Shown here: positions 1-64,000 of the stretch, in pieces
Position numbering within the stretch: the stretch's first letter is position 1
How the letters are laid out: every line of letters begins with the position of its first letter
Virus record (IMG/VR): IMGVR_UViG_3300030090_003481
Location: 31,092 to 95,091 of that record
Reading direction: 5' to 3' (one strand)
Source: a virus
Length of the DNA stretch: 64,000 bases
Position numbers and translations under genes: made by a program
Notes under the pieces: generated by a model
What the model saw: the letters and a program-made list of their open reading frames with translations, nothing else
Told to the model about the DNA's origin: nothing
The model's database searches: none

Positions 1-2
1 TA

Positions 3-458
3 GATTCAAGTGAAGGAGCTGCTCTTGTTTGGGTTTGTTCTATGGATGCATGGAATGTCGCAAACTTAACAATGACTGCTTCTAGTTCTCAAAACTTTTT
101 TAAGACTTCGGGAACAGGTGGAAAATTATGGAGTGTAAAAGTAGGAGGTACGTCTAAAACAGTTACTATGTCTAGTAGTGCTTTAACAAATGGACAAGCC
201 TATGTTTTTATTTTTAACTTTAGAGTACAAGACAGTAATACATATTTAACATCTTATACAAATGGTGTTCAAGGAGAAGACCAAGATTACGGTAGTGTTG
301 ATGTAGATTTTGTACTTGATGAGATAGGTTTTAAAAGTACAGGTCTTGCACAAGGTATGAATGGTAAATTTTATGAGTTGTTAGCTTATAACAAACAATT
401 AACAGATACAGAAATAATAGATCTTAATGCTTACTTAATGGCTAAGCATAGTTTATAA
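3..458 (+). CDS. C-terminal part of a lectin-like (LamG/ConA-like) fibre protein, 5' end outside window
   Basis: The reading frame is open from position 3, before the first ATG at 42, so this is the tail of a longer gene and not a complete 138-residue protein. The sequence is rich in Thr, Ser and Gly with alternating beta-strand patterns. It ends in GKFYELLAYNKQLTDTEI followed by NAYLMAKH, the usual closing strand and helix of LamG or concanavalin-A-like domains in phage fibres. Such domains bind sugars, so it probably belongs to a head or tail fibre that touches the host surface. It is the first gene of the + strand virion arm. The fold is inferred from the closing motif; the exact location in the virion is unknown. 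Confidence 0.6.
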   Translation, partial: DSSEGAALVWVCSMDAWNVANLTMTASSSQNFFKTSGTGGKLWSVKVGGTSKTVTMSSSALTNGQAYVFIFNFRVQDSNTYLTSYTNGVQGEDQDYGSVDVDFVLDEIGFKSTGLAQGMNGKFYELLAYNKQLTDTEIIDLNAYLMAKHSL

Positions 459-502
459 TTTCTGAAATTAAATAAATATTAACTTAAATAAATAAATAAA
501 TT

Positions 503-1063
503 ATGTCAAAGTATAGAAGTCCAATTGGAGGTAGTGGCAAAAGAACTACTAACCATTTTTACAGATCAGGGATAAGTTCCCTATTAAGCAGAATTGAAAA
601 ATTAGAACATCAAATCTTTTGTTGTAGTGATGATACAGATGCTGTTGTTGATGTAACAACTGCAACGTATACAGCTAGCGCTAAAACAGAAGACGGAGCT
701 TTCTTCACACTTAATAGAGCAGGTGGAATTACATTTAACTTACCAGAAGCTACTGCAGCTAATGTAGGTTGGAATTGTACACTTGCAATTGAAACTACTT
801 TTACAGGAACATTTACATTAGCTTGTGGAAGCACTAGTGATTTGTTTACTGGTGGTGTTACTATTCAAGCAGATGATGCTCAAGATGAAAGTTTCTTAGC
901 AATACCAGATGTATCGGATGATGATCAGTTAGTTGCTAATGCTGATACTAAAGGTAGATTAGTAGGAGGTACTCTTCATGTTAAAATTATAGATGCTAAT
1001 AGAGTACACATTAGCGGAACATTGCACGGAGCTGGTGCTACATTAGCTACACCGTTTGCATAA
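503..1063 (+). CDS. Small virion protein with coiled coil and beta-rich domain (unknown)
   Basis: I do not recognise a named family. The 186-residue protein begins with a basic segment, then a short heptad-like stretch (SLLSRIEKLEHQ, about residues 26-37). The rest is a Thr/Gly/Ala-rich, beta-type domain with patterns such as FTLNRAGGITFNLPEA and GTLHVKIIDANRVHISGTLHG. A short coiled coil followed by a beta domain is common in trimeric fibres and head decorations. The gene lies between the fibre fragment and a promoter at 1066-1096, and is preceded by an A/T-rich leader without a Shine-Dalgarno site. A structural role is inferred from context. Confidence 0.6.
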   Translation: MSKYRSPIGGSGKRTTNHFYRSGISSLLSRIEKLEHQIFCCSDDTDAVVDVTTATYTASAKTEDGAFFTLNRAGGITFNLPEATAANVGWNCTLAIETTFTGTFTLACGSTSDLFTGGVTIQADDAQDESFLAIPDVSDDDQLVANADTKGRLVGGTLHVKIIDANRVHISGTLHGAGATLATPFA

Positions 1064-1065
1064 GA

Positions 1066-1096
1066 TTTGCAATTCTGGATTATTTTATTATCTTTG
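1066..1096 (+). promoter_or_regulatory. Bacteroidota-type promoter (TTTG-N19-TATCTTTG)
   Basis: TTTG at 1066-1069 and TATCTTTG at 1089-1096 are separated by 19 bases, which fits the Bacteroidota -33/-7 consensus TTTG...TANNTTTG. It lies just after the 503-1063 gene and 25 bases before the ATG at 1122, giving a short leader. It probably starts a host-polymerase transcript that covers the neck and tail genes. Confidence 0.75.
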
Positions 1097-1121
1097 TGCA
1101 ATTTAACTAATTAAAAATCAC

Positions 1122-2393
1122 ATGGATAACATAAAAAAATTAAGAGAGCATCTACTCACGAAGGGTAGAAACAAAAGTTACAATGAGTTGGCCGAGCTTT
1201 ATCAGATTAAAGATAAGGCTGGGCACATCTCAGGAGAAAGAGTAAGAGGAATATGGAGACGATTAAAAGTTTCTAGAGATCCACAATCAGATAAGAACCT
1301 TCCAAAGGTTACTAATGAGAATGGAAAACAATTTATCGATTACTCAGGATCTGAAATTACAACCTTAGAAGACTTGGTTGATACTGTTGGTGTTAACCTT
1401 GACTTCTGGGATGTTAAAAGTTTTAGGGCTTCGACCTGGCAAGACTTTAACGGAGATACTAAGTATGCGGTAAAAGCATCCTTTAATCAAAGTAAAGGCG
1501 CTAGGGATCAAATACGTGAAGAGTTTATAGAACATGCTAAAAAGCATGCTCCTAAATACAAAGCCGTAAAGTACCCTAAAGCTAAAAGTAAAGAGAAGGT
1601 TGCTTATGAAGTTAACTTACCAGATCTACATTTAGGTAAGTTAGGTTGGGGAAAAGAAGTAGGACATAGTTATGATGTTAACATAGCTAAAGCTATTTTT
1701 GTTCAAGCAGTTGATAAGTTATTAGCTTATTCTAATAACTTCCATATTGATAAGATAATCTTTCCTATAGGAAATGATTTACTTAACTCGGAAGGGTTAC
1801 ATATGGCAACTACAAAAGGAACACCTCAACATGATGATGTAAGATGGCAGCGGTCTTTTACTTTATGTAGAGAAATGCTTGTAGAAGTAATTGACAACTT
1901 AAGACTAATAGCACCTGTAGAGGTAATAATAGTTCCAGGTAATCATGACTACGAGCGTATGTTTTACATAGGTGATGTCATATATGCATGGTATCATAAC
2001 TGTAAGGAAGTTGAAGTAGACAATAGTCCTTCACCAAGAAAGTATACAACATATGGTGTAAACTTAATTGGACTTACACATGGTTCTAGTGAGAAGCAAG
2101 CTGATCTACCATTGATCATGGCTTCAGAAAGACCAGAGTTATGGGCAAAAGCTAAACATACTGAATGGCATATAGGTCACTTGCATAAAGCCAAATCTAT
2201 GAATTGGGTAGATATAGATGAAAGATTTGGTACAATAATAAGGATATTACCTTCCTTATCTGGAACAGATGCTTGGCATCATGAGAAGGGTTATGTAGGT
2301 AATACTAGGGCCGCTCAAGCTTATGCTTGGGGAAAGGATACTGGATACAAAGGCCATTTCCAGGTAAATATGAACGAACTTAAAATAAAATAA
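1122..2393 (+). CDS. Calcineurin-like metallophosphoesterase with N-terminal HTH-like segment
   Basis: The 423-residue protein carries the full metal-binding set of the calcineurin-like phosphoesterase superfamily. DLHLG lies at about residues 167-171, GND near 217, PGNHDYER near 272, THG near 320 and GHLH near 351. These residues hold two metal ions for hydrolysing phosphomono- or diesters. The first 50 residues (SYNELAELYQ...RVRGIWRRLK) look like a helix-turn-helix, so nucleic acid is a likely substrate. It has its own promoter 25 bases upstream and is followed after one base by a virion-protein gene. Placement among virion genes suggests late expression or packaging. The substrate cannot be told from sequence; phage homologues are often annotated as DNA repair exonuclease-like. 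Confidence 0.85.
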   Translation: MDNIKKLREHLLTKGRNKSYNELAELYQIKDKAGHISGERVRGIWRRLKVSRDPQSDKNLPKVTNENGKQFIDYSGSEITTLEDLVDTVGVNLDFWDVKSFRASTWQDFNGDTKYAVKASFNQSKGARDQIREEFIEHAKKHAPKYKAVKYPKAKSKEKVAYEVNLPDLHLGKLGWGKEVGHSYDVNIAKAIFVQAVDKLLAYSNNFHIDKIIFPIGNDLLNSEGLHMATTKGTPQHDDVRWQRSFTLCREMLVEVIDNLRLIAPVEVIIVPGNHDYERMFYIGDVIYAWYHNCKEVEVDNSPSPRKYTTYGVNLIGLTHGSSEKQADLPLIMASERPELWAKAKHTEWHIGHLHKAKSMNWVDIDERFGTIIRILPSLSGTDAWHHEKGYVGNTRAAQAYAWGKDTGYKGHFQVNMNELKIK

Positions 2394-2394
2394 A

Positions 2395-2832
2395 ATGGCA
2401 AAAAGTAGCAAAGTAACATTAGGTCTCACGATAAAAAGTGCAGATATTGTTCCTGGTGGAATGAACCGTTCTATTTCTCATACAGCTACAGCAAGTGACG
2501 ATACTTCTGAATTTGGTAAAATGACTGTTGGTACTAGTTATGAAAGAATAGACAAAAGTACTATAGCAGACAGAGCTTATGTATATATTAAAAATACTAG
2601 TTCAACTTCTACAGTAGTTATCTATGTAGCTATGAGTGAAGCTAGTAATGCTTCTACAAACTCACATGCTCCAGGTACTCATAATGGGCCTAGGTATGCT
2701 GAGATCGCAGTAGGAGAATTTATGCTTCTACCTTTTAAAGATCTTGATGGTACTGATAGTACAACTAAAGGGGTTCACGTTAAGGGAAGCGCTGCAGGAG
2801 AAATAGAGTATCTTATATTTGAGATGGATTAA
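2395..2832 (+). CDS. Small beta-sandwich virion protein, paralogue family copy 1
   Basis: A 145-residue protein of a family present four times in this window (also 2857, 6723 and 57152). Shared features are an N-terminal beta region, a middle AYVYIKNTS strand, then VGEFMLLPFKD and a C-terminal EIEYLIFE. The matching residues in the copies are GEW/GEF followed by a Pro-Phe or Pro-Tyr pair, and an EY or QY pair near the C terminus. It starts one base after the phosphoesterase gene stops, so translation is probably coupled. I infer a virion decoration or adaptor subunit; no named family is recognised. Confidence 0.7.
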   Translation: MAKSSKVTLGLTIKSADIVPGGMNRSISHTATASDDTSEFGKMTVGTSYERIDKSTIADRAYVYIKNTSSTSTVVIYVAMSEASNASTNSHAPGTHNGPRYAEIAVGEFMLLPFKDLDGTDSTTKGVHVKGSAAGEIEYLIFEMD

Positions 2833-2856
2833 TAATAATAATTAAAAAGAAATAAA

Positions 2857-3294
2857 ATGGCAGTAACAAAAAGATTTACAGCTAACTTATCTTTTACTAC
2901 TACAAATGTATTTCCAAATGCATTGTCTTTAAGTGAAGGTATGACTGTAACAATAGATGGAGATTCGGCAACTACTGGTTCTTTAAAAGTAACAAGTAGT
3001 GATCATATCGCAGTATGTACTTCAGATGCAAGTGCAGGTGATGATGGGGATGGGCTAGATTCTGATGCTAGAGCATTTCTATTAGTTAAGAATGTAGGTT
3101 CTAATACTGATGGGGATATAGAAGTAGAAGATAATGCAGAAGCTAGAATAGCACATCTTAAAGCAGGTGAATGGATGTTCTTTCCTTTTAGACATAGTGC
3201 TTCAGCAGATGCTTCTGTTAAGATTAGCGGAGCTAGTGCAACAGCTGGGTATTGTGAATATGTGGTGATAGAAACATCAATTACAGATTACTAA
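2857..3294 (+). CDS. Small beta-sandwich virion protein, paralogue family copy 2
   Basis: A 145-residue protein of the same family as 2395-2832. It has AFLLVKNVGS in the middle, AGEWMFFPFRH at about residues 107-117 and CEYVVIET near the end. An Asp/Gly-rich stretch (DASAGDDGDGLDSDA) precedes the first shared strand and could bind calcium. The two genes are 24 bases apart and read as a tandem duplication that has since diverged. A virion role is inferred from position and composition. Confidence 0.7.
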   Translation: MAVTKRFTANLSFTTTNVFPNALSLSEGMTVTIDGDSATTGSLKVTSSDHIAVCTSDASAGDDGDGLDSDARAFLLVKNVGSNTDGDIEVEDNAEARIAHLKAGEWMFFPFRHSASADASVKISGASATAGYCEYVVIETSITDY

Positions 3295-3297
3295 GAT

Positions 3298-3546
3298 ATG
3301 GCTAAATGTATATGTGGTAATGACATAGAGACTTGTGCTATATGTCATAGAAATAGAACTATAGAACAATTTGGTGGTCATCATAGTGGTGCAGTTAGTA
3401 CTAGTAAACAAGGTGGTGGTTTAACTAAATTATATATGGAAGACTATTGTTCTGAATGTGAAGAGGAGTCTAACGAGGAGTTAATGAAAGAATATGTTTT
3501 AAATAGCTTTACAACTAAGTACGAAAGCGAAGAAGAAGATGAGTAA
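3298..3546 (+). CDS. Small putative zinc-binding protein
   Basis: An 82-residue protein with cysteine pairs CICGNDIETCAIC near the N terminus and CSECEEE near residue 51. A Gly/His segment lies between them and the tail is very acidic. The arrangement suggests one zinc site made from two knuckles. The gene begins three bases after the previous stop and overlaps the next gene by eight bases. No named family is recognised; it might be an assembly factor or an adaptor rather than an enzyme. Confidence 0.65.
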   Translation: MAKCICGNDIETCAICHRNRTIEQFGGHHSGAVSTSKQGGGLTKLYMEDYCSECEEESNEELMKEYVLNSFTTKYESEEEDE

Positions 3547-4621
3547 ATTTATTAGATTATATGATAGCAAGTATACTCCTATTACAGGAGATATGTTTAC
3601 ACTGGAAGCTATTAATTATAGTGAAGATCCTGATATTACTTGCGCGTGGTCTGGTAATACTACTACTTCTGGGACTTGTGCTAGTTATATAAGTACAGAA
3701 AAGAGTCAAGAGTTAGTAGCAAGTTTCCAAGCTAGAGGTAGAACTATGGTCGATAATGGAGCAGAGATAGGATCATCGTCTAGAACACCTGATTTATATC
3801 CTAGGCAGTTCTATATAAAGAATGATCAAAGTGGATCTGTTGATAGTGAGTTTACTACTGAGTTATCTTTTGGAGATGAAATAGTTCTTGTTGATAGATC
3901 AGATGGCAAAACAATACATTCTTTTAATGTATTATCTACTGATTGTGCTAATTGTACTGATGATATAGTTAAAGTAGAAAGTAAAGATATTTTAAATGAA
4001 GACGGTAATTGGGTAAAATACGAAGTAGATGCTTTAGCTAAAGAGCTATTAATTGTACCAACTACATATCCTTATACTCCAGCTACTCAAACTGTTAATA
4101 ATCATGCAATTAAAGCTGTAAAGAAAAGTAGAGAAGACACATATGTAGATGTAGATATAGATACTATTGCAGCTTATAAAGAAAATCCTGATTATAGAGC
4201 AGAGATGATAGTTTTATTTAAAGAAGGTATTTATCCTAAAGGGAGTTATACAGTATTAAAAGACATAGTACATACTGGAGATCTAAATGATATAGTTATA
4301 GATGCTTCAGGTTATACAGGAGATGAGATAGAAGTAAAAATAGAGATAGACAGTACAACTGTTCCAGAAACATTTAAATGGAGAGCAGGTGAATATATAT
4401 CATCTACTACTCCTGCTAGTGCTTATGGAGAAACACAAAGAGGTTTGTCATTACAGTTTGTACCTTTAAATTTAGGTGATGGAAATATAAAAGTAAAATG
4501 GTTAGCTACTACAGGACACTCAACTGATACTTGGACATTTAAAGTATATCCTAATAATAAAAGAATATATAGAAATCAAGTAAAAGAATTAAATAAAATA
4601 TTTAAAGATATAACATATTAA
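3539..4621 (+). CDS. Virion protein of the neck/head region (unknown)
   Basis: A 360-residue protein with a beta-rich pattern throughout, several Cys (CAWSG, CASY, CANCTDD) and Thr/Ser-rich loops. There is no signal peptide or enzyme motif. It overlaps the 3298 gene by eight bases and is followed two bases later by a putative ring protein, so it is translated with the neck genes. In crAss-like phages this region codes for neck, ring and tail-completion proteins. I infer a structural role but cannot assign a specific one. Confidence 0.6.
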   Translation: MSKFIRLYDSKYTPITGDMFTLEAINYSEDPDITCAWSGNTTTSGTCASYISTEKSQELVASFQARGRTMVDNGAEIGSSSRTPDLYPRQFYIKNDQSGSVDSEFTTELSFGDEIVLVDRSDGKTIHSFNVLSTDCANCTDDIVKVESKDILNEDGNWVKYEVDALAKELLIVPTTYPYTPATQTVNNHAIKAVKKSREDTYVDVDIDTIAAYKENPDYRAEMIVLFKEGIYPKGSYTVLKDIVHTGDLNDIVIDASGYTGDEIEVKIEIDSTTVPETFKWRAGEYISSTTPASAYGETQRGLSLQFVPLNLGDGNIKVKWLATTGHSTDTWTFKVYPNNKRIYRNQVKELNKIFKDITY

Positions 4622-4623
4622 TA

Positions 4624-5361
4624 ATGGTAAAGACAAGGCGTATAGATATAATTAGTCGTATACAGGCTATGTATAGTAAAGGAGCAGCTAGCGATGACTC
4701 TCGTTTATCAGCTAGACATATATATTCTAAAATGAAAACATCTAGATCTTTTCTTTTAAAAAGAGAATTAGATAGACGTAAAAATGCTCAAGCGATTTCA
4801 GAATGGAACATACAAACTATACCTTGTGTATCTATGGTGTTAGTGCCTCCACATGAATGTCCATGTGCTCCACCTGTAGGATGTAAGATATTAAGATCAG
4901 AGTGCCCTATTCCTAAACCTATACAAAGTAATTTTACTGGTCCTTATTTAACTGACGTTACTTCTTTAGACGGTAGTATTATATTTACAGCTACTACTTG
5001 GTCTAGAAAAAAATATAGAAGTGCAGATAAATATACTGCAAATAAACCAGATTATTTTTTAAGAGATGAGTATTTATATATAACAGTAAATACTGATTTA
5101 GAAGCAGTTTCTTTAAGTGGTATATTTGAAGATCCTGATCAAGCAGACTTATTTATAGAAGAGTGTACTTGTGCTGAAGATTGTGTAAATCCTGAGATAA
5201 GCTGTCAACCATACTATGATAAATTTTTAGATATGGATGAATATTTAGTAGAACCTTTAATAGAATTAGTGATGAAAGAATTATTAATGTTAGCACAAAT
5301 TCCTTCTGATCAAACTAACAACGCAGTAGATGATAGAACAGGGCAAGGACAACAAAAGTAA
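4624..5361 (+). CDS. Putative neck ring protein (crAss-like), cysteine-rich
   Basis: A 245-residue protein with a basic helical N terminus (residues 1-60), a beta-rich middle, and a helical C terminus ending LIELVMKELLMLAQIPSD. It holds two Cys clusters, ECPCAPPVGC at about residues 78-87 and CTCAEDC near 180. Its position just before the HU-like and P22 gp4-like genes, and its all-alpha C terminus with the PSD ending, fit a crAss-like ring protein of the neck. The ring assignment is inferred from gene order and end-motif memory. The Cys clusters may form disulphides or bind metal. Confidence 0.55.
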   Translation: MVKTRRIDIISRIQAMYSKGAASDDSRLSARHIYSKMKTSRSFLLKRELDRRKNAQAISEWNIQTIPCVSMVLVPPHECPCAPPVGCKILRSECPIPKPIQSNFTGPYLTDVTSLDGSIIFTATTWSRKKYRSADKYTANKPDYFLRDEYLYITVNTDLEAVSLSGIFEDPDQADLFIEECTCAEDCVNPEISCQPYYDKFLDMDEYLVEPLIELVMKELLMLAQIPSDQTNNAVDDRTGQGQQK

Positions 5362-5767
5362 AACACTAGTAGATTCTTATAAAGAATTTGAAAAGTCTGG
5401 TGATAATATCTATAATGTAGATAAAGAAACATATAGAAATATATGTATAGATTTTAATGAAATGTTAATTGATTTAATTGTATCAGATGCAGAAGAAGTT
5501 TCTTTACCTTGTAGGTTAGGAACTTTAAGGATTAAAAAGATAAAGAGCAAAGAAAGAAAGATGGTTGATTGGAAGTTAACTAAAGAATACGGTAAACTAA
5601 TATACCATTTAAATATGCATACAGATGGGTATTATTATAAATGGCATTGGAAGAAACAAAATGCTTTGTTTACCAATAAATCTGTTTACTCTTTTAAGCC
5701 TTTGCGTAAATATAAAAGAGGTATGGCAAAGTTATTAAAAGAAAATAAAGTAGATTATTTTATATAA
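5330..5767 (+). CDS. Neck-region protein with HU/IHF-like features
   Basis: A 145-residue basic protein whose start overlaps the previous gene by 32 bases. The region around residues 40-70 (DFNEMLIDLIVSDAEEVSLPCRLGTLRI) resembles the core of HU/IHF folds, where a helical pair leads into a G-x-G/L-T-F beta strand. The remainder is rich in Lys, Tyr and Trp. Genes of this kind in crAss-like phages are often called IHF-like, and one sits between ring-protein genes. It may bind packaged DNA or act as a structural ring. Only the overall pattern supports the fold, so the function is tentative. Confidence 0.55.
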   Translation: MIEQGKDNKSKTLVDSYKEFEKSGDNIYNVDKETYRNICIDFNEMLIDLIVSDAEEVSLPCRLGTLRIKKIKSKERKMVDWKLTKEYGKLIYHLNMHTDGYYYKWHWKKQNALFTNKSVYSFKPLRKYKRGMAKLLKENKVDYFI

Positions 5768-5778
5768 ACATTTAAGTT

Positions 5779-6711
5779 ATGAGTGAATATGCAATGGTAA
5801 GTATTGAAAGAGTTATCTCAGGTGTATACCGAGATCTTAGACCTAAAACACAATTAGAAGAAAACGATTTAATTGAATGGGCAGCAGAAGCTTTAGAGCA
5901 AATAGGCGCTTATACTCAATACACTGAAGCAGTAGAGTATATCCCAGTAGTTGATTATAAAGCAATGATACCTTGTGGTTTTCATCAATTAGTTAGAATT
6001 GCATATAAATATACTCCAGGGGATCCTTGTGGTTGTGCATTTAAAATACAAAGTAGTAGTGATGGTGAATCATCATGTAGTTGTACAAGTTGTTCTGGAT
6101 GTTCTGCAGATCCTTGTGCTAGTTTATCTACTACATCAGAGTCTACATTAGTTACTCAAACTAAACAACTTATCGATTATCATCTAACGTATAGATTTAC
6201 AAGAGGTAGTGGTTATTATAAAGAATGGAAACCAATGAGATTAGCTACAAGTAATTATGCTAAAGCTAAGACAGCACATTGTGAGAATTGTATTAATATA
6301 AGTAATACATGTGATGCAGAATATAGTATAGACCATCCTTATATAAATACTAGTTTTCAAAAAGGACACATATGTATAGCTTATCTTAAACAACCTTTAG
6401 ATGATCGGAATATACCTATGGTGCCTGATCAAGTATCTTATATAGAAGCTATAAAGAAATATCTGATTATGAAAATATCATATGCAGATTTTATTAAAGG
6501 AGCAATCAATCCTAATATATTTGCTAAGCTAGAAGATGATTGGCATTGGTATTGTGCGCAAGCAAGAAATAAAGCTAACATGCCTGATACAGTAGACAAG
6601 TTACAAAATATGTTAGATAGACATGTAAGACTTATACCATACAGAAGTGGCTACTATGGCTTCTTTGGTAATATGAACTCAAGAGAACAACTAAGATTTG
6701 GAAATGAATAA
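5779..6711 (+). CDS. crAss-like portal-adjacent ring protein (P22 gp4 / tail tubular A-like)
   Basis: A 310-residue protein. The N-terminal helix pair (VISGVYRDLRP...DLIEWAAEALEQIGAYTQYTEAVEYIPV) matches the conserved neck-adaptor start seen next to the muzzle gene in crAss-like phages. Residues about 75-115 hold a Cys/Ser-rich insertion (SSCSCTSCSGCSADPC) not expected in the basic fold. The C-terminal half has a helical WHWYCAQARNKANMPD segment. It would bridge the portal and the tail muzzle. The next genes are a small paralogue-family protein and the muzzle, which is the expected order. Confidence 0.75.
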   Translation: MSEYAMVSIERVISGVYRDLRPKTQLEENDLIEWAAEALEQIGAYTQYTEAVEYIPVVDYKAMIPCGFHQLVRIAYKYTPGDPCGCAFKIQSSSDGESSCSCTSCSGCSADPCASLSTTSESTLVTQTKQLIDYHLTYRFTRGSGYYKEWKPMRLATSNYAKAKTAHCENCINISNTCDAEYSIDHPYINTSFQKGHICIAYLKQPLDDRNIPMVPDQVSYIEAIKKYLIMKISYADFIKGAINPNIFAKLEDDWHWYCAQARNKANMPDTVDKLQNMLDRHVRLIPYRSGYYGFFGNMNSREQLRFGNE

Positions 6712-6722
6712 ATAAATAAAAA

Positions 6723-7115
6723 ATGGCAAGAAATTTAACAACAACATTAGCTTTAACTTTAGCTAGCGCGATTGGAGATTCTAATACACATCAAGTAGAT
6801 GTTAGCGAAACATTATCTATGGCAGATGAAAAAGCAGTTGTCAATACTTTTAATGTAGGTACTTCTAGTGCTGTAGATATATCTTTAGCAGATATAACTA
6901 GAGCATTTGTATATGTTAGAAATATAGAAACTACTGGTACTCATACTGTAAAAATTATAGACCATGCGGGTAGTATCGTATTAACAATACTTAAAAAACA
7001 AGAGTGGGCTGTGTTTCCATACACACCTTCTACATCTGCTGGTACTGCTGTACTTAAAGCACAGGCAGTTGGAGGTGCTCAAAAAATAGAATACGCGATT
7101 ATAGAATACGCATAA
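6723..7115 (+). CDS. Small beta-sandwich virion protein, paralogue family copy 3
   Basis: A 130-residue member of the family also found at 2395, 2857 and 57152. It shows AFVYVRNIETTG in the middle, KQEWAVFPYTPS at about residues 93-104 and KIEYAIIEYA at the C-terminal end. Here KQEW replaces the GEW of two other copies. It lies between the ring protein and the muzzle gene. A position in the neck or tail is inferred from context. Confidence 0.7.
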   Translation: MARNLTTTLALTLASAIGDSNTHQVDVSETLSMADEKAVVNTFNVGTSSAVDISLADITRAFVYVRNIETTGTHTVKIIDHAGSIVLTILKKQEWAVFPYTPSTSAGTAVLKAQAVGGAQKIEYAIIEYA

Positions 7116-7125
7116 AACAAGATAA

Positions 7126-10100
7126 ATGGCTGAAGAAGAAAAAGAACAATCGGCATCTTTAAAAAGCTCGTTAACTAGTTCTCCAGGTAAAGGGTTAAAT
7201 ACAGACACTAGTCCTGAAGCACAACCTGAACGTAGTTATAGATTTGCTCTTAATGCAATGAATGAATCTCAAGAAGGAGATCAAGGGTTTCTAATTAACG
7301 AACAAGGTAATTATGAATGTGGTAGTTTAAATACTAGTGATTGGCTAGTAATAGGACATGTATATACTACTGAAGATACTGCTATTGTATTTCTAGCTCC
7401 TAGAGGTGCTGGTGATATTGGTATGGGTAAGATAGTAGAAATTACTGATTCTTGTAAGTCTACTACTATCATGACATCAGACTGCTTAAATTTTAGTGCA
7501 GAGTATCCAGTTCAAGCTGTTTATAGAATAAGACGTGGTTGTGAAAGACATATTTATTTTACTGATAATAATAATACAGTTAGAGTTTTAAATCTTGATT
7601 CATTAAGAGATTACTTAAAAGAAGGATTAGAAGATTTTATAATAGACAATCCTGATTCTTATCAAGAATCTCCTAGTATATGGGATTGTGAAAAAATGGG
7701 AATGTTTCCTAACATGACAATTCCTGATATATTTATAGAATCTATAATAGATGGAGGGGGTACTTTAAAAGTAGGAGCATATCAATTTGCTGTAGCTTAT
7801 CAAGATGAAGATTTAAATTCTACTAACTTTTTTGATATTTCAAATCCTATTCCTATTACAAAAGATCCTATTGGTAGCCCATTAAATGAAGCAGATGCTT
7901 TTGATATACAAGGATCAGAACCTGGGGAGACTACTGAAAAAACGATAAACTTAAGGTTTGATAATGTAGATACTTCGTTTACATTTCTTAGATTAGTTTG
8001 TTTACCAAGTACAAGTGGTACAGGTAATATAGATGGAGATGTATGGGAAATAGCTAATATACCAATTTCATCAGAAACAGTTGAATTTGCTTTTTCAGGA
8101 TGGGATGAAACAGCTACACCTAAGCTAGGATTAGATGATTTATTAATACCTAGTTTAGTATTTGAAAGAGCTAAAACTTTAGAACAAATAGATAATAGAT
8201 TAGTTCTTGGTAATATAGGAAATTCTGTAACTAACTGGTCTAAATTTCAACAAGCGGCTAATGATATAGCTATTAAGTATTATACAACTCCTTTGTATGC
8301 ATATTCTACTCATCATGGTGGACCTACATCTTATAGATACTATTCAGACTATAGAACATTTATGAGAGATGAAGTATATGCTTTAGGAATAGTTTGGATA
8401 TTTAGAAACGGACAAGAGTCGCCTGTATTCCATATACCAGGTAGAAAAGCTAATAGAGATCCGTTTGGAACTCCTTATGCTTTTAATGGTATACCAGGAG
8501 CTGATCCTAATAATCCAGAGTCTGTTGATCATAGTTCAGCAGCTAGAGCTCATTATAATGGAATGATTAGAGCAGAACATAATAGAAGACCTATTGAAAA
8601 TGGATTTAGTAATAGCGATCCTGATAAAGGTGGGTGGGATACTGATCCTGTTGCTACTAGTTTAGGTGATAAAAGTGTGTCTGATGGTGATACTAATCAT
8701 ATAAACGCTATGTCACGTGATTGTAATACTGAACATTTAGTAGGCTATTCTTCTGCTCAAGACGGTAATGTAGCTAGAACTCAAAGATGGAATGTTTGGA
8801 ATACAGCAATAAGAGATAAATATTATTGGTTAGATGAAGATGGTAACAGATCTACTAGATCTGAAGATTCTACGACTCTTATTACTGAAGGTCATATGGG
8901 ATATTACGAATGTAGAGATAAAGCATATCCTGATAAAAAAGATTGTTCTGGTGCTAGAGTATTTCCAGACGGTAATATAAGACACCATAGAATGCCTGAT
9001 ACTACACTAGAGCCACATTATTATGGAGATCCTTATAGAAGAGTTAGAGATAATTCTGGTACTGCACAATATTGTACAAATACAAATCCTTATTGTATAA
9101 ACGATACTTGGGTAGATCCTTCTACAAAATATTTTCTTACAGGTAATAATGATTATGGAGCTGGATGGGGAATGGGTGATGGCGCAGGACCAGCAGAACC
9201 AGCAAATGATGATTCTTATTTACTAGAAAGAATTATAAGTTTAGGAATAAAAGCTTTAAATGTTAATATACCTGCAGGTTTTGAAGATAGATTACAAGGT
9301 TTTAAAATAGTTAGAGGTATTAGAACTGATCAAGATAGATCTGTTTTAGATAAAGGTATAACTATGTATAATAACTGGGGTAGTATTGCAGGTCGTTGTG
9401 AACCAGAAACAGGTGTAGGCAATGCTGGAGCTTATGTAAATGGTTGGCAACCTGCTGTATCATCTGCAAGTAGTTGGGAACAGTGTGGTGGGTTAACAAA
9501 AGGATTTAGACATGGAGAAAACTCAAGCGGTTGGGGTAATAAAAACGATTGGCGTCAATGTGTTAATGATGAAGTAACTACTTTATTAAGGCCTTATGGT
9601 AATTATCCTGAGAATTGTAATAGTAATGTTGCAAATAATAGATGTATGCCTTGGTGGGCTGAAAATGATTGTGGTCCTGATCATAGTTGTATAGAAGGAA
9701 CAGGTAGTAACGGAGGTTGTGGTTATGTAGAGCATAAACCTTTTGTAGGTTATCCTCATGCAAATATGCCTTGTTCTAGAGTAACTACTTCTGGTAGTGG
9801 CTGGGGAAGACATACTCAAATATTTAGTGGTGGTTTATTTAATATAGCTTATCATGGTCCTTTAGGTAAATTTAGTACTTCTAATATAAATGCAGAATAT
9901 GTAAAATATGAAAGAATACTTGTAGGTAGAGTTAATGTTACAAGACATAATTCTCATGAAGGTTGTGACGATTGTGGTTACAGACCAGCTAGTTGGACTT
10001 TTCAATACTGTGATTTTAGTATGAGTTTTATACCTACACATGATCAAGGAAGATTATTTAGAGGGGGAGCTTATGATGGAGGTGATGATCAAGGAGGTAG

Positions 10101-12699
10101 TTATGATAGTTATGTTGGTCATGAATATTATGACAAACCTTTAGTTAATAGACGTATTGTTGCACAAGCTTATGCAGCAGCTAAAGGAGGATCTGTTAAA
10201 GCTACTTTTAGTAGCGATGATTTTAAAAATGGTTATTTCCAACAAGAGTGTTACGTATATGAAATAATGAATAGTATTTATGACTATGATCATTATGAAG
10301 ATATGGAAAGTGCAGGAGATAGAAATGGTATGATGAAAGTAGGAGTTCCTTATCCGTATCACAGATCTTATAGTAATGGTTGTAGTAGAGATCAAGATGT
10401 CCCTCGAAATAGATTTATGCAACCTCCTGCAGATAATAGCTGTTATCAACTAGATGATTCAAATAGCGGTATGGATCATTCAAAAGGTTATAGTGGTAAG
10501 GGTAAAGTACAAGCTAGTGCTTATTATGTTTCTCTTAAACAAAATGCTCCTAATGCATTTGGTAATTTATCAAATATTGATTATGTACAAACAGGTAATA
10601 AAATAAATAGATTAGGAAAAGATTATCCTGGTGTTGGATTAGTAGATGATCCTACTGATAATGGTTTTATTATGTTTGGAGGGGATGCTTTTATATCTAA
10701 ATTCGCATTTAGAAAAACTAACCATAATGTACTATGTTATAATTGTGATGGTGGAATTACAGGAGGAGAATTCTCTAGATTTGGAGGTATGTTCCATAAT
10801 AGTATTGTACATTACTATGTAGAGTCATATATAAATTGTGAATATAGGCATAGTCAATGTACAGCATCACCTGGTACATCTACATCTTTATCTGGTTTAA
10901 GCACAAATGATTATGATTCTCATTATCCTTATTGTACACTAGGAAATATTAATGATGGTTTTGGTTTACATGGTGGAGGGTTTTTAGATTCAGAAGATAA
11001 ATACGGAATATCTGACGGTACAAAAAGTACAGAAAAAATACCTGGCAATAAAATACATATCAATAAATATAATTTAAATTATGATTTTATAAAATCTAAT
11101 ACAGAAAAAAGATATAGAGGATTACCTATGACTTATGATTACTGTAGCGGATGTTATGAAAACTATCCAACAAGAATTGTTTATTCACAACAATCATTTA
11201 AAGAAGAAGTATCAGATAACTATAGAGTATTTTTTGCTGAAAATTATTCTGATATACCTGGTCATACAGGAGATATTACAAATCTATTTACTATAGGTAA
11301 TACAATATACGCACACTGTTCTGAATCTTTATGGAGATTATTTAAATCAAGACAAGAAGTAAAAACAGATAATGTTAGTCTTAGAATAGGTACAGGCGCT
11401 TTCTTAGCAGAACCACCACAACAAATGACTGAAGCAGAGTTTGGTTATCTAGGATCACAATCTCAGTGGGCTACAATAGTAACTGAAAATGGTACATTCT
11501 TTGTTGATTCTAGGCAAGGAAGAGTATATTTATTACAAGGAGATAAACCTGTAGATTTATCTAATGTTAGTATGAGAAATTTCTTTGAGAATAATCTAAC
11601 TTTAGAAATTAATGAACAGTATGAAAGATTAACGGGTGATAAATTTCCTTTAGGTGATCATCCACATCACCCTGAAGGATCAGGATTTATAGCTGCATAT
11701 GATTCTAGGCACACTAGATATATACTAACTAAAAGAAGTTATGTATGTTTAGATGAAGATGCTTTATTAAATGGTTATAGAAAAGTAGAAGGTACTCGTG
11801 ATTTTGATCCTGATAAACCATACTTATGGTTAAAACAATACGGTACATCAGATAGTGGTTGGAAAAGATGGGTATACAAAGCAAACAAAACAGCTAGTAT
11901 GCAGTTTGTAAATAATAGTCCAGCGTTTTTTAGAGACACAAGTTATACAGTAAGTTTTAATTTTAGTTTAGGAGCATGGGCATCATTTCATAGTTACAAG
12001 CCTAATGCATATGTAATATTTAAAAACTCTTTCTTTAGTAAAGAAAATAGTTGGAATGTTGATAACTCAGATACTTTATATAAACATGGCGTATCTCCTG
12101 AAGGAAATAATTATACTTGTTTTTATTCATCAAATCCATCACCATTTGCTGTAGATTTTATTGTAACTCAAAATGGATTAACAACTTTTGAATATAACAA
12201 TATACATTGGATAACACATGCTTCTGTATATAACCCAACTACTAGAACATATACTGATCAAAGATATTTTACATTTGACCATGTATTATTTTATAATAGT
12301 TATCAATCTAGTGGCCTTATTAATTTAATAAATAAAGATGGTGTTCCAACAGCCTTAACAACAATATCTAATTTTGATTCACTACATGTAGGACAAACTA
12401 CTATAGCTAGAAAAGAACGTACTTTTTCTATGAATGCTTTACGAGATGCTGTTATAGATAGAACACAACCTTTGTTTACAAAAGACTGGAATGATAATAA
12501 TTATCAATTTGCTCATAACCAAGGTTATTTAGATGCTATTAACTCAAATGCAGTTGGTGTTAAGCCTTGGTTCCAAGCTGAGAGATTTAGAGATAAATAC
12601 TTGGGAATTAGGTTAATTTTTAGTAACTTTGTAGGTACAGATAATTGTAAACTGATCTTTAATTATTTGTATACACAACAAACATTTACAGCTAGGTAA
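7126..12699 (+). CDS. crAss-like muzzle / tail stabilisation protein
   Basis: An 1857-residue protein. The region about 1390-1490 (LWRLFKSRQEV, GAFLAEPPQQMTEAEFGYLG, FFVDSRQGRVYLLQG, MRNFFENNL) is the well-conserved signature of the crAss-like stabilisation protein that forms the end of the short tail. The middle (about 450-1350) is a long insertion rich in Cys, Gly, Asp, His and Tyr with many CxxC-like pairs. This makes it larger than I would expect for the family and suggests metal- or disulphide-stabilised surface domains. It ends at 12699, sharing one base with the next ATG, so the two genes are coupled. The core assignment is firm; the role of the insertion is unknown. Confidence 0.85.
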   Translation: MAEEEKEQSASLKSSLTSSPGKGLNTDTSPEAQPERSYRFALNAMNESQEGDQGFLINEQGNYECGSLNTSDWLVIGHVYTTEDTAIVFLAPRGAGDIGMGKIVEITDSCKSTTIMTSDCLNFSAEYPVQAVYRIRRGCERHIYFTDNNNTVRVLNLDSLRDYLKEGLEDFIIDNPDSYQESPSIWDCEKMGMFPNMTIPDIFIESIIDGGGTLKVGAYQFAVAYQDEDLNSTNFFDISNPIPITKDPIGSPLNEADAFDIQGSEPGETTEKTINLRFDNVDTSFTFLRLVCLPSTSGTGNIDGDVWEIANIPISSETVEFAFSGWDETATPKLGLDDLLIPSLVFERAKTLEQIDNRLVLGNIGNSVTNWSKFQQAANDIAIKYYTTPLYAYSTHHGGPTSYRYYSDYRTFMRDEVYALGIVWIFRNGQESPVFHIPGRKANRDPFGTPYAFNGIPGADPNNPESVDHSSAARAHYNGMIRAEHNRRPIENGFSNSDPDKGGWDTDPVATSLGDKSVSDGDTNHINAMSRDCNTEHLVGYSSAQDGNVARTQRWNVWNTAIRDKYYWLDEDGNRSTRSEDSTTLITEGHMGYYECRDKAYPDKKDCSGARVFPDGNIRHHRMPDTTLEPHYYGDPYRRVRDNSGTAQYCTNTNPYCINDTWVDPSTKYFLTGNNDYGAGWGMGDGAGPAEPANDDSYLLERIISLGIKALNVNIPAGFEDRLQGFKIVRGIRTDQDRSVLDKGITMYNNWGSIAGRCEPETGVGNAGAYVNGWQPAVSSASSWEQCGGLTKGFRHGENSSGWGNKNDWRQCVNDEVTTLLRPYGNYPENCNSNVANNRCMPWWAENDCGPDHSCIEGTGSNGGCGYVEHKPFVGYPHANMPCSRVTTSGSGWGRHTQIFSGGLFNIAYHGPLGKFSTSNINAEYVKYERILVGRVNVTRHNSHEGCDDCGYRPASWTFQYCDFSMSFIPTHDQGRLFRGGAYDGGDDQGGSYDSYVGHEYYDKPLVNRRIVAQAYAAAKGGSVKATFSSDDFKNGYFQQECYVYEIMNSIYDYDHYEDMESAGDRNGMMKVGVPYPYHRSYSNGCSRDQDVPRNRFMQPPADNSCYQLDDSNSGMDHSKGYSGKGKVQASAYYVSLKQNAPNAFGNLSNIDYVQTGNKINRLGKDYPGVGLVDDPTDNGFIMFGGDAFISKFAFRKTNHNVLCYNCDGGITGGEFSRFGGMFHNSIVHYYVESYINCEYRHSQCTASPGTSTSLSGLSTNDYDSHYPYCTLGNINDGFGLHGGGFLDSEDKYGISDGTKSTEKIPGNKIHINKYNLNYDFIKSNTEKRYRGLPMTYDYCSGCYENYPTRIVYSQQSFKEEVSDNYRVFFAENYSDIPGHTGDITNLFTIGNTIYAHCSESLWRLFKSRQEVKTDNVSLRIGTGAFLAEPPQQMTEAEFGYLGSQSQWATIVTENGTFFVDSRQGRVYLLQGDKPVDLSNVSMRNFFENNLTLEINEQYERLTGDKFPLGDHPHHPEGSGFIAAYDSRHTRYILTKRSYVCLDEDALLNGYRKVEGTRDFDPDKPYLWLKQYGTSDSGWKRWVYKANKTASMQFVNNSPAFFRDTSYTVSFNFSLGAWASFHSYKPNAYVIFKNSFFSKENSWNVDNSDTLYKHGVSPEGNNYTCFYSSNPSPFAVDFIVTQNGLTTFEYNNIHWITHASVYNPTTRTYTDQRYFTFDHVLFYNSYQSSGLINLINKDGVPTALTTISNFDSLHVGQTTIARKERTFSMNALRDAVIDRTQPLFTKDWNDNNYQFAHNQGYLDAINSNAVGVKPWFQAERFRDKYLGIRLIFSNFVGTDNCKLIFNYLYTQQTFTAR

Positions 12700-15467
12700 T
12701 GAAATATAGAAATAAATATCAAGCACAAGGAAGTGTAGGAGCATCATTCGGAAGAAACAATGCGCCACCTCCACCACCAGGCAAACCAAGATTAATGGAT
12801 CATGTTATTGATGTTGGGGAGTTTGCTTTAAATCAAGTGTTAACTCCTTTTGAAACAATAACAGGAACTAACTTTTATGACCCTAAGTTTGAAAGTGATT
12901 TTATGCAAAATACTAGTGATATAAGTTCAGCTATTATAGGAGCTGGTACAGATATAGCTGGTACTATGGTAGCAGGCCCTTTATATCATGCAGGTAAATT
13001 TGGACTAACTAAAGGTAGTCAAGCTTTAGGATTAAAAGATAATACACATTCAGATCATAATGCATGGGCTGAAAAGACAGCTTCTACTATTGGTTTTGTA
13101 GGAGATGCTGCAGGTGTTTTAGCTGGAGGAGTTGCTGAGCACGGTGGTAAAATTAAAAAACACCAAACTACAGGATCTGTATTTAATACTAATTTAGGTC
13201 TTGGTGGTTATGATTTAAATAATTTAGGTATAGGTATGAATATGTTTAATAATAATGCAGGTTCATTACAATTTCCTGAATTAGCTGGAAACTATCAAAA
13301 TATGATGAGTACTGATTTATCAGCTTCTACTTTTCAACCTAGTAATATGGGCTTTAATGTTACTCCAAGTAATTTTGGGGATCCAGGTACATGGGGTCAA
13401 AATACAGTACCAACTGAATTTGGAGGAGGAACATATTCTACAACAAGTAATTACTGGAGACCATTTACAACTGAGAAAGGTAATCTATATAGAGGTCTAG
13501 AAGGAGGTCAACATCTTACTAATAAAGATATAACTTTATTAACTCCAGACTCTAATGTTACTCAATTTGATCCAAATCTAAATTCATATGTAGATGCAGC
13601 AGGAAATCCAACAGAATATTCTGCGTCATTCACACCGAATAACTACAATATGTTTAATAGATTTAGTGATAAATTTATAAAACCATTTGCTAATCAAACT
13701 GCAGTAGGAGCTCAACAATATGGTGATGCAATGGGAAGTAATTTTAAAACTTTATTTGGAAAAGGTCAGGGTAATCTAACAACAAGAATAGGTAATCTAG
13801 ATGCTAAAAGTTTAGGACAAACAGTAGGATTAGCATCTGCAGCTGCAGGTATATATAATACTTGGAAGCCAGGCGCAAGAACTCAATCTCAACTAGTAGG
13901 TGATGCAGAAGCAGCATTAGAAGCTAGTAATCAACAAAAGCTTCTTGATGAAGGATGGATGGGTGGTGGTAATACAGGGTTCTTTAGAGCAGCAGAAAGA
14001 GGAGGTAATATCGGTGAATGTAAAGAATGTAATAAGATGAGAAAACATATGATGAAATACTACAAAGGAGGCTCTGTCAAACCTCAAAAAATGGAGATGG
14101 GGACCAATCCTGATATAATGTCTTACTTAAGTAATTTAAAAGTAGGTGATAAATTTAGTAACTTATTAAATACTGCTACAGATAAATTTGGGGAACTAAA
14201 AAGTTATTTTAATCCTAGCGATGAAATGCCTTATGGTTTAAAGAATGTTACTTATAGAGGTAATAAATTTACTAGAAACCAAAATATGGATGAGTTTGCA
14301 AGACTTGGTAAAAACACAGTAGTAGGACAAGATAGAACATATGATGATTCAGCTAGACAAAATAATGCAGGAATAGGTTATGATAAAAAAGGTATACTTT
14401 CTAACTTAGGGCCTAACCATAGTAAATATAAAATGATGCAACAGCATTTAATGGCTGAGCGTGGCGGTAATATTCCTAAAGCACAATATGGTACTAGTAG
14501 TTTTATGAGCGCACAACCAAGATTTAGCACTCAGTATAATCTTCTAGGAGAAAATAAAGGGTTAACTACTTTAGGTTTTGGCGCAGATTTAAGAAATTGT
14601 TGGGGAGGTACTTGTAGAGATATAGGCGGAGGACAATTTCTTCCAGGCTTCTTTGGTAACTTTACTCCTTATAAAGGTATGGTTCAATCTAATTTTTATA
14701 ATCCTACTACAGGTGAACGAGATAGTGAAATGGTTGAAAAATTGAATATGAAAGGTAATATAGGAGCTAGAGGAAGACTTAATTTAGATTTATATTCATT
14801 AGGATCACCTTCAGGTGTATTTGCAGAAGGGTTTGGTGGTATTAATATGGATTCAGATTTTAATAAATTTTATGGAGGTAAAGCTGGGTTACAATTTAAA
14901 TCTACAAGACCTCAAAAATTACCTACTTTCGGTAATTATAGAGCAAAATCACATGCAGACTTTATGCCTCAATGGCAACTAGATTTATATGGTAAATACG
15001 CTTCAGATAAAGGTAAATCACTTGGCGCAGATTTTAGATATGGTGTATTAGGAGGAGGTATTGAACATAACTTAGATACAAAACAAACTAATATTATGGG
15101 AGGTCTAAGATGGAATCTTGAAAAAGGTGGTGGTGTCAATAACCCAGGATTTAAAGCATTACCTGGTTATGTACAAACTAAGATATTAAGTAATATGGAG
15201 ATGGGTGGTAATGTAGATCCTAATTCTTCAGGAGATGTAGAGATAGAAGTAGAAGGTGGAGAGACTATAAAAACTATTGATGGACAAAATAAAGAATTTT
15301 TTGGACCATCACATGATCAAGGAGGTATTATTACAAAAGCTAATGATGGTGATTTCGTATATCCTAAAGGAACTTGGTCAAAAAGGCATATAAAAAGAAC
15401 TGAAAGACAAGCCGCAATTCTAGCTAAGTTAGAAGAGGCAGGTATTAACACTGAAGGACTAGTATAA
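12699..15467 (+). CDS. Virion/cargo protein with RGG motifs and GPSHDQGGI C-terminal module
   Basis: A 922-residue protein following the muzzle. The N-terminal third has Ala/Gly-rich hydrophobic stretches (about 75-95 and 125-150) that may insert in membranes. Short repeats of the form ERGGN-I or MGGN-V occur at about residues 430, 587 and 838. The C terminus has EVEGGETI and GPSHDQGGI followed by a basic helix, a module I recall from virion proteins of Bacteroidota phages. A role as an ejected or tail-hub protein is inferred from position. It shares one base with each neighbour. Confidence 0.65.
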   Translation: MKYRNKYQAQGSVGASFGRNNAPPPPPGKPRLMDHVIDVGEFALNQVLTPFETITGTNFYDPKFESDFMQNTSDISSAIIGAGTDIAGTMVAGPLYHAGKFGLTKGSQALGLKDNTHSDHNAWAEKTASTIGFVGDAAGVLAGGVAEHGGKIKKHQTTGSVFNTNLGLGGYDLNNLGIGMNMFNNNAGSLQFPELAGNYQNMMSTDLSASTFQPSNMGFNVTPSNFGDPGTWGQNTVPTEFGGGTYSTTSNYWRPFTTEKGNLYRGLEGGQHLTNKDITLLTPDSNVTQFDPNLNSYVDAAGNPTEYSASFTPNNYNMFNRFSDKFIKPFANQTAVGAQQYGDAMGSNFKTLFGKGQGNLTTRIGNLDAKSLGQTVGLASAAAGIYNTWKPGARTQSQLVGDAEAALEASNQQKLLDEGWMGGGNTGFFRAAERGGNIGECKECNKMRKHMMKYYKGGSVKPQKMEMGTNPDIMSYLSNLKVGDKFSNLLNTATDKFGELKSYFNPSDEMPYGLKNVTYRGNKFTRNQNMDEFARLGKNTVVGQDRTYDDSARQNNAGIGYDKKGILSNLGPNHSKYKMMQQHLMAERGGNIPKAQYGTSSFMSAQPRFSTQYNLLGENKGLTTLGFGADLRNCWGGTCRDIGGGQFLPGFFGNFTPYKGMVQSNFYNPTTGERDSEMVEKLNMKGNIGARGRLNLDLYSLGSPSGVFAEGFGGINMDSDFNKFYGGKAGLQFKSTRPQKLPTFGNYRAKSHADFMPQWQLDLYGKYASDKGKSLGADFRYGVLGGGIEHNLDTKQTNIMGGLRWNLEKGGGVNNPGFKALPGYVQTKILSNMEMGGNVDPNSSGDVEIEVEGGETIKTIDGQNKEFFGPSHDQGGIITKANDGDFVYPKGTWSKRHIKRTERQAAILAKLEEAGINTEGLV

Positions 15468-18013
15468 TGAAGAAAAAAAATAACATACCACTTACTGAAG
15501 AAGAGATTAACTCTTTAATGAAAGAACTCAAAAATATTGAGATCGAAGATATGGCAGATCGTGCTAAAATAATAGAGCGATCTGAGAAATTAGAAATGCA
15601 AGATAAAGCTGATTTAACTGCATTAATGGAGAGAGGAGGTAAAGTTAGTCACAAAAAAGGAGGAGGGTTTACCTATAAGATGGGTGGTAAGGTTAAGACT
15701 ATGTCTGAGTACATGAAAGATTTAATGGGAGGTAGAGAGTTTCTTGAAAACAATTTCCAAGGAGGAGGTTCAGTGCGAGACATTATGCTAATGAATGCGC
15801 AAATGACTAATATGCAACAACCACCTATGATGCAGACTAGAGGAAATGTTGAGGATGATGGTTTTGAAACTAAACCTAAACAGAAAGATTATAAAGATGA
15901 AAGAGGTAGGTGGAAGCCAGAAGGATTTATGGATTATAATAATGCATTAATGGATTGGAATGCTATATATCATCCAGAAAGAAATAATCCAGATAATATA
16001 ACAATTACAACTGAGCCTTCAGAAGGAAGTCGGACTGCTGAAATGATAAAAAGTATAGATGAAAAGTCAGTTACTAATCCACCTGTAGTTACATATACAG
16101 ACGATGCTACAATAAATAATGTAGAGACACAAAATGATTTTTCATTTGAAGATCTTATGAGAACTCCTACAATACCTATGGAAGGAGCGCCTAATACGCC
16201 TCCTCCTCGTACAGGTCCTCCATATACAGCTGATAATCCTAATCCTAACCCTAACTCTGGTGCAGAAATAGACGATGATTATGTTGTAACTTTAGATGAT
16301 GTAGATCCTAATGCAACTAATGTAACAGATCCTAATGCAATAGATTATAACAACTTAGGAGAAATAGATTATACTGTAGACCCTGATACAGGTGAGCCTT
16401 TAACAGACCCAAGAGATCCTAGAAGAGATCCATTGACTGCAGAAATACTAGATACATCTGAATTAAATCAACCAGTAGAGTCAACTGTATCTACTAATCC
16501 TTTACCTACATATAAAGAATCTGTGCTACAAGAGCATGCAGATATGTATGGAGTAAAGCCAGAGGATATGGAGTGGTATGATAATAAACAACAATGGTTT
16601 CCTAAAGATGGTGCTGAAAGTATTTATGGAGATACTTGGATTAAAGATGTAGAAGGTGATGATCCTGAAGGACCAGTAGGTGCATGGGCAGATGATGCTA
16701 GAAATTATGAATTTGATGCAGAAGGTAATCCAATAAGAGAAGTACCTGCTAATAAGACTATGGATAGGCTAAGAGGTGAGTATGAAAATTTAGGCCGTAC
16801 ACCTTCATATGAAGAATATGATCTTGCATGGCAAATGGAAAACCCAAACGCACCAGATAACCAACGGCCTAGTTTTGAAGATTATCAAGCATTGTTTGGT
16901 ACTCCAGATCCTTCTCAATTACCTATAGATGATCCTTTACATCCTGACTATTTAAAAAATAAATACCCTACAGTAGAAGGAGGTCCACCAAATGTAGGAG
17001 AGATTGATAGGAATAATAATGGTATGCCTGATTATTTAGAAAGACAAGCAGAAATACCTACACTACCTATTCAAGAAATACCTAGTATTACTGATCCGAA
17101 TGCATTACAACTTCCAGAACTATCAACTGCTGACCCTATAGATGTGACTACTAGTGGAGGAGATTTACAAGAAGAAGCTGCAAAAAGATATGGGTTTACA
17201 ATGGATGAAGATGAAAATAGTCCTACATTTGGAGAGTACTTTAAAGGAGATGATCAGTTAATGTGGGATGATAATATGGAAATGTGGGTACCTGGTAGTA
17301 TGATGAATTTACCACCTGCTAACAATGTAGCTAAACCTAGACAAACGATTAAAGAGCTGCTTGAAGGAATGAACATTAAAAAGAATTTACCTGATATATT
17401 AGGAGGAGCAGGTTCAGCTATATCAGGTTTTGGTCCATTAGCGACAACACTTAAAGCTGGAATGGATACAGATGAAATAAATTACTTTGAAGATATAGAA
17501 AATGCTGCTATTGCAGATCAAGAAAAAGCTTTAAATGTATTTGATGATGGAAAAGAAAGTGCAAGAAGAGTAATAGATAGACAAAGAAGACAAGGAATAA
17601 ATAGGCTAGATGATTATGTAATGAGTGCTGGACAAAGAAGAGCAGGTGCACGAGCATTAGATGTAGCAGCTATGGAACAGATGCCTTTATCTGATTTAAG
17701 ATTTGATACACAAAAATCTCAACTATATAATCAAATAGCGCAAACAAGATTCCAAGGTGATATAGCAGATGCTACTGGAGCTACAGCAAGAGATGATAAA
17801 TTAGATCAAAATAGAGATAATTATTATAGTAATTTGTCAGAAAATTTAAGTAACTTGGGCACCCAAACACAGAACTTTGCAAAACAGATGGGTCAAAAAA
17901 GAACAAATCAATTACAAGAGTTAGCTTATTTAAACAATATGTCTAGAGGAGAAATGGATCCTTTTATTATTGTAGATGGTCAAATTGTACCAAATCCTAA
18001 TTATGTAGGGTAA
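15467..18013 (+). CDS. Acidic Pro/Asp-rich cargo or tail protein
   Basis: An 848-residue protein. Residues 1-100 are helical and contain MERGGKV and KMGGKV, the same short motif as the gene upstream. Residues about 120-590 are low-complexity, acidic and rich in Pro, Asp and Asn (for example VDPNATNVTDPNA). Two segments with similar layout, around MEWYDNKQQWFPKDG and LMWDDNMEMWVPGS, look like a degenerate repeat. The C-terminal 200 residues are predicted helical. The mix of disordered and helical parts suits a protein threaded out through the tail. I infer a cargo role; no family is recognised. Confidence 0.6.
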   Translation: MKKKNNIPLTEEEINSLMKELKNIEIEDMADRAKIIERSEKLEMQDKADLTALMERGGKVSHKKGGGFTYKMGGKVKTMSEYMKDLMGGREFLENNFQGGGSVRDIMLMNAQMTNMQQPPMMQTRGNVEDDGFETKPKQKDYKDERGRWKPEGFMDYNNALMDWNAIYHPERNNPDNITITTEPSEGSRTAEMIKSIDEKSVTNPPVVTYTDDATINNVETQNDFSFEDLMRTPTIPMEGAPNTPPPRTGPPYTADNPNPNPNSGAEIDDDYVVTLDDVDPNATNVTDPNAIDYNNLGEIDYTVDPDTGEPLTDPRDPRRDPLTAEILDTSELNQPVESTVSTNPLPTYKESVLQEHADMYGVKPEDMEWYDNKQQWFPKDGAESIYGDTWIKDVEGDDPEGPVGAWADDARNYEFDAEGNPIREVPANKTMDRLRGEYENLGRTPSYEEYDLAWQMENPNAPDNQRPSFEDYQALFGTPDPSQLPIDDPLHPDYLKNKYPTVEGGPPNVGEIDRNNNGMPDYLERQAEIPTLPIQEIPSITDPNALQLPELSTADPIDVTTSGGDLQEEAAKRYGFTMDEDENSPTFGEYFKGDDQLMWDDNMEMWVPGSMMNLPPANNVAKPRQTIKELLEGMNIKKNLPDILGGAGSAISGFGPLATTLKAGMDTDEINYFEDIENAAIADQEKALNVFDDGKESARRVIDRQRRQGINRLDDYVMSAGQRRAGARALDVAAMEQMPLSDLRFDTQKSQLYNQIAQTRFQGDIADATGATARDDKLDQNRDNYYSNLSENLSNLGTQTQNFAKQMGQKRTNQLQELAYLNNMSRGEMDPFIIVDGQIVPNPNYVG

Positions 18014-18023
18014 ATTATAAATT

Positions 18024-21000
18024 ATGAGTAGATATTATAAAACATCAAAGTCAGCACCTATAGTAGACTATGTACAAGAATATCCTTTTGAAGAGTTATT
18101 CAAAGCTACTAAATATAGAAATGAGCTGCAAGATACAAGAATAGATAAACTTAACCAAGCATATGATGATGTGCTTGGATTAAATTTTATACCTGGTACT
18201 ACAGATGCTAATGGGGTATATCAACCTAGTCCATCTGAATTATATGTAAAACAAAAAAGACAAGATGCCGAAGATTTAATAAATAAATATAGTAATGTAG
18301 ATCTAACTAAAAGTGCTTGGGGTAATATTAATAGAGATATTACAACAATAACTAATGATCCTAACCTTGCTGATATACAAACTAGTTATAATAACTATAT
18401 CAAAAACATAGCGCATCAACGTGAACTTGATAAAGCAGGTAGACTTCCACAAAATCCATGGGGAGTTTCAGGTGATCCTACAAAACAAATGTGGGATGTA
18501 CAAACTCAAGGAATATACCCATTTAATCCTGTAGCAGGATATGATGATCCATCAGTATTATTAGAAAGATATTATAAAGATATGAATGTTGATGAGCGAT
18601 TAGATCCTAGTACTGGTCTTATTCTTAAAGATGTTACTAAAGAAGATATTAGTAGAGTAGCTGCAGGTATGGATGAAACATTTATGAATACTCCTGCAGG
18701 TAAAGACGCTATAGCAGACTATAGAATGAATAATGATGGGGCTCCTAATATGACAGATACAGATATAGCTAGACAAATAATATATGACTATGGTCAAAAA
18801 TATTTAGGTAGAGATATTCAAGGAGGTACTAAAAGTAATACAAATAATAATACTAATAAAAATAATTCTAATACTACTGTATTAGATGATTTAGATCGTG
18901 CGTTTTTACCTGGTACAGCTTGGGCTACATCTAATGAAACTACTACAACTCCTGAGATAATGAATAAAATAGCTACTAATTTAGGAGACGGTATTTATAC
19001 TTTAGAGAGTGGTACAAAAGTATATCTTAATCCTGTACAAATAAAAAGAGATGGTAGTACAAATGATATTATATCTGCTCACAATATATCTATTGCAAAA
19101 AGTTTTATGGATACATATGGTGAAAAAATTAGAGAATTACAATTTGATTATGGTATTTGGGAAGATGGTGAATTTGTAGGATGGAGAAATTTAGGTGGTG
19201 ACTTAGATGCAATAAGAAAGCAACGTGGTATAGGAGAAGATTGGATGTCTGCTAGTGAAAGAAGCAGCTATAATAGTAAGGTAAGACAATGGAAAAAAAC
19301 ACTAAGAGATTTTGATAAAGATAATGATGGTAAAATCACTGAAGCAGATTATAATATACTGACAAATAACGGAAAGAATAGTAAATTTTCAAGTTTTGAA
19401 CAGTGGCAAACAAACCAACAGCTCATAATGAAAGATCCTGAGTGGTATAAAAATTGGGTAACAAGCGAAAATAAACAAAAAGCATCACCAGGCGGTGTTT
19501 GGAATGTTATATCTAAAACTGAAATTGAAGACAGAGATCGACTACAAAATGAAATAGATGTAGCAGTTGCAGATTATGTTACTAAGTATGGTGTAGATGT
19601 AATGAATCCTGAGTTACAAGAAATGCTTAAAAACTATCAAGCAGGTACTGCAAAAGATATGGAAGATTTAGATCTTGATAAAGACGATATGCATGCTTTA
19701 ATGGCTGTAGAGCTAAGTGAGTTAGCAGGATCTGGAGGAGTATGGATGCATATACCTAATGCGCCTACTAAAACTATGGTTATAGGCCAAGAAGGTGGTA
19801 TGCCTGTTACTGGTAAATTTGTACAAGGTAATATGCTATTTACTGAAGGACAATTAGATGAATATTTCCAAAGAAAAGGATATGACCAAGCTAGTGATTG
19901 GTTTGGTGATTGGGATGATGAATTTGTTGGTGAAAATAGTAGATATAATATGTTTAGTGTGTATACCCCATCACCTGCTAGTGAACTATATATAGACAAA
20001 GATAATAATGGAGAAGCTGATGTTAATTATTTCCAATTAAATGGCGCATGGAGACAAGTGAATGATGATTGGGCAGTAGCAAATAATATTAACGAAGGTT
20101 TCTATGGTACAGGTAAGGCTGGTAATCAAGAAAGATTATTACAACAAGAATTATATAACCAAACAAGAAATGAAAATAGAAATGATGCAATTTTTGGTCA
20201 AGCTATATTCCAAAACCAAACACGTAACTTTATAAATGCTAAACGATTGTATTCTGATAATATGCCATCTGGTACAGTAAATCATAGAAAGAAAATAGCT
20301 AATAATATAAATGACTTTATAGAATCTGAAATTAATTCAGGTGATGCTGATAGAATAGATGCTGCAAATAGACTAGAAACATATTTAGTTGATAATGATT
20401 TATGGCAAGATGGATACTCAACTAATGGTACTTTTGGAACTGGTAGCTTTAAGAAAAAACGTATCTATGATACTGATGAAATACCAGAAGGAACAATGCC
20501 TTGGGAGTATGAAGACAACAAAGATGCTATGTTAGGGGCTCAATTTGTAGATTTATTTAATACACCTATTGATTCTGAAGAAAAAAGAAATCTGATATAT
20601 GAGCACATAGCTCCTTGGGGAGGCGGAGGCTCTTATAATGGAGTACAGTATATTAAAGATAATAAGTTTATAAATACAGAAGCGTCTATTAATGCTTATA
20701 AAACAGTAGCATCAAAAAGAGCTGAAGGTCTTGGATTAAATAAAGTATCTGAAGATTTATATAGTGACTTAAGATTCCTTGAAAGTGTATATGCTCCATA
20801 TGTAACTAATACTACAAAAGCGGTAATGGTTAGTATTAATGATATTGCTAAAAGTTTAGGTGAAGAATTTGTTATAACTGGGTTATATAGAACTCCAGAA
20901 TATAATAAGACTGTAGGCGGTCAACATGGTTCTACACATACAAAAGGTATGGGTATTGATGTGAGGTTAAATGAAAAATTTAGCGATTGGTTAAACACAA

Positions 21001-21128
21001 GTCCAGCGGCTAAGAAAACAAAAGATACTAGTCTAGGTCCAAAATATACAGTATATTCTATGACAGGTCAACCTATATTTACAGTTCTAGTAGAAGACGA
21101 TCATTTCCATATTGAAAGTTTTAAATAA
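18024..21128 (+). CDS. Virion-associated cargo protein with EF-hand-like loop and C-terminal M15 peptidase domain
   Basis: A 1034-residue protein. The last 100 residues hold the M15 (VanY/endolysin-like) zinc peptidase pattern: an ITGLYRTPEYN strand, H-x-x-G-x-x-x-D in STHTKGMGIDVRL, and DDHFHIE. This domain would cut peptidoglycan cross-bridges so that the tail contents can pass. Residues about 428-440 (DFDKDNDGKITEADY) match an EF-hand/dockerin calcium loop, and IDKDNNGEADVNYF further on is a second, weaker one. The rest is helical and Asn-rich. It lies among the cargo genes, so I infer that it is packaged and acts at entry, unlike the free lysin at 59940. Confidence 0.8.
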   Translation: MSRYYKTSKSAPIVDYVQEYPFEELFKATKYRNELQDTRIDKLNQAYDDVLGLNFIPGTTDANGVYQPSPSELYVKQKRQDAEDLINKYSNVDLTKSAWGNINRDITTITNDPNLADIQTSYNNYIKNIAHQRELDKAGRLPQNPWGVSGDPTKQMWDVQTQGIYPFNPVAGYDDPSVLLERYYKDMNVDERLDPSTGLILKDVTKEDISRVAAGMDETFMNTPAGKDAIADYRMNNDGAPNMTDTDIARQIIYDYGQKYLGRDIQGGTKSNTNNNTNKNNSNTTVLDDLDRAFLPGTAWATSNETTTTPEIMNKIATNLGDGIYTLESGTKVYLNPVQIKRDGSTNDIISAHNISIAKSFMDTYGEKIRELQFDYGIWEDGEFVGWRNLGGDLDAIRKQRGIGEDWMSASERSSYNSKVRQWKKTLRDFDKDNDGKITEADYNILTNNGKNSKFSSFEQWQTNQQLIMKDPEWYKNWVTSENKQKASPGGVWNVISKTEIEDRDRLQNEIDVAVADYVTKYGVDVMNPELQEMLKNYQAGTAKDMEDLDLDKDDMHALMAVELSELAGSGGVWMHIPNAPTKTMVIGQEGGMPVTGKFVQGNMLFTEGQLDEYFQRKGYDQASDWFGDWDDEFVGENSRYNMFSVYTPSPASELYIDKDNNGEADVNYFQLNGAWRQVNDDWAVANNINEGFYGTGKAGNQERLLQQELYNQTRNENRNDAIFGQAIFQNQTRNFINAKRLYSDNMPSGTVNHRKKIANNINDFIESEINSGDADRIDAANRLETYLVDNDLWQDGYSTNGTFGTGSFKKKRIYDTDEIPEGTMPWEYEDNKDAMLGAQFVDLFNTPIDSEEKRNLIYEHIAPWGGGGSYNGVQYIKDNKFINTEASINAYKTVASKRAEGLGLNKVSEDLYSDLRFLESVYAPYVTNTTKAVMVSINDIAKSLGEEFVITGLYRTPEYNKTVGGQHGSTHTKGMGIDVRLNEKFSDWLNTSPAAKKTKDTSLGPKYTVYSMTGQPIFTVLVEDDHFHIESFK

Positions 21129-21136
21129 AAAGTATT

Positions 21137-24100
21137 ATGAGTAACGGTGACGAAAACACTAACAAACCTATAGATTTATATAATGTACAATTTGAAGATC
21201 CTACAATAACTGAGCAAGATGATCTTCAAGATTTATTACAAAGTCTACAACCTCCAGGATTTACGGCTCCTATAATCAATGATTATAAGCCTAAAATACA
21301 ATTAACAGAATCTTTATTAAGACAAAGAAGAACTAATGCAATTGATACTGCTCCAAGAATTACTGAAGCTTTTCCTGGATTTAGTGTAGAACCTGAGTAT
21401 GTTGAAAATAATTTACAAAGCGATAGTAAAAACTGGTGGAATACTTTATATGCACAAATAGATCAAATACAATTATCTAAATATAAAGGTAGAAAGTTAA
21501 TGCACCAAACTCGTATTGATGAGCTTAAACAAGAATTAGATACTAATCCTGAATTAAGTCCTGAAGATATAGAAGTATATACAAGAGAAATAAAAAAGCT
21601 AGAATCTGAGATACAAGATATTGAAATCGATATTGCAGAAGAAGAAGATGAATTATCTAGAAATCCTATTTCAGATTATTACAAAGAAGCTACAGCTGCA
21701 CAACAACAAGAAGAAGCAAGTAATTGGTGGTCTTATTTAGGTAGTGGAGAAGCAGCGCAAGATATAGGAGGATCTATGTCTGAAGCTATGTCTATGGCAA
21801 AAGCTATTGTTGGTCCACAACTTATTAAAAATGTAGGAATGAGATTAGCTGCTGCATGGGCAGGTACTAATGTAGCAAATGTTAATCCTTGGGTAGCTGC
21901 AGGTACTACAATTGCTGGTATAGGTTATGGATTATATGAAACCTGGAATATGCGAGATGCTGAATCTAATGCAGAAGCGTGGGATGCATATGAAACTAGA
22001 GTAAAAGAAGATATAGCTCTTTGGGAATCTAGAAATAGATCAAAAGCGCCTAAAGAATTAATAGAAGTAATTAAAAAAAGAGCTGCTAAAGGTGTAAGAG
22101 AAGTGTACCAACAAAACATGTTATTAGGTTTTGGTGATGTAGCTCAGGTAGGAGCAGGTATTTTCATGCCATGGGGTAAATTAACACGTAATTTATTAGG
22201 TACTAGTAGAGCATCTAAAGTACTTGGTTACGGAGTAGGTATGAGCTTTCAAGGTGGTATAGAAGGTATGGAAGAAGGATACCAGTTTTTAACTAAACAA
22301 GATTATTTAGAAGGTACATATGATAAAGGAAGTTCAGGAGGTACTTATGGTTTTGGATCAACGTTTGATGTTGGATTTTTAGATAGAGTATCAAGAGGTT
22401 TTAGTTTAGGTTTAGAAACAGGTCAAGCTATGATGGGTATGCTTAGCGGAGATTATGTAGGAGGCAGAACAAACAATCCAGAATTTAGAAATTCTGTAAG
22501 AGCAGGAGCTATATTAGGTGCTGGTATGGGTGCCACTATAGAGCTAGGACAAAATATATTTACTAAAGGATATAAAGAAGGACTTAACACTGTATATAAT
22601 AAAGCTAATAAAAAACATATAAATGATGTTATAGATAGTTATGGTAGAGAAGAACAAGTTCTTTATAGAGCAGGTAGTTATTATGATATGTTTTCAAAAG
22701 GTAAAACTGTAGAAGATATTACAAAAATAATAAATAAATTACCTGAAGATAACTTTATTCAGCTTACAAAAGATGAAGCTTTAGCAGATCTTAATGTAAT
22801 GAGAGGTATCTACGATAAATTACAACAACCTGGATATAAAAATTTATCAGCAGATGAAAAGAAAGTAGTTATGGCTACTATGATGAAGTCTAAAGATAAA
22901 GCTAAAATTGCTAGAAATATAGCAGCAGAAACAGAAAATACTATACAATCTATTTATGAAGCAGACTCAGGTATTGAAAGAAGGGACGGCTTTAAAGAAA
23001 TGAATAGAGTAAAAAACAGTTTAAAAGCTGTTGATAAAGCTATAACAGATATTAATAGTATATTAAAAGATAAAAATAAAGCAGTTAACCCAAAGAAAGT
23101 TAACGAAAGAGTACTTAGAGATACTCTAGAACAACTTGAAAATAAAAGAAAAGAATTATTAGGTAAAGTTGATGAAGCAATAGAAACATATGGAGGATAC
23201 TCTGAAGCATCTTTTAGCCAAGATGATAAATTAGTAGATTTAGAAAGTAAAAAAATAATTGCAGAGTTAGAAGCTGAGAGACATAATAATTATTATCTTG
23301 AGATGGAAAAACTTGATGGTGAAAATATTAAATATTTTGAACCATATGCTGAAGAGCTTAAGTCTTTTGTTGAAAACAAAAAAGAAGGCCAAAAGAAAGC
23401 AGCTAAAGCAGAAGAAGTTAAACAAAAGATAAAAGATCCTGATGGGGATATAAATGAAAATGATTTAGTATACTATAAAGGAAATGAAGGAACTGTATTA
23501 AAACGTAATTCTGATGGTACTCTTGATGTAAAAATAAAGTCTACAGGTATAACAGAAAAAATACCTGAAGACCAACTTGATAAATTAGAAACATTTGAAG
23601 GTGTTAAAGATAAATTATCAGAGACTAGAAAAAAGATAGAAGCTGGTGGATTATATGCTGACCAAGACCTTAATGAAGAAGGCGCTATAATACCAGATGA
23701 TATATTAGATGAAACTCTTAGCTTAGCTGAAGTATTAGAAGGAGAACATAAAGGACGTAATGAAGGGTCTAATAGACAAGGTACTGTTGTAGGTAGTCAT
23801 AAAAATGCTCAAATAAAAGGAACTAATCCAGATAATTTAGAAAACACAGGAGATGAAATAACTGCTGAACAAGCACAAAGAGATGCTAAAGAAGATGATA
23901 TTAGATTAAAAAAAGAACCAAGACCTAGATTTGTATTTTTAAGAAGAGTATCAGGAACTAGTTCTTATGCATCAATGGAACCACAAACTTCTTATTTTTT
24001 ATCTCAAACTCCTGAGAAAGAAATTATAGAAAACCATGATGTAATATACAGAATAAATTCTGCTGGATTTAGCCAAAGATTAATAGATAATCTTGGAGAA

Positions 24101-27100
24101 GGTGTAGTAAATTTATTTAAAAATCCTAAACCTATAACTCCAGGAATAGCAAAAGAATTAAATACTAATGTAGAAGATCTTACAAAAAAATTAATTAGTT
24201 TGCCAATAGAAATGGTGCTAGTTAATAAAAAAACTGGACAAATAGTAAAATCTAGAACAGAAGAAAGAGCTAAAGAACGTGAGGTAAGAGGTGTGTTGTA
24301 TGATAATGCAATGATAGCAGAAACTAAAAACAACCTAATTAAATTAAAAACACAAATATATAATATACTAGCACTTAATCAAACTCCTATAGGTAGTATA
24401 GAAGATATATATGGTTATCAAAGAATTAAATATGGAGAAGAACAAAATGATCCAAGACAAGTATTTGGTGATACATTAGGTAGAGTTGCTATTGGAGATA
24501 AGAATGAACAAGCACTACGTGAAAATAAAACTAGTAGTGAATATATACATCCTCATTTTAAATGGCAAGATAAATTTAATGGTTGGGTATTTTTAGAAAT
24601 AAATAGACCTAACAGTGTTACTCCTGTTAAAGCAAATAATAGAAATATAAATACACAAGAAGCTAAAGTTATATTAAATATATATAAATCTTTTCTTAGT
24701 AAAAAGGCTAGTCCTAAAACTCCTTATGCTAATTCAGGATTGACTTATGGGCAAATGTTAAATCTATTAGTATATGAAGGACCAGGTGCTAGTACATCTA
24801 AAATAGATAATAAATTATATGTCGACCTTACTAACAAACGTATACATTATGGTAGTAATAAAACAGGTAAAGGTAAGTTAACACCACAAGAAGAAGAGGC
24901 TTTTATAAATCATATAAAACAACATAAAAAACGTAGGATTGATCTACAATACACAAATAGAAGTATATTTTCTGGAGAGCTTGAGGCGCTAGAAAAAATA
25001 AATTTCTTAGGAACTGAGATTGAGAAAGGAAAAAATGATGATTATAATACAATCTTAATGGACCAAGGAGTTATAACTGTTAATACAGATATACAAACTA
25101 ATCCTTTTATGGATCCTAATATATTTTTAAGTAATGAAGTAAATGCTAAAGAGAAACCTCAAGTAATAAAAAAAGAAACTGAAACTACATTATCTAAACA
25201 AGATCAAGCTTTAGTAAATTGGCTATCAACATCAGAAGGTAGTTTAGATAATCAAACTGCTGCAGAGTCTGCAACAAAACTTGGTATAAAATTTACTCAA
25301 GCTAGAGATCAAGCTAGAAATGCTGGTAAAACTCGGGAAGAGATAGAACAATTTATGAAAGAAAATCTTGGACAAGAAATGTGGGCAGCTGCTGCTATAG
25401 GACTTAGAGCTGCTGAATTAGCTCCAAGATTAGAACAATTGTATAAAAAGTTTGGAAAAGATATAATTAAACTGAAAGATACTACAAAAAAATTAGATTT
25501 TGGTAATGAGGATATGGGTATGTTTTCTGAGGTTACACCAGAAACTTTAGGTAGCCCTATTATAGATGAAGCAGAAGCTAGAGCGTATTGGGAAAAAAGA
25601 ACAGATTTTCCTTTAGAATTTATAGATGATTTTATATCTATAGGAAATGAATTAGGTTCTTATGCTCAAGGTATGTTCCAAGCAACAGGTGTTAAATTAT
25701 CTAGACAAGCGGCAACAGGTGTAGAATACCATGAATTATATCATGCTATTGAAGAAACTATGTTAACTAATGAAGAGATTCAAGAGTTAAATAACGAGAC
25801 TATGAAGATAGTAGGATTACCTAGTGTTGCAGATTTATATAAATATAAAACAAGATGGGGTAATAAAATTAGTACTAAAGCTGTTAATGAATTAGGTTTT
25901 AAAACTAAAGATGATTACTATAGACATTTATATTTATCAGAGCATAGAGCAAATAATTATCAAAACTATGCAGCATCAGACGGTAAAACTAGATTTGGTA
26001 AGAAAGAAACTAATTTCTTTAAAAGATTATGGAACTGGATTAAAGGATTATTTGGCAAGCCTAAAACAACAGTTGATTCTTTATTTAAAAATATTCATGA
26101 AGGTTATTATAAAGGTAAAAATCCTAGACCAGAAAGAATGAAAGCTCTATCTGAAGCTGGAATAATATCTTATTCTGAAATAGCTGAAAGAGTATTTAAT
26201 GAAGATCAAATTGGTGATATAAGTTTATCTTTACTTAGACATGCAGTTGATAACTCAGGGGGTATTAGAACTTTACTTGAGAAAGATGAAATAATTGTTG
26301 ATATAGAAAATACATTTAATAATATTAAAGAACAAATAGCAAAAGACCCGAGTAAGCAATGGTTAAATAAAATTGTAGATCACGAAGAGTTCTTTAAAAA
26401 CGAACTAAGAAGCCATTTATTATTTATTAATGGTAAAGATACTACTGTAGAAACTGAGGTTGAAAATGCTATTGATGAGAATAATACAGAAATACTAGAA
26501 GCAACAAGACCTGCTTATGAAATATCTAATAGAGATAAAGCTAGGCCTGCTATAAAATTATTAGTATTACTTACACCAGAACTAAACTCTCTTAAATTAA
26601 AAGAAGGTAGTTATGATGTTAAGATTAGCCCATATACTAATTTAGTAAAACCTGCAGATGGTAATAATTTATTTTCTATACTAGAAAACGAACTATCTGA
26701 TATAGTTAGTGACTATATAGGTGATGAATTTGTTACTTCAGAAAAACAAATGCTAGATAAATTAAAAAAATTAGAATCTACAGATCCTAGTTTTAGATAT
26801 ATCTATGATGCTATTAATAAAATACCAGGATTAAAAACTAAATTCCATGCTGCATTTAATTTAAGATCTATGAATTTCTTAAATGCAAATCACAGAGGAA
26901 AGCCTGGCGCAGTTAAATTTAATTTATATGATCCAGGAGAATTTTCTAGAAGGTCTAAAGTAGTAAACCAATGGTTAGAGAATTTCCAAGATTTAAATTT
27001 ATTTGAAACTAAAGAAGGTGAGATAGTTGGAAACAAAGAAAATATAACACCTATTCTAACTGAATGGAAAACATTAAAAAACAACAGGCCGAATAATCCA

Positions 27101-30100
27101 GGGCTTAAGGCAAGATTTATAGCAAATAACAGTATATTAACAGATAGTTTAGGTAAAGAAATATCAGATATATTAGCTAAAGTAGGTATAAATACATCTA
27201 CAAAAGAATTACGAGATGCTTATCAATCTTTAAATGGTAAAGATAATTTACAAAAATTTATGAGACTTGTATCAGGTATCAATAAATTATTTTTAGGGTC
27301 AGGATACTCTCTACAAAAAATGGGAGAAGGTAAAAGTATTGACTTTAATGATAATAACTTTTTTAAAGATGAAAAAATAATAAGAACGTTAGCTAATTCT
27401 ACAGCTAAGTATTTAAATCATTACGGAGAATCTGTTATACGTACAGCAAATAATAAATCACATTGGCTATTTGCTCCTTATAACTATATGACAAATATAG
27501 CTAGGATAGTAAAAAATGGTAGTTTAAATAATAATAAACATGTAAATGATTTACTAGCTTCTCCTTTTAATAGAACATCAAGATATTTAAATAGTCTAAA
27601 ACAAAGCGAAGATACCAGAGTAGAACTAGAAGTTAAAACTATGGGCGCATTAAGAGGAGGAGAAACTATAGGACAATCATTTAAAAATTTAAAAAAGATT
27701 GATGAAGTAGCTATGAGAATGGCTCTTGAATTAAATGGTTATAGTTTACCTATGACATATGCAAGTAAATCTGTATTTCAGTTTTTTAAAGGATTACCTA
27801 AAATAGATTTAGGAGCAGGTTTTCATTGGGAAAATGATGCTATTAGATTTTCTGATGGTATCAAAGGTATGTTTGCAGATAAAGTATTAGCAGAGTATAA
27901 TAGAATGTCACAAGTTGCTGGTCATATTGCAGGAGGATTAGCAGTAAAAGATATGATTGTTGATTATCATTATAGTATAGATAAACAAGGCAAAAAAGAT
28001 TTTAGTAAAGCTAAAGGATTACAATTTTTAAATTTTCCTACATTAAACATAGACCAAAAACTAGCGCCTTTATTCTTTAAAAACGATGGTACACTTGTAG
28101 AAACATTAGATAAAGATACAGCTACTAAACTATATCCTTATATAGAAAAAGTGTTAGAAGAAAGAGTAAAAGAACAATATCTAGAATCTGTAAAAATAGG
28201 ATTAATAAAAAGAGATAATGATATACTTATAAATAAAGGTATTGATTTAAATATAATAAAAAAATACGAAAAAAAGTATTCTGAAACAAGAACACAAGCT
28301 ATAAAAAGAGCAATTGCTGAGTATACTATAAATAGTATGATGAATAATCTTGAGATGCAGCATATGTTTTTAGGTGATCCTGCATTTTATAAAGGTACAA
28401 GTATAGAAAAAAGACCTCCTTCTTTATTAGCTACAGGAGATTTAATTGGAGAAATTAAAGATGAATATGGTAATATAAAAACTCATTATACAGCTGCAGT
28501 AATTAATGATATTATTAAAAATTCTGATATACATCCACAATTAGGTAGAATTACAAGTAGTGATGGAAATGCTTATATAACAGCACAACATTATAAAGAT
28601 ATTGTAACAGGATTAGAAGGTTGGAGTAAGGACAAAGAAGAAGCTCACCAAAGATTAATCAGGGGAACTGCAAAAGAAAAAGATATAGAATTGATAATAG
28701 CACAGCCTATTAAAGGAATGCATTATCAGTTAAGAAATACAAAAGGAATGTCTATACCTACATATCTTAAATACTCACAAGTACCATTGTATCCACATTT
28801 TACAGAAGGTACTAAACTAGATGAGTTAAGAGTAGCTATGGAAGATAATACAAATCCAATAGATGTTATAGTACATATGTCTGCTGTAAAAGCAGGAGCA
28901 CAAAATCCTATTAATATATTAGATGAGCAAGGTAATATAAAAGACCCTAATCTTTTGAGCCAAGAGTTAACTCCAATGAGATTAGAATTTAGACATTGGA
29001 AATTACAACAAAAAAGCCCAGTAAAAAAAGGTGATCAGTTAATCGGATCACAACCTAAAAAACAAATTGTAGGGGCTCTTGAGGTTTTAAATCCTGATAA
29101 ACCTAGACATAGAGAAATAGCTAAAGAATTAAATGATATATATGCAGCACAATCTAATAAACAAACAGAAGAATTAAAAAAGAAATATGGTATAGATTTA
29201 ATTAATGAGGGTGTTAATGATAATAATTATATGTATAGTAATCTAAATAAATTATCTGATGATATTAAAGATAATATGTCTAGAACTACAAATATATCAC
29301 GTCATTTAAGAAAGCATTTAGATGTAGTCGATAATGATTTTGTAAATGAATTGTCTGCTAGCCCAATAAGACGTAAAGTACAACAGATAGTAGCATCAAT
29401 GTATACAAAAGCAGCTGTTAAAGTTAAGGGTCCAGGTGGAGGTAAGATTTTAATTAATGCTAGTTTATACGAACCTGTCACTAAATTTAGCGAGCTAAGC
29501 CCTATAGAACAAGATATGTTGAGAAAGAGCGCTTTTGTAAATCCTGAAGAATTAAAACCTACATATATAAAAAATGGTAAAGTAATACCAGGACATGTTT
29601 GGTTGCCACATTGGATGGGTAAAATTATACCAAGCGGTAAATTATCTATGAATGAAGTTAAACAATACTTAACAGATCCTAGATTGCGTAAGTTAATTAG
29701 TTATAGAATACCAACACAATTCCTATCTTCTATTGATCAGAATGAAGTTGTAGGATTTTTACCACAATCTATGGGTAATTCTGTAATTGCTTATAATGAA
29801 ATGGTACCTAAAACAGGACATGATTTTGATTTTGATAAGCTATATACTATACTACCTTATTTCACATATAATAAAAAAACAAAAGAAATTGAATACATAG
29901 AATTTGATAAGTCTAAGCCAGCTGGCGAGCAGAGTAAAAAAGCGTTACATAATAGAATGATAGAATTATATACAGAGATTTTATCAGATGTTGATGTACA
30001 TAAAAGATCTATGAAACCAATTGAAACACTAGATGATAGATATTTTGCTGCTAGAATTAGAGCCAAAGAAAATATTTCTAGATTATCTCAAGGAGATAAA

Positions 30101-32146
30101 GCTTCATTAACTAAACTAAGACGTAATAAAGAAGAGTACATAGATAAAGTAAATGATTTATTAAGTATTAGAAAAGATTTAGAATGGGCAAGTCCAATGT
30201 ATCAATTAGGTTTAAAAAGAATTTTCCAAGTAGGAGCAGCAGGTACAGGCCAATTTTCATTACATACTTCAGATCATGGTATATCATCCTATAATACACT
30301 AGATGAAATATTTGGTGTAGAATCTATGTCGATAGGACATGAAGATAATGCATTAGGTATAACAGATCTAAGACAGATGTTTGATGTAGAAGGTAATCTT
30401 ATAGCAGATACATTATCTTCACAAGTAAATATAAATGTAGATATAGAAGGAGATCCAGAAACAGCGCAAGGATTAAATTTAAGTGCGGCTACTAATAATC
30501 ACAGGGCTTTATTAATTAGAGCTGGGGCTCCAAAAGAATGGATTGCTTATTTTATGGCGCAACCTATTATAAAAGATTTGATTACTACTATGGATAATAA
30601 CGAAGGTAATCTATCAGAAAAACAATATGACAAAGAAGGATTAATACCTGCACAAGAACTTGTATTAACAAAATATGCTAAAATAGGAGGATATAAATAT
30701 AATAAAGAAGATAATGAATTAATTTCAACAGAAGGTAAAACTTTAAATAAATTAATAGACTCTAGAGAAGTAACAAGAGTAATACCTGCATCAAAATTAT
30801 ATGAAATGATAGGCCAGGGAGTATCTTTTCCTAAAGAGCAATTACAAATATTACAATATTTTAAAGATATTTCAGGTAGAGCAAAGTCACTAAATAGCCA
30901 AATGGCAGCAATGTCTGCAGATGTATCAGGAACAGGTGGTAGTATAGCAGCATCATTAATTACTTTAGATAGAATGAATAATGCCATGAATGATGAAGTT
31001 TTATATGGTATAGAAGGTAAAATGAAAGGAACTGCTATTGAAGCATATACTGAAAATGCTCCTAAACTATTTATAAATAGTACTGAAAAAATGTTTTTAG
31101 AATCAAGTAATGCATTTGTTGGCGCGCTTAATGTATTTGCAGTACAATCAGGTAGAGATTTAAGTGATTTTAGTGTAGAAACAATTAATCTAATAGTAGA
31201 TCATTTATATGCTTCTATGTATATGGCTATAGATAATACTAGTAAAGCAGAATTAAAAAATATGTTTTATGGTGAAAATTCTACTGCAAATAAATTATGG
31301 AATTATAAACACGGTAAAAATAAATTACAAAATGTAGCAATAATAGATTTTCTTACACCTTTAAAATCTAGAGAAGGAGGTATAGGGTACATAAAAGGTA
31401 ACACATCTGCTATTAAAGATTCTGCAACTAGTGATAGACTAGTAAACAGCTGGTCAAGCAGAACTGAAGAATTTTTTACAAAAGAATTACCTAAATATGC
31501 ATTATATGCTTCAGCATGGAGAACTAATTTATTTTCTTTCCATGAATTAACGCCACAAGACTCAAGTCTATCTATTAAAATTAATGAAAGTTTTAAGAAT
31601 TTAAAAAATCCAGAATTAAAAACAGAGAGAAATCTATTAAGTTTAAATGATTCTGAATATTTCATGGATGTAATTAATCAAGTATACAGACACTTACATC
31701 ATAATAAAATTTTAGTGCCAAATGCGCGTAAAAATGATATTGTAAAGAAAAGTGTGAAAAGACATGAAAAGAAAAAAACAGGAGTTGCTATAGAATTTAA
31801 AACTGAGTCAAGTAAATTTAAATTAGATGATACAAACTATAAACCTTTTATTACTTTTGAAAATAACTTATATAAATTTACTGAAGTAAATAGTAAAGGA
31901 GAAGGCGTGTATAAAATAACTCATAAATTAGGATTAAGAGATGCAAATAATCGTTATATTTACGAGTATTCTAAATCAGACGGAGATAGATCGTTTGTAC
32001 CAGATAATAATTTAAATAATATTCTGAAACAATCAGAAGAAGAAGGATTTAGTTTTATAGAAGAAGATGATATAGAAACTTTTGAAGGTGGAATATATGA
32101 CTCTACTGAAAATGATGAATTAGATACTAATATAGAATGTCCATAA
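21137..32146 (+). CDS. Giant cargo protein with crAss-like virion RNA polymerase, zincin-type protease motif and KOW-like domain
   Basis: A 3669-residue protein. Residues about 229-270 and 330-480 are Ala/Gly-rich hydrophobic segments. Residues 480-760 are largely coiled coil. About 772-815 (NDLVYYKGNEGTVLKRNSDG) is KOW-like, and HELYH near 1533 is a zincin HExxH motif. The polymerase region follows: KYSQVPLYPHF and HMSAVKAG at about 2545-2590, then YRIPTQFLSS near 2855 and GHDFDFDKLY near 2894. The last supplies the D-x-D-x-D residues that hold catalytic magnesium in crAss-like polymerases. The enzyme should be packed in the virion, ejected, and transcribe early genes. The protease motif raises the possibility of self-processing. 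The polymerase call is strong; domain boundaries are approximate. Confidence 0.9.
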   Translation: MSNGDENTNKPIDLYNVQFEDPTITEQDDLQDLLQSLQPPGFTAPIINDYKPKIQLTESLLRQRRTNAIDTAPRITEAFPGFSVEPEYVENNLQSDSKNWWNTLYAQIDQIQLSKYKGRKLMHQTRIDELKQELDTNPELSPEDIEVYTREIKKLESEIQDIEIDIAEEEDELSRNPISDYYKEATAAQQQEEASNWWSYLGSGEAAQDIGGSMSEAMSMAKAIVGPQLIKNVGMRLAAAWAGTNVANVNPWVAAGTTIAGIGYGLYETWNMRDAESNAEAWDAYETRVKEDIALWESRNRSKAPKELIEVIKKRAAKGVREVYQQNMLLGFGDVAQVGAGIFMPWGKLTRNLLGTSRASKVLGYGVGMSFQGGIEGMEEGYQFLTKQDYLEGTYDKGSSGGTYGFGSTFDVGFLDRVSRGFSLGLETGQAMMGMLSGDYVGGRTNNPEFRNSVRAGAILGAGMGATIELGQNIFTKGYKEGLNTVYNKANKKHINDVIDSYGREEQVLYRAGSYYDMFSKGKTVEDITKIINKLPEDNFIQLTKDEALADLNVMRGIYDKLQQPGYKNLSADEKKVVMATMMKSKDKAKIARNIAAETENTIQSIYEADSGIERRDGFKEMNRVKNSLKAVDKAITDINSILKDKNKAVNPKKVNERVLRDTLEQLENKRKELLGKVDEAIETYGGYSEASFSQDDKLVDLESKKIIAELEAERHNNYYLEMEKLDGENIKYFEPYAEELKSFVENKKEGQKKAAKAEEVKQKIKDPDGDINENDLVYYKGNEGTVLKRNSDGTLDVKIKSTGITEKIPEDQLDKLETFEGVKDKLSETRKKIEAGGLYADQDLNEEGAIIPDDILDETLSLAEVLEGEHKGRNEGSNRQGTVVGSHKNAQIKGTNPDNLENTGDEITAEQAQRDAKEDDIRLKKEPRPRFVFLRRVSGTSSYASMEPQTSYFLSQTPEKEIIENHDVIYRINSAGFSQRLIDNLGEGVVNLFKNPKPITPGIAKELNTNVEDLTKKLISLPIEMVLVNKKTGQIVKSRTEERAKEREVRGVLYDNAMIAETKNNLIKLKTQIYNILALNQTPIGSIEDIYGYQRIKYGEEQNDPRQVFGDTLGRVAIGDKNEQALRENKTSSEYIHPHFKWQDKFNGWVFLEINRPNSVTPVKANNRNINTQEAKVILNIYKSFLSKKASPKTPYANSGLTYGQMLNLLVYEGPGASTSKIDNKLYVDLTNKRIHYGSNKTGKGKLTPQEEEAFINHIKQHKKRRIDLQYTNRSIFSGELEALEKINFLGTEIEKGKNDDYNTILMDQGVITVNTDIQTNPFMDPNIFLSNEVNAKEKPQVIKKETETTLSKQDQALVNWLSTSEGSLDNQTAAESATKLGIKFTQARDQARNAGKTREEIEQFMKENLGQEMWAAAAIGLRAAELAPRLEQLYKKFGKDIIKLKDTTKKLDFGNEDMGMFSEVTPETLGSPIIDEAEARAYWEKRTDFPLEFIDDFISIGNELGSYAQGMFQATGVKLSRQAATGVEYHELYHAIEETMLTNEEIQELNNETMKIVGLPSVADLYKYKTRWGNKISTKAVNELGFKTKDDYYRHLYLSEHRANNYQNYAASDGKTRFGKKETNFFKRLWNWIKGLFGKPKTTVDSLFKNIHEGYYKGKNPRPERMKALSEAGIISYSEIAERVFNEDQIGDISLSLLRHAVDNSGGIRTLLEKDEIIVDIENTFNNIKEQIAKDPSKQWLNKIVDHEEFFKNELRSHLLFINGKDTTVETEVENAIDENNTEILEATRPAYEISNRDKARPAIKLLVLLTPELNSLKLKEGSYDVKISPYTNLVKPADGNNLFSILENELSDIVSDYIGDEFVTSEKQMLDKLKKLESTDPSFRYIYDAINKIPGLKTKFHAAFNLRSMNFLNANHRGKPGAVKFNLYDPGEFSRRSKVVNQWLENFQDLNLFETKEGEIVGNKENITPILTEWKTLKNNRPNNPGLKARFIANNSILTDSLGKEISDILAKVGINTSTKELRDAYQSLNGKDNLQKFMRLVSGINKLFLGSGYSLQKMGEGKSIDFNDNNFFKDEKIIRTLANSTAKYLNHYGESVIRTANNKSHWLFAPYNYMTNIARIVKNGSLNNNKHVNDLLASPFNRTSRYLNSLKQSEDTRVELEVKTMGALRGGETIGQSFKNLKKIDEVAMRMALELNGYSLPMTYASKSVFQFFKGLPKIDLGAGFHWENDAIRFSDGIKGMFADKVLAEYNRMSQVAGHIAGGLAVKDMIVDYHYSIDKQGKKDFSKAKGLQFLNFPTLNIDQKLAPLFFKNDGTLVETLDKDTATKLYPYIEKVLEERVKEQYLESVKIGLIKRDNDILINKGIDLNIIKKYEKKYSETRTQAIKRAIAEYTINSMMNNLEMQHMFLGDPAFYKGTSIEKRPPSLLATGDLIGEIKDEYGNIKTHYTAAVINDIIKNSDIHPQLGRITSSDGNAYITAQHYKDIVTGLEGWSKDKEEAHQRLIRGTAKEKDIELIIAQPIKGMHYQLRNTKGMSIPTYLKYSQVPLYPHFTEGTKLDELRVAMEDNTNPIDVIVHMSAVKAGAQNPINILDEQGNIKDPNLLSQELTPMRLEFRHWKLQQKSPVKKGDQLIGSQPKKQIVGALEVLNPDKPRHREIAKELNDIYAAQSNKQTEELKKKYGIDLINEGVNDNNYMYSNLNKLSDDIKDNMSRTTNISRHLRKHLDVVDNDFVNELSASPIRRKVQQIVASMYTKAAVKVKGPGGGKILINASLYEPVTKFSELSPIEQDMLRKSAFVNPEELKPTYIKNGKVIPGHVWLPHWMGKIIPSGKLSMNEVKQYLTDPRLRKLISYRIPTQFLSSIDQNEVVGFLPQSMGNSVIAYNEMVPKTGHDFDFDKLYTILPYFTYNKKTKEIEYIEFDKSKPAGEQSKKALHNRMIELYTEILSDVDVHKRSMKPIETLDDRYFAARIRAKENISRLSQGDKASLTKLRRNKEEYIDKVNDLLSIRKDLEWASPMYQLGLKRIFQVGAAGTGQFSLHTSDHGISSYNTLDEIFGVESMSIGHEDNALGITDLRQMFDVEGNLIADTLSSQVNINVDIEGDPETAQGLNLSAATNNHRALLIRAGAPKEWIAYFMAQPIIKDLITTMDNNEGNLSEKQYDKEGLIPAQELVLTKYAKIGGYKYNKEDNELISTEGKTLNKLIDSREVTRVIPASKLYEMIGQGVSFPKEQLQILQYFKDISGRAKSLNSQMAAMSADVSGTGGSIAASLITLDRMNNAMNDEVLYGIEGKMKGTAIEAYTENAPKLFINSTEKMFLESSNAFVGALNVFAVQSGRDLSDFSVETINLIVDHLYASMYMAIDNTSKAELKNMFYGENSTANKLWNYKHGKNKLQNVAIIDFLTPLKSREGGIGYIKGNTSAIKDSATSDRLVNSWSSRTEEFFTKELPKYALYASAWRTNLFSFHELTPQDSSLSIKINESFKNLKNPELKTERNLLSLNDSEYFMDVINQVYRHLHHNKILVPNARKNDIVKKSVKRHEKKKTGVAIEFKTESSKFKLDDTNYKPFITFENNLYKFTEVNSKGEGVYKITHKLGLRDANNRYIYEYSKSDGDRSFVPDNNLNNILKQSEEEGFSFIEEDDIETFEGGIYDSTENDELDTNIECP

Positions 32147-32168
32147 CATTCGCAAAACATATAAAAAA

Positions 32169-32273
32169 ATGATGAAAAAAAGAAAAAGTTATAAAAGAGG
32201 AACTGCAGTAAAAGCATATGGAAAAGGTGGACCAGTTAAAAAAAGAAAAGGATATGGCAGAAAGAAAAAGTAA
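32169..32273 (+). CDS. Tiny Lys/Gly-rich basic protein
   Basis: A 34-residue ORF (ATG at 32169, with a second ATG at 32172) made almost entirely of Lys, Arg, Gly and Tyr, with KAYGKGGPVKKRKGYG in its centre. It lies in the gap between two giant cargo genes and overlaps the next small ORF by 20 bases. Its extreme basic charge suggests nucleic acid binding or packing with DNA. There is no family assignment, and its reality rests on tight packing between genes. Confidence 0.5.
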   Translation: MMKKRKSYKRGTAVKAYGKGGPVKKRKGYGRKKK

Positions 32274-32376
32274 TAAGAAAAAAGGAGCCGATGGTAAAGC
32301 ATGTTGGAAAGGTTATAGATATGCTGGAACTAAGAACGGTAAAGATAAGTGCGTAAAAGTTAAGAAAAGAAAATAA
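32254..32376 (+). CDS. Tiny basic protein with ACWKGYRYAGTKNGKDKCV motif
   Basis: A 40-residue ORF. Its stop TAA shares one base with the ATG of the next gene (32376), the same coupling used elsewhere in the operon. The core has two Cys 18 residues apart, and CWKGYRYAGT resembles a short motif I recall from small marine phage proteins (CWKGY...GTK...CV). It overlaps the 34-residue ORF by 20 bases. The function is unknown; the cysteines and basic tails could form a tiny metal-bound or disulphide-held unit. Confidence 0.6.
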   Translation: MAERKSNKKKGADGKACWKGYRYAGTKNGKDKCVKVKKRK

Positions 32377-35300
32377 TGGCTAGAAAACCTTGTAAAATTA
32401 AAGTAACGTTACCTACTGGTAAACAAGTATATCCTACTTTAGGTAAAGAATTATCTGAAAAATTTGGGACTAATAAAGGTGATGAGATATTACAATCTGT
32501 ATTGAGTAAAGAATTTTTTCAATACTTTGGTAATTTTATTGCTAATCCAAAAAGTGAATTTTTTGAAGGTAAGCTTGATAAGCAAGGTATGCCTTTATTA
32601 GAACATGTTTTAGATTTTAAACAAAAAGTACTAGATCAGAAAAAAGAAAATCTAAAAGAAAAATATTTAGGTAAAAAAACTAAAGAAGTAACTGATTTAA
32701 AACTTAAGTATATACAACAATCTATTGATACTTTAAATGTACAAATAAAAGAATTTAACAGGACTAAAGGTGCTGAATTATATATAGATAATTTAAAAGA
32801 GATTGAAAAACTTCTAGAAAGTTATACTGAGGCAGAAAACAAAAAAGCTTTTATTACATTTTTAGACAATGCCGCTGATCAAGCAGCTAAAATTTTACAA
32901 CAGTTAGATAATATTGGTAAAATAAGTCAAGTCGAGTGGCAAAATAAAAAAGTTAGGGACCAAAAAGCTAAGCTAGTACAAGATATGTACAAGTATATAA
33001 AAGGTTATGGTGATTTAGCTGATGGTATACTAAATGATTATAACTCAAAAGCAGAGGAGGCAGAAGGATTAGATGTAATAACAGAAGACGAGCTTGAAGT
33101 TTTAGAAGAATTACAAGTAGCAGGAAATAGAATTGAAAATAAATATAAAATAGCAGCGGCTAATATACTAGCACATGAATATGCACCACATTTTACTACA
33201 GTTAAACAAAAAGTATATGTAGAAAAATATAGAAAAGATTTTCAAGAGAAAAATCCTATAGAAGGATGGTTATCTACTCGTAAATTAGATGGGGAAAAAG
33301 TCTCACAAGAAAAATATGAAGCTGCTAGAGATGAGTATGTATGGGAACAACTAGAAAAAGATAAAAGTGAAATATATACTGAATCAGTTAATTGGTTAAA
33401 AGATATTTTTCATACATCTACTGGAGATATTAGCAGGTGGGACCAGTTTATGGTTGCATTAGGAAGACAAAAAGATAGTGTTGCGCAATTACTTTCTGAA
33501 AAGTTTGATGTAACAGATGATAAGATTCGTCAAGAATTATTAATAAAAGTTACAGAATTATATGGTTTAACTAAAGCATATGAAGAGCATAGAAAAAAAG
33601 AAATAGGAGCACTAGCTACAGAAAGTTCTGAATTATATGCACCGTTTTTAGAATTAGATGATGATGGATTACGTACAGGTCATTTTGTAGAAAAATATAA
33701 AAGTGAAGTATATAGAGAAAAAAAGAAAATACTAGAAGAGTCTTTTGCTGAGAATATTAGTGAAAAAGAAGGTAAAGAAATGCGTAGACAGTGGTTCAAA
33801 GAAAATTGGTCAACTGATAAAAAATACTCAAGGCTAATAGCATCTAAAAAAGTAGAAGAAGCTAGACAATATCAAAAAGAACAAGCAGCTAAAGGTATTG
33901 CAGTAAGTAGACCAAAAGCTAAATGGGAAAATCCTCAGTATAATGAATTACTAAAAAGTGATGAGGCTGTTTTAAATTTGTATAAATATTTAATGGATTT
34001 ACAAAGAGGAGCAGATTTAATAGTACCAGGGCACTATAAACTAGGATCTAAAATTTACCAAATACGTAAATTAGCTAAAGAAAGAATTCTAACAGATAGT
34101 AAAGATGCAAAAACTGCAGGTATATCTATGTGGGATTCTTTTAAAGAATATGTAAGAGAAGCATGGCTTGTTCAAGAAGATGATGAAATAAGAGGAGAAG
34201 AAAAAAGATTGGATCAAGAAGAAACAGATCCTACAATAGAAGGAATAGACCAGTTATTAGAAGAACAAGAAGGTCAAGAAGTATATGCAGATGTACAAGG
34301 AGATGTTAGAAGATATATACCTATACACGGTAGATCAGATGTAGGAATAGAAAATATGTCTTTTAACGTAGTAGATTTAGTTTTAAAAAATTATGCTACA
34401 GCTTTACATTTTCATGAATATAATAATATACTACCTGAAGTACAAATGATAGAATACTTTATGAAAAAAAGACAAGTACCTATAAAAGAAGGATACGATA
34501 ATGTCTATAATAAAGCTAAAAAGTATTTTACGCAAATGTTTAAACAAGGACAAGGAGAAGGAAAAGAGGGAACAAGTAATGCTTACCAGTTAATTAGAGA
34601 GCACATAGATCAACGAGTTTTTCAAATAAATGCGCAAGGTTGGATGGGTAAGTCGACTAAAATAGGTAAAGATATGGTTGTTGTTGATCCAGGTGATGGT
34701 AAATTAGTAATCAAAAAAGCAAAAGAAATTTCTAATGCAAAGATTATAAACAATCTTGGTACATATGCAGGAGCATTATTACTACAGTTTAACTGGATAG
34801 CAACTGGAGCTAATTATAATTATGGTCAAACTATGTCTATAATAGAATCTATAGGAGGTTATCACTGGAATGGTAAAAATTTAATGACAGCATATTATAA
34901 ATTTATAAATGGTACACCTGGTATATTAAATGATATAGGTAAACGTAAACCACAATCTTTTGTAGGACTTATATTAGAAAAATATGATGCAATGAATAAT
35001 TTTAGTATAAGAGGATATAATTTTGCAGATACTCATCGATTTACACAATTAGCAAAAGGTGATTCTTTATGGGCTACGATTAGTTTACCTGAATATTTTA
35101 ACCACGGTGTCCCTGCTATGGCATTTTTAGATAATATAAAAGTATTTGATAAAGATGGTAACTATCTTACTAAAGGAGGCACAACTAAAGATATTAAAAA
35201 AGCAATGAGTTTGTTAGATGCTCATGAAAGAGTAGAAGATGAAAACGGTGTGTTTTCTTTAAAACTAGATGATAGGGTAGCAAGTACAAGTATAGATGGT

Positions 35301-36116
35301 AAATCTGATCCTAATAAAACTGCTTTTGTATCTAAACATATAGTTAGACCATTACAATTAATAAATGGTTATCTTCAGGGTCACTATGCAAAAAATAATA
35401 AAAATGCAGCTGAGTTTAAATGGTGGGGTACTTTAATGTTTTCTATGAGAAGATTTATGATTCCTGGATTTGCTAAAAGATGGAGAAATATTTCTAAAAT
35501 TTGGTCTGAAAAAGCTAATATGCCTAATCTACAGAATTACCAAATGGGTCTTAATACCGAAATGGATGGAGACTATGTAACAACTATTAGATTTTTTAAA
35601 AATGTATTAAAAGATTTACATAGATTTAGATTTAAATTAGCAGGTATGTCTCAAAGAGAATGGAATACTTTAAATTCATATGAAAAAGCACAAATAAGAA
35701 GAACTATTGGAGAAGTAGGCTCTATGGTTGTTACTGGAGTATTAGGAAGTGTGCTTGCAGCATCTGCAGATGAAGAAGATGATCCATTATACTATGCAAT
35801 GGCTCTTTGGGCAAATAGATTAAACTCAGAGTTAATGCAGTATACAGATCCAAGAGAATTCTTAAGAATATTAGGTTCTCCAGCTGTAAGTATAACATTA
35901 ATAGAGAGAATACTAAGATTAGGTGATCAGTTTATTGATGATAATTTAGGATTTGGTCCTTATGAAGTTTATCAAACAGGTAAGAGAAAAGGAGAAACTA
36001 AAATGAAATATAGATTTAGAGATGTAGTACCGTGGTGGAAACAATTAGAAAAACATAAAGATTTAAAAGAAGCTATGGAATACTACACTAGAGGTAATGC
36101 TAAATTTGGAAGATAA
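32376..36116 (+). CDS. Large helical cargo protein downstream of the virion RNA polymerase
   Basis: A 1246-residue protein. It starts with a basic segment (MARKPCKIKVTLPTGK) and then runs as long charged helices and coiled coil to about residue 640. The C-terminal half is mixed, and a Gly/Val/Leu hydrophobic stretch lies near 1120-1135 (VGSMVVTGVLGSVLAA), followed by acidic residues. No enzyme motif is visible. Its place directly after the polymerase gene matches crAss-like cargo genes whose products are packed in the capsid. It is the last gene of the + strand arm and is followed by a terminator hairpin. Confidence 0.65.
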   Translation: MARKPCKIKVTLPTGKQVYPTLGKELSEKFGTNKGDEILQSVLSKEFFQYFGNFIANPKSEFFEGKLDKQGMPLLEHVLDFKQKVLDQKKENLKEKYLGKKTKEVTDLKLKYIQQSIDTLNVQIKEFNRTKGAELYIDNLKEIEKLLESYTEAENKKAFITFLDNAADQAAKILQQLDNIGKISQVEWQNKKVRDQKAKLVQDMYKYIKGYGDLADGILNDYNSKAEEAEGLDVITEDELEVLEELQVAGNRIENKYKIAAANILAHEYAPHFTTVKQKVYVEKYRKDFQEKNPIEGWLSTRKLDGEKVSQEKYEAARDEYVWEQLEKDKSEIYTESVNWLKDIFHTSTGDISRWDQFMVALGRQKDSVAQLLSEKFDVTDDKIRQELLIKVTELYGLTKAYEEHRKKEIGALATESSELYAPFLELDDDGLRTGHFVEKYKSEVYREKKKILEESFAENISEKEGKEMRRQWFKENWSTDKKYSRLIASKKVEEARQYQKEQAAKGIAVSRPKAKWENPQYNELLKSDEAVLNLYKYLMDLQRGADLIVPGHYKLGSKIYQIRKLAKERILTDSKDAKTAGISMWDSFKEYVREAWLVQEDDEIRGEEKRLDQEETDPTIEGIDQLLEEQEGQEVYADVQGDVRRYIPIHGRSDVGIENMSFNVVDLVLKNYATALHFHEYNNILPEVQMIEYFMKKRQVPIKEGYDNVYNKAKKYFTQMFKQGQGEGKEGTSNAYQLIREHIDQRVFQINAQGWMGKSTKIGKDMVVVDPGDGKLVIKKAKEISNAKIINNLGTYAGALLLQFNWIATGANYNYGQTMSIIESIGGYHWNGKNLMTAYYKFINGTPGILNDIGKRKPQSFVGLILEKYDAMNNFSIRGYNFADTHRFTQLAKGDSLWATISLPEYFNHGVPAMAFLDNIKVFDKDGNYLTKGGTTKDIKKAMSLLDAHERVEDENGVFSLKLDDRVASTSIDGKSDPNKTAFVSKHIVRPLQLINGYLQGHYAKNNKNAAEFKWWGTLMFSMRRFMIPGFAKRWRNISKIWSEKANMPNLQNYQMGLNTEMDGDYVTTIRFFKNVLKDLHRFRFKLAGMSQREWNTLNSYEKAQIRRTIGEVGSMVVTGVLGSVLAASADEEDDPLYYAMALWANRLNSELMQYTDPREFLRILGSPAVSITLIERILRLGDQFIDDNLGFGPYEVYQTGKRKGETKMKYRFRDVVPWWKQLEKHKDLKEAMEYYTRGNAKFGR

Positions 36117-36121
36117 AGTCT

Positions 36122-36155
36122 AAAAAAAAGGAGAACAATTAAGTTCTCCTTCTTT
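36122..36155. terminator. Bidirectional intrinsic terminator between convergent operons
   Basis: A perfect 9-bp stem, AAGGAGAAC (36128-36136) with GTTCTCCTT (36143-36151), has a 6-base loop. Eight A precede it, which become a U run on the - strand, and TCTTT is on the + strand side. It lies between the stop of the cargo gene at 36116 and the stop of the opposing radical SAM gene at 36154. It should work best for the - strand operon. Confidence 0.85.
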
Positions 36156-37014
36156 AAAATATATACCTAATTTTATTCCAAGGTATGATACTATCATGTA
36201 ATTCTATAAACTTATTTATATACTTACGTTTAAGACCAGCCCTATATCTAATATTTTTACCACCATATTGAGAAGTTTTTACTTCCTGGATTTTTGGAAC
36301 CCATAATTGTTTTTCTGTCTCAGGGTGATTTTCCATATTAGTTAAATGTTTGTCTTCATTATGTGTAAGAAAAATTACTTCTGCAAGAACATCCTTTTTG
36401 TAAGGACCGTCTACGTAATCATCTAACATATGAAACAAATCAGCATAATCTTCTAACCAGTTTTTGTAAAGTATAACAGGACTAAAATTAACATGTACAT
36501 CATAACCTGCTTCTATAAATGCATTGATAGCTTTTATTCTATCAATAATTTTAGATGTGTGCGGCTCATGTAAATTAGCAATTTTTTGCGGCATCAAACT
36601 AAATCTAATACGAATTTTCTGTTTAGGATCAAACGTAGTTAATATAGGATTAACGCGTTTAGTAGCAAAACTACCCATGGCAATGGGGTGATCTCTGAAG
36701 AACTCAAAGATCTTTTCCCATTCATGGTGCTTTGCATGTAATGCAAAATCCTCATTACAACTTATATCATATGTTGTATAAGTTGCATGAGTTTGATTAG
36801 GTTTATCTACAGCAGTGAAAAATGCATGATTATTAATCGCAGTTAATATATCACCAGTGTTGCTAGCTATAGTTAAACCTTCTGGCTTGCTACGTTTCAT
36901 ATAACAATATGAACAATTATACAAGCAACCGTGGCCGAAGCTAGGAGAAATAAAATCGGTAGACCTAAATGAAGGTCTAATAATCATTGATTTTCTAACT
37001 ATTTCTTTTAGCAT
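36154..37014 (-). CDS. SPL-like radical SAM protein
   Basis: A 286-residue protein. GCLYNCSYCY (Cys30, Cys34, Cys37) is the C-x3-C-x2-C motif that holds the 4Fe-4S cluster of radical SAM enzymes. The surrounding sequence resembles the spore photoproduct lyase (SPL) family, which repairs UV-made thymine adducts. At 286 residues it is shorter than the roughly 340-residue bacillus enzyme. It is the last gene of the - strand operon, overlaps the VWA gene by seven bases, and is followed by a terminator. DNA photorepair is one possibility; the substrate cannot be read from sequence. Confidence 0.75.
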   Translation of the reverse strand: MLKEIVRKSMIIRPSFRSTDFISPSFGHGCLYNCSYCYMKRSKPEGLTIASNTGDILTAINNHAFFTAVDKPNQTHATYTTYDISCNEDFALHAKHHEWEKIFEFFRDHPIAMGSFATKRVNPILTTFDPKQKIRIRFSLMPQKIANLHEPHTSKIIDRIKAINAFIEAGYDVHVNFSPVILYKNWLEDYADLFHMLDDYVDGPYKKDVLAEVIFLTHNEDKHLTNMENHPETEKQLWVPKIQEVKTSQYGGKNIRYRAGLKRKYINKFIELHDSIIPWNKIRYIF

Positions 37015-38255
37015 ACTACATAATTATCTTTAACTTTACCTTTAGTAAAAGGAGTAGGTAAGTGTGGATTATAAAATAATACTTGACCTCTTTTACCATA
37101 TTCAAGAAAACTTTCACTTAGATGACTCATATAAATAGCAACTATGTAAAGTTTAGGATTATGCTTAAGATCTTTTTCTAAGTAATCATTACCATCAGTA
37201 ATAAGTAAAGCAGGTCTACCTGTTTTAAGAGATTGTCTAATACATTGACTTAAATTAGTACCACCATCTATTTTAGCAGTAAATATCTCTTCAGGTGGTA
37301 TTTTAAATAATTCACCTTTACAAGCAAATATCCAAGTATCCTTAACTAATTTAGAAGCATACATTTGAAATGCAACCATTCTAGCAATAGTCCTAAGTTC
37401 TACACGTTTGTTTGCTAAATTAACTCTAGTGCCCATTGAACCAGAGTCATCTATAAAAAGATCAAAATTTAAAATATATCTATTTTCTTTAACAGAAAGA
37501 TCATCTAATAATGCTACATGAGCAAAATTCTCAATATTAGCTATATCTTCTAGATCGTCCGATTCAAAAATAGATTCTTCTACGGTATATCTTTTACCAC
37601 CTACATTACTAACAGCTTTATCAATTATATGATTAACTACTTTACTTAATTCAGAAGCATTAACTTTAATCTTTTTTAGAAGACTAGGATCATCTAATAT
37701 TTTAGCTTGCTCTAAAGTTTTACCAAAAGATTTACCACAGCCGAAATTGGCTGCGGTATCTTGTAAATCCTGTATAGCTTTTTTAGCTTTGTTAATAGCA
37801 GATTTAGCTGCTTTGTCTAACTCTTCAGATGCAGATCCATTAGTTACCTTTTGATTCTCTTCGTCTATATAATCAGGATCTTGTTTCCTTAAATAATTAA
37901 ACAAAGCTTCCATAATTGCTTTAGAAGCAATGTGACTATATCCCATATTTTCATTAGTAACCATAGATAAAATATGATTGTCACATTTACGTAAGAAATG
38001 ATGAAACCAATACATACTAGGTTTTACTACAACTTTCTTATCTTTATTGTAATAATTTTTAAAACCATCTAGTATCATTTCTTGTGTAATATTTACACTA
38101 GCATATGCACTAAGATCATATGTATTTAAAATACTATTAGCAGTAAGTGAATCTATATTAGGATGTATAATACAACTTCTTTGATCTACACTTCCAAAAT
38201 CTATTTCTTGATTGTTATAGTATTGAGATCTATATCCGTAATATTTACTCTGCAT
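37008..38255 (-). CDS. VWA-domain protein (CobT-like partner of MoxR ATPase)
   Basis: A 415-residue protein. The C-terminal half is a von Willebrand A domain with an apparently complete metal site: D-x-S-x-S at 269-273 (DDSGS), Thr333 in GGTNL and Asp354 in ITDGND. The N-terminal 250 residues are helical and charged, as in CobT-type proteins that work with MoxR AAA+ ATPases. It overlaps the MoxR gene by 11 bases, which supports a shared complex. MoxR/VWA pairs act as chaperones that insert metals or remodel proteins. The target in this phage is unknown. Confidence 0.85.
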   Translation of the reverse strand: MQSKYYGYRSQYYNNQEIDFGSVDQRSCIIHPNIDSLTANSILNTYDLSAYASVNITQEMILDGFKNYYNKDKKVVVKPSMYWFHHFLRKCDNHILSMVTNENMGYSHIASKAIMEALFNYLRKQDPDYIDEENQKVTNGSASEELDKAAKSAINKAKKAIQDLQDTAANFGCGKSFGKTLEQAKILDDPSLLKKIKVNASELSKVVNHIIDKAVSNVGGKRYTVEESIFESDDLEDIANIENFAHVALLDDLSVKENRYILNFDLFIDDSGSMGTRVNLANKRVELRTIARMVAFQMYASKLVKDTWIFACKGELFKIPPEEIFTAKIDGGTNLSQCIRQSLKTGRPALLITDGNDYLEKDLKHNPKLYIVAIYMSHLSESFLEYGKRGQVLFYNPHLPTPFTKGKVKDNYVVC

Positions 38256-39336
38256 GGCTATATGTATTAGTATTTGATACTATATTATTAGACATTTTTT
38301 TAAACTCTTTCTTTAAATCGTCTTGATCATAATTAAAGTCTATATTGTCTATAACGTTATCTAATTCTTCTTGCAATTCTTCAGCTTTACGTCTATGATT
38401 AGTAATATCATGCATTTCTTGCAATTCTTCACAAAGTTGCTTCATATATAATTTAGTATATACATCATCACCGCCTTCAAATACACCTATAAGATTTTGT
38501 ATTTGTGTTCTTACAGAGTTTTCTCGAGTACTCTCAAGTTTACTTGAAACAACACTAATTCTATCAGGAGCTATTAAACTACAACATTTCATAATAGCTT
38601 CTGTATCTTCTAAAGCATATATTAATTTGATAGCGTTAACCATTTTAGGTATATAACTAGCAGTTCTATCAGATATTTTATCATAAACAGCTTTGATAAA
38701 TCTTTTAGTTTTATGTATATCTACTTTCTCTGTCATATTTTTTATATCTTTAGCAGTAGGTATAGATATTTCTAATTCAGTTGTTGTACCTTTAAATGTT
38801 TTAAATATTGTATCAACACCTACTCTATCTACATTAAGTGTTAATACAAAACGATCCCAGAAAGGATTGTCTTCTTCACTACCATTTATTTGATTACATG
38901 ATCCAACAAAACTTTGCCATTTACATTTTTTAACTTCATCACCGTAAAATATAGCTTTCTCCCGCATAACAGATAACATAGTGTTTCTAATTGCAGAATT
39001 ACCTTTGTCAACCTCATTAATCATAACAAATTCAGCATCAGCAATAGGCGCATCAATTTTATATTCTTTATTTTCTAATAAAGATTTCATATTAACACGG
39101 CCCTTTATTTCTGATGTCTTGGTACCTTCATCTAATTCTATAACAAATGTGTTATTTCTAACAGCATTTCTATCGTAGTTATACTTAGATGCAGCATAGT
39201 CTAATAATGCTTGAGTTTTACCAGTACCAGGTTCTCCTAATAATAAAACAGGTAATTGTAATGCTTCACCTAAAGCTAATGCATTAAATACCTCTTCTTT
39301 TCCTATTAATTTTGTTTTTATTCTTCTATTTTCCAT
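38245..39336 (-). CDS. MoxR/CobS-like AAA+ ATPase
   Basis: A 363-residue protein. Walker A GEPGTGKT lies at residues 34-41 and Walker B VMINEVDKG at 104-112, followed by the helical lid typical of the MoxR class. The C-terminal tail is charged and coiled. It overlaps the VWA gene downstream and the unknown gene upstream, so all are co-translated. MoxR ATPases form hexamers and remodel target proteins with a VWA partner. Related CobS-like genes occur in marine T4-like phages, but their targets are also unclear. Confidence 0.88.
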   Translation of the reverse strand: MENRRIKTKLIGKEEVFNALALGEALQLPVLLLGEPGTGKTQALLDYAASKYNYDRNAVRNNTFVIELDEGTKTSEIKGRVNMKSLLENKEYKIDAPIADAEFVMINEVDKGNSAIRNTMLSVMREKAIFYGDEVKKCKWQSFVGSCNQINGSEEDNPFWDRFVLTLNVDRVGVDTIFKTFKGTTTELEISIPTAKDIKNMTEKVDIHKTKRFIKAVYDKISDRTASYIPKMVNAIKLIYALEDTEAIMKCCSLIAPDRISVVSSKLESTRENSVRTQIQNLIGVFEGGDDVYTKLYMKQLCEELQEMHDITNHRRKAEELQEELDNVIDNIDFNYDQDDLKKEFKKMSNNIVSNTNTYSHAE

Positions 39337-39878
39337 AAATCTTTTAATAATTTAAAATCGTTGTTATTATATCTAAAAATCTCTTTTTCCATATTTGGTT
39401 TAGCCATTAATTCACTGTTATCTAGATTAACTTTTAACTCTTTTTCCCAATGAGCTTTTAATCTAGGGTCACGGTGAACTACTCTATAGATATTAGTGCC
39501 AGGCTTAAATCTATGTTTATATACTAAACTAAATTTAGAGTAATCTCCCTTTAAAAATTTCTTATAATCTTCCATGTGTCTGCCAGATACACTAAAAACT
39601 ATCATTAAATGATCTGTAACGTCTTGTATAATTTCTGCATTAAAACGTTTTATACCATATAATTCTTGAAATCGTGGATGTTTTTTAAGTTTACTAATAA
39701 ATTTATCAAATTGTATAGTAAATCTTGGTTTATATAACGCATATATTGCGTTTTCATGTTGTATGTCGTGTCGTAGATCTCCTACATATAAATTAATAAG
39801 CCCAAAACGTCTTCTAGATCTTAAAACTTCAGAAGGTAGCATTGGGCTTAAAAAGCGTGTACTATATGTTTTTGTCAT
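39318..39878 (-). CDS. Unknown basic protein in the recombination/MoxR operon
   Basis: A 186-residue protein without a recognised family. It is basic and rich in aromatic residues, with patterns RRRFGLINLYVGDLRHD, HPRFQELYGI and YKHRFKPGTNIYRVVHRDPRLKAHWE. There is no membrane segment or Cys cluster. It overlaps the nuclease gene by four bases and the MoxR gene by 19, so it is made with them. A role tied to the MoxR/VWA unit or to DNA processing is possible from position only. Confidence 0.55.
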   Translation of the reverse strand: MTKTYSTRFLSPMLPSEVLRSRRRFGLINLYVGDLRHDIQHENAIYALYKPRFTIQFDKFISKLKKHPRFQELYGIKRFNAEIIQDVTDHLMIVFSVSGRHMEDYKKFLKGDYSKFSLVYKHRFKPGTNIYRVVHRDPRLKAHWEKELKVNLDNSELMAKPNMEKEIFRYNNNDFKLLKDLWKIEE

Positions 39879-40903
39879 TCAAATATATCCATTAATACTT
39901 CGCCATTTGCTTCTTGAACTTCTTTTGTATATCTCCAATCACGTGTTTTTTGATAATACTCAAGTTCATCTACTAATTCATCAAATCCTTTAAGTTTATT
40001 TATACCTTTAGGTAAATAACCACCGTGTTTACCTATGAATAAATCTTTCTCACTACATACATAAACAAGAGGGAATTCGTTTAAATTAGAATCTACTACT
40101 ATAAACCTAAAAGGTTCTATAGTCCAAGCTTCAGGATCTTTTATTTCCGAAATATGAAACAACCAATATCGTATAGCATCGTTATAAAAACTACACTGAC
40201 GAAAATAACCGTAGCGAATATAAGATTGTATAAAATTAGAAATACCTTTACTGGTAGTTTTAATATCGATCGGGATAATTCGTTTCTCATTATGATCTAC
40301 TAATACTTTATCTAGTATACTTTTGCATTCAAAATCTTTATATTTCCAGGTAATAGACAATTGATTTATATCATCTATTAGAGGATTTGAAGGCAAATCT
40401 ACTAAATATTTTTTAGTAAACTCATTATTTAACAACATTTCTTTCATACCTGAAGCAGATAAATGTTCCATAGGGGATAATATAGTTTTACCTTTACTAT
40501 CTCTTATAAATTTAATATACTTTTGTATATCATCTGCTTCAAACTTTTTAATTACAGCTTCAAATTTAATTTTAAAACCAGATGCTTTGTATGCCATTTG
40601 TCTTATTTCGTCTTCTATATAAGAATCTTCAGCACATTCTTTATCTACAGCAGCTAGTTTATATGTAATATAATGTCTTACAAATTCACCCATCATTCCG
40701 CCAGGAGGGTCCATTGTTGCAACAGCATATCTATTATTAAATTCTTCAGGTTCTGTTAGCATGCAATCTAACGCACTACCTTTTCTAAGTGCTTCACTTT
40801 CCTCATCTCGAGGATCTTCTATGTATTTTTTATAAGCTCTAGGGCTCTTACCTAAAAGGTTTAAACCTGAGATACTTATTCTATGATTATATAAATCTTT
40901 CAT
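39875..40903 (-). CDS. PD-(D/E)XK nuclease (RecE/Cas4/YqaJ-type exonuclease)
   Basis: A 342-residue protein. An N-terminal EALRKGSALDCMLTEPEEF segment (about 37-55) is typical of phage exonucleases of this class. The nuclease core has Asp198 in KSILDKVLVD and Asp213-Ile-Lys215 in PIDIKTTS, giving the D...D-x-K motif. It then has helices leading to a QCSFYNDAIRYW segment. Such enzymes degrade DNA ends to make single strands for annealing. Nearby Sak4-like and SSB genes could complete a recombination set. It ends where the next gene starts with a four-base overlap. Confidence 0.85.
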   Translation of the reverse strand: MKDLYNHRISISGLNLLGKSPRAYKKYIEDPRDEESEALRKGSALDCMLTEPEEFNNRYAVATMDPPGGMMGEFVRHYITYKLAAVDKECAEDSYIEDEIRQMAYKASGFKIKFEAVIKKFEADDIQKYIKFIRDSKGKTILSPMEHLSASGMKEMLLNNEFTKKYLVDLPSNPLIDDINQLSITWKYKDFECKSILDKVLVDHNEKRIIPIDIKTTSKGISNFIQSYIRYGYFRQCSFYNDAIRYWLFHISEIKDPEAWTIEPFRFIVVDSNLNEFPLVYVCSEKDLFIGKHGGYLPKGINKLKGFDELVDELEYYQKTRDWRYTKEVQEANGEVLMDIFE

Positions 40904-41484
40904 TATATTATTGTTATATTAAATACTAATTTACGCTCATCAGATGGTATATATGTAACTTGTCCTGAACTACGAACTATTTGTATACTATCATCAGGTA
41001 TTTTACCTAGTTCTACGCATGTATCCAATAACCATTTTGTCCATGGCCATTGATTATCACAATCCCAATTTTGAACTTGTAATGGTTTATACATATCTAC
41101 CCAGACTCTTAAATATTCACCATCTTGTAATTTAATTACAGGTAAATCTTCTATAAATTGTCTTAGATATTCATGCATCCATTTTGTTATTTTTGCTCTA
41201 GCAGTATAATGTAGTGTACCATCATACATACGTTGACCATTAATAGTCCAATATTTAGGAGTTCCTGCAGAAATAGGATTAGACAGAACTCTATTTTTAC
41301 TTTGATCTATCAGATAACCTTGTTTATCATATTTATATATACCATTTTTAATACCATCAGTATATTTTTTAGCTATATTAGGTTTAGATAAATCTTTTCT
41401 TTTATAATATTTAGCTCTACGTCTTTTTGAAATAGGTACTTTATCTATATAATTAGGAATTACTATTTTCCATACTTTACTCAT
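40903..41484 (-). CDS. RusA-like Holliday junction resolvase
   Basis: A 193-residue protein. The C-terminal 75 residues hold the RusA pattern: WDCDNQWPWTKWLLDTC (Asp141, Asp143, Asn144) then GKIPDDSIQ (Asp164, Asp165), which together form the metal-binding acidic site. The N-terminal 100 residues are basic and longer than in E. coli RusA (about 120 residues in all). It would cut branched DNA before packaging. It shares one base with the nuclease start and overlaps the primase by eight bases. Confidence 0.75.
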   Translation of the reverse strand: MSKVWKIVIPNYIDKVPISKRRRAKYYKRKDLSKPNIAKKYTDGIKNGIYKYDKQGYLIDQSKNRVLSNPISAGTPKYWTINGQRMYDGTLHYTARAKITKWMHEYLRQFIEDLPVIKLQDGEYLRVWVDMYKPLQVQNWDCDNQWPWTKWLLDTCVELGKIPDDSIQIVRSSGQVTYIPSDERKLVFNITII

Positions 41485-42472
41485 TTGTTAATTTTTTTAT
41501 TAATTCATGTGCTATATTTAATCCATGCTTTTTCATTACATCAGTAAAATCTTTACAATTAAACTCTTCCATAGAAATAAAAATCATTTGACTTCCAGGT
41601 ATTTTTTTATGTAATGATTCAGCACCGAATATTCCAGCAGGATCATTGTCAAATAAGATATAAATATTTTTATATTTTTTAATAATACATTCTAAAACTT
41701 CTAAATCTAAATGAGTTGTTTCAGCTTGTGGCGCAATTGCTTCATAGCCTAATTCCCACAAAGCCATAACATCTTTTAAAGATTTAGTTATAATTAATGT
41801 ATCTTTTTCATATCTTAATTGATCATAACCCTGAACAGTATTCATTTTAGCATTTGATAACCATTTATATACACCTTTAGGTTGTAAAGGTCTATATACT
41901 TTTACTTTATCCCCAAATTTATAACAATATATAGGACTATTATTATTATATTTAAACAATAGTTGTTTGTTTAAAAATACAAATTTAGCACTATATACAT
42001 TAAAATGTTTTAAAGTATTTACTGATATACCATAATTATTCCAATATTTTATATCTAGATCAGTAAATTGTTGAGGTTTAAATTGTATAAGACATTTTTT
42101 ATCTATAATCTCCGCTTTAAAATCTTTATAGGATACTTTTCTTTTATTATTCTTACCTGCCAGGCATAATCCTAATTTATCATTTATATCTAATAAAGCA
42201 TTATAGAAATTACAATTGTTCATTAGCATTACTAAGTCAAAACAAGTGCCTTGACTACCATTGAAATCTTTGAACCTAAGTTCTTGATATTCAGAGTAAT
42301 ACACATTAAATGAAGGTACATTATCATCTCTAAACGGGCTATTATACATACGACCTATTCTAAAATCGAATCCTAAATAATGTCTCATTATTTCTTCTTC
42401 TGATGTTTCTTTAAGGATGTTTTCCTTAGAGAGTTTCTTATACTCTATTATTTTATTTGAATCGTATTTCAT
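41477..42472 (-). CDS. DnaG-like primase with Toprim domain
   Basis: A 331-residue protein. Residues 30-85 (NSPFRDDNVPSF...FKDFNGSQGTCFDLVMLM) match the N-terminal primase region but lack the usual zinc ligands. The Toprim core has IITKSLKDVMAL at 227-238 and ILFDNDPAG at 272-280. The first motif carries Lys where the typical Toprim Glu stands, while the second keeps D-x-D. It would make RNA primers with the DnaB-like helicase. A repeat-dense 205-base spacer lies between its start and SSB, which may regulate it or serve in replication. Confidence 0.82.
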   Translation of the reverse strand: MKYDSNKIIEYKKLSKENILKETSEEEIMRHYLGFDFRIGRMYNSPFRDDNVPSFNVYYSEYQELRFKDFNGSQGTCFDLVMLMNNCNFYNALLDINDKLGLCLAGKNNKRKVSYKDFKAEIIDKKCLIQFKPQQFTDLDIKYWNNYGISVNTLKHFNVYSAKFVFLNKQLLFKYNNNSPIYCYKFGDKVKVYRPLQPKGVYKWLSNAKMNTVQGYDQLRYEKDTLIITKSLKDVMALWELGYEAIAPQAETTHLDLEVLECIIKKYKNIYILFDNDPAGIFGAESLHKKIPGSQMIFISMEEFNCKDFTDVMKKHGLNIAHELIKKLTNE

Positions 42473-42485
42473 AATTTATAATAAA

Positions 42486-42663
42486 TAAAGATAAAGGAGG
42501 AAGGATCACATATGATCATTTATAAACTAATTGTAATTTGAATCACCGAATTATTAATTAATTTAATTGTTGTTTATCAGTCACATATATGATCCCACGT
42601 AATTACACCCAAAGTATAACCGCCATTATTAAATTAAATTAAATTACAACCTCCTTATCTTTA
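42486..42663. repeat. Repeat-dense spacer between SSB and primase genes; possible origin or leader structure
   Basis: No gene fits here. TAAAGATAAAGGAGG (42486-42500) is mirrored as CCTCCTTATCTTTA (42650-42663), a 14-bp inverted repeat with one extra A. TCACATATGATC (42506-42517) recurs as TCACATATATGATC (42581-42594). TTGTAATTT (42531-42539) is inverted as AAATTACAA (42641-42649). A/T-rich TTAATTAATTTAATT-type runs recur between them. The density suggests a replication origin or a folded leader on the primase transcript. I infer this; there is no recognised initiator site. Confidence 0.55.
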
Positions 42664-42677
42664 CTTAATTACCACAA

Positions 42678-43259
42678 CTAAAATGGTAAGTCTGCTTCGT
42701 CAGTACTATTAACCTGAGATTCTACAGCTGCTGTAGATTTCTCCATTTTATCATACTTAGGATTAATCTTTAAACCGCTTGGATCTTTAGCCATATCCTC
42801 AACAAAAGGCGCAAAATTAGGCAAAGAGCAATAGTCATTATAACTATATACAACTTTAAGTCTTAATTTTTTACCTGTGAATGTATTAGGAGCTAATAGT
42901 CTAACAATACTATCAACTAGCTCTCCAAAGTTATTACCTTGAACAACAAACTGATTGTCTGGTATAAATTTAGTAGCAATATGCTTTATTCTAACAAGCA
43001 TTTGATTTATTCTTCTAGTAACACACTCATCTACAGACTCACCTGGTTTAGGAGTTACTCTTGCTGGATCTACATCCCACTCCATGTGTTTTAACTCAGA
43101 ACCATTAGCGTCTTTGAATAAGAATCCTAGATAGTCACTACCATTACTAGCAGTATATCTTCCAACACTTACTAATTCACAATTATCATTTATTCCTACA
43201 GGTATTGTAGATTTTAAAGCTACTTCTTGTACTTGTGTACTTTGATCGATTTTATACAT
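42678..43259 (-). CDS. Single-stranded DNA-binding protein (crAss-like SSB)
   Basis: A 193-residue protein. The body is beta-rich with aromatic residues as expected for an OB-fold (VGRYTASNGSDYLGFLFKD, FVVQGNN, LRLKVVYSYNDY). The C terminus is an acidic tip DEADLPF, very close to the DDxPF tip by which bacterial SSBs recruit partners. It would coat single strands in replication and recombination. The gene stands between the unknown acidic protein at 43284 and the repeat-rich spacer. The tip motif is the main evidence; the fold is inferred. Confidence 0.75.
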   Translation of the reverse strand: MYKIDQSTQVQEVALKSTIPVGINDNCELVSVGRYTASNGSDYLGFLFKDANGSELKHMEWDVDPARVTPKPGESVDECVTRRINQMLVRIKHIATKFIPDNQFVVQGNNFGELVDSIVRLLAPNTFTGKKLRLKVVYSYNDYCSLPNFAPFVEDMAKDPSGLKINPKYDKMEKSTAAVESQVNSTDEADLPF

Positions 43260-43283
43260 TTTTTATTATTTTAATTATTAAAC

Positions 43284-43829
43284 TTAACCCCAAATATCTA
43301 TGGCGTCTTCTTCATTTTCTTCTTGTTCTTGCTTATTTAAACTTGTTGCAAGAGCTTCTGTTGAATTTGGATAATCATCTCCAGATTCTTCAGTTACTGG
43401 TACTTCTTCCTCTTTTTCTTCCCATTCATGGTCAGTTGTCTCTTCAACTGTTTCTGCTGTTTTTATTACTTTATAGAATGTCATGCCAGGATATTCATCA
43501 AAAGTTAGATTAGCCTCGGCAACATATACTTCAGTGTCACCCGTTCCAGGAAGTTCTAAATAAGATCTTATGTCTCTACTATGTGGAAGATTTTTGATAT
43601 AACCTTGTTTATTTACAGCTACACCATCACCATCAGTTGCATTATATACAACTACAGACTCTTCATTACTTTCAGGATAACCAAATCCTATTTTATTATT
43701 AGCAGCGTCTATTTTTAATCTAGACATAAGTGCAGGAGATAATCTCATTATACCTTCATCTCCTAGTTTGATGACTAAATTGTCACCGAATTGATTTAAT
43801 CTTTCTATTCTCTTTCCAATTAATTTCAT
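43284..43829 (-). CDS. Unknown protein with acidic C terminus in replication operon
   Basis: A 181-residue protein. Residues 1-125 look like a small beta-rich domain (RIERLNQFGDNLVIKLGDEGIMRLSP...). Residues 130-181 are strongly acidic and probably disordered (EEKEEEVPVTEESGDD...EENEEDAIDIWG). The tip ends with a hydrophobic Trp-Gly, similar in layout to SSB-like interaction tails. It sits between SSB and the Sak4-like ATPase. No family is recognised; a DNA-replication partner is plausible from context. Confidence 0.6.
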   Translation of the reverse strand: MKLIGKRIERLNQFGDNLVIKLGDEGIMRLSPALMSRLKIDAANNKIGFGYPESNEESVVVYNATDGDGVAVNKQGYIKNLPHSRDIRSYLELPGTGDTEVYVAEANLTFDEYPGMTFYKVIKTAETVEETTDHEWEEKEEEVPVTEESGDDYPNSTEALATSLNKQEQEENEEDAIDIWG

Positions 43830-43835
43830 TTTTAA

Positions 43836-44519
43836 TTATTTATTATATTCATTTACTTTATTAATAACATCTTTAATGTCATTAGGTATCTTTAAGTCTG
43901 TAAACATACCTCTAGGACTTTTTGCAGTAGTAGTGCCATCAGATTGAGTTATAAAATTATAACTAGTTTTACCTTCAGCATCTAGACCTACATCAGTAAA
44001 TAATACTACAGTAAACATACCTTCCATAGTAATTACATTATCAACTAATTTACCGACAGTTTTGAATTTTAATCTTCTATTGCCTTGTAAATCAAGTGAT
44101 TGCTCTGCGTGACCTATCATAACAAATGTAATACCTTCACGCAGATTTTTGCCAGCATTTGCTACTTCCCATGCATGTAAACCAATGTCAGTAAACTTAT
44201 CAAAGCCACGTTCATTTGCTCTACGCATGTATTCATTTGCCATTAGATATTGAAAGTCATCTATAACTACAGTAGTTACATCAGGCATATTATCATTTAT
44301 ATGCTTTAGTGTAGCAACTATAGTAGAATGATTGTCACTTTCTATATAATTACCTTTAGGATTCTCTTTAGATAATTTAGTATAGTTAGTTCTCCAACCT
44401 CTAAAAGGCATTGGTTTTTTTGCAACATTAATTATAAATGTTTTAGTAGGGTCTAAGTTTTCTAAACTAGTGGATTTCCCCGAACCACTCTCACCGATTA
44501 TTAAAATTTCTTGTGCCAT
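43836..44519 (-). CDS. Sak4-like RecA-fold ATPase (AAA_24)
   Basis: A 227-residue protein. Walker A GESGSGKST lies at residues 9-17 and a Walker B-like VVIDDFQYLM near 83-92, followed by GITFVMIGHAEQ. The size and order fit the AAA_24/Sak4 family, short RecA-like ATPases of phages that help SSB-coated strands anneal. It stands upstream of SSB and several nuclease genes, in keeping with a recombination role. It begins with ATG at 44519, ten bases after a tiny membrane-protein gene ends. Confidence 0.82.
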   Translation of the reverse strand: MAQEILIIGESGSGKSTSLENLDPTKTFIINVAKKPMPFRGWRTNYTKLSKENPKGNYIESDNHSTIVATLKHINDNMPDVTTVVIDDFQYLMANEYMRRANERGFDKFTDIGLHAWEVANAGKNLREGITFVMIGHAEQSLDLQGNRRLKFKTVGKLVDNVITMEGMFTVVLFTDVGLDAEGKTSYNFITQSDGTTTAKSPRGMFTDLKIPNDIKDVINKVNEYNK

Positions 44520-44529
44520 TGTTTATTTT

Positions 44530-44685
44530 TTATTCGTAAAAATCATAAAAATCATCATGATAATCTTGACGATCTTCATCTTTAATATTATATTTTTGGT
44601 TTATTTTTTCCTCAATTTGAGACATAGCATATGCACCTATAACGATGCCTGTAAATAATACTATAACTAAAACTAGGATTTCCAT
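44530..44685 (-). CDS. Tiny membrane protein A (51 residues)
   Basis: A 51-residue ORF starting at 44685. Residues 2-20 (EILVLVIVLFTGIVIGAYA) form one clear membrane helix and the rest is charged, ending in DFYDFYE. It overlaps the membrane protein ORF upstream by 13 bases and ends 10 bases before the Sak4-like gene. A helix plus a charged tail suits a small membrane anchor, an inhibitor, a holin-like or a spanin-like protein. Nothing decides between these. Confidence 0.6.
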   Translation of the reverse strand: MEILVLVIVLFTGIVIGAYAMSQIEEKINQKYNIKDEDRQDYHDDFYDFYE

Positions 44686-44828
44686 TTTTTATCAAATTTT
44701 TTCATATTTTCCATAAATTTTTTATGTGATTTTTTGTTTTCTATGCTTGAAATTATAGTGCTTAGTACTATATATATAAAAGTTAATATAAGTACGCCCC
44801 ATAATATAGCAATAAATGTTTCGTTCAT
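44673..44828 (-). CDS. Tiny membrane protein B (51 residues)
   Basis: A 51-residue ORF starting at ATG 44828. Residues 4-26 (TFIAILWGVLILTFIYIVLS) are one membrane helix, followed by a Lys-rich tail (NKKSHKKFMENMKKF). It overlaps the next ORF by 13 bases and begins four bases downstream of the DnaB-like helicase stop, so the pair is tightly built into the operon. The basic tail of this one and the acidic tail of the other suggest they could interact. No family is recognised. Confidence 0.6.
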   Translation of the reverse strand: MNETFIAILWGVLILTFIYIVLSTIISSIENKKSHKKFMENMKKFDKKWKS

Positions 44829-44832
44829 TTTT

Positions 44833-45828
44833 TTAATTATTTAAATCTAACTCGCCAGGTTTATAAAATTCGTCAACAGCATTATATTTTAAATTATCTA
44901 ACATACTTAATATTAAACCACTTTCACCATCTCTATTTTTAATCAAATGCCAATAAATCATTGCTTGTTGACTATTCATAGGATTCATAATTGGTAAATT
45001 GTTTGGTCCGTATGTTTGTAAATTTAACATAAAAGGTTTGTGACTAATTAATACATAATCAGAACCATGAAATACAGCATCACTACCAAATATATCTTTC
45101 TTCATAGGATAATGAAGTAAAGGATTTGATAATCTTTCTGATGATTCTAGATTCCTATTTAATTGACTAAGTACAATTATAATACATTTCATTTGTTTTT
45201 TAACTGCCATAAACATTTTATATAAATGAGCTAATATTTCACGCTCACTATTACCTTGTCTACCTTTAGTTAATAAAGTATGATCTAATATAATAACAGT
45301 ACCTAATTCAGGATTATTATGCATTCTTTCTCTATGAAATCCTAATATAGTTTCATAAATTTGTTCTACCGTGCCAGGGGAATCAACATAATTTATATCG
45401 TAATTACTAGAAATTTCTTGTGCAGCAGATTCTACAGCAGTAAAATCATCATCAGATAATGATTCTTTACTTGAATATAAATCTCCTACAGTTTTCTTTA
45501 GTTTAGCAGAAATCTTTCTACCAACTTGTTTCATTGCTATCATCTCAAAGTTAAATGAAAGTACAGCAAAATTTTCATCAGGATTACTATCAAACAAACT
45601 AGTTTCTAGTTCATTAGCAATAGATGATTTACCTGATCCAGACATACCACCTATTGTTATGATAGTATTCCAATCTAACCCACCCATACAATAATTGTTT
45701 AATTTACTCCATCTAGTTCTTAGAGATTTATCATCTCCATCTTTTCTAGATTTAATATATTCTACAATTTCATCAGCGGCATGAGTAATTGGTCTATATT
45801 TTAGACCTCTATATAAGTTTTCCGCCAT
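44833..45828 (-). CDS. dnaB: DnaB-like replicative helicase (RecA-fold)
   Basis: A 331-residue protein. Walker A GGMSGSGKSS lies at residues 60-69, Walker B VIILDHTLL near 175-183, and the sensor motif VLSQLNRNLE near 214-223, as in DnaB C-terminal domains. The DnaB N-terminal domain is absent, so loading probably needs another protein. It would unwind DNA at the fork together with the primase and DNA polymerase A. It overlaps the upstream unknown gene by 20 bases. Confidence in the helicase call is high. Confidence 0.88.
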   Translation of the reverse strand: MAENLYRGLKYRPITHAADEIVEYIKSRKDGDDKSLRTRWSKLNNYCMGGLDWNTIITIGGMSGSGKSSIANELETSLFDSNPDENFAVLSFNFEMIAMKQVGRKISAKLKKTVGDLYSSKESLSDDDFTAVESAAQEISSNYDINYVDSPGTVEQIYETILGFHRERMHNNPELGTVIILDHTLLTKGRQGNSEREILAHLYKMFMAVKKQMKCIIIVLSQLNRNLESSERLSNPLLHYPMKKDIFGSDAVFHGSDYVLISHKPFMLNLQTYGPNNLPIMNPMNSQQAMIYWHLIKNRDGESGLILSMLDNLKYNAVDEFYKPGELDLNN

Positions 45829-46456
45829 AATCTATATCGTTGTTGTTATCATCCATATTCATTTTTTCTAAAACATCTCTCCATGTTTCTTCTTTTAGAA
45901 AGTTACGCATAGTTTTTATATATGCCATATCACCACCTTTCTTTTTCTCTTCTAGATAAAATAATAAACATTTTTGTAAATTGCTAGCACTAATTTTTTT
46001 ATCTTTTAGTGTTTGTATAAATAGTTCTTTACATTGTTTTTTATTTTCACGTAAACTAGATTTAAAGCCATTAGTTCTAATTGTTGTAACTGGATAAGTT
46101 TCATGAAATAAATTAAATTCATCTTTATATATATCATCAATAAGATCAAACATCTCATCATCATCTGATAATATATTCTCAGCTTTAACATCAGCATAAC
46201 TATCTACTAAGTCTTTTATATATGATATACATTTCATAGTAGGTGTTATGTTTTGTAGTTTACCACCATTAGGTGCTTCTAAATATCCACGGTCTATAAG
46301 AGATCTAACATGTATAATATCGTCTCTGTTTTTTTTAAAATATGTTTCTAATAGATTAACTTTATTATATGCATAGCAATATAGTACACAATATTGAGTT
46401 AAATTTAACTCGTCTTTATCTAATAATTCTATAAAAGGTGTACCTATTGCTATCAT
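45809..46456 (-). CDS. Unknown protein adjacent to DnaB-like helicase (possible loader/organiser)
   Basis: A 215-residue helical, acidic protein with no enzyme motif. The first 60 residues (LNLTQYCVLYCYAYNKV... VRSLIDRGYLEAP) look like a winged helix, and the last 40 include TWRDVLEKMNM. Its gene overlaps the helicase start by 20 bases and the upstream small gene by four. Position and helical form make a helicase loader or replisome organiser a reasonable guess, but it is only a guess. Confidence 0.55.
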   Translation of the reverse strand: MIAIGTPFIELLDKDELNLTQYCVLYCYAYNKVNLLETYFKKNRDDIIHVRSLIDRGYLEAPNGGKLQNITPTMKCISYIKDLVDSYADVKAENILSDDDEMFDLIDDIYKDEFNLFHETYPVTTIRTNGFKSSLRENKKQCKELFIQTLKDKKISASNLQKCLLFYLEEKKKGGDMAYIKTMRNFLKEETWRDVLEKMNMDDNNNDIDYGGKLI

Positions 46457-46689
46457 TTGCCTCGTTTTATGTCGTTTTGTAATTCCATTTGTAACTCAGC
46501 CATTGCTTCAAACTCTTCTACACTCATTGTGTCATTTAAAAAAGCAACATGTTTTCTATCGCAATCTTCAAGATGTTCTTGTTGATGCTCTAGAAAAATT
46601 TGTTTAGATCTTTTATAAGGTTTATACTCTACACCATTTACTATAATGGATGTAGAGGTTTCTTTAATTTTGTCTTTAATTTTTGCCAT
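46453..46689 (-). CDS. Small unknown protein in replication operon
   Basis: A 78-residue charged protein. It has a His/Glu-rich helix (KQIFLEHQQEHLEDCDRKHVAF) and a C-terminal helix, without membrane segments or a family signature. It is packed between the SF2 helicase (two bases) and the putative organiser (four-base overlap). The tight packing supports it as a real gene. Confidence 0.55.
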   Translation of the reverse strand: MAKIKDKIKETSTSIIVNGVEYKPYKRSKQIFLEHQQEHLEDCDRKHVAFLNDTMSVEEFEAMAELQMELQNDIKRGK

Positions 46690-46691
46690 AT

Positions 46692-47888
46692 TTAAGGTTT
46701 TATTTGATCAATACTATCTACCCATTGTGTTTGGTAGTCCTTTTTAGTACGTTTGCGGACCCATTTTAATTCTTGAGATCCTTTAACATACATATTTATA
46801 TATATAGCTACTTTACCTTCCATTAGACGTAACGTTCTACCAGTTCTTTGTACGTTATCTAACGCCTTAGAACTACCAGCACAACATATACCTAACGAAC
46901 ATTCAGGGACATTAAAGCCAGCATTTAATGCTTTTACTGATGATATAACTCTCTTTTTCGTACGACCATCATCAAAAGTTTTAAGCGCAGCTTTTCTTTC
47001 TTTGGCGGTCATTTTAGAATGAAATGTTACACATTCATCTCCTAAAACTTCTTGTAACTCTTCTGCAAATATAATACTTTCACTGAAAACTAAAGTCTTT
47101 CTGTCAGAAAATTTATCAATAATTTCTTTAGTTAATTTAATTTTATTAACCGCATTAAAACAAATTTTCTTACGTTTTTGCATCATTACATAGAATATAT
47201 TAGCCCATTTACGTTTATCAGGATCATTCTTATCATTTCTGTATTTTGTAGCATTCTCAAATGCATTAAATATACCACCTAGATTAGCTTGTGCTGCAGT
47301 AAATAATTTATTTGCTTTGTTGTAATCAATCATTTCTTGAGGCGTAAATTCAACAGCTAAATTATATACTTTATAAGGAGAAACTAATCCTAAACTAAGC
47401 GCTTTATTTATATCTGTTGTTCTTACTATTGGTGCTATACTTTTTAAATACTTACGATACTCATCATTTTCTGGTGCCGTAGCTGTTAAACAATAAAGCT
47501 GGTACCATTGGTTGTTTTCATAGAACTTTCTATATTCAGGAGATAATGTAGTATGTACCTCATCAACTACAATAATATCCCAATAGTGACTTGTTAATTT
47601 ATAAGCTGATTGTATACACATAAATTGTACTCGTGATAATAAATGTGTTACATTCCAATTTTTAAACTCATCAAGCCATTCTCTATCTCTAAGATTTTCA
47701 GTTGGTACAATAACTAATGCAGATCTATCAGGATCATCTTCTAATAAATTTATTATTGCTAATAAACCCATACGAGTTTTACCTAAACCTGTTGCTGCTA
47801 TAGATGTACCTCTACAACCTTTTGATTTCCATGCTTTTAAATGTTCTTGTTGTTCTATATCTTTTTTCCTATTTAATTTATCTCCCAT
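46692..47888 (-). CDS. SF2 DNA/RNA helicase (DEVH-type)
   Basis: A 398-residue protein. Motif I TGLGKT lies at 33-38, motif II DEVH at 109-112, motif III LTATAP near 134, and the C-terminal motif QRTGRTLRLMEGK. Together these define superfamily 2, of the UvsW/RecG-like phage type. It would remodel branched DNA or R-loops in replication and recombination. The start overlaps a 60-residue gene by 16 bases. No accessory domain is seen outside the core. Confidence 0.87.
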   Translation of the reverse strand: MGDKLNRKKDIEQQEHLKAWKSKGCRGTSIAATGLGKTRMGLLAIINLLEDDPDRSALVIVPTENLRDREWLDEFKNWNVTHLLSRVQFMCIQSAYKLTSHYWDIIVVDEVHTTLSPEYRKFYENNQWYQLYCLTATAPENDEYRKYLKSIAPIVRTTDINKALSLGLVSPYKVYNLAVEFTPQEMIDYNKANKLFTAAQANLGGIFNAFENATKYRNDKNDPDKRKWANIFYVMMQKRKKICFNAVNKIKLTKEIIDKFSDRKTLVFSESIIFAEELQEVLGDECVTFHSKMTAKERKAALKTFDDGRTKKRVISSVKALNAGFNVPECSLGICCAGSSKALDNVQRTGRTLRLMEGKVAIYINMYVKGSQELKWVRKRTKKDYQTQWVDSIDQIKP

Positions 47889-48055
47889 TTTTCTATTTTT
47901 TTATATTTTACTACTATGTGTATATAATCTTTTTCTCTTTTTATAGGTAAAGCTAGCGGATAATGATCTTTTTCCATCATATCTACTAATCCTTCCGCGA
48001 TTCCCTCTATGTTAGAAGATTTAACAGCTGAAAATGATTGTACGTTATTAAACAC
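47873..48055 (-). CDS. Small unknown protein between DUF1599-like and helicase genes
   Basis: A 60-residue protein with a mixed charged sequence and a beta-like C terminus (DYIHIVVKYKKIEKWE). It overlaps the helicase by 16 bases and the gene upstream by eight, which supports a real gene. No motif or family is recognised. Confidence 0.5.
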   Translation of the reverse strand: MFNNVQSFSAVKSSNIEGIAEGLVDMMEKDHYPLALPIKREKDYIHIVVKYKKIEKWEIN

Positions 48056-48341
48056 TTTTATTTTGCTCTAGCGCTATAATTAATAACATAAGATAACCTG
48101 TTAGATCTTGTAAAGAATCTTCTGTTTTATCGTATATTCCTTTATTTTTTAATCTATATATTTTATCATCTATTCTACAACATATACCAAATTGTTTTGC
48201 AGTCAATGTTTGTTTGTTTTGTTCTGTTGCGAATATTGCTTCTCCTTGTGTGGCAGAGTCACCATATGCTTCATTCTTTTCAAGCAATAAATTAGTCAGC
48301 TTCTCGCCAACTTGTTTAATTAAATAAGATGTCTTCATCAT
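48048..48341 (-). CDS. DUF1599/Nmad1-like all-helical NTP-modification-associated protein
   Basis: A 97-residue helical protein. EKNEAYGDSA near residues 21-30, CCRIDDKIYRLKN near 54-66 and EDSLQDLTGYLMLLIIAL near 74-91 follow the pattern of the DUF1599 family, related to MazG/dUTPase all-alpha NTP pyrophosphatases. The acidic residues could bind magnesium. It would adjust nucleotide pools during replication. It stands just after DNA polymerase A in the operon, separated by a 112-base noncoding gap. Confidence 0.7.
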   Translation of the reverse strand: MMKTSYLIKQVGEKLTNLLLEKNEAYGDSATQGEAIFATEQNKQTLTAKQFGICCRIDDKIYRLKNKGIYDKTEDSLQDLTGYLMLLIIALEQNKSV

Positions 48342-48453
48342 TTATTCTTTATGGATTAAGTTAGTAATTAGAACTCGCCCAGGCGTGGTGGGGTATTAAG
48401 TACACTTGTGTCATAATACACACTTTACGCTCACTGGGGTCTGTTCTCTGTTA
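48342..48453 (-). promoter_or_regulatory. Structured noncoding gap between polymerase A and DUF1599-like genes
   Basis: The 112 bases hold no plausible gene and look more G+C-rich than their surroundings. They contain several short self-complementary pieces: CGCC-CA-GGCG near 48376, ACAC-TT-GTGT near 48402, and GTGT-CATAAT-ACAC near 48408. It may be a control site, an RNA processing site, or a weak terminator; there is no T run that would decide. Confidence 0.35.
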
Positions 48454-50352
48454 TTATTTACTCCATTTATCAGTTACAGAATAGTCGACAATCATGTCTA
48501 CAGATTTACATATTTCTGCACCTGCTTCCATCATTAAAGATTGTTGTATGTTTACCCACTCATCTATAAAATCTTCTTTAACTTCACAACCTATTTCATC
48601 ATGTACTTGTGTAACTAAACGTACTTTATCATGTAGATTGTCTTTGTTAATCTTTTTGAGTAGTAACGACAACGCTAATTTAATCATATCAGCACCGCTA
48701 CCCTGTATTGGAGTATTCTTAGAAGCTCGTTCTATTTCACCGAGTCTTTGGAATTTATGTTTTCTATCAAGAGTACTTAAATTTTTATGATCCTCAAACC
48801 ATCTAATTCTTCTAAAAGGTTTAAATGTTTTAATATGACCATATTTCTTGCCATAGTTACCTAATGCAGTAAGAAAAGATTTAATTTTAGGCAAAGCATT
48901 AAAGTATTTATCAATAAATTCTTTTGCTTTCTCTTCTGGTATGTCTAATGTATCAGCTAATTTAAAATAACTCATACCATATGCTAACCCAAAGTTTATA
49001 GTCTTAGCTACATCCCTATAAGATTTACCTTTTAAGAATTTAGGTTTACTTTTAACTTTAGATATATCTACATCAAATACCATAGAAGCTACTTTACCAT
49101 GTACATCTTCACCATTTCTAAATGCATTAAGCCACACAGGATCTTGTGATCCTTCAGCTATAAGCCTTAATTCCTGGCCTGAATAATCCATAGTGATTAT
49201 CTTCCAACCAGGTTCAGCCTGAAAACAATTACGATATTCCTCTCTTGCAGGTATATTTTGCATGTTAGGATAATCTTGATAAGAATATCTACCTTTCATT
49301 CCAGAAGATACACGGCCTGTGTTTAGTATTTGCCAAAACACAGTATGTACACGTTGTGTATGTTTATTTACATATCGTAAGAAATCTAAACCATATGTTG
49401 TAACTAGCTTAGCTTCTTTACGATAGTTTATAACAGTATCTATAATAGGATGTTGATTTCTCCTTTTATATAACTCACGTACACTTGTATCTGTTAATGT
49501 AGAGTCTAGCTCTTGTAATACATTCTTTACTTGAGCAAAGCTACTCCATTTAACATTTACTTCACGTTCTTTGCCGCCAAATAGATCTTTTTGTATACCA
49601 GGTAATTTAAATTTATGTAATTTAATATCATTGATAACTAATTGATCTAGTTCTTCTTCTTTTTCTACGGTAGAATTTACAGCGTTAATTGCTAGTTTAC
49701 GCCATTCTTCTTGATTTAAATATAAGCCATTATACTCGATCTCAGCAAATGCCAGTGTTGCTTTGTTCTCAAGTTGTATAACTTTTTCTAAATCTAGTTC
49801 TTTGATAATATCTTGCTGACATTTCATTATACGTACTAAATACTCAACGTCTTTAGCGCCATATAATATTTGTTCATTAGTATATGGTTCTCCACTTTGT
49901 AGTTTAGTAAATTGACTACGTGTCTCTTTATTTAATTCTACATGTAGATAACGTTTAACAGTATCTAATAAACTATAACCAGGTTTGATCTTACCACAAT
50001 GGATGACACACTCTGCAAGCATAGTATCCCATACGTTTCTTAGGCGTATACCAAAGTTTGAAAGCAGGAACTTATAATCAAACTTTATATTATGTCCTAG
50101 CAAAAGGTGGGTTTCAGACTCTAATATATGCTTCAGTGGGATTATGCTCACATAGCGTGTGTCTATTACAAATTGATTGTGTTCATCACCAATTTGTACC
50201 ATTATAACTTTATCTCCATTGTAATCAACTCCCGAAGTCTCAGTGTCAATTCCAATGAATTTTTTATTTTGACAGTAATTAATAACATCATCTATTGATG
50301 CAGGTTTACAATCACAATCAATAAGAGGAGAATTACCTACGAAGTAAATCAT
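48454..50352 (-). CDS. polA: Family A DNA polymerase with 3'-5' exonuclease
   Basis: A 632-residue protein. The proofreading domain has Asp36 and Glu38 (GIDTETSG), GHNIKFDYKFL and YGAKDVEY, the three exonuclease motifs. The polymerase core has motif A MDYSGQELR with Asp389, motif B KTINFGLAYGMSYF, and motif C QVHDEIG with Asp585. It is shorter than bacterial Pol I because the 5' nuclease domain is absent. It would be the replicative polymerase. The start overlaps a 66-residue gene by 20 bases. Confidence 0.95.
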   Translation of the reverse strand: MIYFVGNSPLIDCDCKPASIDDVINYCQNKKFIGIDTETSGVDYNGDKVIMVQIGDEHNQFVIDTRYVSIIPLKHILESETHLLLGHNIKFDYKFLLSNFGIRLRNVWDTMLAECVIHCGKIKPGYSLLDTVKRYLHVELNKETRSQFTKLQSGEPYTNEQILYGAKDVEYLVRIMKCQQDIIKELDLEKVIQLENKATLAFAEIEYNGLYLNQEEWRKLAINAVNSTVEKEEELDQLVINDIKLHKFKLPGIQKDLFGGKEREVNVKWSSFAQVKNVLQELDSTLTDTSVRELYKRRNQHPIIDTVINYRKEAKLVTTYGLDFLRYVNKHTQRVHTVFWQILNTGRVSSGMKGRYSYQDYPNMQNIPAREEYRNCFQAEPGWKIITMDYSGQELRLIAEGSQDPVWLNAFRNGEDVHGKVASMVFDVDISKVKSKPKFLKGKSYRDVAKTINFGLAYGMSYFKLADTLDIPEEKAKEFIDKYFNALPKIKSFLTALGNYGKKYGHIKTFKPFRRIRWFEDHKNLSTLDRKHKFQRLGEIERASKNTPIQGSGADMIKLALSLLLKKINKDNLHDKVRLVTQVHDEIGCEVKEDFIDEWVNIQQSLMMEAGAEICKSVDMIVDYSVTDKWSK

Positions 50353-50533
50353 CAGTTGTTCTATTATACATATCTAAATAACTAACAATAGCTTTCGCTT
50401 TGTCTAATTCTATCTCTTGTCCTCTATACTGTATAGATTCTTTCTGATTTTTATCAGCTTTATCCACTATTTTAGCGAATAGTTTATCATCACCAAGTAT
50501 TGATACTTGGTATACAAATTTCATCCATGCCAT
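50333..50533 (-). CDS. Small unknown protein upstream of polymerase A
   Basis: A 66-residue helical, charged protein whose gene overlaps the polymerase start by 20 bases. SILGDDKLFAKIVDKADKNQKES and LDKAKAIVSYLDMYNR are predicted helices. No motif or family is recognised. The overlap and conserved direction support a real, co-translated gene. Confidence 0.5.
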   Translation of the reverse strand: MAWMKFVYQVSILGDDKLFAKIVDKADKNQKESIQYRGQEIELDKAKAIVSYLDMYNRTTDDLLRR

Positions 50534-50535
50534 AT

Positions 50536-51069
50536 TTATATATTATAAAAGTTAGTAAATGTACCCTCCATTCTAGCTTTTTTCAACTCATCTTTGCTTG
50601 GTGAAAAAGTATTGTCAGGTGTTATTTTCCATGTACGCTTTTCTGCATTATATTCTTTAATAAAACAGATAGCATATTGATCTACTTTGTAACCTTCAAA
50701 ACATAAAAATAAAACTTCTTTTCTTTGGTCTGGTGGTAACTGTGATGGTCTAGGTAAATTATCAGGATCTACGTTCATTGCGTCTGCTGATGCTGCATAA
50801 CCTTCTGTTATAAAACACATTACAGATGCTTCTGACATTTCAATCATGTCTCTACATATTTCTGCTGCCAAATCTTTTCCTTTTTGGCTACTAAATAGTT
50901 CACTTGGTAATGGTACTATTTTATTTGTTTTATTAAACGCTTTCAGAAATAATGTAGGCCCGAAACAATACTCAGCATCATGCTTACCATGTTCTTTTAT
51001 GTTGTTTGTTACAAAATTTATTACTCTCAATTTAAATTCATCATATTCTTCTTGTGTTATTTTATTCAT
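50536..51069 (-). CDS. Unknown early protein
   Basis: A 177-residue mixed alpha/beta protein with no recognised signature. It has a Cys/Phe-rich middle (AEICRDMIEMSEASVMCFITEG), a proline-rich linker (LPRPSQLPPDQRK) and a beta strand EVLFLCFEGYKVDQYAICFI. Layout suggests one compact domain and an exposed tail. It lies at the start of the replication block where early genes become longer. Confidence 0.5.
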   Translation of the reverse strand: MNKITQEEYDEFKLRVINFVTNNIKEHGKHDAEYCFGPTLFLKAFNKTNKIVPLPSELFSSQKGKDLAAEICRDMIEMSEASVMCFITEGYAASADAMNVDPDNLPRPSQLPPDQRKEVLFLCFEGYKVDQYAICFIKEYNAEKRTWKITPDNTFSPSKDELKKARMEGTFTNFYNI

Positions 51070-51088
51070 TTTTTATTTTATTACATAG

Positions 51089-51385
51089 TTAAACATCAGA
51101 TTCAGAGTTGTTGTCTGAATCCATTTTATTTTGTTTAGCTGCATGTTCTCGTAATTTATCATATATTTCATTTTCTCTCCCTTTATATTCTTTTAAATAT
51201 CTACCTAATATACCACTATGCCAGATTACTTTACCTTTTAACTTCTGTTTTTCTAAAGCTTTGAGTAATTTACGTCTTTCTTTATACTCTTCAAAATCTT
51301 CGCCTTCAAGGCGTGCAGGTGAGCCAGAAAATCTGAATTCTTTCTTTATAGGTTCTTCTTGTTTATCTTCTTTCTTTTTTGCCAT
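51089..51385 (-). CDS. Small basic unknown protein
   Basis: A 98-residue basic, helical protein with KFRFSGS-like and RRKLLKALEKQKLKG segments and an acidic end (DSDNNSESDV). It overlaps the next gene by 23 bases, which supports translation coupling. The basic centre could bind nucleic acid. No family is recognised. Confidence 0.45.
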   Translation of the reverse strand: MAKKKEDKQEEPIKKEFRFSGSPARLEGEDFEEYKERRKLLKALEKQKLKGKVIWHSGILGRYLKEYKGRENEIYDKLREHAAKQNKMDSDNNSESDV

Positions 51386-51680
51386 TTTGTGTTTTTAAAA
51401 TTTCAAATAAATATTCATTATTATTATGAGATAAACTAGGGTATATTCCTAATATTTTAACTTTACCAAAGTCAGATAATGTTATATATGATCCAATTGC
51501 TACTGTAGGACCGCAACTAAATTGAACAGAGTTAATGTACAGTTCTTTATTTTCTTTTTTGGTTCCTAATATTATATCACATTCATCACATGACATAGAT
51601 ATTATATTACCTTCATTAAGTAATTTTAATAAACGTGTGTCACCACATTTATTCTTTAATTTCCTTATTCTTTTGTACAT
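51363..51680 (-). CDS. Small unknown protein with Cys pair
   Basis: A 105-residue protein, basic at the N terminus (MYKRIRKLKNKCGDTR) and beta-rich after residue 20 (LYINSVQFSCGPTVAIGSYITLSDFGKVKILGIYPS). CDEC near residue 35 is a possible metal pair. The beta pattern resembles a small barrel such as an SH3/KOW-like fold. It overlaps both neighbours by 20-30 bases. Confidence 0.45.
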   Translation of the reverse strand: MYKRIRKLKNKCGDTRLLKLLNEGNIISMSCDECDIILGTKKENKELYINSVQFSCGPTVAIGSYITLSDFGKVKILGIYPSLSHNNNEYLFEILKTQNGKKERR

Positions 51681-51870
51681 TTTTTACTCTTTGTGCATTC
51701 TTAAATCTTCTATCTAGTTCTTCTTCTATTGTTAAACGAATAGTAGAGTCTGTGACTCCAAATTTCTCTCGCATATGTTTATAGCCATTAGCATGAGGAT
51801 TATTAAAATAATAATCTATTATATACGGTTTTATTTCCGCTATTTCTTTTGCTCTTTTTGTCTGTCCCAT
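51649..51870 (-). CDS. Small HTH-like DNA-binding protein
   Basis: A 73-residue protein whose middle (KPYIIDYYFNNPHANGYKHMREKFGVTDSTIRLTIEEEL) reads as helix-turn-helix: a first helix, a turn, and a recognition helix in FGVTDSTIRLTI. Flanks are basic. It may be a regulator of early genes. The length and isolated HTH fit small phage repressors, but no named family is recognised. Confidence 0.55.
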   Translation of the reverse strand: MGQTKRAKEIAEIKPYIIDYYFNNPHANGYKHMREKFGVTDSTIRLTIEEELDRRFKNAQRVKNVQKNKEIKE

Positions 51871-51882
51871 AATTATGCAATT

Positions 51883-52227
51883 TTAAACAATATAATTTGA
51901 ATTACCAAATAAATTATCAAAATCTTTACCATTGTTGATATTTTTTGATATTGTAGATGCTTTCTTTTGTCTTTTATTGTAAGACTTACCTCTAAGTTCA
52001 GGATGTTCTTCCTGTAATTTACGTTTAGCACGTGTAGCACTGTCCCATGATGTTAATTTATTATTCTTCAGTAATGTCAGTGGGTTTACTTGTACACCAC
52101 CAGCATTTATAATAAATTTATCAAGTTCATGTTGCCAAATAATACTCATTAATGCTTCGTTACTGTCCTGAGTTTCAGGATGACTCATTAAATATAATTT
52201 TATTCTATCTTTTAACTTGCTAGCCAT
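51883..52227 (-). CDS. Conserved-type phage protein with basic C terminus (unknown)
   Basis: A 114-residue protein. KLYLMSHPETQDSNEALMSIIWQHE and LTSWDSATRAKRKLQEEHPELRG are two helical segments I associate with a hypothetical family common in phages of Firmicutes and Bacteroidota. The end of the second segment (PELRGKSYNKRQ) is basic and suggests nucleic-acid contact. It overlaps the next gene by 16 bases. The function is unknown. Confidence 0.55.
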   Translation of the reverse strand: MASKLKDRIKLYLMSHPETQDSNEALMSIIWQHELDKFIINAGGVQVNPLTLLKNNKLTSWDSATRAKRKLQEEHPELRGKSYNKRQKKASTISKNINNGKDFDNLFGNSNYIV

Positions 52228-52436
52228 GCTCTTACTTCGTCTCTATGTGTTATTACTATTTCATTTGAACCACCAGTAGGATCTTCAACAGTACGAACAT
52301 TAACTTTTGTACCTATAATTCTGCCAGTTTCTTCATTATAGTTCTTAACTTTAACATTCATAACAGTATGCCTACCCTCAGTATCTTTATCAGATACAAT
52401 TTGGACTATTTGTCCTATTTCTACATTCTTTCGCAT
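52212..52436 (-). CDS. Small beta-barrel-like protein
   Basis: A 74-residue protein with alternating beta strands (IGQIVQIVSDKD, HTVMNVKVKNYNEETGRIIGTKVNVRTV) like a small OB or SH3-type barrel. It overlaps both the upstream and downstream genes by 16 bases. A nucleic acid or protein-binding role is possible. No family is recognised. Confidence 0.5.
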   Translation of the reverse strand: MRKNVEIGQIVQIVSDKDTEGRHTVMNVKVKNYNEETGRIIGTKVNVRTVEDPTGGSNEIVITHRDEVRAWLAS

Positions 52437-52882
52437 ATCTTTTTTGCTTTAATGTCCAATTTAGATTTAAACTCTTTTACTACTTCTATTATACGTGATA
52501 ATAATGTAATAAATGCTTCATTATCTAGATCATCTAGTTTAACAAATAGTTCTTCCCATTCTTTTTCATTTTCTCTATTCTCTTCTATTTTATCTTGTAT
52601 ACTATCTAGATTACGAGCAAACTCATCAGGTGTGCCAGAACTTGTGAGTAAATCTAATAAATCTCTTGGATTGTTATTAATTCTTTTAGTTGCTATTTTC
52701 TTTTTAACTCTAAACTCTATTTTAGTGCTTGCCAGAACATTTTCATCGTTTAAAGCTGCCAGTGCCATAGTAGATAGTTTCTTAATATATCTATTATATG
52801 CTTTGTTTTTATCACTGTGCTCTTTTAGCACGTCTATTATTTTATCTATTTTGAGATAATTATCATTCTTATTGTTATTCAT
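52421..52882 (-). CDS. Unknown helical, charged early protein
   Basis: A 153-residue helical protein with high Lys/Glu/Asp content and a probable coiled coil near residues 100-145. It overlaps the small barrel gene by 16 bases. A long ORF of 163 codons lies on the opposite strand over the same bases; I prefer this strand because it fits the operon direction, the overlaps and the charged composition. The function is unknown. Confidence 0.55.
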   Translation of the reverse strand: MNNNKNDNYLKIDKIIDVLKEHSDKNKAYNRYIKKLSTMALAALNDENVLASTKIEFRVKKKIATKRINNNPRDLLDLLTSSGTPDEFARNLDSIQDKIEENRENEKEWEELFVKLDDLDNEAFITLLSRIIEVVKEFKSKLDIKAKKICERM

Positions 52883-52908
52883 AATACTGTGGATTATTAA
52901 ATTATAAT

Positions 52909-53160
52909 TTATCTATTTAATATTAATGCTTTATTAGCATAATAATGCTCAGATTTTTCAAGTGACGTCTTTAATTTATTGTCTCTTACATCATCAAAAG
53001 ATATTCTTTTATATATTTCTACATATGATTTGTCATCATATAAACATTTACCCACTTTATTATATGTATACTTAAGTCCATCTTTAGTATAAGCTACATT
53101 TAATAATCTCTTTGTCTTCTTATCTCTTAACGAATATAAATTAGAAGTCATGTTTTCCAT
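52909..53160 (-). CDS. Small unknown early protein
   Basis: An 83-residue protein with a beta start (NLYSLRDKKTKRLLNVAYTKDGLKYTYNKVGK) and a helical end. It overlaps the gene upstream by 20 bases. No motif is seen. It may be a small host-interaction factor, as is typical of early phage genes. Confidence 0.5.
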   Translation of the reverse strand: MENMTSNLYSLRDKKTKRLLNVAYTKDGLKYTYNKVGKCLYDDKSYVEIYKRISFDDVRDNKLKTSLEKSEHYYANKALILNR

Positions 53161-53530
53161 CTTTCATTGTTCGCATAAATCCTTCTATATTAATACCAGT
53201 TTTAGTTGACTTACCTTCTTTTACTAATGATTTAAGACGATCTAGATCTTTATCTATTTGATCTTCACTATGTTGTTCGTTTAGTGTATCTCTTTTGTCT
53301 AAATAATCACACACTCCCCATGCCATACCTAATAAAAAACTTTCTTCTAATGTTAAACCACCTAATTCATTTTGCAATGCATCAATTGCTTGTGTTTTCT
53401 TTAATGTAAGTTTACTCCTGTGATGTTTATAAACTGCATCTCTCATTTGTATAAATCTTTCTGAAGATACATTGAAACAATCACAAAATGCTCTTCCATC
53501 GTGATTTAATTGTAATTTGTATTTTGCCAT
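53141..53530 (-). CDS. Unknown early protein
   Basis: A 129-residue helical protein with a Cys-bearing N terminus (LNHDGRAFCDCFNVSSERF) and a Lys/Leu-rich middle. The leader upstream holds TAAATTGAATAA (- strand) 29 to 40 bases before its ATG, a 12-mer found at the same distance from the gene at 54836. No family is recognised. Confidence 0.5.
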   Translation of the reverse strand: MAKYKLQLNHDGRAFCDCFNVSSERFIQMRDAVYKHHRSKLTLKKTQAIDALQNELGGLTLEESFLLGMAWGVCDYLDKRDTLNEQHSEDQIDKDLDRLKSLVKEGKSTKTGINIEGFMRTMKDGKHDF

Positions 53531-53600
53531 ATTTTATTGTTTTTAAATATAATTAAATTTATTCAATTTACCAAATAAAGTATAAAAAAATGAAGAAGAA

Positions 53601-53625
53601 TAAGATATAGATTGACTATATCTTA
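53601..53625 (-). terminator. Hairpin after the 53664-54158 early gene
   Basis: A perfect 10-bp stem, TAAGATATAG (53601-53610) with CTATATCTTA (53616-53625), has a 5-base loop. On the - strand it lies 39 bases past the stop of the 53664 gene and is followed by a T-rich run, so termination or RNA processing is likely. A similar hairpin follows several early genes here. Confidence 0.6.
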
Positions 53626-53663
53626 AACTTCAACATTTTAACATACGATTATGGTCGTTTTGT

Positions 53664-54158
53664 TTATTGTACTGGTACTTCAGGTGCTTCGTCAGTCACA
53701 GGAGCATCAATGGTGTTTACCTCGTCAACATACTCTTCCTCAGTTTCCATTAAATCGTGCCCTTGTTGTCTGAATACAGTTGTAACACTTTCACCTTTCA
53801 ATACTACACATGAATAGATATTTACATTGTTATCTCCTACTTGATATTCCTCTACCTCTCTTGTAACTATCTCTCCTGGTATTTCTTTACCTATCCATTT
53901 ATTTAACTTGGATGGTCTACCTGATTTCCATACTGGATTACCAGTTGAGTCCATAGATTGTGATACAACTCTATATCTCTCAGTTCCAAATGGGTTATCA
54001 GGATCATTGAATACAGCGATGTAATATTTTCTACCGTCTTCTGATACATTTATTTTACCGTTGATACCTTGTGGGTAATCTTCTACTGTTGCGTCTGGAT
54101 TACCAGACAATCTCATGTCTTCTAGTAAGACTTTTGAGTTAGGATTAATTAAATTCAT
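53664..54158 (-). CDS. Unknown early protein with acidic C terminus
   Basis: A 164-residue protein. The first 120 residues look like a compact beta-rich domain (GKINVSEDGRKYYIAVFND, NIYSCVVLKGESVTTVF). The C-terminal 35 are acidic and probably disordered (ETEEEYVDEVNTIDAPVTDEAPEVPVQ). It is flanked by hairpins on both sides. No family is recognised; early host-takeover or DNA-mimic roles are both compatible with an acidic tail. Confidence 0.5.
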   Translation of the reverse strand: MNLINPNSKVLLEDMRLSGNPDATVEDYPQGINGKINVSEDGRKYYIAVFNDPDNPFGTERYRVVSQSMDSTGNPVWKSGRPSKLNKWIGKEIPGEIVTREVEEYQVGDNNVNIYSCVVLKGESVTTVFRQQGHDLMETEEEYVDEVNTIDAPVTDEAPEVPVQ

Positions 54159-54217
54159 TTCTTTAATTTTAAATTGTTAAACATTTTAGTTGTGTTGTTG
54201 ACTGTTATTGCCAGAAT

Positions 54218-54240
54218 CAACCCACAGTCAGATTGGGTTG
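54218..54240 (-). terminator. Hairpin after the 54243-54503 early gene
   Basis: CAACCCA (54218-54224) pairs with TGGGTTG (54234-54240), a 7-bp stem with a 9-base loop. It begins two bases past the stop of the gene transcribed from the - strand. There is no U run on the - strand side, so it may be an RNA stabiliser or processing site rather than a strong terminator. Confidence 0.5.
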
Positions 54241-54242
54241 TT

Positions 54243-54503
54243 TTATTGTGTGTCAGAGTTGTCTGTTACTTGCTGTAACTTAGTCTCGACAGTGTTCAAA
54301 TCCTCTTTGAGGACTTCAATTGTATTGAAACAGTGATATACTGTCTCTATGATATGTTCACGGGTCATTTTAACCAGTTTCATACCATGTGGAGAATAAT
54401 CGTTAGTGTAGAATGACCTCCACTTTCTTGTTTCTCCCAGTTCTTGACCAATCTCTTCTTTGAGTTTGATCGATTCATGAAAATCTAAATTGTCTTCATT
54501 CAT
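54243..54503 (-). CDS. Small helical early protein
   Basis: An 86-residue protein, mostly helical and acidic, with a likely coiled coil near the C terminus (FNTIEVLKEDLNTVETKLQQV). No membrane segment or motif is seen. It is flanked on both sides by short hairpins. The function is unknown; the gene belongs to the early block near the divergent control region. Confidence 0.5.
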   Translation of the reverse strand: MNEDNLDFHESIKLKEEIGQELGETRKWRSFYTNDYSPHGMKLVKMTREHIIETVYHCFNTIEVLKEDLNTVETKLQQVTDNSDTQ

Positions 54504-54517
54504 ATCTTTAATAATAA

Positions 54518-54540
54518 TGAACAGTTTGAATACATGTTCA
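54518..54540 (-). terminator. Hairpin after the 54552-54836 early gene
   Basis: TGAACA (54518-54523) pairs with TGTTCA (54535-54540) with an 11-base loop. It stands 12 bases past the stop of the gene upstream on the - strand. The stem is short; it is listed because the same arrangement repeats after neighbouring early genes. Confidence 0.4.
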
Positions 54541-54551
54541 GGTATTGTGTT

Positions 54552-54836
54552 TTAATCTCTTGGAAAGACTTTAACTGTTAATTCTTTCCCACCTTTTGGT
54601 AAAGGTTGAGAATGATAAACATGATAAGGACCTTGTCCAACATATCTTTTTAGTTTATCAGTGTAATGTTTTAATTCATCTAGTTTCTCAGATGTACATG
54701 GAGCTTTATCTCCTTGTTTATGACATGCATCTACTAGTTGTAATATATCATCTATTGTATCTAAATGAAATCCAACATGATCAAAATCAGTTGGTCCTTC
54801 TGTATCAAATGATGTAAATTGTTTTTCTTTGGTCAT
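54552..54836 (-). CDS. Unknown early protein
   Basis: A 94-residue protein with an N-terminal acidic helix (FDTEGPTDFDHVGFHLDTIDDILQLVDACH) and a middle Lys-rich helix. The leader contains TAAATTGAATAA (- strand) exactly 29 to 40 bases before the ATG, the same spacing as for the gene at 53530. No family is recognised. Confidence 0.5.
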   Translation of the reverse strand: MTKEKQFTSFDTEGPTDFDHVGFHLDTIDDILQLVDACHKQGDKAPCTSEKLDELKHYTDKLKRYVGQGPYHVYHSQPLPKGGKELTVKVFPRD

Positions 54837-54886
54837 TTGTTTACCTAATTGGTATTTAAATTAATTATTCAATTTAGTTTTATTAT

Positions 54887-54946
54887 ACCAAGACCACGAC
54901 ACAGACTATCTCTAGTCTGGTCGTAATACTTGTTGTTAGTCTTGGT
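54887..54946 (-). ncRNA. Nested hairpin element in the early operon
   Basis: ACCAAGAC (54887-54894) pairs with GTCTTGGT (54939-54946), enclosing a second hairpin: ACGAC-A-CAGACTA (54896-54908) with TAGTCTG-GTCGT (54913-54924). That inner stem has 12 pairs with one bulged A and a four-base loop. A third short hairpin (54967-54980) follows. No gene of useful length fits. It could be a noncoding RNA, a processing site or a termination signal for the gene at 54983. Confidence 0.5.
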
Positions 54947-54982
54947 CTCCCACTCATCCACAGTGTACAACAGAAGTTGTGT

Positions 54983-55429
54983 CTAATCTTCCCATAATCT
55001 TTGTTGTTTCTTTAACATTTGGAATGTTTGTTCTCCCTCATTTAAAGATTTTTGTTCTCCTTCTAGTTGTAGTGCTTTGAGTCGTCTTGTCAATATCATA
55101 CACTCTTGCTTTAATTGTGTAAATATTGATCGTTGTAAACTATAAAAGTTAATTACATTAGAATACTTAATCCTATGTGTCATATTAATGTAACATTGAC
55201 CTTTACTATTTCTAAACTGATGACACCAAGTGTTCTGAGACTCTTGTTTTTCTGTAATTAGTTTAGATGATTTACGACAATTCGTTACGTTATCGAATAA
55301 ATTAGATGGTATTCTAATTGTATAACCAAATACAATAGAGTTCTCATCAAATTTCAAATCCAGTGCCTTTTGTTTTACGTGGATAGGCCCTGATATTTCT
55401 TCTCTCCACAGTTTACTGTTTGTTGACAT
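54983..55429 (-). CDS. Unknown early protein
   Basis: A 148-residue basic protein with a Cys-bearing middle (NCRKSSKLITEKQES, NTWCHQFRNSKGQCYIN) and a helical C terminus with a Glu/Gln-rich tail. There is no membrane helix. The region upstream is a 570-base noncoding stretch with direct repeats that may control it. No family is recognised. Confidence 0.5.
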   Translation of the reverse strand: MSTNSKLWREEISGPIHVKQKALDLKFDENSIVFGYTIRIPSNLFDNVTNCRKSSKLITEKQESQNTWCHQFRNSKGQCYINMTHRIKYSNVINFYSLQRSIFTQLKQECMILTRRLKALQLEGEQKSLNEGEQTFQMLKKQQRLWED

Positions 55430-55995
55430 TTTATTATAAAGTTTGATTAGTACAAAACAAGTAAGAACTCAAACAGTATCAAATCTTATACCTTAACTTA
55501 GTTACGACAATAAATAAATAGTATTATAAGACTTGACACTGAATATGGATGAGTTCATACATTTGTCTACATTTACTAACAAACTTGTGACTTAGGTCGA
55601 CATCTCTTACCCTGTACTATAAAGTAAATGTAGATGACGGTAACTAATTAATCTCAGACTGACCTGGCACTCAATCTGTGCTTAGTCTATCCTTATATCA
55701 TTCGTTACATTCTGTGATCCGTTGGATGTTGGGTTGGATGTGGATACAATAAGTTTTTCGACTTTTGCTATATTGTATAATGTAGGACATAATGTAGTCA
55801 TAGTCATATGTGTACAAAACATGGGTTTGTAGATACCCTTGTGTTCACACACATAAATCATGACAAGTTCTGATTGGGGCGTTTTATTTTGTGTAAGAAT
55901 GGACTTATCTTGTGTAAGAATAAGGCTAGACTTGACTAGAATTGTCCTCTACAGTCCTGTGTAATCGTAGAATTGTCTTGACTTGTCCAGACTTT
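55430..55995 (-). promoter_or_regulatory. Long noncoding early control stretch with direct repeats
   Basis: No convincing large gene is present. TTGTGTAAGAAT occurs at 55889-55900 and again at 55910-55921, 21 bases apart, with a partial third copy (TGTGTAA) at 55958. TAGAATTGTC occurs at 55937-55946 and 55968-55977. This spaced set lies just downstream of the terminator at 55996 and upstream of the early genes, so it may hold operators or iterons. A 46-codon ORF at 55682-55822 (- strand) is the only possible small gene. Confidence 0.45.
55682..55822 (-). CDS. Possible 46-residue protein
   Basis: An ATG at 55822 opens a 46-codon frame (begins MFCTHMTMTTLCP) ending at TAA 55682. It is Thr/Asn-rich with no motif. 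It sits in an otherwise noncoding control stretch and has no overlap with a neighbour, so support is weak. It is listed so that the stretch is fully described. Confidence 0.25.
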   Translation of the reverse strand: MFCTHMTMTTLCPTLYNIAKVEKLIVSTSNPTSNGSQNVTNDIRID

Positions 55996-56045
55996 TAAAA
56001 AAAGGAGTAGACTGGTGTCTTCGAATCACCTTAATGTCTACTCCT
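55996..56045 (-). terminator. Strong intrinsic terminator of the 56074-56310 gene
   Basis: AGGAGTAGAC (56003-56012) pairs with GTCTACTCCT (56036-56045), a 10-bp stem, and GGTG/CACC (56014-56017 and 56027-56030) extends it inside. On the - strand it is followed by an eight-T run (55996-56003). It lies 29 bases past the stop of the 56074 gene. It isolates that gene as its own short transcript. Confidence 0.85.
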
Positions 56046-56073
56046 ATGTGTTGACTAGTGTACTACTAAGTTA

Positions 56074-56310
56074 CTACTTAGAAGATACACGGATCGTCTT
56101 CCCTGTTGATAGAGTGTTTAGTTTCTCAGCAGTAGCAAAGACAGAGTATGCCTCACCATCTGAGAAATCTTCTACACCTTCATCACACTTCTCGTTGAGT
56201 ATTACAACAGTGTATGAACGACCATCTGATGCAGTCTGAACCACAGGTGACTCACATCTTTCTTGGTCTTCATTAACGAAGGAAGAAATCGTTCCAATAA
56301 CATATCCCAT
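56074..56310 (-). CDS. First early-arm protein, small beta-rich (unknown)
   Basis: I choose the ATG at 56310 (78 residues, begins MGYVIGTISSFV) over a TTG eight codons upstream. The sequence alternates beta strands (RSYTVVILNEKC, EAYSVFATAEKL, GKTIRVSSK) and has two Cys. It is the first gene of the - strand arm and ends in a strong terminator, so it forms a single-gene transcript likely to be expressed very early. The function is unknown; a host-targeting factor is a fair guess. Confidence 0.5.
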   Translation of the reverse strand: MGYVIGTISSFVNEDQERCESPVVQTASDGRSYTVVILNEKCDEGVEDFSDGEAYSVFATAEKLNTLSTGKTIRVSSK

Positions 56311-56730
56311 AATCGTATAGTTATTAGTCCCCAATATTGAATGTTCTCACACTACATGAGGTTACATTTTTTGGTACGGGGGGATGTTCCGTCCAAAGTT
56401 TTGACGGGGAGTTATTTTCTGTGTGGGTCATGACCTCGAACACATTTTTATTTTTTTTATTTTAAAAAATTTTTTTATATTATTTTTTTTATTTATCTTT
56501 GCATATCATTAGTTATATACTAAGACACATCGCCAAGAGAATAAAGGATATGAAGCGGTGCAACTACGTCCTATGGTATATACAATACATACTATATACC
56601 AACACTGTTCTTAATTGAGCAGCTACAAAAGATCTTAGGTGATCTCTTCATTGAAGTTCTGGGAAAATTCAAACGACACAAAAATTTGGGGAGGGGAATA
56701 AGGTGTCGTGACTAAAAAATCTAAAAATAG
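56311..56730. other. Divergent control region between early and packaging arms
   Basis: No gene of useful length fits these 420 bases. They hold a G-run (about 56378-56383) next to the hairpin CCGT-CAAA/TTTG-ACGG (56389-56407), a nearly pure A/T tract (about 56446-56495), a TATCTTTG box at 56494-56501 without a clear -33 partner, the 9-bp hairpin at 56574-56601, and ACGACAC/GTGTCGT (56673-56679 and 56703-56709) enclosing GGGGAGGGG. The layout suggests divergent promoters and perhaps a small RNA or an origin. Confidence 0.5.
56574..56601 (+). ncRNA. 9-bp hairpin, possible small RNA
   Basis: TGGTATATA (56574-56582) pairs perfectly with TATATACCA (56593-56601) around a 10-base loop. It lies about 70 bases after the TATCTTTG box, so it could be part of an RNA starting near 56508. 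There is no T run after it. The strand shown follows that box, and its transcription is unproven. Confidence 0.35.
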
Positions 56731-56761
56731 TTGTATAATTGAAATAAAAGTTATATCTTTG
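56731..56761 (+). promoter_or_regulatory. Bacteroidota-type promoter for the packaging arm (TTG-N20-TATCTTTG)
   Basis: TTG at 56731-56733 and TATCTTTG at 56754-56761 have 20 bases between them, as in Bacteroidota promoters. Transcription would begin near 56768, some 25 bases before the TTG start at 56793. It is the only well-formed promoter in the divergent region and points to the packaging genes. Confidence 0.8.
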
Positions 56762-56792
56762 TACCATTGAATATGTATAGATATATGATATT

Positions 56793-57152
56793 TTGAAAAG
56801 AGTAAAAGCGGATACACTAGATAGAAAAGAATTCTATCCTAAGTATCTGAAATTGGTTAATGTAATATTACCAAAACCACTAACAACAAAGGAGATTGAG
56901 ATATTATCTGCTTTTATGGAGTTACAGGGTGATGCTATCGAAGATGATAGGTTTGGTACACAAGCTCGTAAGTTAGTGAGAGCAAAGTTTGGGTTTAAGA
57001 CTTACTCTAATATAGACAACTATATTAAGTTTTTTAAAAACAAGGGGGTTTTAATTAAGGAAGGTGATAAATTAAAAATTAACAGGAGGATTTTTATACC
57101 CAAAACTGAGAAAGAAGTAGAATTAACGTTTAAATTTAAATTAACAGACTAA
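56793..57152 (+). CDS. Small winged-helix-like protein at the head of the packaging operon
   Basis: A 119-residue protein starting with TTG at 56793; an in-frame stop at 56778-56780 rules out an ATG upstream. Residues 30-95 (LTTKEIEILSAFMELQGD..., FGFKTYSNIDNYIKFFKNKGVLIKEGDKLKIN) read as a winged helix: helix, turn, recognition helix and wing. It is the first gene after the host-type promoter, so it may regulate the late arm. Its stop shares one base with the next ATG. The regulatory role is inferred. Confidence 0.6.
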   Translation: MKRVKADTLDRKEFYPKYLKLVNVILPKPLTTKEIEILSAFMELQGDAIEDDRFGTQARKLVRAKFGFKTYSNIDNYIKFFKNKGVLIKEGDKLKINRRIFIPKTEKEVELTFKFKLTD

Positions 57153-57601
57153 TGGCTGGAAAAAATAACTCAGACTTAAAAGCAACAATAGCTTTAAAAA
57201 GTACTAAACTAGAACAAGGAGAGGGGTCTTTAGTGTTTCCTGGTGTAGATATAGATTTTTCTTTAGAAAGAACTTTTTCTATTGATGGAGATCATATATC
57301 ATGGGTAAACATGGATGTAGATAATACAGCTGCTAACAATATATTAACACAAAGAGTAGCTGCTACTGTAGACGCAGAGTCTAGACAGCTATTTTTTGGA
57401 TATAATGCTGGAGACACTGATGTAGTTATAGGTATGTATGATAATAGTGAAACTACTAATCATCCTATTTTATATTTAAAGCCTGGTGAGTGGGCTTTTT
57501 GTCCTTTTAAGTTTGGTCAAGCAACCGATTACTTAAGCGCAAGTGTAGCGTCAGGTACTGGATCTATACAATATGCAATATTTGAATTAGGAGTAAGTTA
57601 G
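57152..57601 (+). CDS. Small beta-sandwich virion protein, paralogue family copy 4
   Basis: A 149-residue member of the same family as 2395, 2857 and 6723, here in the packaging module. It has LFFGYNAGDTDVVIGMYDN in the middle, PGEWAFCPFKFG near residue 110 and SIQYAIFELG near the end. It shares one base with the preceding gene. Having a copy far from the other three shows that the family is used in more than one virion site or has been duplicated within the genome. Confidence 0.7.
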   Translation: MAGKNNSDLKATIALKSTKLEQGEGSLVFPGVDIDFSLERTFSIDGDHISWVNMDVDNTAANNILTQRVAATVDAESRQLFFGYNAGDTDVVIGMYDNSETTNHPILYLKPGEWAFCPFKFGQATDYLSASVASGTGSIQYAIFELGVS

Positions 57602-57609
57602 AATAGATT

Positions 57610-57834
57610 ATGGAATTATTAGGTGTATCAATGGTAGAAACAATTTCTAAGTTGAGAAAAGAATTTGTTACTAATACTGGTAGTAAACCAACATATCTTG
57701 TATTGAATGCTTATACATCATCTACTTTAAGAGAAGAATTAGGGTATGATGATCTATATGATTTAAAGACGTATAAAGGATTAGAAATTGTTTATACGCT
57801 ATCAGAAGATGAAGGATCTATCCGACTTATATAA
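57610..57834 (+). CDS. Small unknown protein
   Basis: A 74-residue protein with a helical first half (VETISKLRKEFVTNTG) and a beta second half (TYLVLNAYTS, LEIVYTLSEDEGSIRLI). It overlaps the HU-like gene by 26 bases. No family is recognised. The overlap and gene order support a real gene in the packaging module. Confidence 0.55.
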   Translation: MELLGVSMVETISKLRKEFVTNTGSKPTYLVLNAYTSSTLREELGYDDLYDLKTYKGLEIVYTLSEDEGSIRLI

Positions 57835-58111
57835 CAAATTAAGTAAAAAATATAACCTCCCCCCATTCGTAATTCAAGGAATTATAACAGATCAATATAG
57901 ATTTATTAAAAAAAACTTGCAGGATTCAAAATTTCCTAATATATTTGTCCACGGATTGGGAAGATTCCAAGTCAAAGACGGCAGATTAGATTGGATGATT
58001 CGTCTTTTGATTGACAGAGTTAAAAACAATCGCATGGATAGAGAAGAAGGTAAAAAAGAAATTTATAAATTATTACAAATTAGACGAAAAAGAAAATATG
58101 GCTCTAAGTAA
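57809..58111 (+). CDS. HU/IHF-like DNA-binding protein
   Basis: A 100-residue protein starting at the ATG 57809; a TTG seven codons upstream is less likely. It opens with a helix pair (LYNKLSKKYNLPPFVIQGIITDQYRFIKK) then PNIFVHGLGRFQVK, the G-x-G-x-F strand typical of HU/IHF folds and of the IHF-like proteins annotated in crAss phages. The C terminus is basic. It would bend or compact DNA, perhaps at packaging. It overlaps both neighbours. Confidence 0.7.
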   Translation: MKDLSDLYNKLSKKYNLPPFVIQGIITDQYRFIKKNLQDSKFPNIFVHGLGRFQVKDGRLDWMIRLLIDRVKNNRMDREEGKKEIYKLLQIRRKRKYGSK

Positions 58112-58313
58112 AGAAAAATTAATTATAGCAATCGACTATTGGAAACTAGAAAAGCTAAAACATATGGAAGCTTTAGAAGATATAATAGAAGAATCTGTAG
58201 ACGAAGAGCCTAATCTTAGTCGTATAAATGAAATGACATCTATATCTAAAAGTTTAGATGATATAGATCTTGTAATAAGTAGAATAAATCAATTATTAAT
58301 TAATACTAAATAA
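58098..58313 (+). CDS. Small helical unknown protein
   Basis: I choose the ATG at 58098, which overlaps the HU-like gene by 14 bases, rather than a start at 58011 that would overlap it by 101. The 71-residue protein is a helical, acidic chain (EKLIIAIDYWKLEKLKHMEALEDIIEE...DIDLVISRINQLL), probably a helical hairpin or coiled coil. No family is recognised. Confidence 0.55.
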   Translation: MALSKEKLIIAIDYWKLEKLKHMEALEDIIEESVDEEPNLSRINEMTSISKSLDDIDLVISRINQLLINTK

Positions 58314-58315
58314 AA

Positions 58316-58561
58316 ATGGCAGACGAAAAAGTGATCAACATGGATCCAAACATGATGGCTCAAGGACCTTCAAAAGAAGAAATTGAGTTACAAAAAAAAG
58401 TATGGTTAACAGACCATCAAATGAGAAAAGCTGATATTATAACTAGAGCTTTATCTGTAGGAACGCATAAAGATGCATCTGATGATATGAAACTATTTTC
58501 AGAAGATCAGCGTAATGAATTAGAAGGAAAAGTATTTGATATATTAAACAATTTAGACTAA
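58316..58561 (+). CDS. Small acidic unknown protein
   Basis: An 81-residue acidic, helical protein with a Met-rich start (MDPNMMAQGPSKEE) and a C-terminal helix (DQRNELEGKVFDILNNLD). It shares one base with the next gene. No family is recognised. It is one of several small genes ahead of the terminase. Confidence 0.55.
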   Translation: MADEKVINMDPNMMAQGPSKEEIELQKKVWLTDHQMRKADIITRALSVGTHKDASDDMKLFSEDQRNELEGKVFDILNNLD

Positions 58562-58779
58562 TGTCAAAACTAAAATCAGATATTACTAGTGAATATATAA
58601 ATATGACGTTTTGCGCTACTTGTAAAAAATGTCCAGCTATTCATATTGCTAAAGATAATGATATTATTACTATTGGAGGCGAAGAAGAAGGCTATACAAA
58701 ATTTACAAAAGAGCAATTTTTATTATTTATTGAGCAAATTAAAAAAGGAACATTCGATGGGTATATTAAAAAACATTAA
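58561..58779 (+). CDS. Small protein with Cys motif
   Basis: A 72-residue protein with CATCKKC near residues 18-24, a possible half of a zinc site, followed by a beta strand (IAKDNDIITIGGEEEG) and a helix (FTKEQFLLFIEQIKK). It overlaps the zinc-ribbon gene by 23 bases. The Cys arrangement may need a partner to bind metal. The function is unknown. Confidence 0.55.
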   Translation: MSKLKSDITSEYINMTFCATCKKCPAIHIAKDNDIITIGGEEEGYTKFTKEQFLLFIEQIKKGTFDGYIKKH

Positions 58780-59107
58780 AGATGGTTGGGGTAACTATAT
58801 AAAATCCCAATCACCAGAAGGATTACCAGAAGAGATAGAAAGATTAGCTGAAGGACGTGCTAATATATGTGCATCTTGTCCTGAGTTAACAGAATCTGAA
58901 CTTTTTAGATGGGTAGATCGTGTTGTTAACAACAATGGAAGCGAAATGTTGCGAAGAGTAAAAGAAGCTTACCGTAAAGAAGAAGATATTCCAGAATCTT
59001 TGAAAGATGAGAACTGGGAAAAGAGATATAAATGCGGTCAATGTGGATGTGCTTTTCCAGCTAATGTTTATGCACCTAAAAAGAAGTGTCCTTTAGGTAA
59101 ATGGTAA
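58757..59107 (+). CDS. Zinc-ribbon protein ahead of the terminase
   Basis: I choose ATG 58757 (116 residues) over a start at 58646 that would place 111 more bases inside the previous gene. The C terminus holds CGQCGCAFPANVYAPKKKC, and CASC stands near residue 38. Four or more Cys could bind one or two zincs. A long helix lies between them. It may be a small terminase-like or adaptor factor, but no family is recognised. Confidence 0.6.
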   Translation: MGILKNIKDGWGNYIKSQSPEGLPEEIERLAEGRANICASCPELTESELFRWVDRVVNNNGSEMLRRVKEAYRKEEDIPESLKDENWEKRYKCGQCGCAFPANVYAPKKKCPLGKW

Positions 59108-59114
59108 TAAGAAA

Positions 59115-59666
59115 TTGAAATATTTATTTGATTTAAAAGATCGTAAAGTTACATTCTCTCCCCAAGCTCTGATGATACCAGAGTTAAAAACGATTTGGGA
59201 TGCTGATAAAACAAAAGAAAAAGTAGAAGCAGTCAAAAAACTCTCTTATATTTACTTCTTGTGTGACTACAAATCTCCTTATGTTTTATCAGTACCTCCT
59301 GAATTGGTAGGAGCTACTGTTGCTCGTGATTTTTTAAAAGATGAGGAATATCTTCCTTGTCCAATGGTTTCTGCAGCTATTGATAAATATAGAGAGTTAC
59401 AACAAACTCCTTCTATGGGATTATTAGAAGCAGCAACAATTACAATTCACAAATTATCTTCTTATTTACGTTCAGTTGATTTATCAGAAAGAGATAAAGC
59501 TGGAAAACCTGTATATAAACCATCAGATGTTACAAATTCTCTTAAAAGTATAGGAGGAATTGTAGAATCTATGGCTAAAGTTAAAGATCAAATAGAAAAA
59601 GAAACTGTAGCACAGGGTAAATTAAGAGGACAAAGAAAAAAGGGTAATAGAGAAGATCCAAGATAA
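59115..59666 (+). CDS. Packaging-module protein, possible small terminase
   Basis: A 183-residue protein starting with TTG at 59115; there is no in-frame ATG upstream before a stop. Its middle and end (PSMGLLEAATITIHKLSSYLRSVDLSE...KPSDVTNSLKSIGGIVESMAKVKDQIEK) are helical and the tail is basic (GKLRGQRKKGNREDPR). A basic, helical protein a few genes before TerL suggests a small terminase or a DNA-binding packaging factor, but I do not recognise a defined family. The small terminase idea is inference. Confidence 0.5.
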   Translation: MKYLFDLKDRKVTFSPQALMIPELKTIWDADKTKEKVEAVKKLSYIYFLCDYKSPYVLSVPPELVGATVARDFLKDEEYLPCPMVSAAIDKYRELQQTPSMGLLEAATITIHKLSSYLRSVDLSERDKAGKPVYKPSDVTNSLKSIGGIVESMAKVKDQIEKETVAQGKLRGQRKKGNREDPR

Positions 59667-59846
59667 ATGGCCTTTATAAGACGATTGAATAGTGCTATAC
59701 AGAGATTAGGTTTTTGTTTAAGAAAGTTTAAAACAACTTCTTTTGCAAAAAAAATTCACTATCTTTGTAAAAAAATACGTATGATGCGGAAGGTTGATGG
59801 TGTCCGCAGAAGCAAATATTGGTACGACTACGACAGAAATAAGTAG
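59667..59846 (+). CDS. Small basic protein (59 residues)
   Basis: An ATG at 59667 directly follows the previous TAA and opens a 59-codon frame ending in TAG 59846. The product is rich in Arg and Lys (FIRRLNSAIQRLG, KKIRMMRKVDGVRRSKYWYDYDRNK) and ends with Tyr/Trp. A TATCTTTG box at 59760 lies inside it, so some of the sequence may instead serve a promoter. The zero-base gap from the preceding gene is the best support. Confidence 0.5.
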   Translation: MAFIRRLNSAIQRLGFCLRKFKTTSFAKKIHYLCKKIRMMRKVDGVRRSKYWYDYDRNK

Positions 59847-59848
59847 TA

Positions 59849-59923
59849 CAGAAAGAGAGAAAAACGTCTTATAGGGGAGGCCTGAGAGAATGTTTAGGGT
59901 TTTGGATCCACTCTCTTTTTCTG
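59849..59923 (+). promoter_or_regulatory. Structured leader before the endolysin gene
   Basis: CAGAAAGAGAG (59849-59859) can pair with CTCTCTTTTTCTG (59911-59923). An alternative is GAGAG (59884-59888) with CTCTC (59911-59915), followed by five T, as in a terminator. TGGATCCA (59903-59910) is a palindrome. These mutually exclusive folds before the lysin at 59940 resemble an attenuator, but the stems are short. Confidence 0.4.
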
Positions 59924-59939
59924 AAATAAAAATAAGAAT

Positions 59940-60413
59940 ATGAAAAAAATAAGTGAACATATAAGTTATAAAGAAGCAACTACAAGTGCAACAGGTCTTA
60001 GATTAGGACTAGATAATACTCCTAATGCAGAGCAATTAAAATGCATGCATGAAATAGCAGAGTTTTTATTTGAACCTTTAAGAGAATGGGTAGGCGGTCC
60101 TATAAAAATCACTAGCATGTTTAGAGGAAGACCTGTAAACACAGCTATAGGTGGTTCTAAAAATTCACAACATATGAAAGGTCAAGCTTTAGACTTAGAT
60201 GACACTTTTGGATATAAGACAAATGCAGAAATGTATCATTATATAAAAGATAATCTAGACTTTGATCAGTTAATATGGGAATTTGGTGATGATGAAAACC
60301 CTAATTGGATACATGTTAGTTATGTAACTCATAGACCTAATAGAAAAAAATTAACAATTGCCTATAGAGATTCTAAAGGTAAAACTAAGTATAAACATGA
60401 AGAACATAAATAA
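59940..60413 (+). CDS. M15-family peptidase, endolysin
   Basis: A 157-residue protein. SQHMKGQALDLD has His78 and Asp85, and WIHVSY has His125, completing the zinc site of the M15 peptidases (VanY/L-Ala-D-Glu type). It starts with KISEHISYKEATTSATGLRLGLDN, a typical endolysin lead-in. It would cut cross-bridges in peptidoglycan for lysis. There is no signal peptide, so a holin would be needed; no clear holin is next to it. It stands right before TerL genes, and the structured leader at 59849 may control it. Confidence 0.85.
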   Translation: MKKISEHISYKEATTSATGLRLGLDNTPNAEQLKCMHEIAEFLFEPLREWVGGPIKITSMFRGRPVNTAIGGSKNSQHMKGQALDLDDTFGYKTNAEMYHYIKDNLDFDQLIWEFGDDENPNWIHVSYVTHRPNRKKLTIAYRDSKGKTKYKHEEHK

Positions 60414-60414
60414 T

Positions 60415-60699
60415 ATGACTGAATCAGAAAGGTTTATCGCAGATCAAGAAATTGCGGATAAAGCACTTAATAATGCATATCAATTAATAATAGGTACAGT
60501 AACCTTAGAAGATTTATTTTTAAAAGCAGAAAAAGGAAGTAAACTTGATGCTGAAGTCTATTTACCTTTTGATCCGTACCACGGAATACCACATGATTGT
60601 ATAGATATACTTATGGATCATTTTATCTATACAGAAGAATATGAAAAATGCGCTGAATTATTAAAAGTAAAAAAAGAATTAGAAGGTGAGAAAAGTTAA
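60415..60699 (+). CDS. Small unknown protein between lysin and terminase
   Basis: I choose ATG 60415 (94 residues, MTESERFIADQE), one base after the lysin stop, although an ATG six codons upstream at 60397 is possible. The sequence is helical with an acidic second half (FDPYHGIPHDCIDILMDHFIYTEEYEKCAELL). No family is recognised. It overlaps the 43-residue ORF at 60686 by 14 bases. Confidence 0.55.
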   Translation: MTESERFIADQEIADKALNNAYQLIIGTVTLEDLFLKAEKGSKLDAEVYLPFDPYHGIPHDCIDILMDHFIYTEEYEKCAELLKVKKELEGEKS

Positions 60700-60817
60700 C
60701 GTACCTGTACTTAAAACTACACGTAAAAAAAGACCAGGAGTACATGCCAAAACAAGAACGAGTAATAGCAAACAATCAAAATTCTATATTAAAAAGTACC
60801 GAGGACAAGGGAAGTAA
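60686..60817 (+). CDS. 43-residue basic protein overlapping the TerL start (RPGVHAKT...YRGQG motif)
   Basis: A GTG at 60686 opens a 43-codon frame, out of phase with TerL, which overlaps it by 74 bases. The product is very basic: KRPGVHAKTRTSNSKQSKFY followed by KKYRGQGK. I recall this RPG(V/I)HAKT...YRGQG pattern from small phage proteins next to terminases, so both frames may be real. It may bind DNA or the terminase. The start is a guess, and an earlier gene would need to couple translation. Confidence 0.6.
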   Translation: MRKVNVPVLKTTRKKRPGVHAKTRTSNSKQSKFYIKKYRGQGK

Positions 60818-62855
60818 TATAGTAATAGCTAAGCCCTGGGAAAAAATAGATAAATTTAAAGATAATCCTGTAAGACATACAGGTCAAAAGTACTTAAAGT
60901 TTCTAAATACAGAAGTATTTTCAGAATCTTGTAAGCATTATCTTAGACATGGTTATTATACAAACGCTCCAGAAGGTACATCTGAGTATATAGAGTTTTG
61001 GGATGAAGAAGAAAGAAGATGTAAAGAAGGATATACTGTTGGAGGTGTACGTATAACTGGTGAACATTATGCATATCTTAATTATGGTCGTATTCTAGCG
61101 ACTGTTGACGATGGTAAACGTCAAAGAAAAATAGACACATTTCCTAAATTTTTAGACATGGACTATTATTGGTACCATGAGCTTGAACAAGCAGAAGAAA
61201 ATGGTGAAGGAATGATAGTTGTAAAAGCCAGACGTAAAGGTTATTCCTATAAAAATGCCTTCGGCATGGTGTGGAGATACAATTGGTTCCCTTCTTCTGT
61301 GTGTATTCTTGCAGCTTATGAAAAAACATTCTGGGCTAATACAATGGAAATGGCTAAAAATATGATTAACTTCATAAACGAAAATACTGATTGGGCTAAA
61401 GGCTTCTTGATAGACAGACAGGATCACATTAAATCTGGATACGTTGAGAAAGATCCTATATCTGGTATTAATATACAGAAAGGATTTAAAACTGAAATGC
61501 TTGCACTATCATTCAAAGATTCTCCTCAAAAGTCTGTTGGACGTACAGCTGAACGAATGCTTTTTGAAGAAGCAGGAGATTGGCCAGGTCTTATGCAAGC
61601 ATATCAACGTTCCTATCCTCTATTTAAAGATGGTAATATCATGATTGGTATACCTATTTTATATGGAACAGGGGGTAATAATAAAAATGGAACTAACGCA
61701 GATTTTGAAGAAATGTTTTATAACCCTTCTGCTTATGGCTTACGCGCGTATGAGAATATATACGATGAAGCAGCAGTAGGTGAGGCAGGTTGGTTTATAG
61801 ATGATGCTTGGTATAGAGAGCCTTTCGTAGACAAACACGGTAATGCACTAAGAGAAGATGCTATCGTAGATATAGATTTAGAAAGAGAACAAAAGAAAAT
61901 AGCAGATAAAAAAGCATATAATATGATGGTTACCCAGCACCCTCATACACCAAAAGAAGCTTTTTTAAGAAACGAAGGAGCTGTATTCCCAGCAATAGAA
62001 TTATACAATGTTCTTAATAAATTAAAGTCAAATGATAAGTATAGAAAAATAGGAACACCTGGTACGCTATTTGAAGAAGAAAACGAAGTAAGATTTAGAC
62101 CAGATCTTGAAAAAAAGTTAGATCCTATTATGAAATTTCCTGTAGACCAGCATCAGTCAATAGAAGGATGTCCTGTAATATATCAACATCCTCCTGATGA
62201 CATTCCGCATGGTATGTATAAGATAGGATTAGACCCTGTGGCATTTGACAAGTCGGGTGGTAAATCTTTAAACTGTGCAATAGTTTATAAATCTTATCAA
62301 AAGTTTGACTTTGGTTATGATGAAATAGTAGCTGAATACACAGGTAGACCAGAAAATATAGAAATTTATAACAGAAATCTTGAACTATTATCTGAATATT
62401 TTGGAGGAGCAACAATTATGTTTGAGAATGATCGAGGTGAGGTTTTATCTTACTTTAAACGTAGAGGTAAAATGCACTTACTAGCAGATCAACCAGATAA
62501 TGTTATTTCAAAAGTTATAAAAGACTCAAAAGTTTCTAGAATAAAAGGATGTCACATGAACGAACGTATGAAAGACGCAGGGGAAAAGTTTATATTACGT
62601 TGGCTATGGACTGAAAGAGGTACTAATGAAGATAATAGTAAAGTTTACAATATGGATCTATTACCATCTGTACCATTAATTGAAGAACTAATTGCTTATC
62701 ATAGAGAAGGAAACTTTGACCGAGTTATGGCTATGATGCAATTAATGTTTATGATAGAAGAAACATATGAAACTGAGTATGTAAAAGAAGCTCCAAAGAA
62801 TAAACCAGCAGAATTCTTAATAAACCAACTAGACAAAATGTTTATAAAGAAATAA
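60744..62855 (+). CDS. terL: Terminase large subunit (TerL)
   Basis: A 703-residue protein. The ATPase has a variant Walker A KARRKGYS at residues 161-168 and Walker B MLFEEAG at 272-278. The C-terminal nuclease, with an RNase H-type site, begins at about residue 490 with KIGLDPVAFDKSGG. It drives DNA into the procapsid and cuts it. The following portal gene, 60 bases later with its own promoter, confirms the role. The N terminus overlaps a small out-of-frame ORF. The length is typical of crAss-like TerL. Confidence 0.93.
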   Translation: MPKQERVIANNQNSILKSTEDKGSNIVIAKPWEKIDKFKDNPVRHTGQKYLKFLNTEVFSESCKHYLRHGYYTNAPEGTSEYIEFWDEEERRCKEGYTVGGVRITGEHYAYLNYGRILATVDDGKRQRKIDTFPKFLDMDYYWYHELEQAEENGEGMIVVKARRKGYSYKNAFGMVWRYNWFPSSVCILAAYEKTFWANTMEMAKNMINFINENTDWAKGFLIDRQDHIKSGYVEKDPISGINIQKGFKTEMLALSFKDSPQKSVGRTAERMLFEEAGDWPGLMQAYQRSYPLFKDGNIMIGIPILYGTGGNNKNGTNADFEEMFYNPSAYGLRAYENIYDEAAVGEAGWFIDDAWYREPFVDKHGNALREDAIVDIDLEREQKKIADKKAYNMMVTQHPHTPKEAFLRNEGAVFPAIELYNVLNKLKSNDKYRKIGTPGTLFEEENEVRFRPDLEKKLDPIMKFPVDQHQSIEGCPVIYQHPPDDIPHGMYKIGLDPVAFDKSGGKSLNCAIVYKSYQKFDFGYDEIVAEYTGRPENIEIYNRNLELLSEYFGGATIMFENDRGEVLSYFKRRGKMHLLADQPDNVISKVIKDSKVSRIKGCHMNERMKDAGEKFILRWLWTERGTNEDNSKVYNMDLLPSVPLIEELIAYHREGNFDRVMAMMQLMFMIEETYETEYVKEAPKNKPAEFLINQLDKMFIKK

Positions 62856-62886
62856 TTGGATATTATGAATTAATTTAGTATATTTG
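62856..62886 (+). promoter_or_regulatory. Bacteroidota-type promoter for the portal gene (TTG-N20-TATATTTG)
   Basis: TTG at 62856-62858 and TATATTTG at 62879-62886 have 20 bases between them. The -33 box begins right after the TerL stop, and the portal ATG is at 62915. It gives the portal and the capsid genes beyond the window their own transcript, independent of the TerL operon. Confidence 0.8.
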
Positions 62887-62914
62887 TAAGTTAGGATATT
62901 ATAATATTAGAGAT

Positions 62915-64000
62915 ATGGCATATACGTTTCCACAACAACGATTAAGCAAGAAGAATAAAATCAAAAATAACTTTGCTTGGGCAAAAAGTGTAATAGATGA
63001 AATAGAAAGACAATCTGCTGATAACAGAATAGATAAAAGTTCTACTTCAAGCTCACTAGATAGAAAAAAAATTAACTACGATTTATTTAACGGTAAGTTA
63101 GATAAAGACGATTTTGAATATGTATGTAAGCCATATGGTATGGATGTAGGTGAAATGCCTGCAGAATTACGTCATTATGATATTATGTCTCCTAAACTAA
63201 GAGTTCTTTTTGGAGAAGAAATTAAACGTCCTTTTAATTATAAAGTTGTTTCAACAAATCCTGAATCTATTACTGATAAAGAAAGAGAAAAAGCTGATTT
63301 ATTAAGACAATATATAAATGAGCAGATTCAAATGAAAGTTCAACAAACTCTAATGATGCAAATGCAACAAGCAGGACCAGAGATACAACAGAATCCTGAG
63401 GCTATGCAGCAAATGCAACAACAAGCTACTGAAGCTATGACTCCACCAGAGATACAAGAGTACATGAAAAGAACTTATCAAGATGGAAAAGAAATACAAG
63501 CACAACAAATACTAAATTATTTAGAGAAAAAAGAAAGACTTAGAGACAAGTTTAATAAAGGATGGAAACATGCTTTAATAGCAGGTGAAGAAGTTTATTG
63601 GGCAGGTATAGTAAATGGAGAACCTATTTTACGAACTGTTAATCCTGTATACTTTGATTACGACAAAGATCCAGATCTTGATTATATACAAAATGGTCAA
63701 TGGGCTAAATATACTATGAGAATGACTCCGTCATCTGTTGTAGATAATTTTGGTGAATACATGACTGAACAAGAAATTAAAGATCTGTATGCTGATAGTT
63801 ACGCGGGCGATACGGGCGGGCACCCGCTAGGAAGCAAAACATTTAATTATGATGATGGTACTTTATTTGATCCTTATATGGGATTTGATGATAATGATGA
63901 TGCTCAAAGAAGTTCATATATTAAAGTAACACATGTTGAATGGAAATCACTTAGAAAAATAGGATTTCTTATTTTTATGGATGAATCAGGAATGCCTCAA
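62915..64000 (+). CDS. Portal protein, N-terminal part (runs off window)
   Basis: An open frame of 362 codons from ATG 62915 to the end of the window without a stop. The start (LFNGKLDKDDFEYVCKPYG, then MSPKLRVLFGEEIKRPF) matches the crAss-like portal family, in which a GEExKRP segment follows the first helices. A Gln/Met-rich stretch (about residues 135-190) is a likely coiled-coil insertion. Twelve copies would form the ring through which TerL packs DNA. The gene continues beyond 64000. Confidence 0.85.
   Translation, partial: MAYTFPQQRLSKKNKIKNNFAWAKSVIDEIERQSADNRIDKSSTSSSLDRKKINYDLFNGKLDKDDFEYVCKPYGMDVGEMPAELRHYDIMSPKLRVLFGEEIKRPFNYKVVSTNPESITDKEREKADLLRQYINEQIQMKVQQTLMMQMQQAGPEIQQNPEAMQQMQQQATEAMTPPEIQEYMKRTYQDGKEIQAQQILNYLEKKERLRDKFNKGWKHALIAGEEVYWAGIVNGEPILRTVNPVYFDYDKDPDLDYIQNGQWAKYTMRMTPSSVVDNFGEYMTEQEIKDLYADSYAGDTGGHPLGSKTFNYDDGTLFDPYMGFDDNDDAQRSSYIKVTHVEWKSLRKIGFLIFMDESGMPQ

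Follow-up and report, generated by a model that had tools for sequence, protein, structure and literature searches.

The window analysed here, a stretch of 64,000 nucleotides spanning positions 31092-95091 of a virus record of 95,091 bases, carries four small genes of one protein family on the + strand (here A1-A4). A1 (2395..2832; 145 aa) and A2 (2857..3294; 145 aa) are direct neighbours, preceded by a calcineurin-like phosphoesterase gene and followed by a Cys-rich ORF of 82 aa. A3 (6723..7115; 130 aa) is located between the genes for ring protein 1 (5779-6711) and a muzzle-type protein (7126-12699). The large terminase gene (60744-62855) begins 3.1 kb downstream of A4 (57152..57601; 149 aa), the start codon of which overlaps the end of the preceding ORF (TAATG). 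When the whole record was searched with a profile, exactly five copies were detected, the fifth (i.e. A5; 129 aa) being outside the window at L007:7742-8131 (record 23742-24131). A1, A2 and A3 belong to the tail-barrel operon and A4 to the packaging arm, while A5 adjoins fibre and outer-membrane-like genes; no family copy is present beside the MCP gene of this genome. A/T-rich leaders with no Shine-Dalgarno motif (AATAAAATAAAATG type) precede A1, A2, A3 and A5 (window positions 2371-2397, 2833-2859 and 6699-6725 for the copies within the window).

The source of the window is, by the sequences of its genes, a crAss-like phage. The MCP of this genome (L006:8173-9591) matched the crAss001 MCP gp32 at 6e-33, the products of 4624-5361 and 5779-6711 matched crAss001 ring protein 2 gp40 (8e-12) and ring protein 1 gp43 (5e-8), respectively, and the large terminase exhibited ~36% identity to annotated crAss-like and Flavobacterium phage terminases. 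The muzzle-type protein is so labelled because its gene follows that of ring protein 1 and because it matched a PHROG virion protein; a PDB sequence search with it gave no match. The translation of a 1966-aa ORF (L006:930-6830) contains four X residues, as the record has a few consecutive ambiguous bases there. The genes next to A5 (L007:8133-13122, record ~24133-29122) encode a thioredoxin-like protein and a secreted outer-membrane-like protein (8133-9251), for which a Sphingobacteriales MAG contig has a homologue (2.5e-139); the same cassette contains a staphylococcal-nuclease homologue (PF00565) and a secreted protein of 797 aa in which GCTDxxAxNYNPxAxxxDGSC repeats occur.

A preliminary description had proposed a four-copy family on the basis of three shared motifs. 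All three regions were present as described in A1-A4 (i.e. a middle strand of AYVYIKN, AFLLVKN, AFVYVRN and QLFFGYN, a centre of GEFMLLPF, GEWMFFPF, QEWAVFPY and GEWAFCPF, and a C-terminal EYLIFE, EYVVIE, EYAIIE and QYAIFE, respectively), except that the centre of A3 reads QEW and not GEW. Pairwise identity among the copies is only ~19-29%. Pairwise blastp within the four gave E-values of 1.6e-10 to 2.6e-4, and blastp and phmmer together connected all four copies, the strongest links running through A2. An out-group HMM was built from 82 relatives, with the window's genome and its near-identical contigs excluded to remove circularity, and was searched against all 380 ORFs from the window and from the initial 31.7 kb of the record. 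All five copies were recovered at 1.2e-9 or better (A1, 6.8e-16; A2, 2.5e-23; A3, 7.3e-14; A4, 1.2e-9; A5, 2e-18), the next ORF of the same genome being at 0.016. In a control, 10,000 shuffled copies scored at most 12.9 bits as compared to at least 32.9 bits for the real copies. These comparisons indicate that A1-A4 are homologous, paralogous copies of one family, as had been proposed, with the count raised by the fifth copy outside the window. A LamG-like ORF at window positions 3-455 was considered as a sixth copy and rejected, its E-value of 0.016 falling inside the shuffle noise.

Tree tests neither backed nor rejected a recent duplication of A1 and A2 (p-AU 0.34) or a single clade of all five copies (p 0.07), the deep branches being long and without resolution. 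An A4 orthologue in L009 is 77% identical, with a dN/dS of ~0.21 (dN 0.156, dS 0.73). Other copy pairs also had dN values well under dS, with dS saturated in several pairs. By these estimates, the family is under purifying selection.

When IMG/VR was pattern-scanned using three relatives as queries, 222 loci were confirmed, 80 of which were taken for analysis. Among 85 distinct arrays, 27 consisted of one gene, 33 of two, 16 of three and nine of four, and copy number among relatives ranged from 0 to 5. As judged from these loci, the family is widespread in uncultured phages; many of its IMG contigs are presumably marine, going by IMG numbering. Three copies also occur on a single prokaryotic-genome contig that had been binned as a Sphingobacteriales MAG, in a neighbourhood like that around A5, which points to Bacteroidota as hosts. 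The preliminary description recognised no named family, and library searches agreed. With a match defined as a score above the curated cut-off or E<=1e-3, a scan of 72 members reached at best 0.0022 in Pfam and 0.011 in PHROG, scattered over unrelated families, and a PDB sequence search of A1-A4 and the 72 members detected no family match and no relative among solved structures. No match was obtained by tblastn of five family members against 50,697 isolate-phage records, or any credible one by profile search of crAss001, phi14:2, Fpv20, Panino, elemovirus and MW202828, and the family was absent from all crAss-like isolates examined. A limited literature search found no paper describing it. The family is, as far as these searches reach, undescribed and outside the libraries searched; in function, as accessory capsid proteins, it would be of a kind already known. 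What sets it apart is how many paralogues one genome holds and how they are scattered, five dispersed paralogues being, to our knowledge, out of the ordinary.

Structures were predicted with AlphaFold2 for two of the five copies using 71-72 family sequences as input. The models of A2 (pLDDT 81.4, pTM 0.75) and A4 (pLDDT 78.4, pTM 0.72) were both all-beta, with ten strands in the same order, and a common fold is predicted for the two, an agreement that is not fully independent because their alignments share most rows. Unrelated predicted folds, which the preliminary description had named as the outcome that would overturn the family, were not seen in these two models. In BFVD, the best fold matches were small uncharacterised phage proteins, with significant E-values down to 1.5e-8. 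These were A0A516KXL4 and four proteins of one virus, NIOZ-UU157 (7e-6 to 1.1e-4), which resemble the family in size and in being multicopy within one virus. No Foldseek match of either model to the PDB reached E 1e-3. The recurrent nearest PDB neighbours of both models were jelly-rolls of Bacillus Ena appendages (PDB 7a02, 8pdz, 9i0y; top or near-top), followed by assorted beta-sandwich proteins. The Ena match is weak (Foldseek E 1.3e-3 to 9.5e-3, probability 0.99-1.00, target-normalised TM ~0.45-0.57) and is accompanied by no sequence relationship; the likeness of the models is best treated as a lead on fold class and not as kinship. Members in nine loci (about seven distinct; L101:9989-10756, L106, L112, L114, L127, L141, L146, L148 and L151) are 237-283 aa long and carry a ~90-residue insert in the same loop, after the conserved PW strand. 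This loop is probably exposed because it accommodates the insert, in which no Pfam match was found for the two examples tested.

Gene context was counted for the 68 distinct arrays that had 1.5 kb or more of downstream sequence, neighbours being scored within 2.5 kb. Deduplication of the arrays relied on their sequences, and these counts may still include loci that overlap on one contig. The commonest place for an array was directly upstream of the scaffold and MCP genes (32/68), followed by the terminase (10/68) and ring or muzzle genes (2/68), while 24/68 lay by a group of thioredoxin, nuclease, M15-peptidase and secreted-protein genes instead of the head module. The order in one group, which includes L080, L111 and L148, is terminase, portal, small ORFs, family array, small ORF, scaffold, MCP and ring-type proteins. 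The scaffold label rests on position only; the MCP of L111 was assigned from its position, from tblastn matches to Flavobacterium and Cellulophaga phage structural proteins and from a match to a PHROG annotated as 'virion structural protein', and had no PDB match. Just downstream of the MCP gene lies another group of small ORFs, repeated and beta-rich in appearance (MDRYCFFMN... type; L148:12651-14298 and L080:13821-14138).

The preliminary description had suggested a search for copies in other crAss-like genomes, and copies were found in relatives, with three in the tail operon of G003 and one by the terminase of G002. The operons of the window and G003 (L169) share one order (i.e. phosphoesterase, two family genes, a Cys-rich ORF of 82-83 aa, one gene, ring protein 2, IHF, ring protein 1, a family gene and muzzle). 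G002 (L171) has the phosphoesterase, an 86-aa ORF, one gene, ring protein 2, IHF, ring protein 1 and muzzle, and the operon of G004 (L170) runs from an 85-aa ORF through ring protein 2, IHF and ring protein 1 to the muzzle; neither operon contains a family gene. No copy was found anywhere in the 90-kb record of G004, for which completeness is not given. As collinear operons of relatives either contain the family genes or cleanly lack them, these genes are optional in structural operons. The empty slots argue against an essential role in the neck and in favour of accessory parts, and the neck fillers envisaged in the preliminary description are weakened accordingly. The first gene of the G003 pair matched A1 at 7.7e-9 and the second matched A2 at 1.5e-16, such that orthology of the pair appears better shown by gene order and similarity with G003 than by the trees. 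At this threshold, no match to A3 was obtained for the G003 copy beside the muzzle, which resembles the MATT-type subgroup; the slot may therefore have been refilled independently.

Small accessory capsid proteins for different hexon sites are known from crAss001, whose head fibre proteins gp21 (HFT, trimer) and gp29 (HFD, dimer) (PMC10172136) are encoded between portal and MCP, as are the family arrays in L111-type phages. The family exhibited no sequence homology to gp21 or gp29 (hhalign probability 0.2-0.4%), and neither protein was among the best 50 PDB fold matches of the models. In addition, gp21 and gp29 are not reported as paralogues, whereas the family copies are paralogous. The decoration (cement) proteins of tailed phages have several folds, trimers being most typical (PMC7602432). 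Both they and the family are small, beta-rich, accessory and variably present, but those with solved structures include no detectable sequence relative of the family. The family members of the window are of a matching kind, being of 130-149 aa with single-domain, all-beta models and being accessory as judged from the empty tail-operon slots of G002 and the lack of any copy found in G004.

The family as a whole comprises small (about 125-165 aa) putative beta-sandwich, jelly-roll-like proteins with tandem expansion in the structural operons of many phages. The favoured reading, to which a probability of roughly 0.62 is assigned, is that A1-A5 are accessory jelly-roll-like virion proteins acting as late-docking, stabilising or adhesive surface decorations. 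This reading is favoured by the out-group homology, the shared strand order, the linkage of arrays in relatives to scaffold and MCP genes, the clean presence or absence, the copy number of 0-5, the low dN/dS of A4, the probably exposed insert loop and the BFVD fold matches to small phage proteins. Each copy would fold alone, form a small oligomer and dock late, either outside the capsid (i.e. at hexon centres or capsomer junctions) or on a neck or tail collar, where it would stabilise the particle or bind host or surface polymers. By analogy with the two fibre proteins of crAss001 on two kinds of hexon, the paralogues might occupy different sites, as the preliminary description had suggested for sites of different symmetry, or have different ligands. 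The capsid decorations of the preliminary description gain indirect support from the gene order of relatives and the small all-beta fold, but the window genome's own copies are in tail-barrel, fibre and packaging regions and not beside the MCP. Further points against decoration are the 24/68 arrays outside the head module and the absence from the crAss-like isolates examined.

A tenable if less probable alternative is that the copies are virion-borne ligand-binding adhesins (i.e. carbohydrate-binding modules) selected for host or polysaccharide range, whose number and sequence track the host surface. This proposal is compatible with the decoration reading, so that confidence in the two overlaps. 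Presence or absence and expansion of copies would be expected of such adhesins, fibres, an M15 peptidase and a secreted repeat protein are among the neighbours, and CBM-like folds occur among the weak Foldseek matches. However, the CBM sequence match is weak (PF03422 at E 0.012, short of the cut-off), no conserved ligand-site residues were identified and generic beta-sandwich matches are common. A role as tail or neck components, either as small adaptors docking fibres to the tail barrel like the crAss001 tail hub proteins or as fillers of symmetry mismatches, is unlikely. Two features shared by the window and G003 would suit this role, namely a copy that separates the ring protein 1 gene from the muzzle gene and a pair lying shortly before the gene for ring protein 2; so would the L010/L011 arrangement, in which the third copy is on the other side of ring protein 1, between IHF and ring protein 1. 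Against it, these slots are empty in G002 and G004 and the largest class of arrays is beside scaffold and MCP. The crAss001 tail hub protein THB gp39 is likewise small and encoded near ring protein 2, but gave no profile match to the family (hhalign probability 0.2%).

Somewhat less likely again is a mobile, modular 'coat kit', in which several phage lineages would have inserted, duplicated and shuffled a jelly-roll family among head, tail, fibre and packaging operons, giving up to five paralogues per virion, each with its own site or ligand; some members may even polymerise by strand augmentation like the subunits of Ena, their weak fold neighbour. It is improbable that the copies are non-virion proteins (i.e. 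small beta proteins of late infection that are either secreted or kept inside the cell). The arrays by thioredoxin-like, nuclease, peptidase and outer-membrane-like genes (24/68) would fit, but the copies of the window and others inspected by eye begin MA-(T/K)..., without a signal-peptide-like start, and the arrays directly upstream of scaffold and MCP keep a conserved order. Chance likeness among beta-strand proteins, for which the low pairwise identity might speak, is refuted by the out-group HMM and the shuffles, is also at odds with the collinear full-length strand order of the A2 and A4 models, and can practically be dismissed.

If its members are virion proteins, this widespread, unannotated family would be a marker of phage structural modules, and the window's genome would show how a crAss-like particle may be outfitted without recognisable crAss001 head fibres. 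The collinear relatives with and without family genes would then constitute a natural deletion series for what capsid decorations do.
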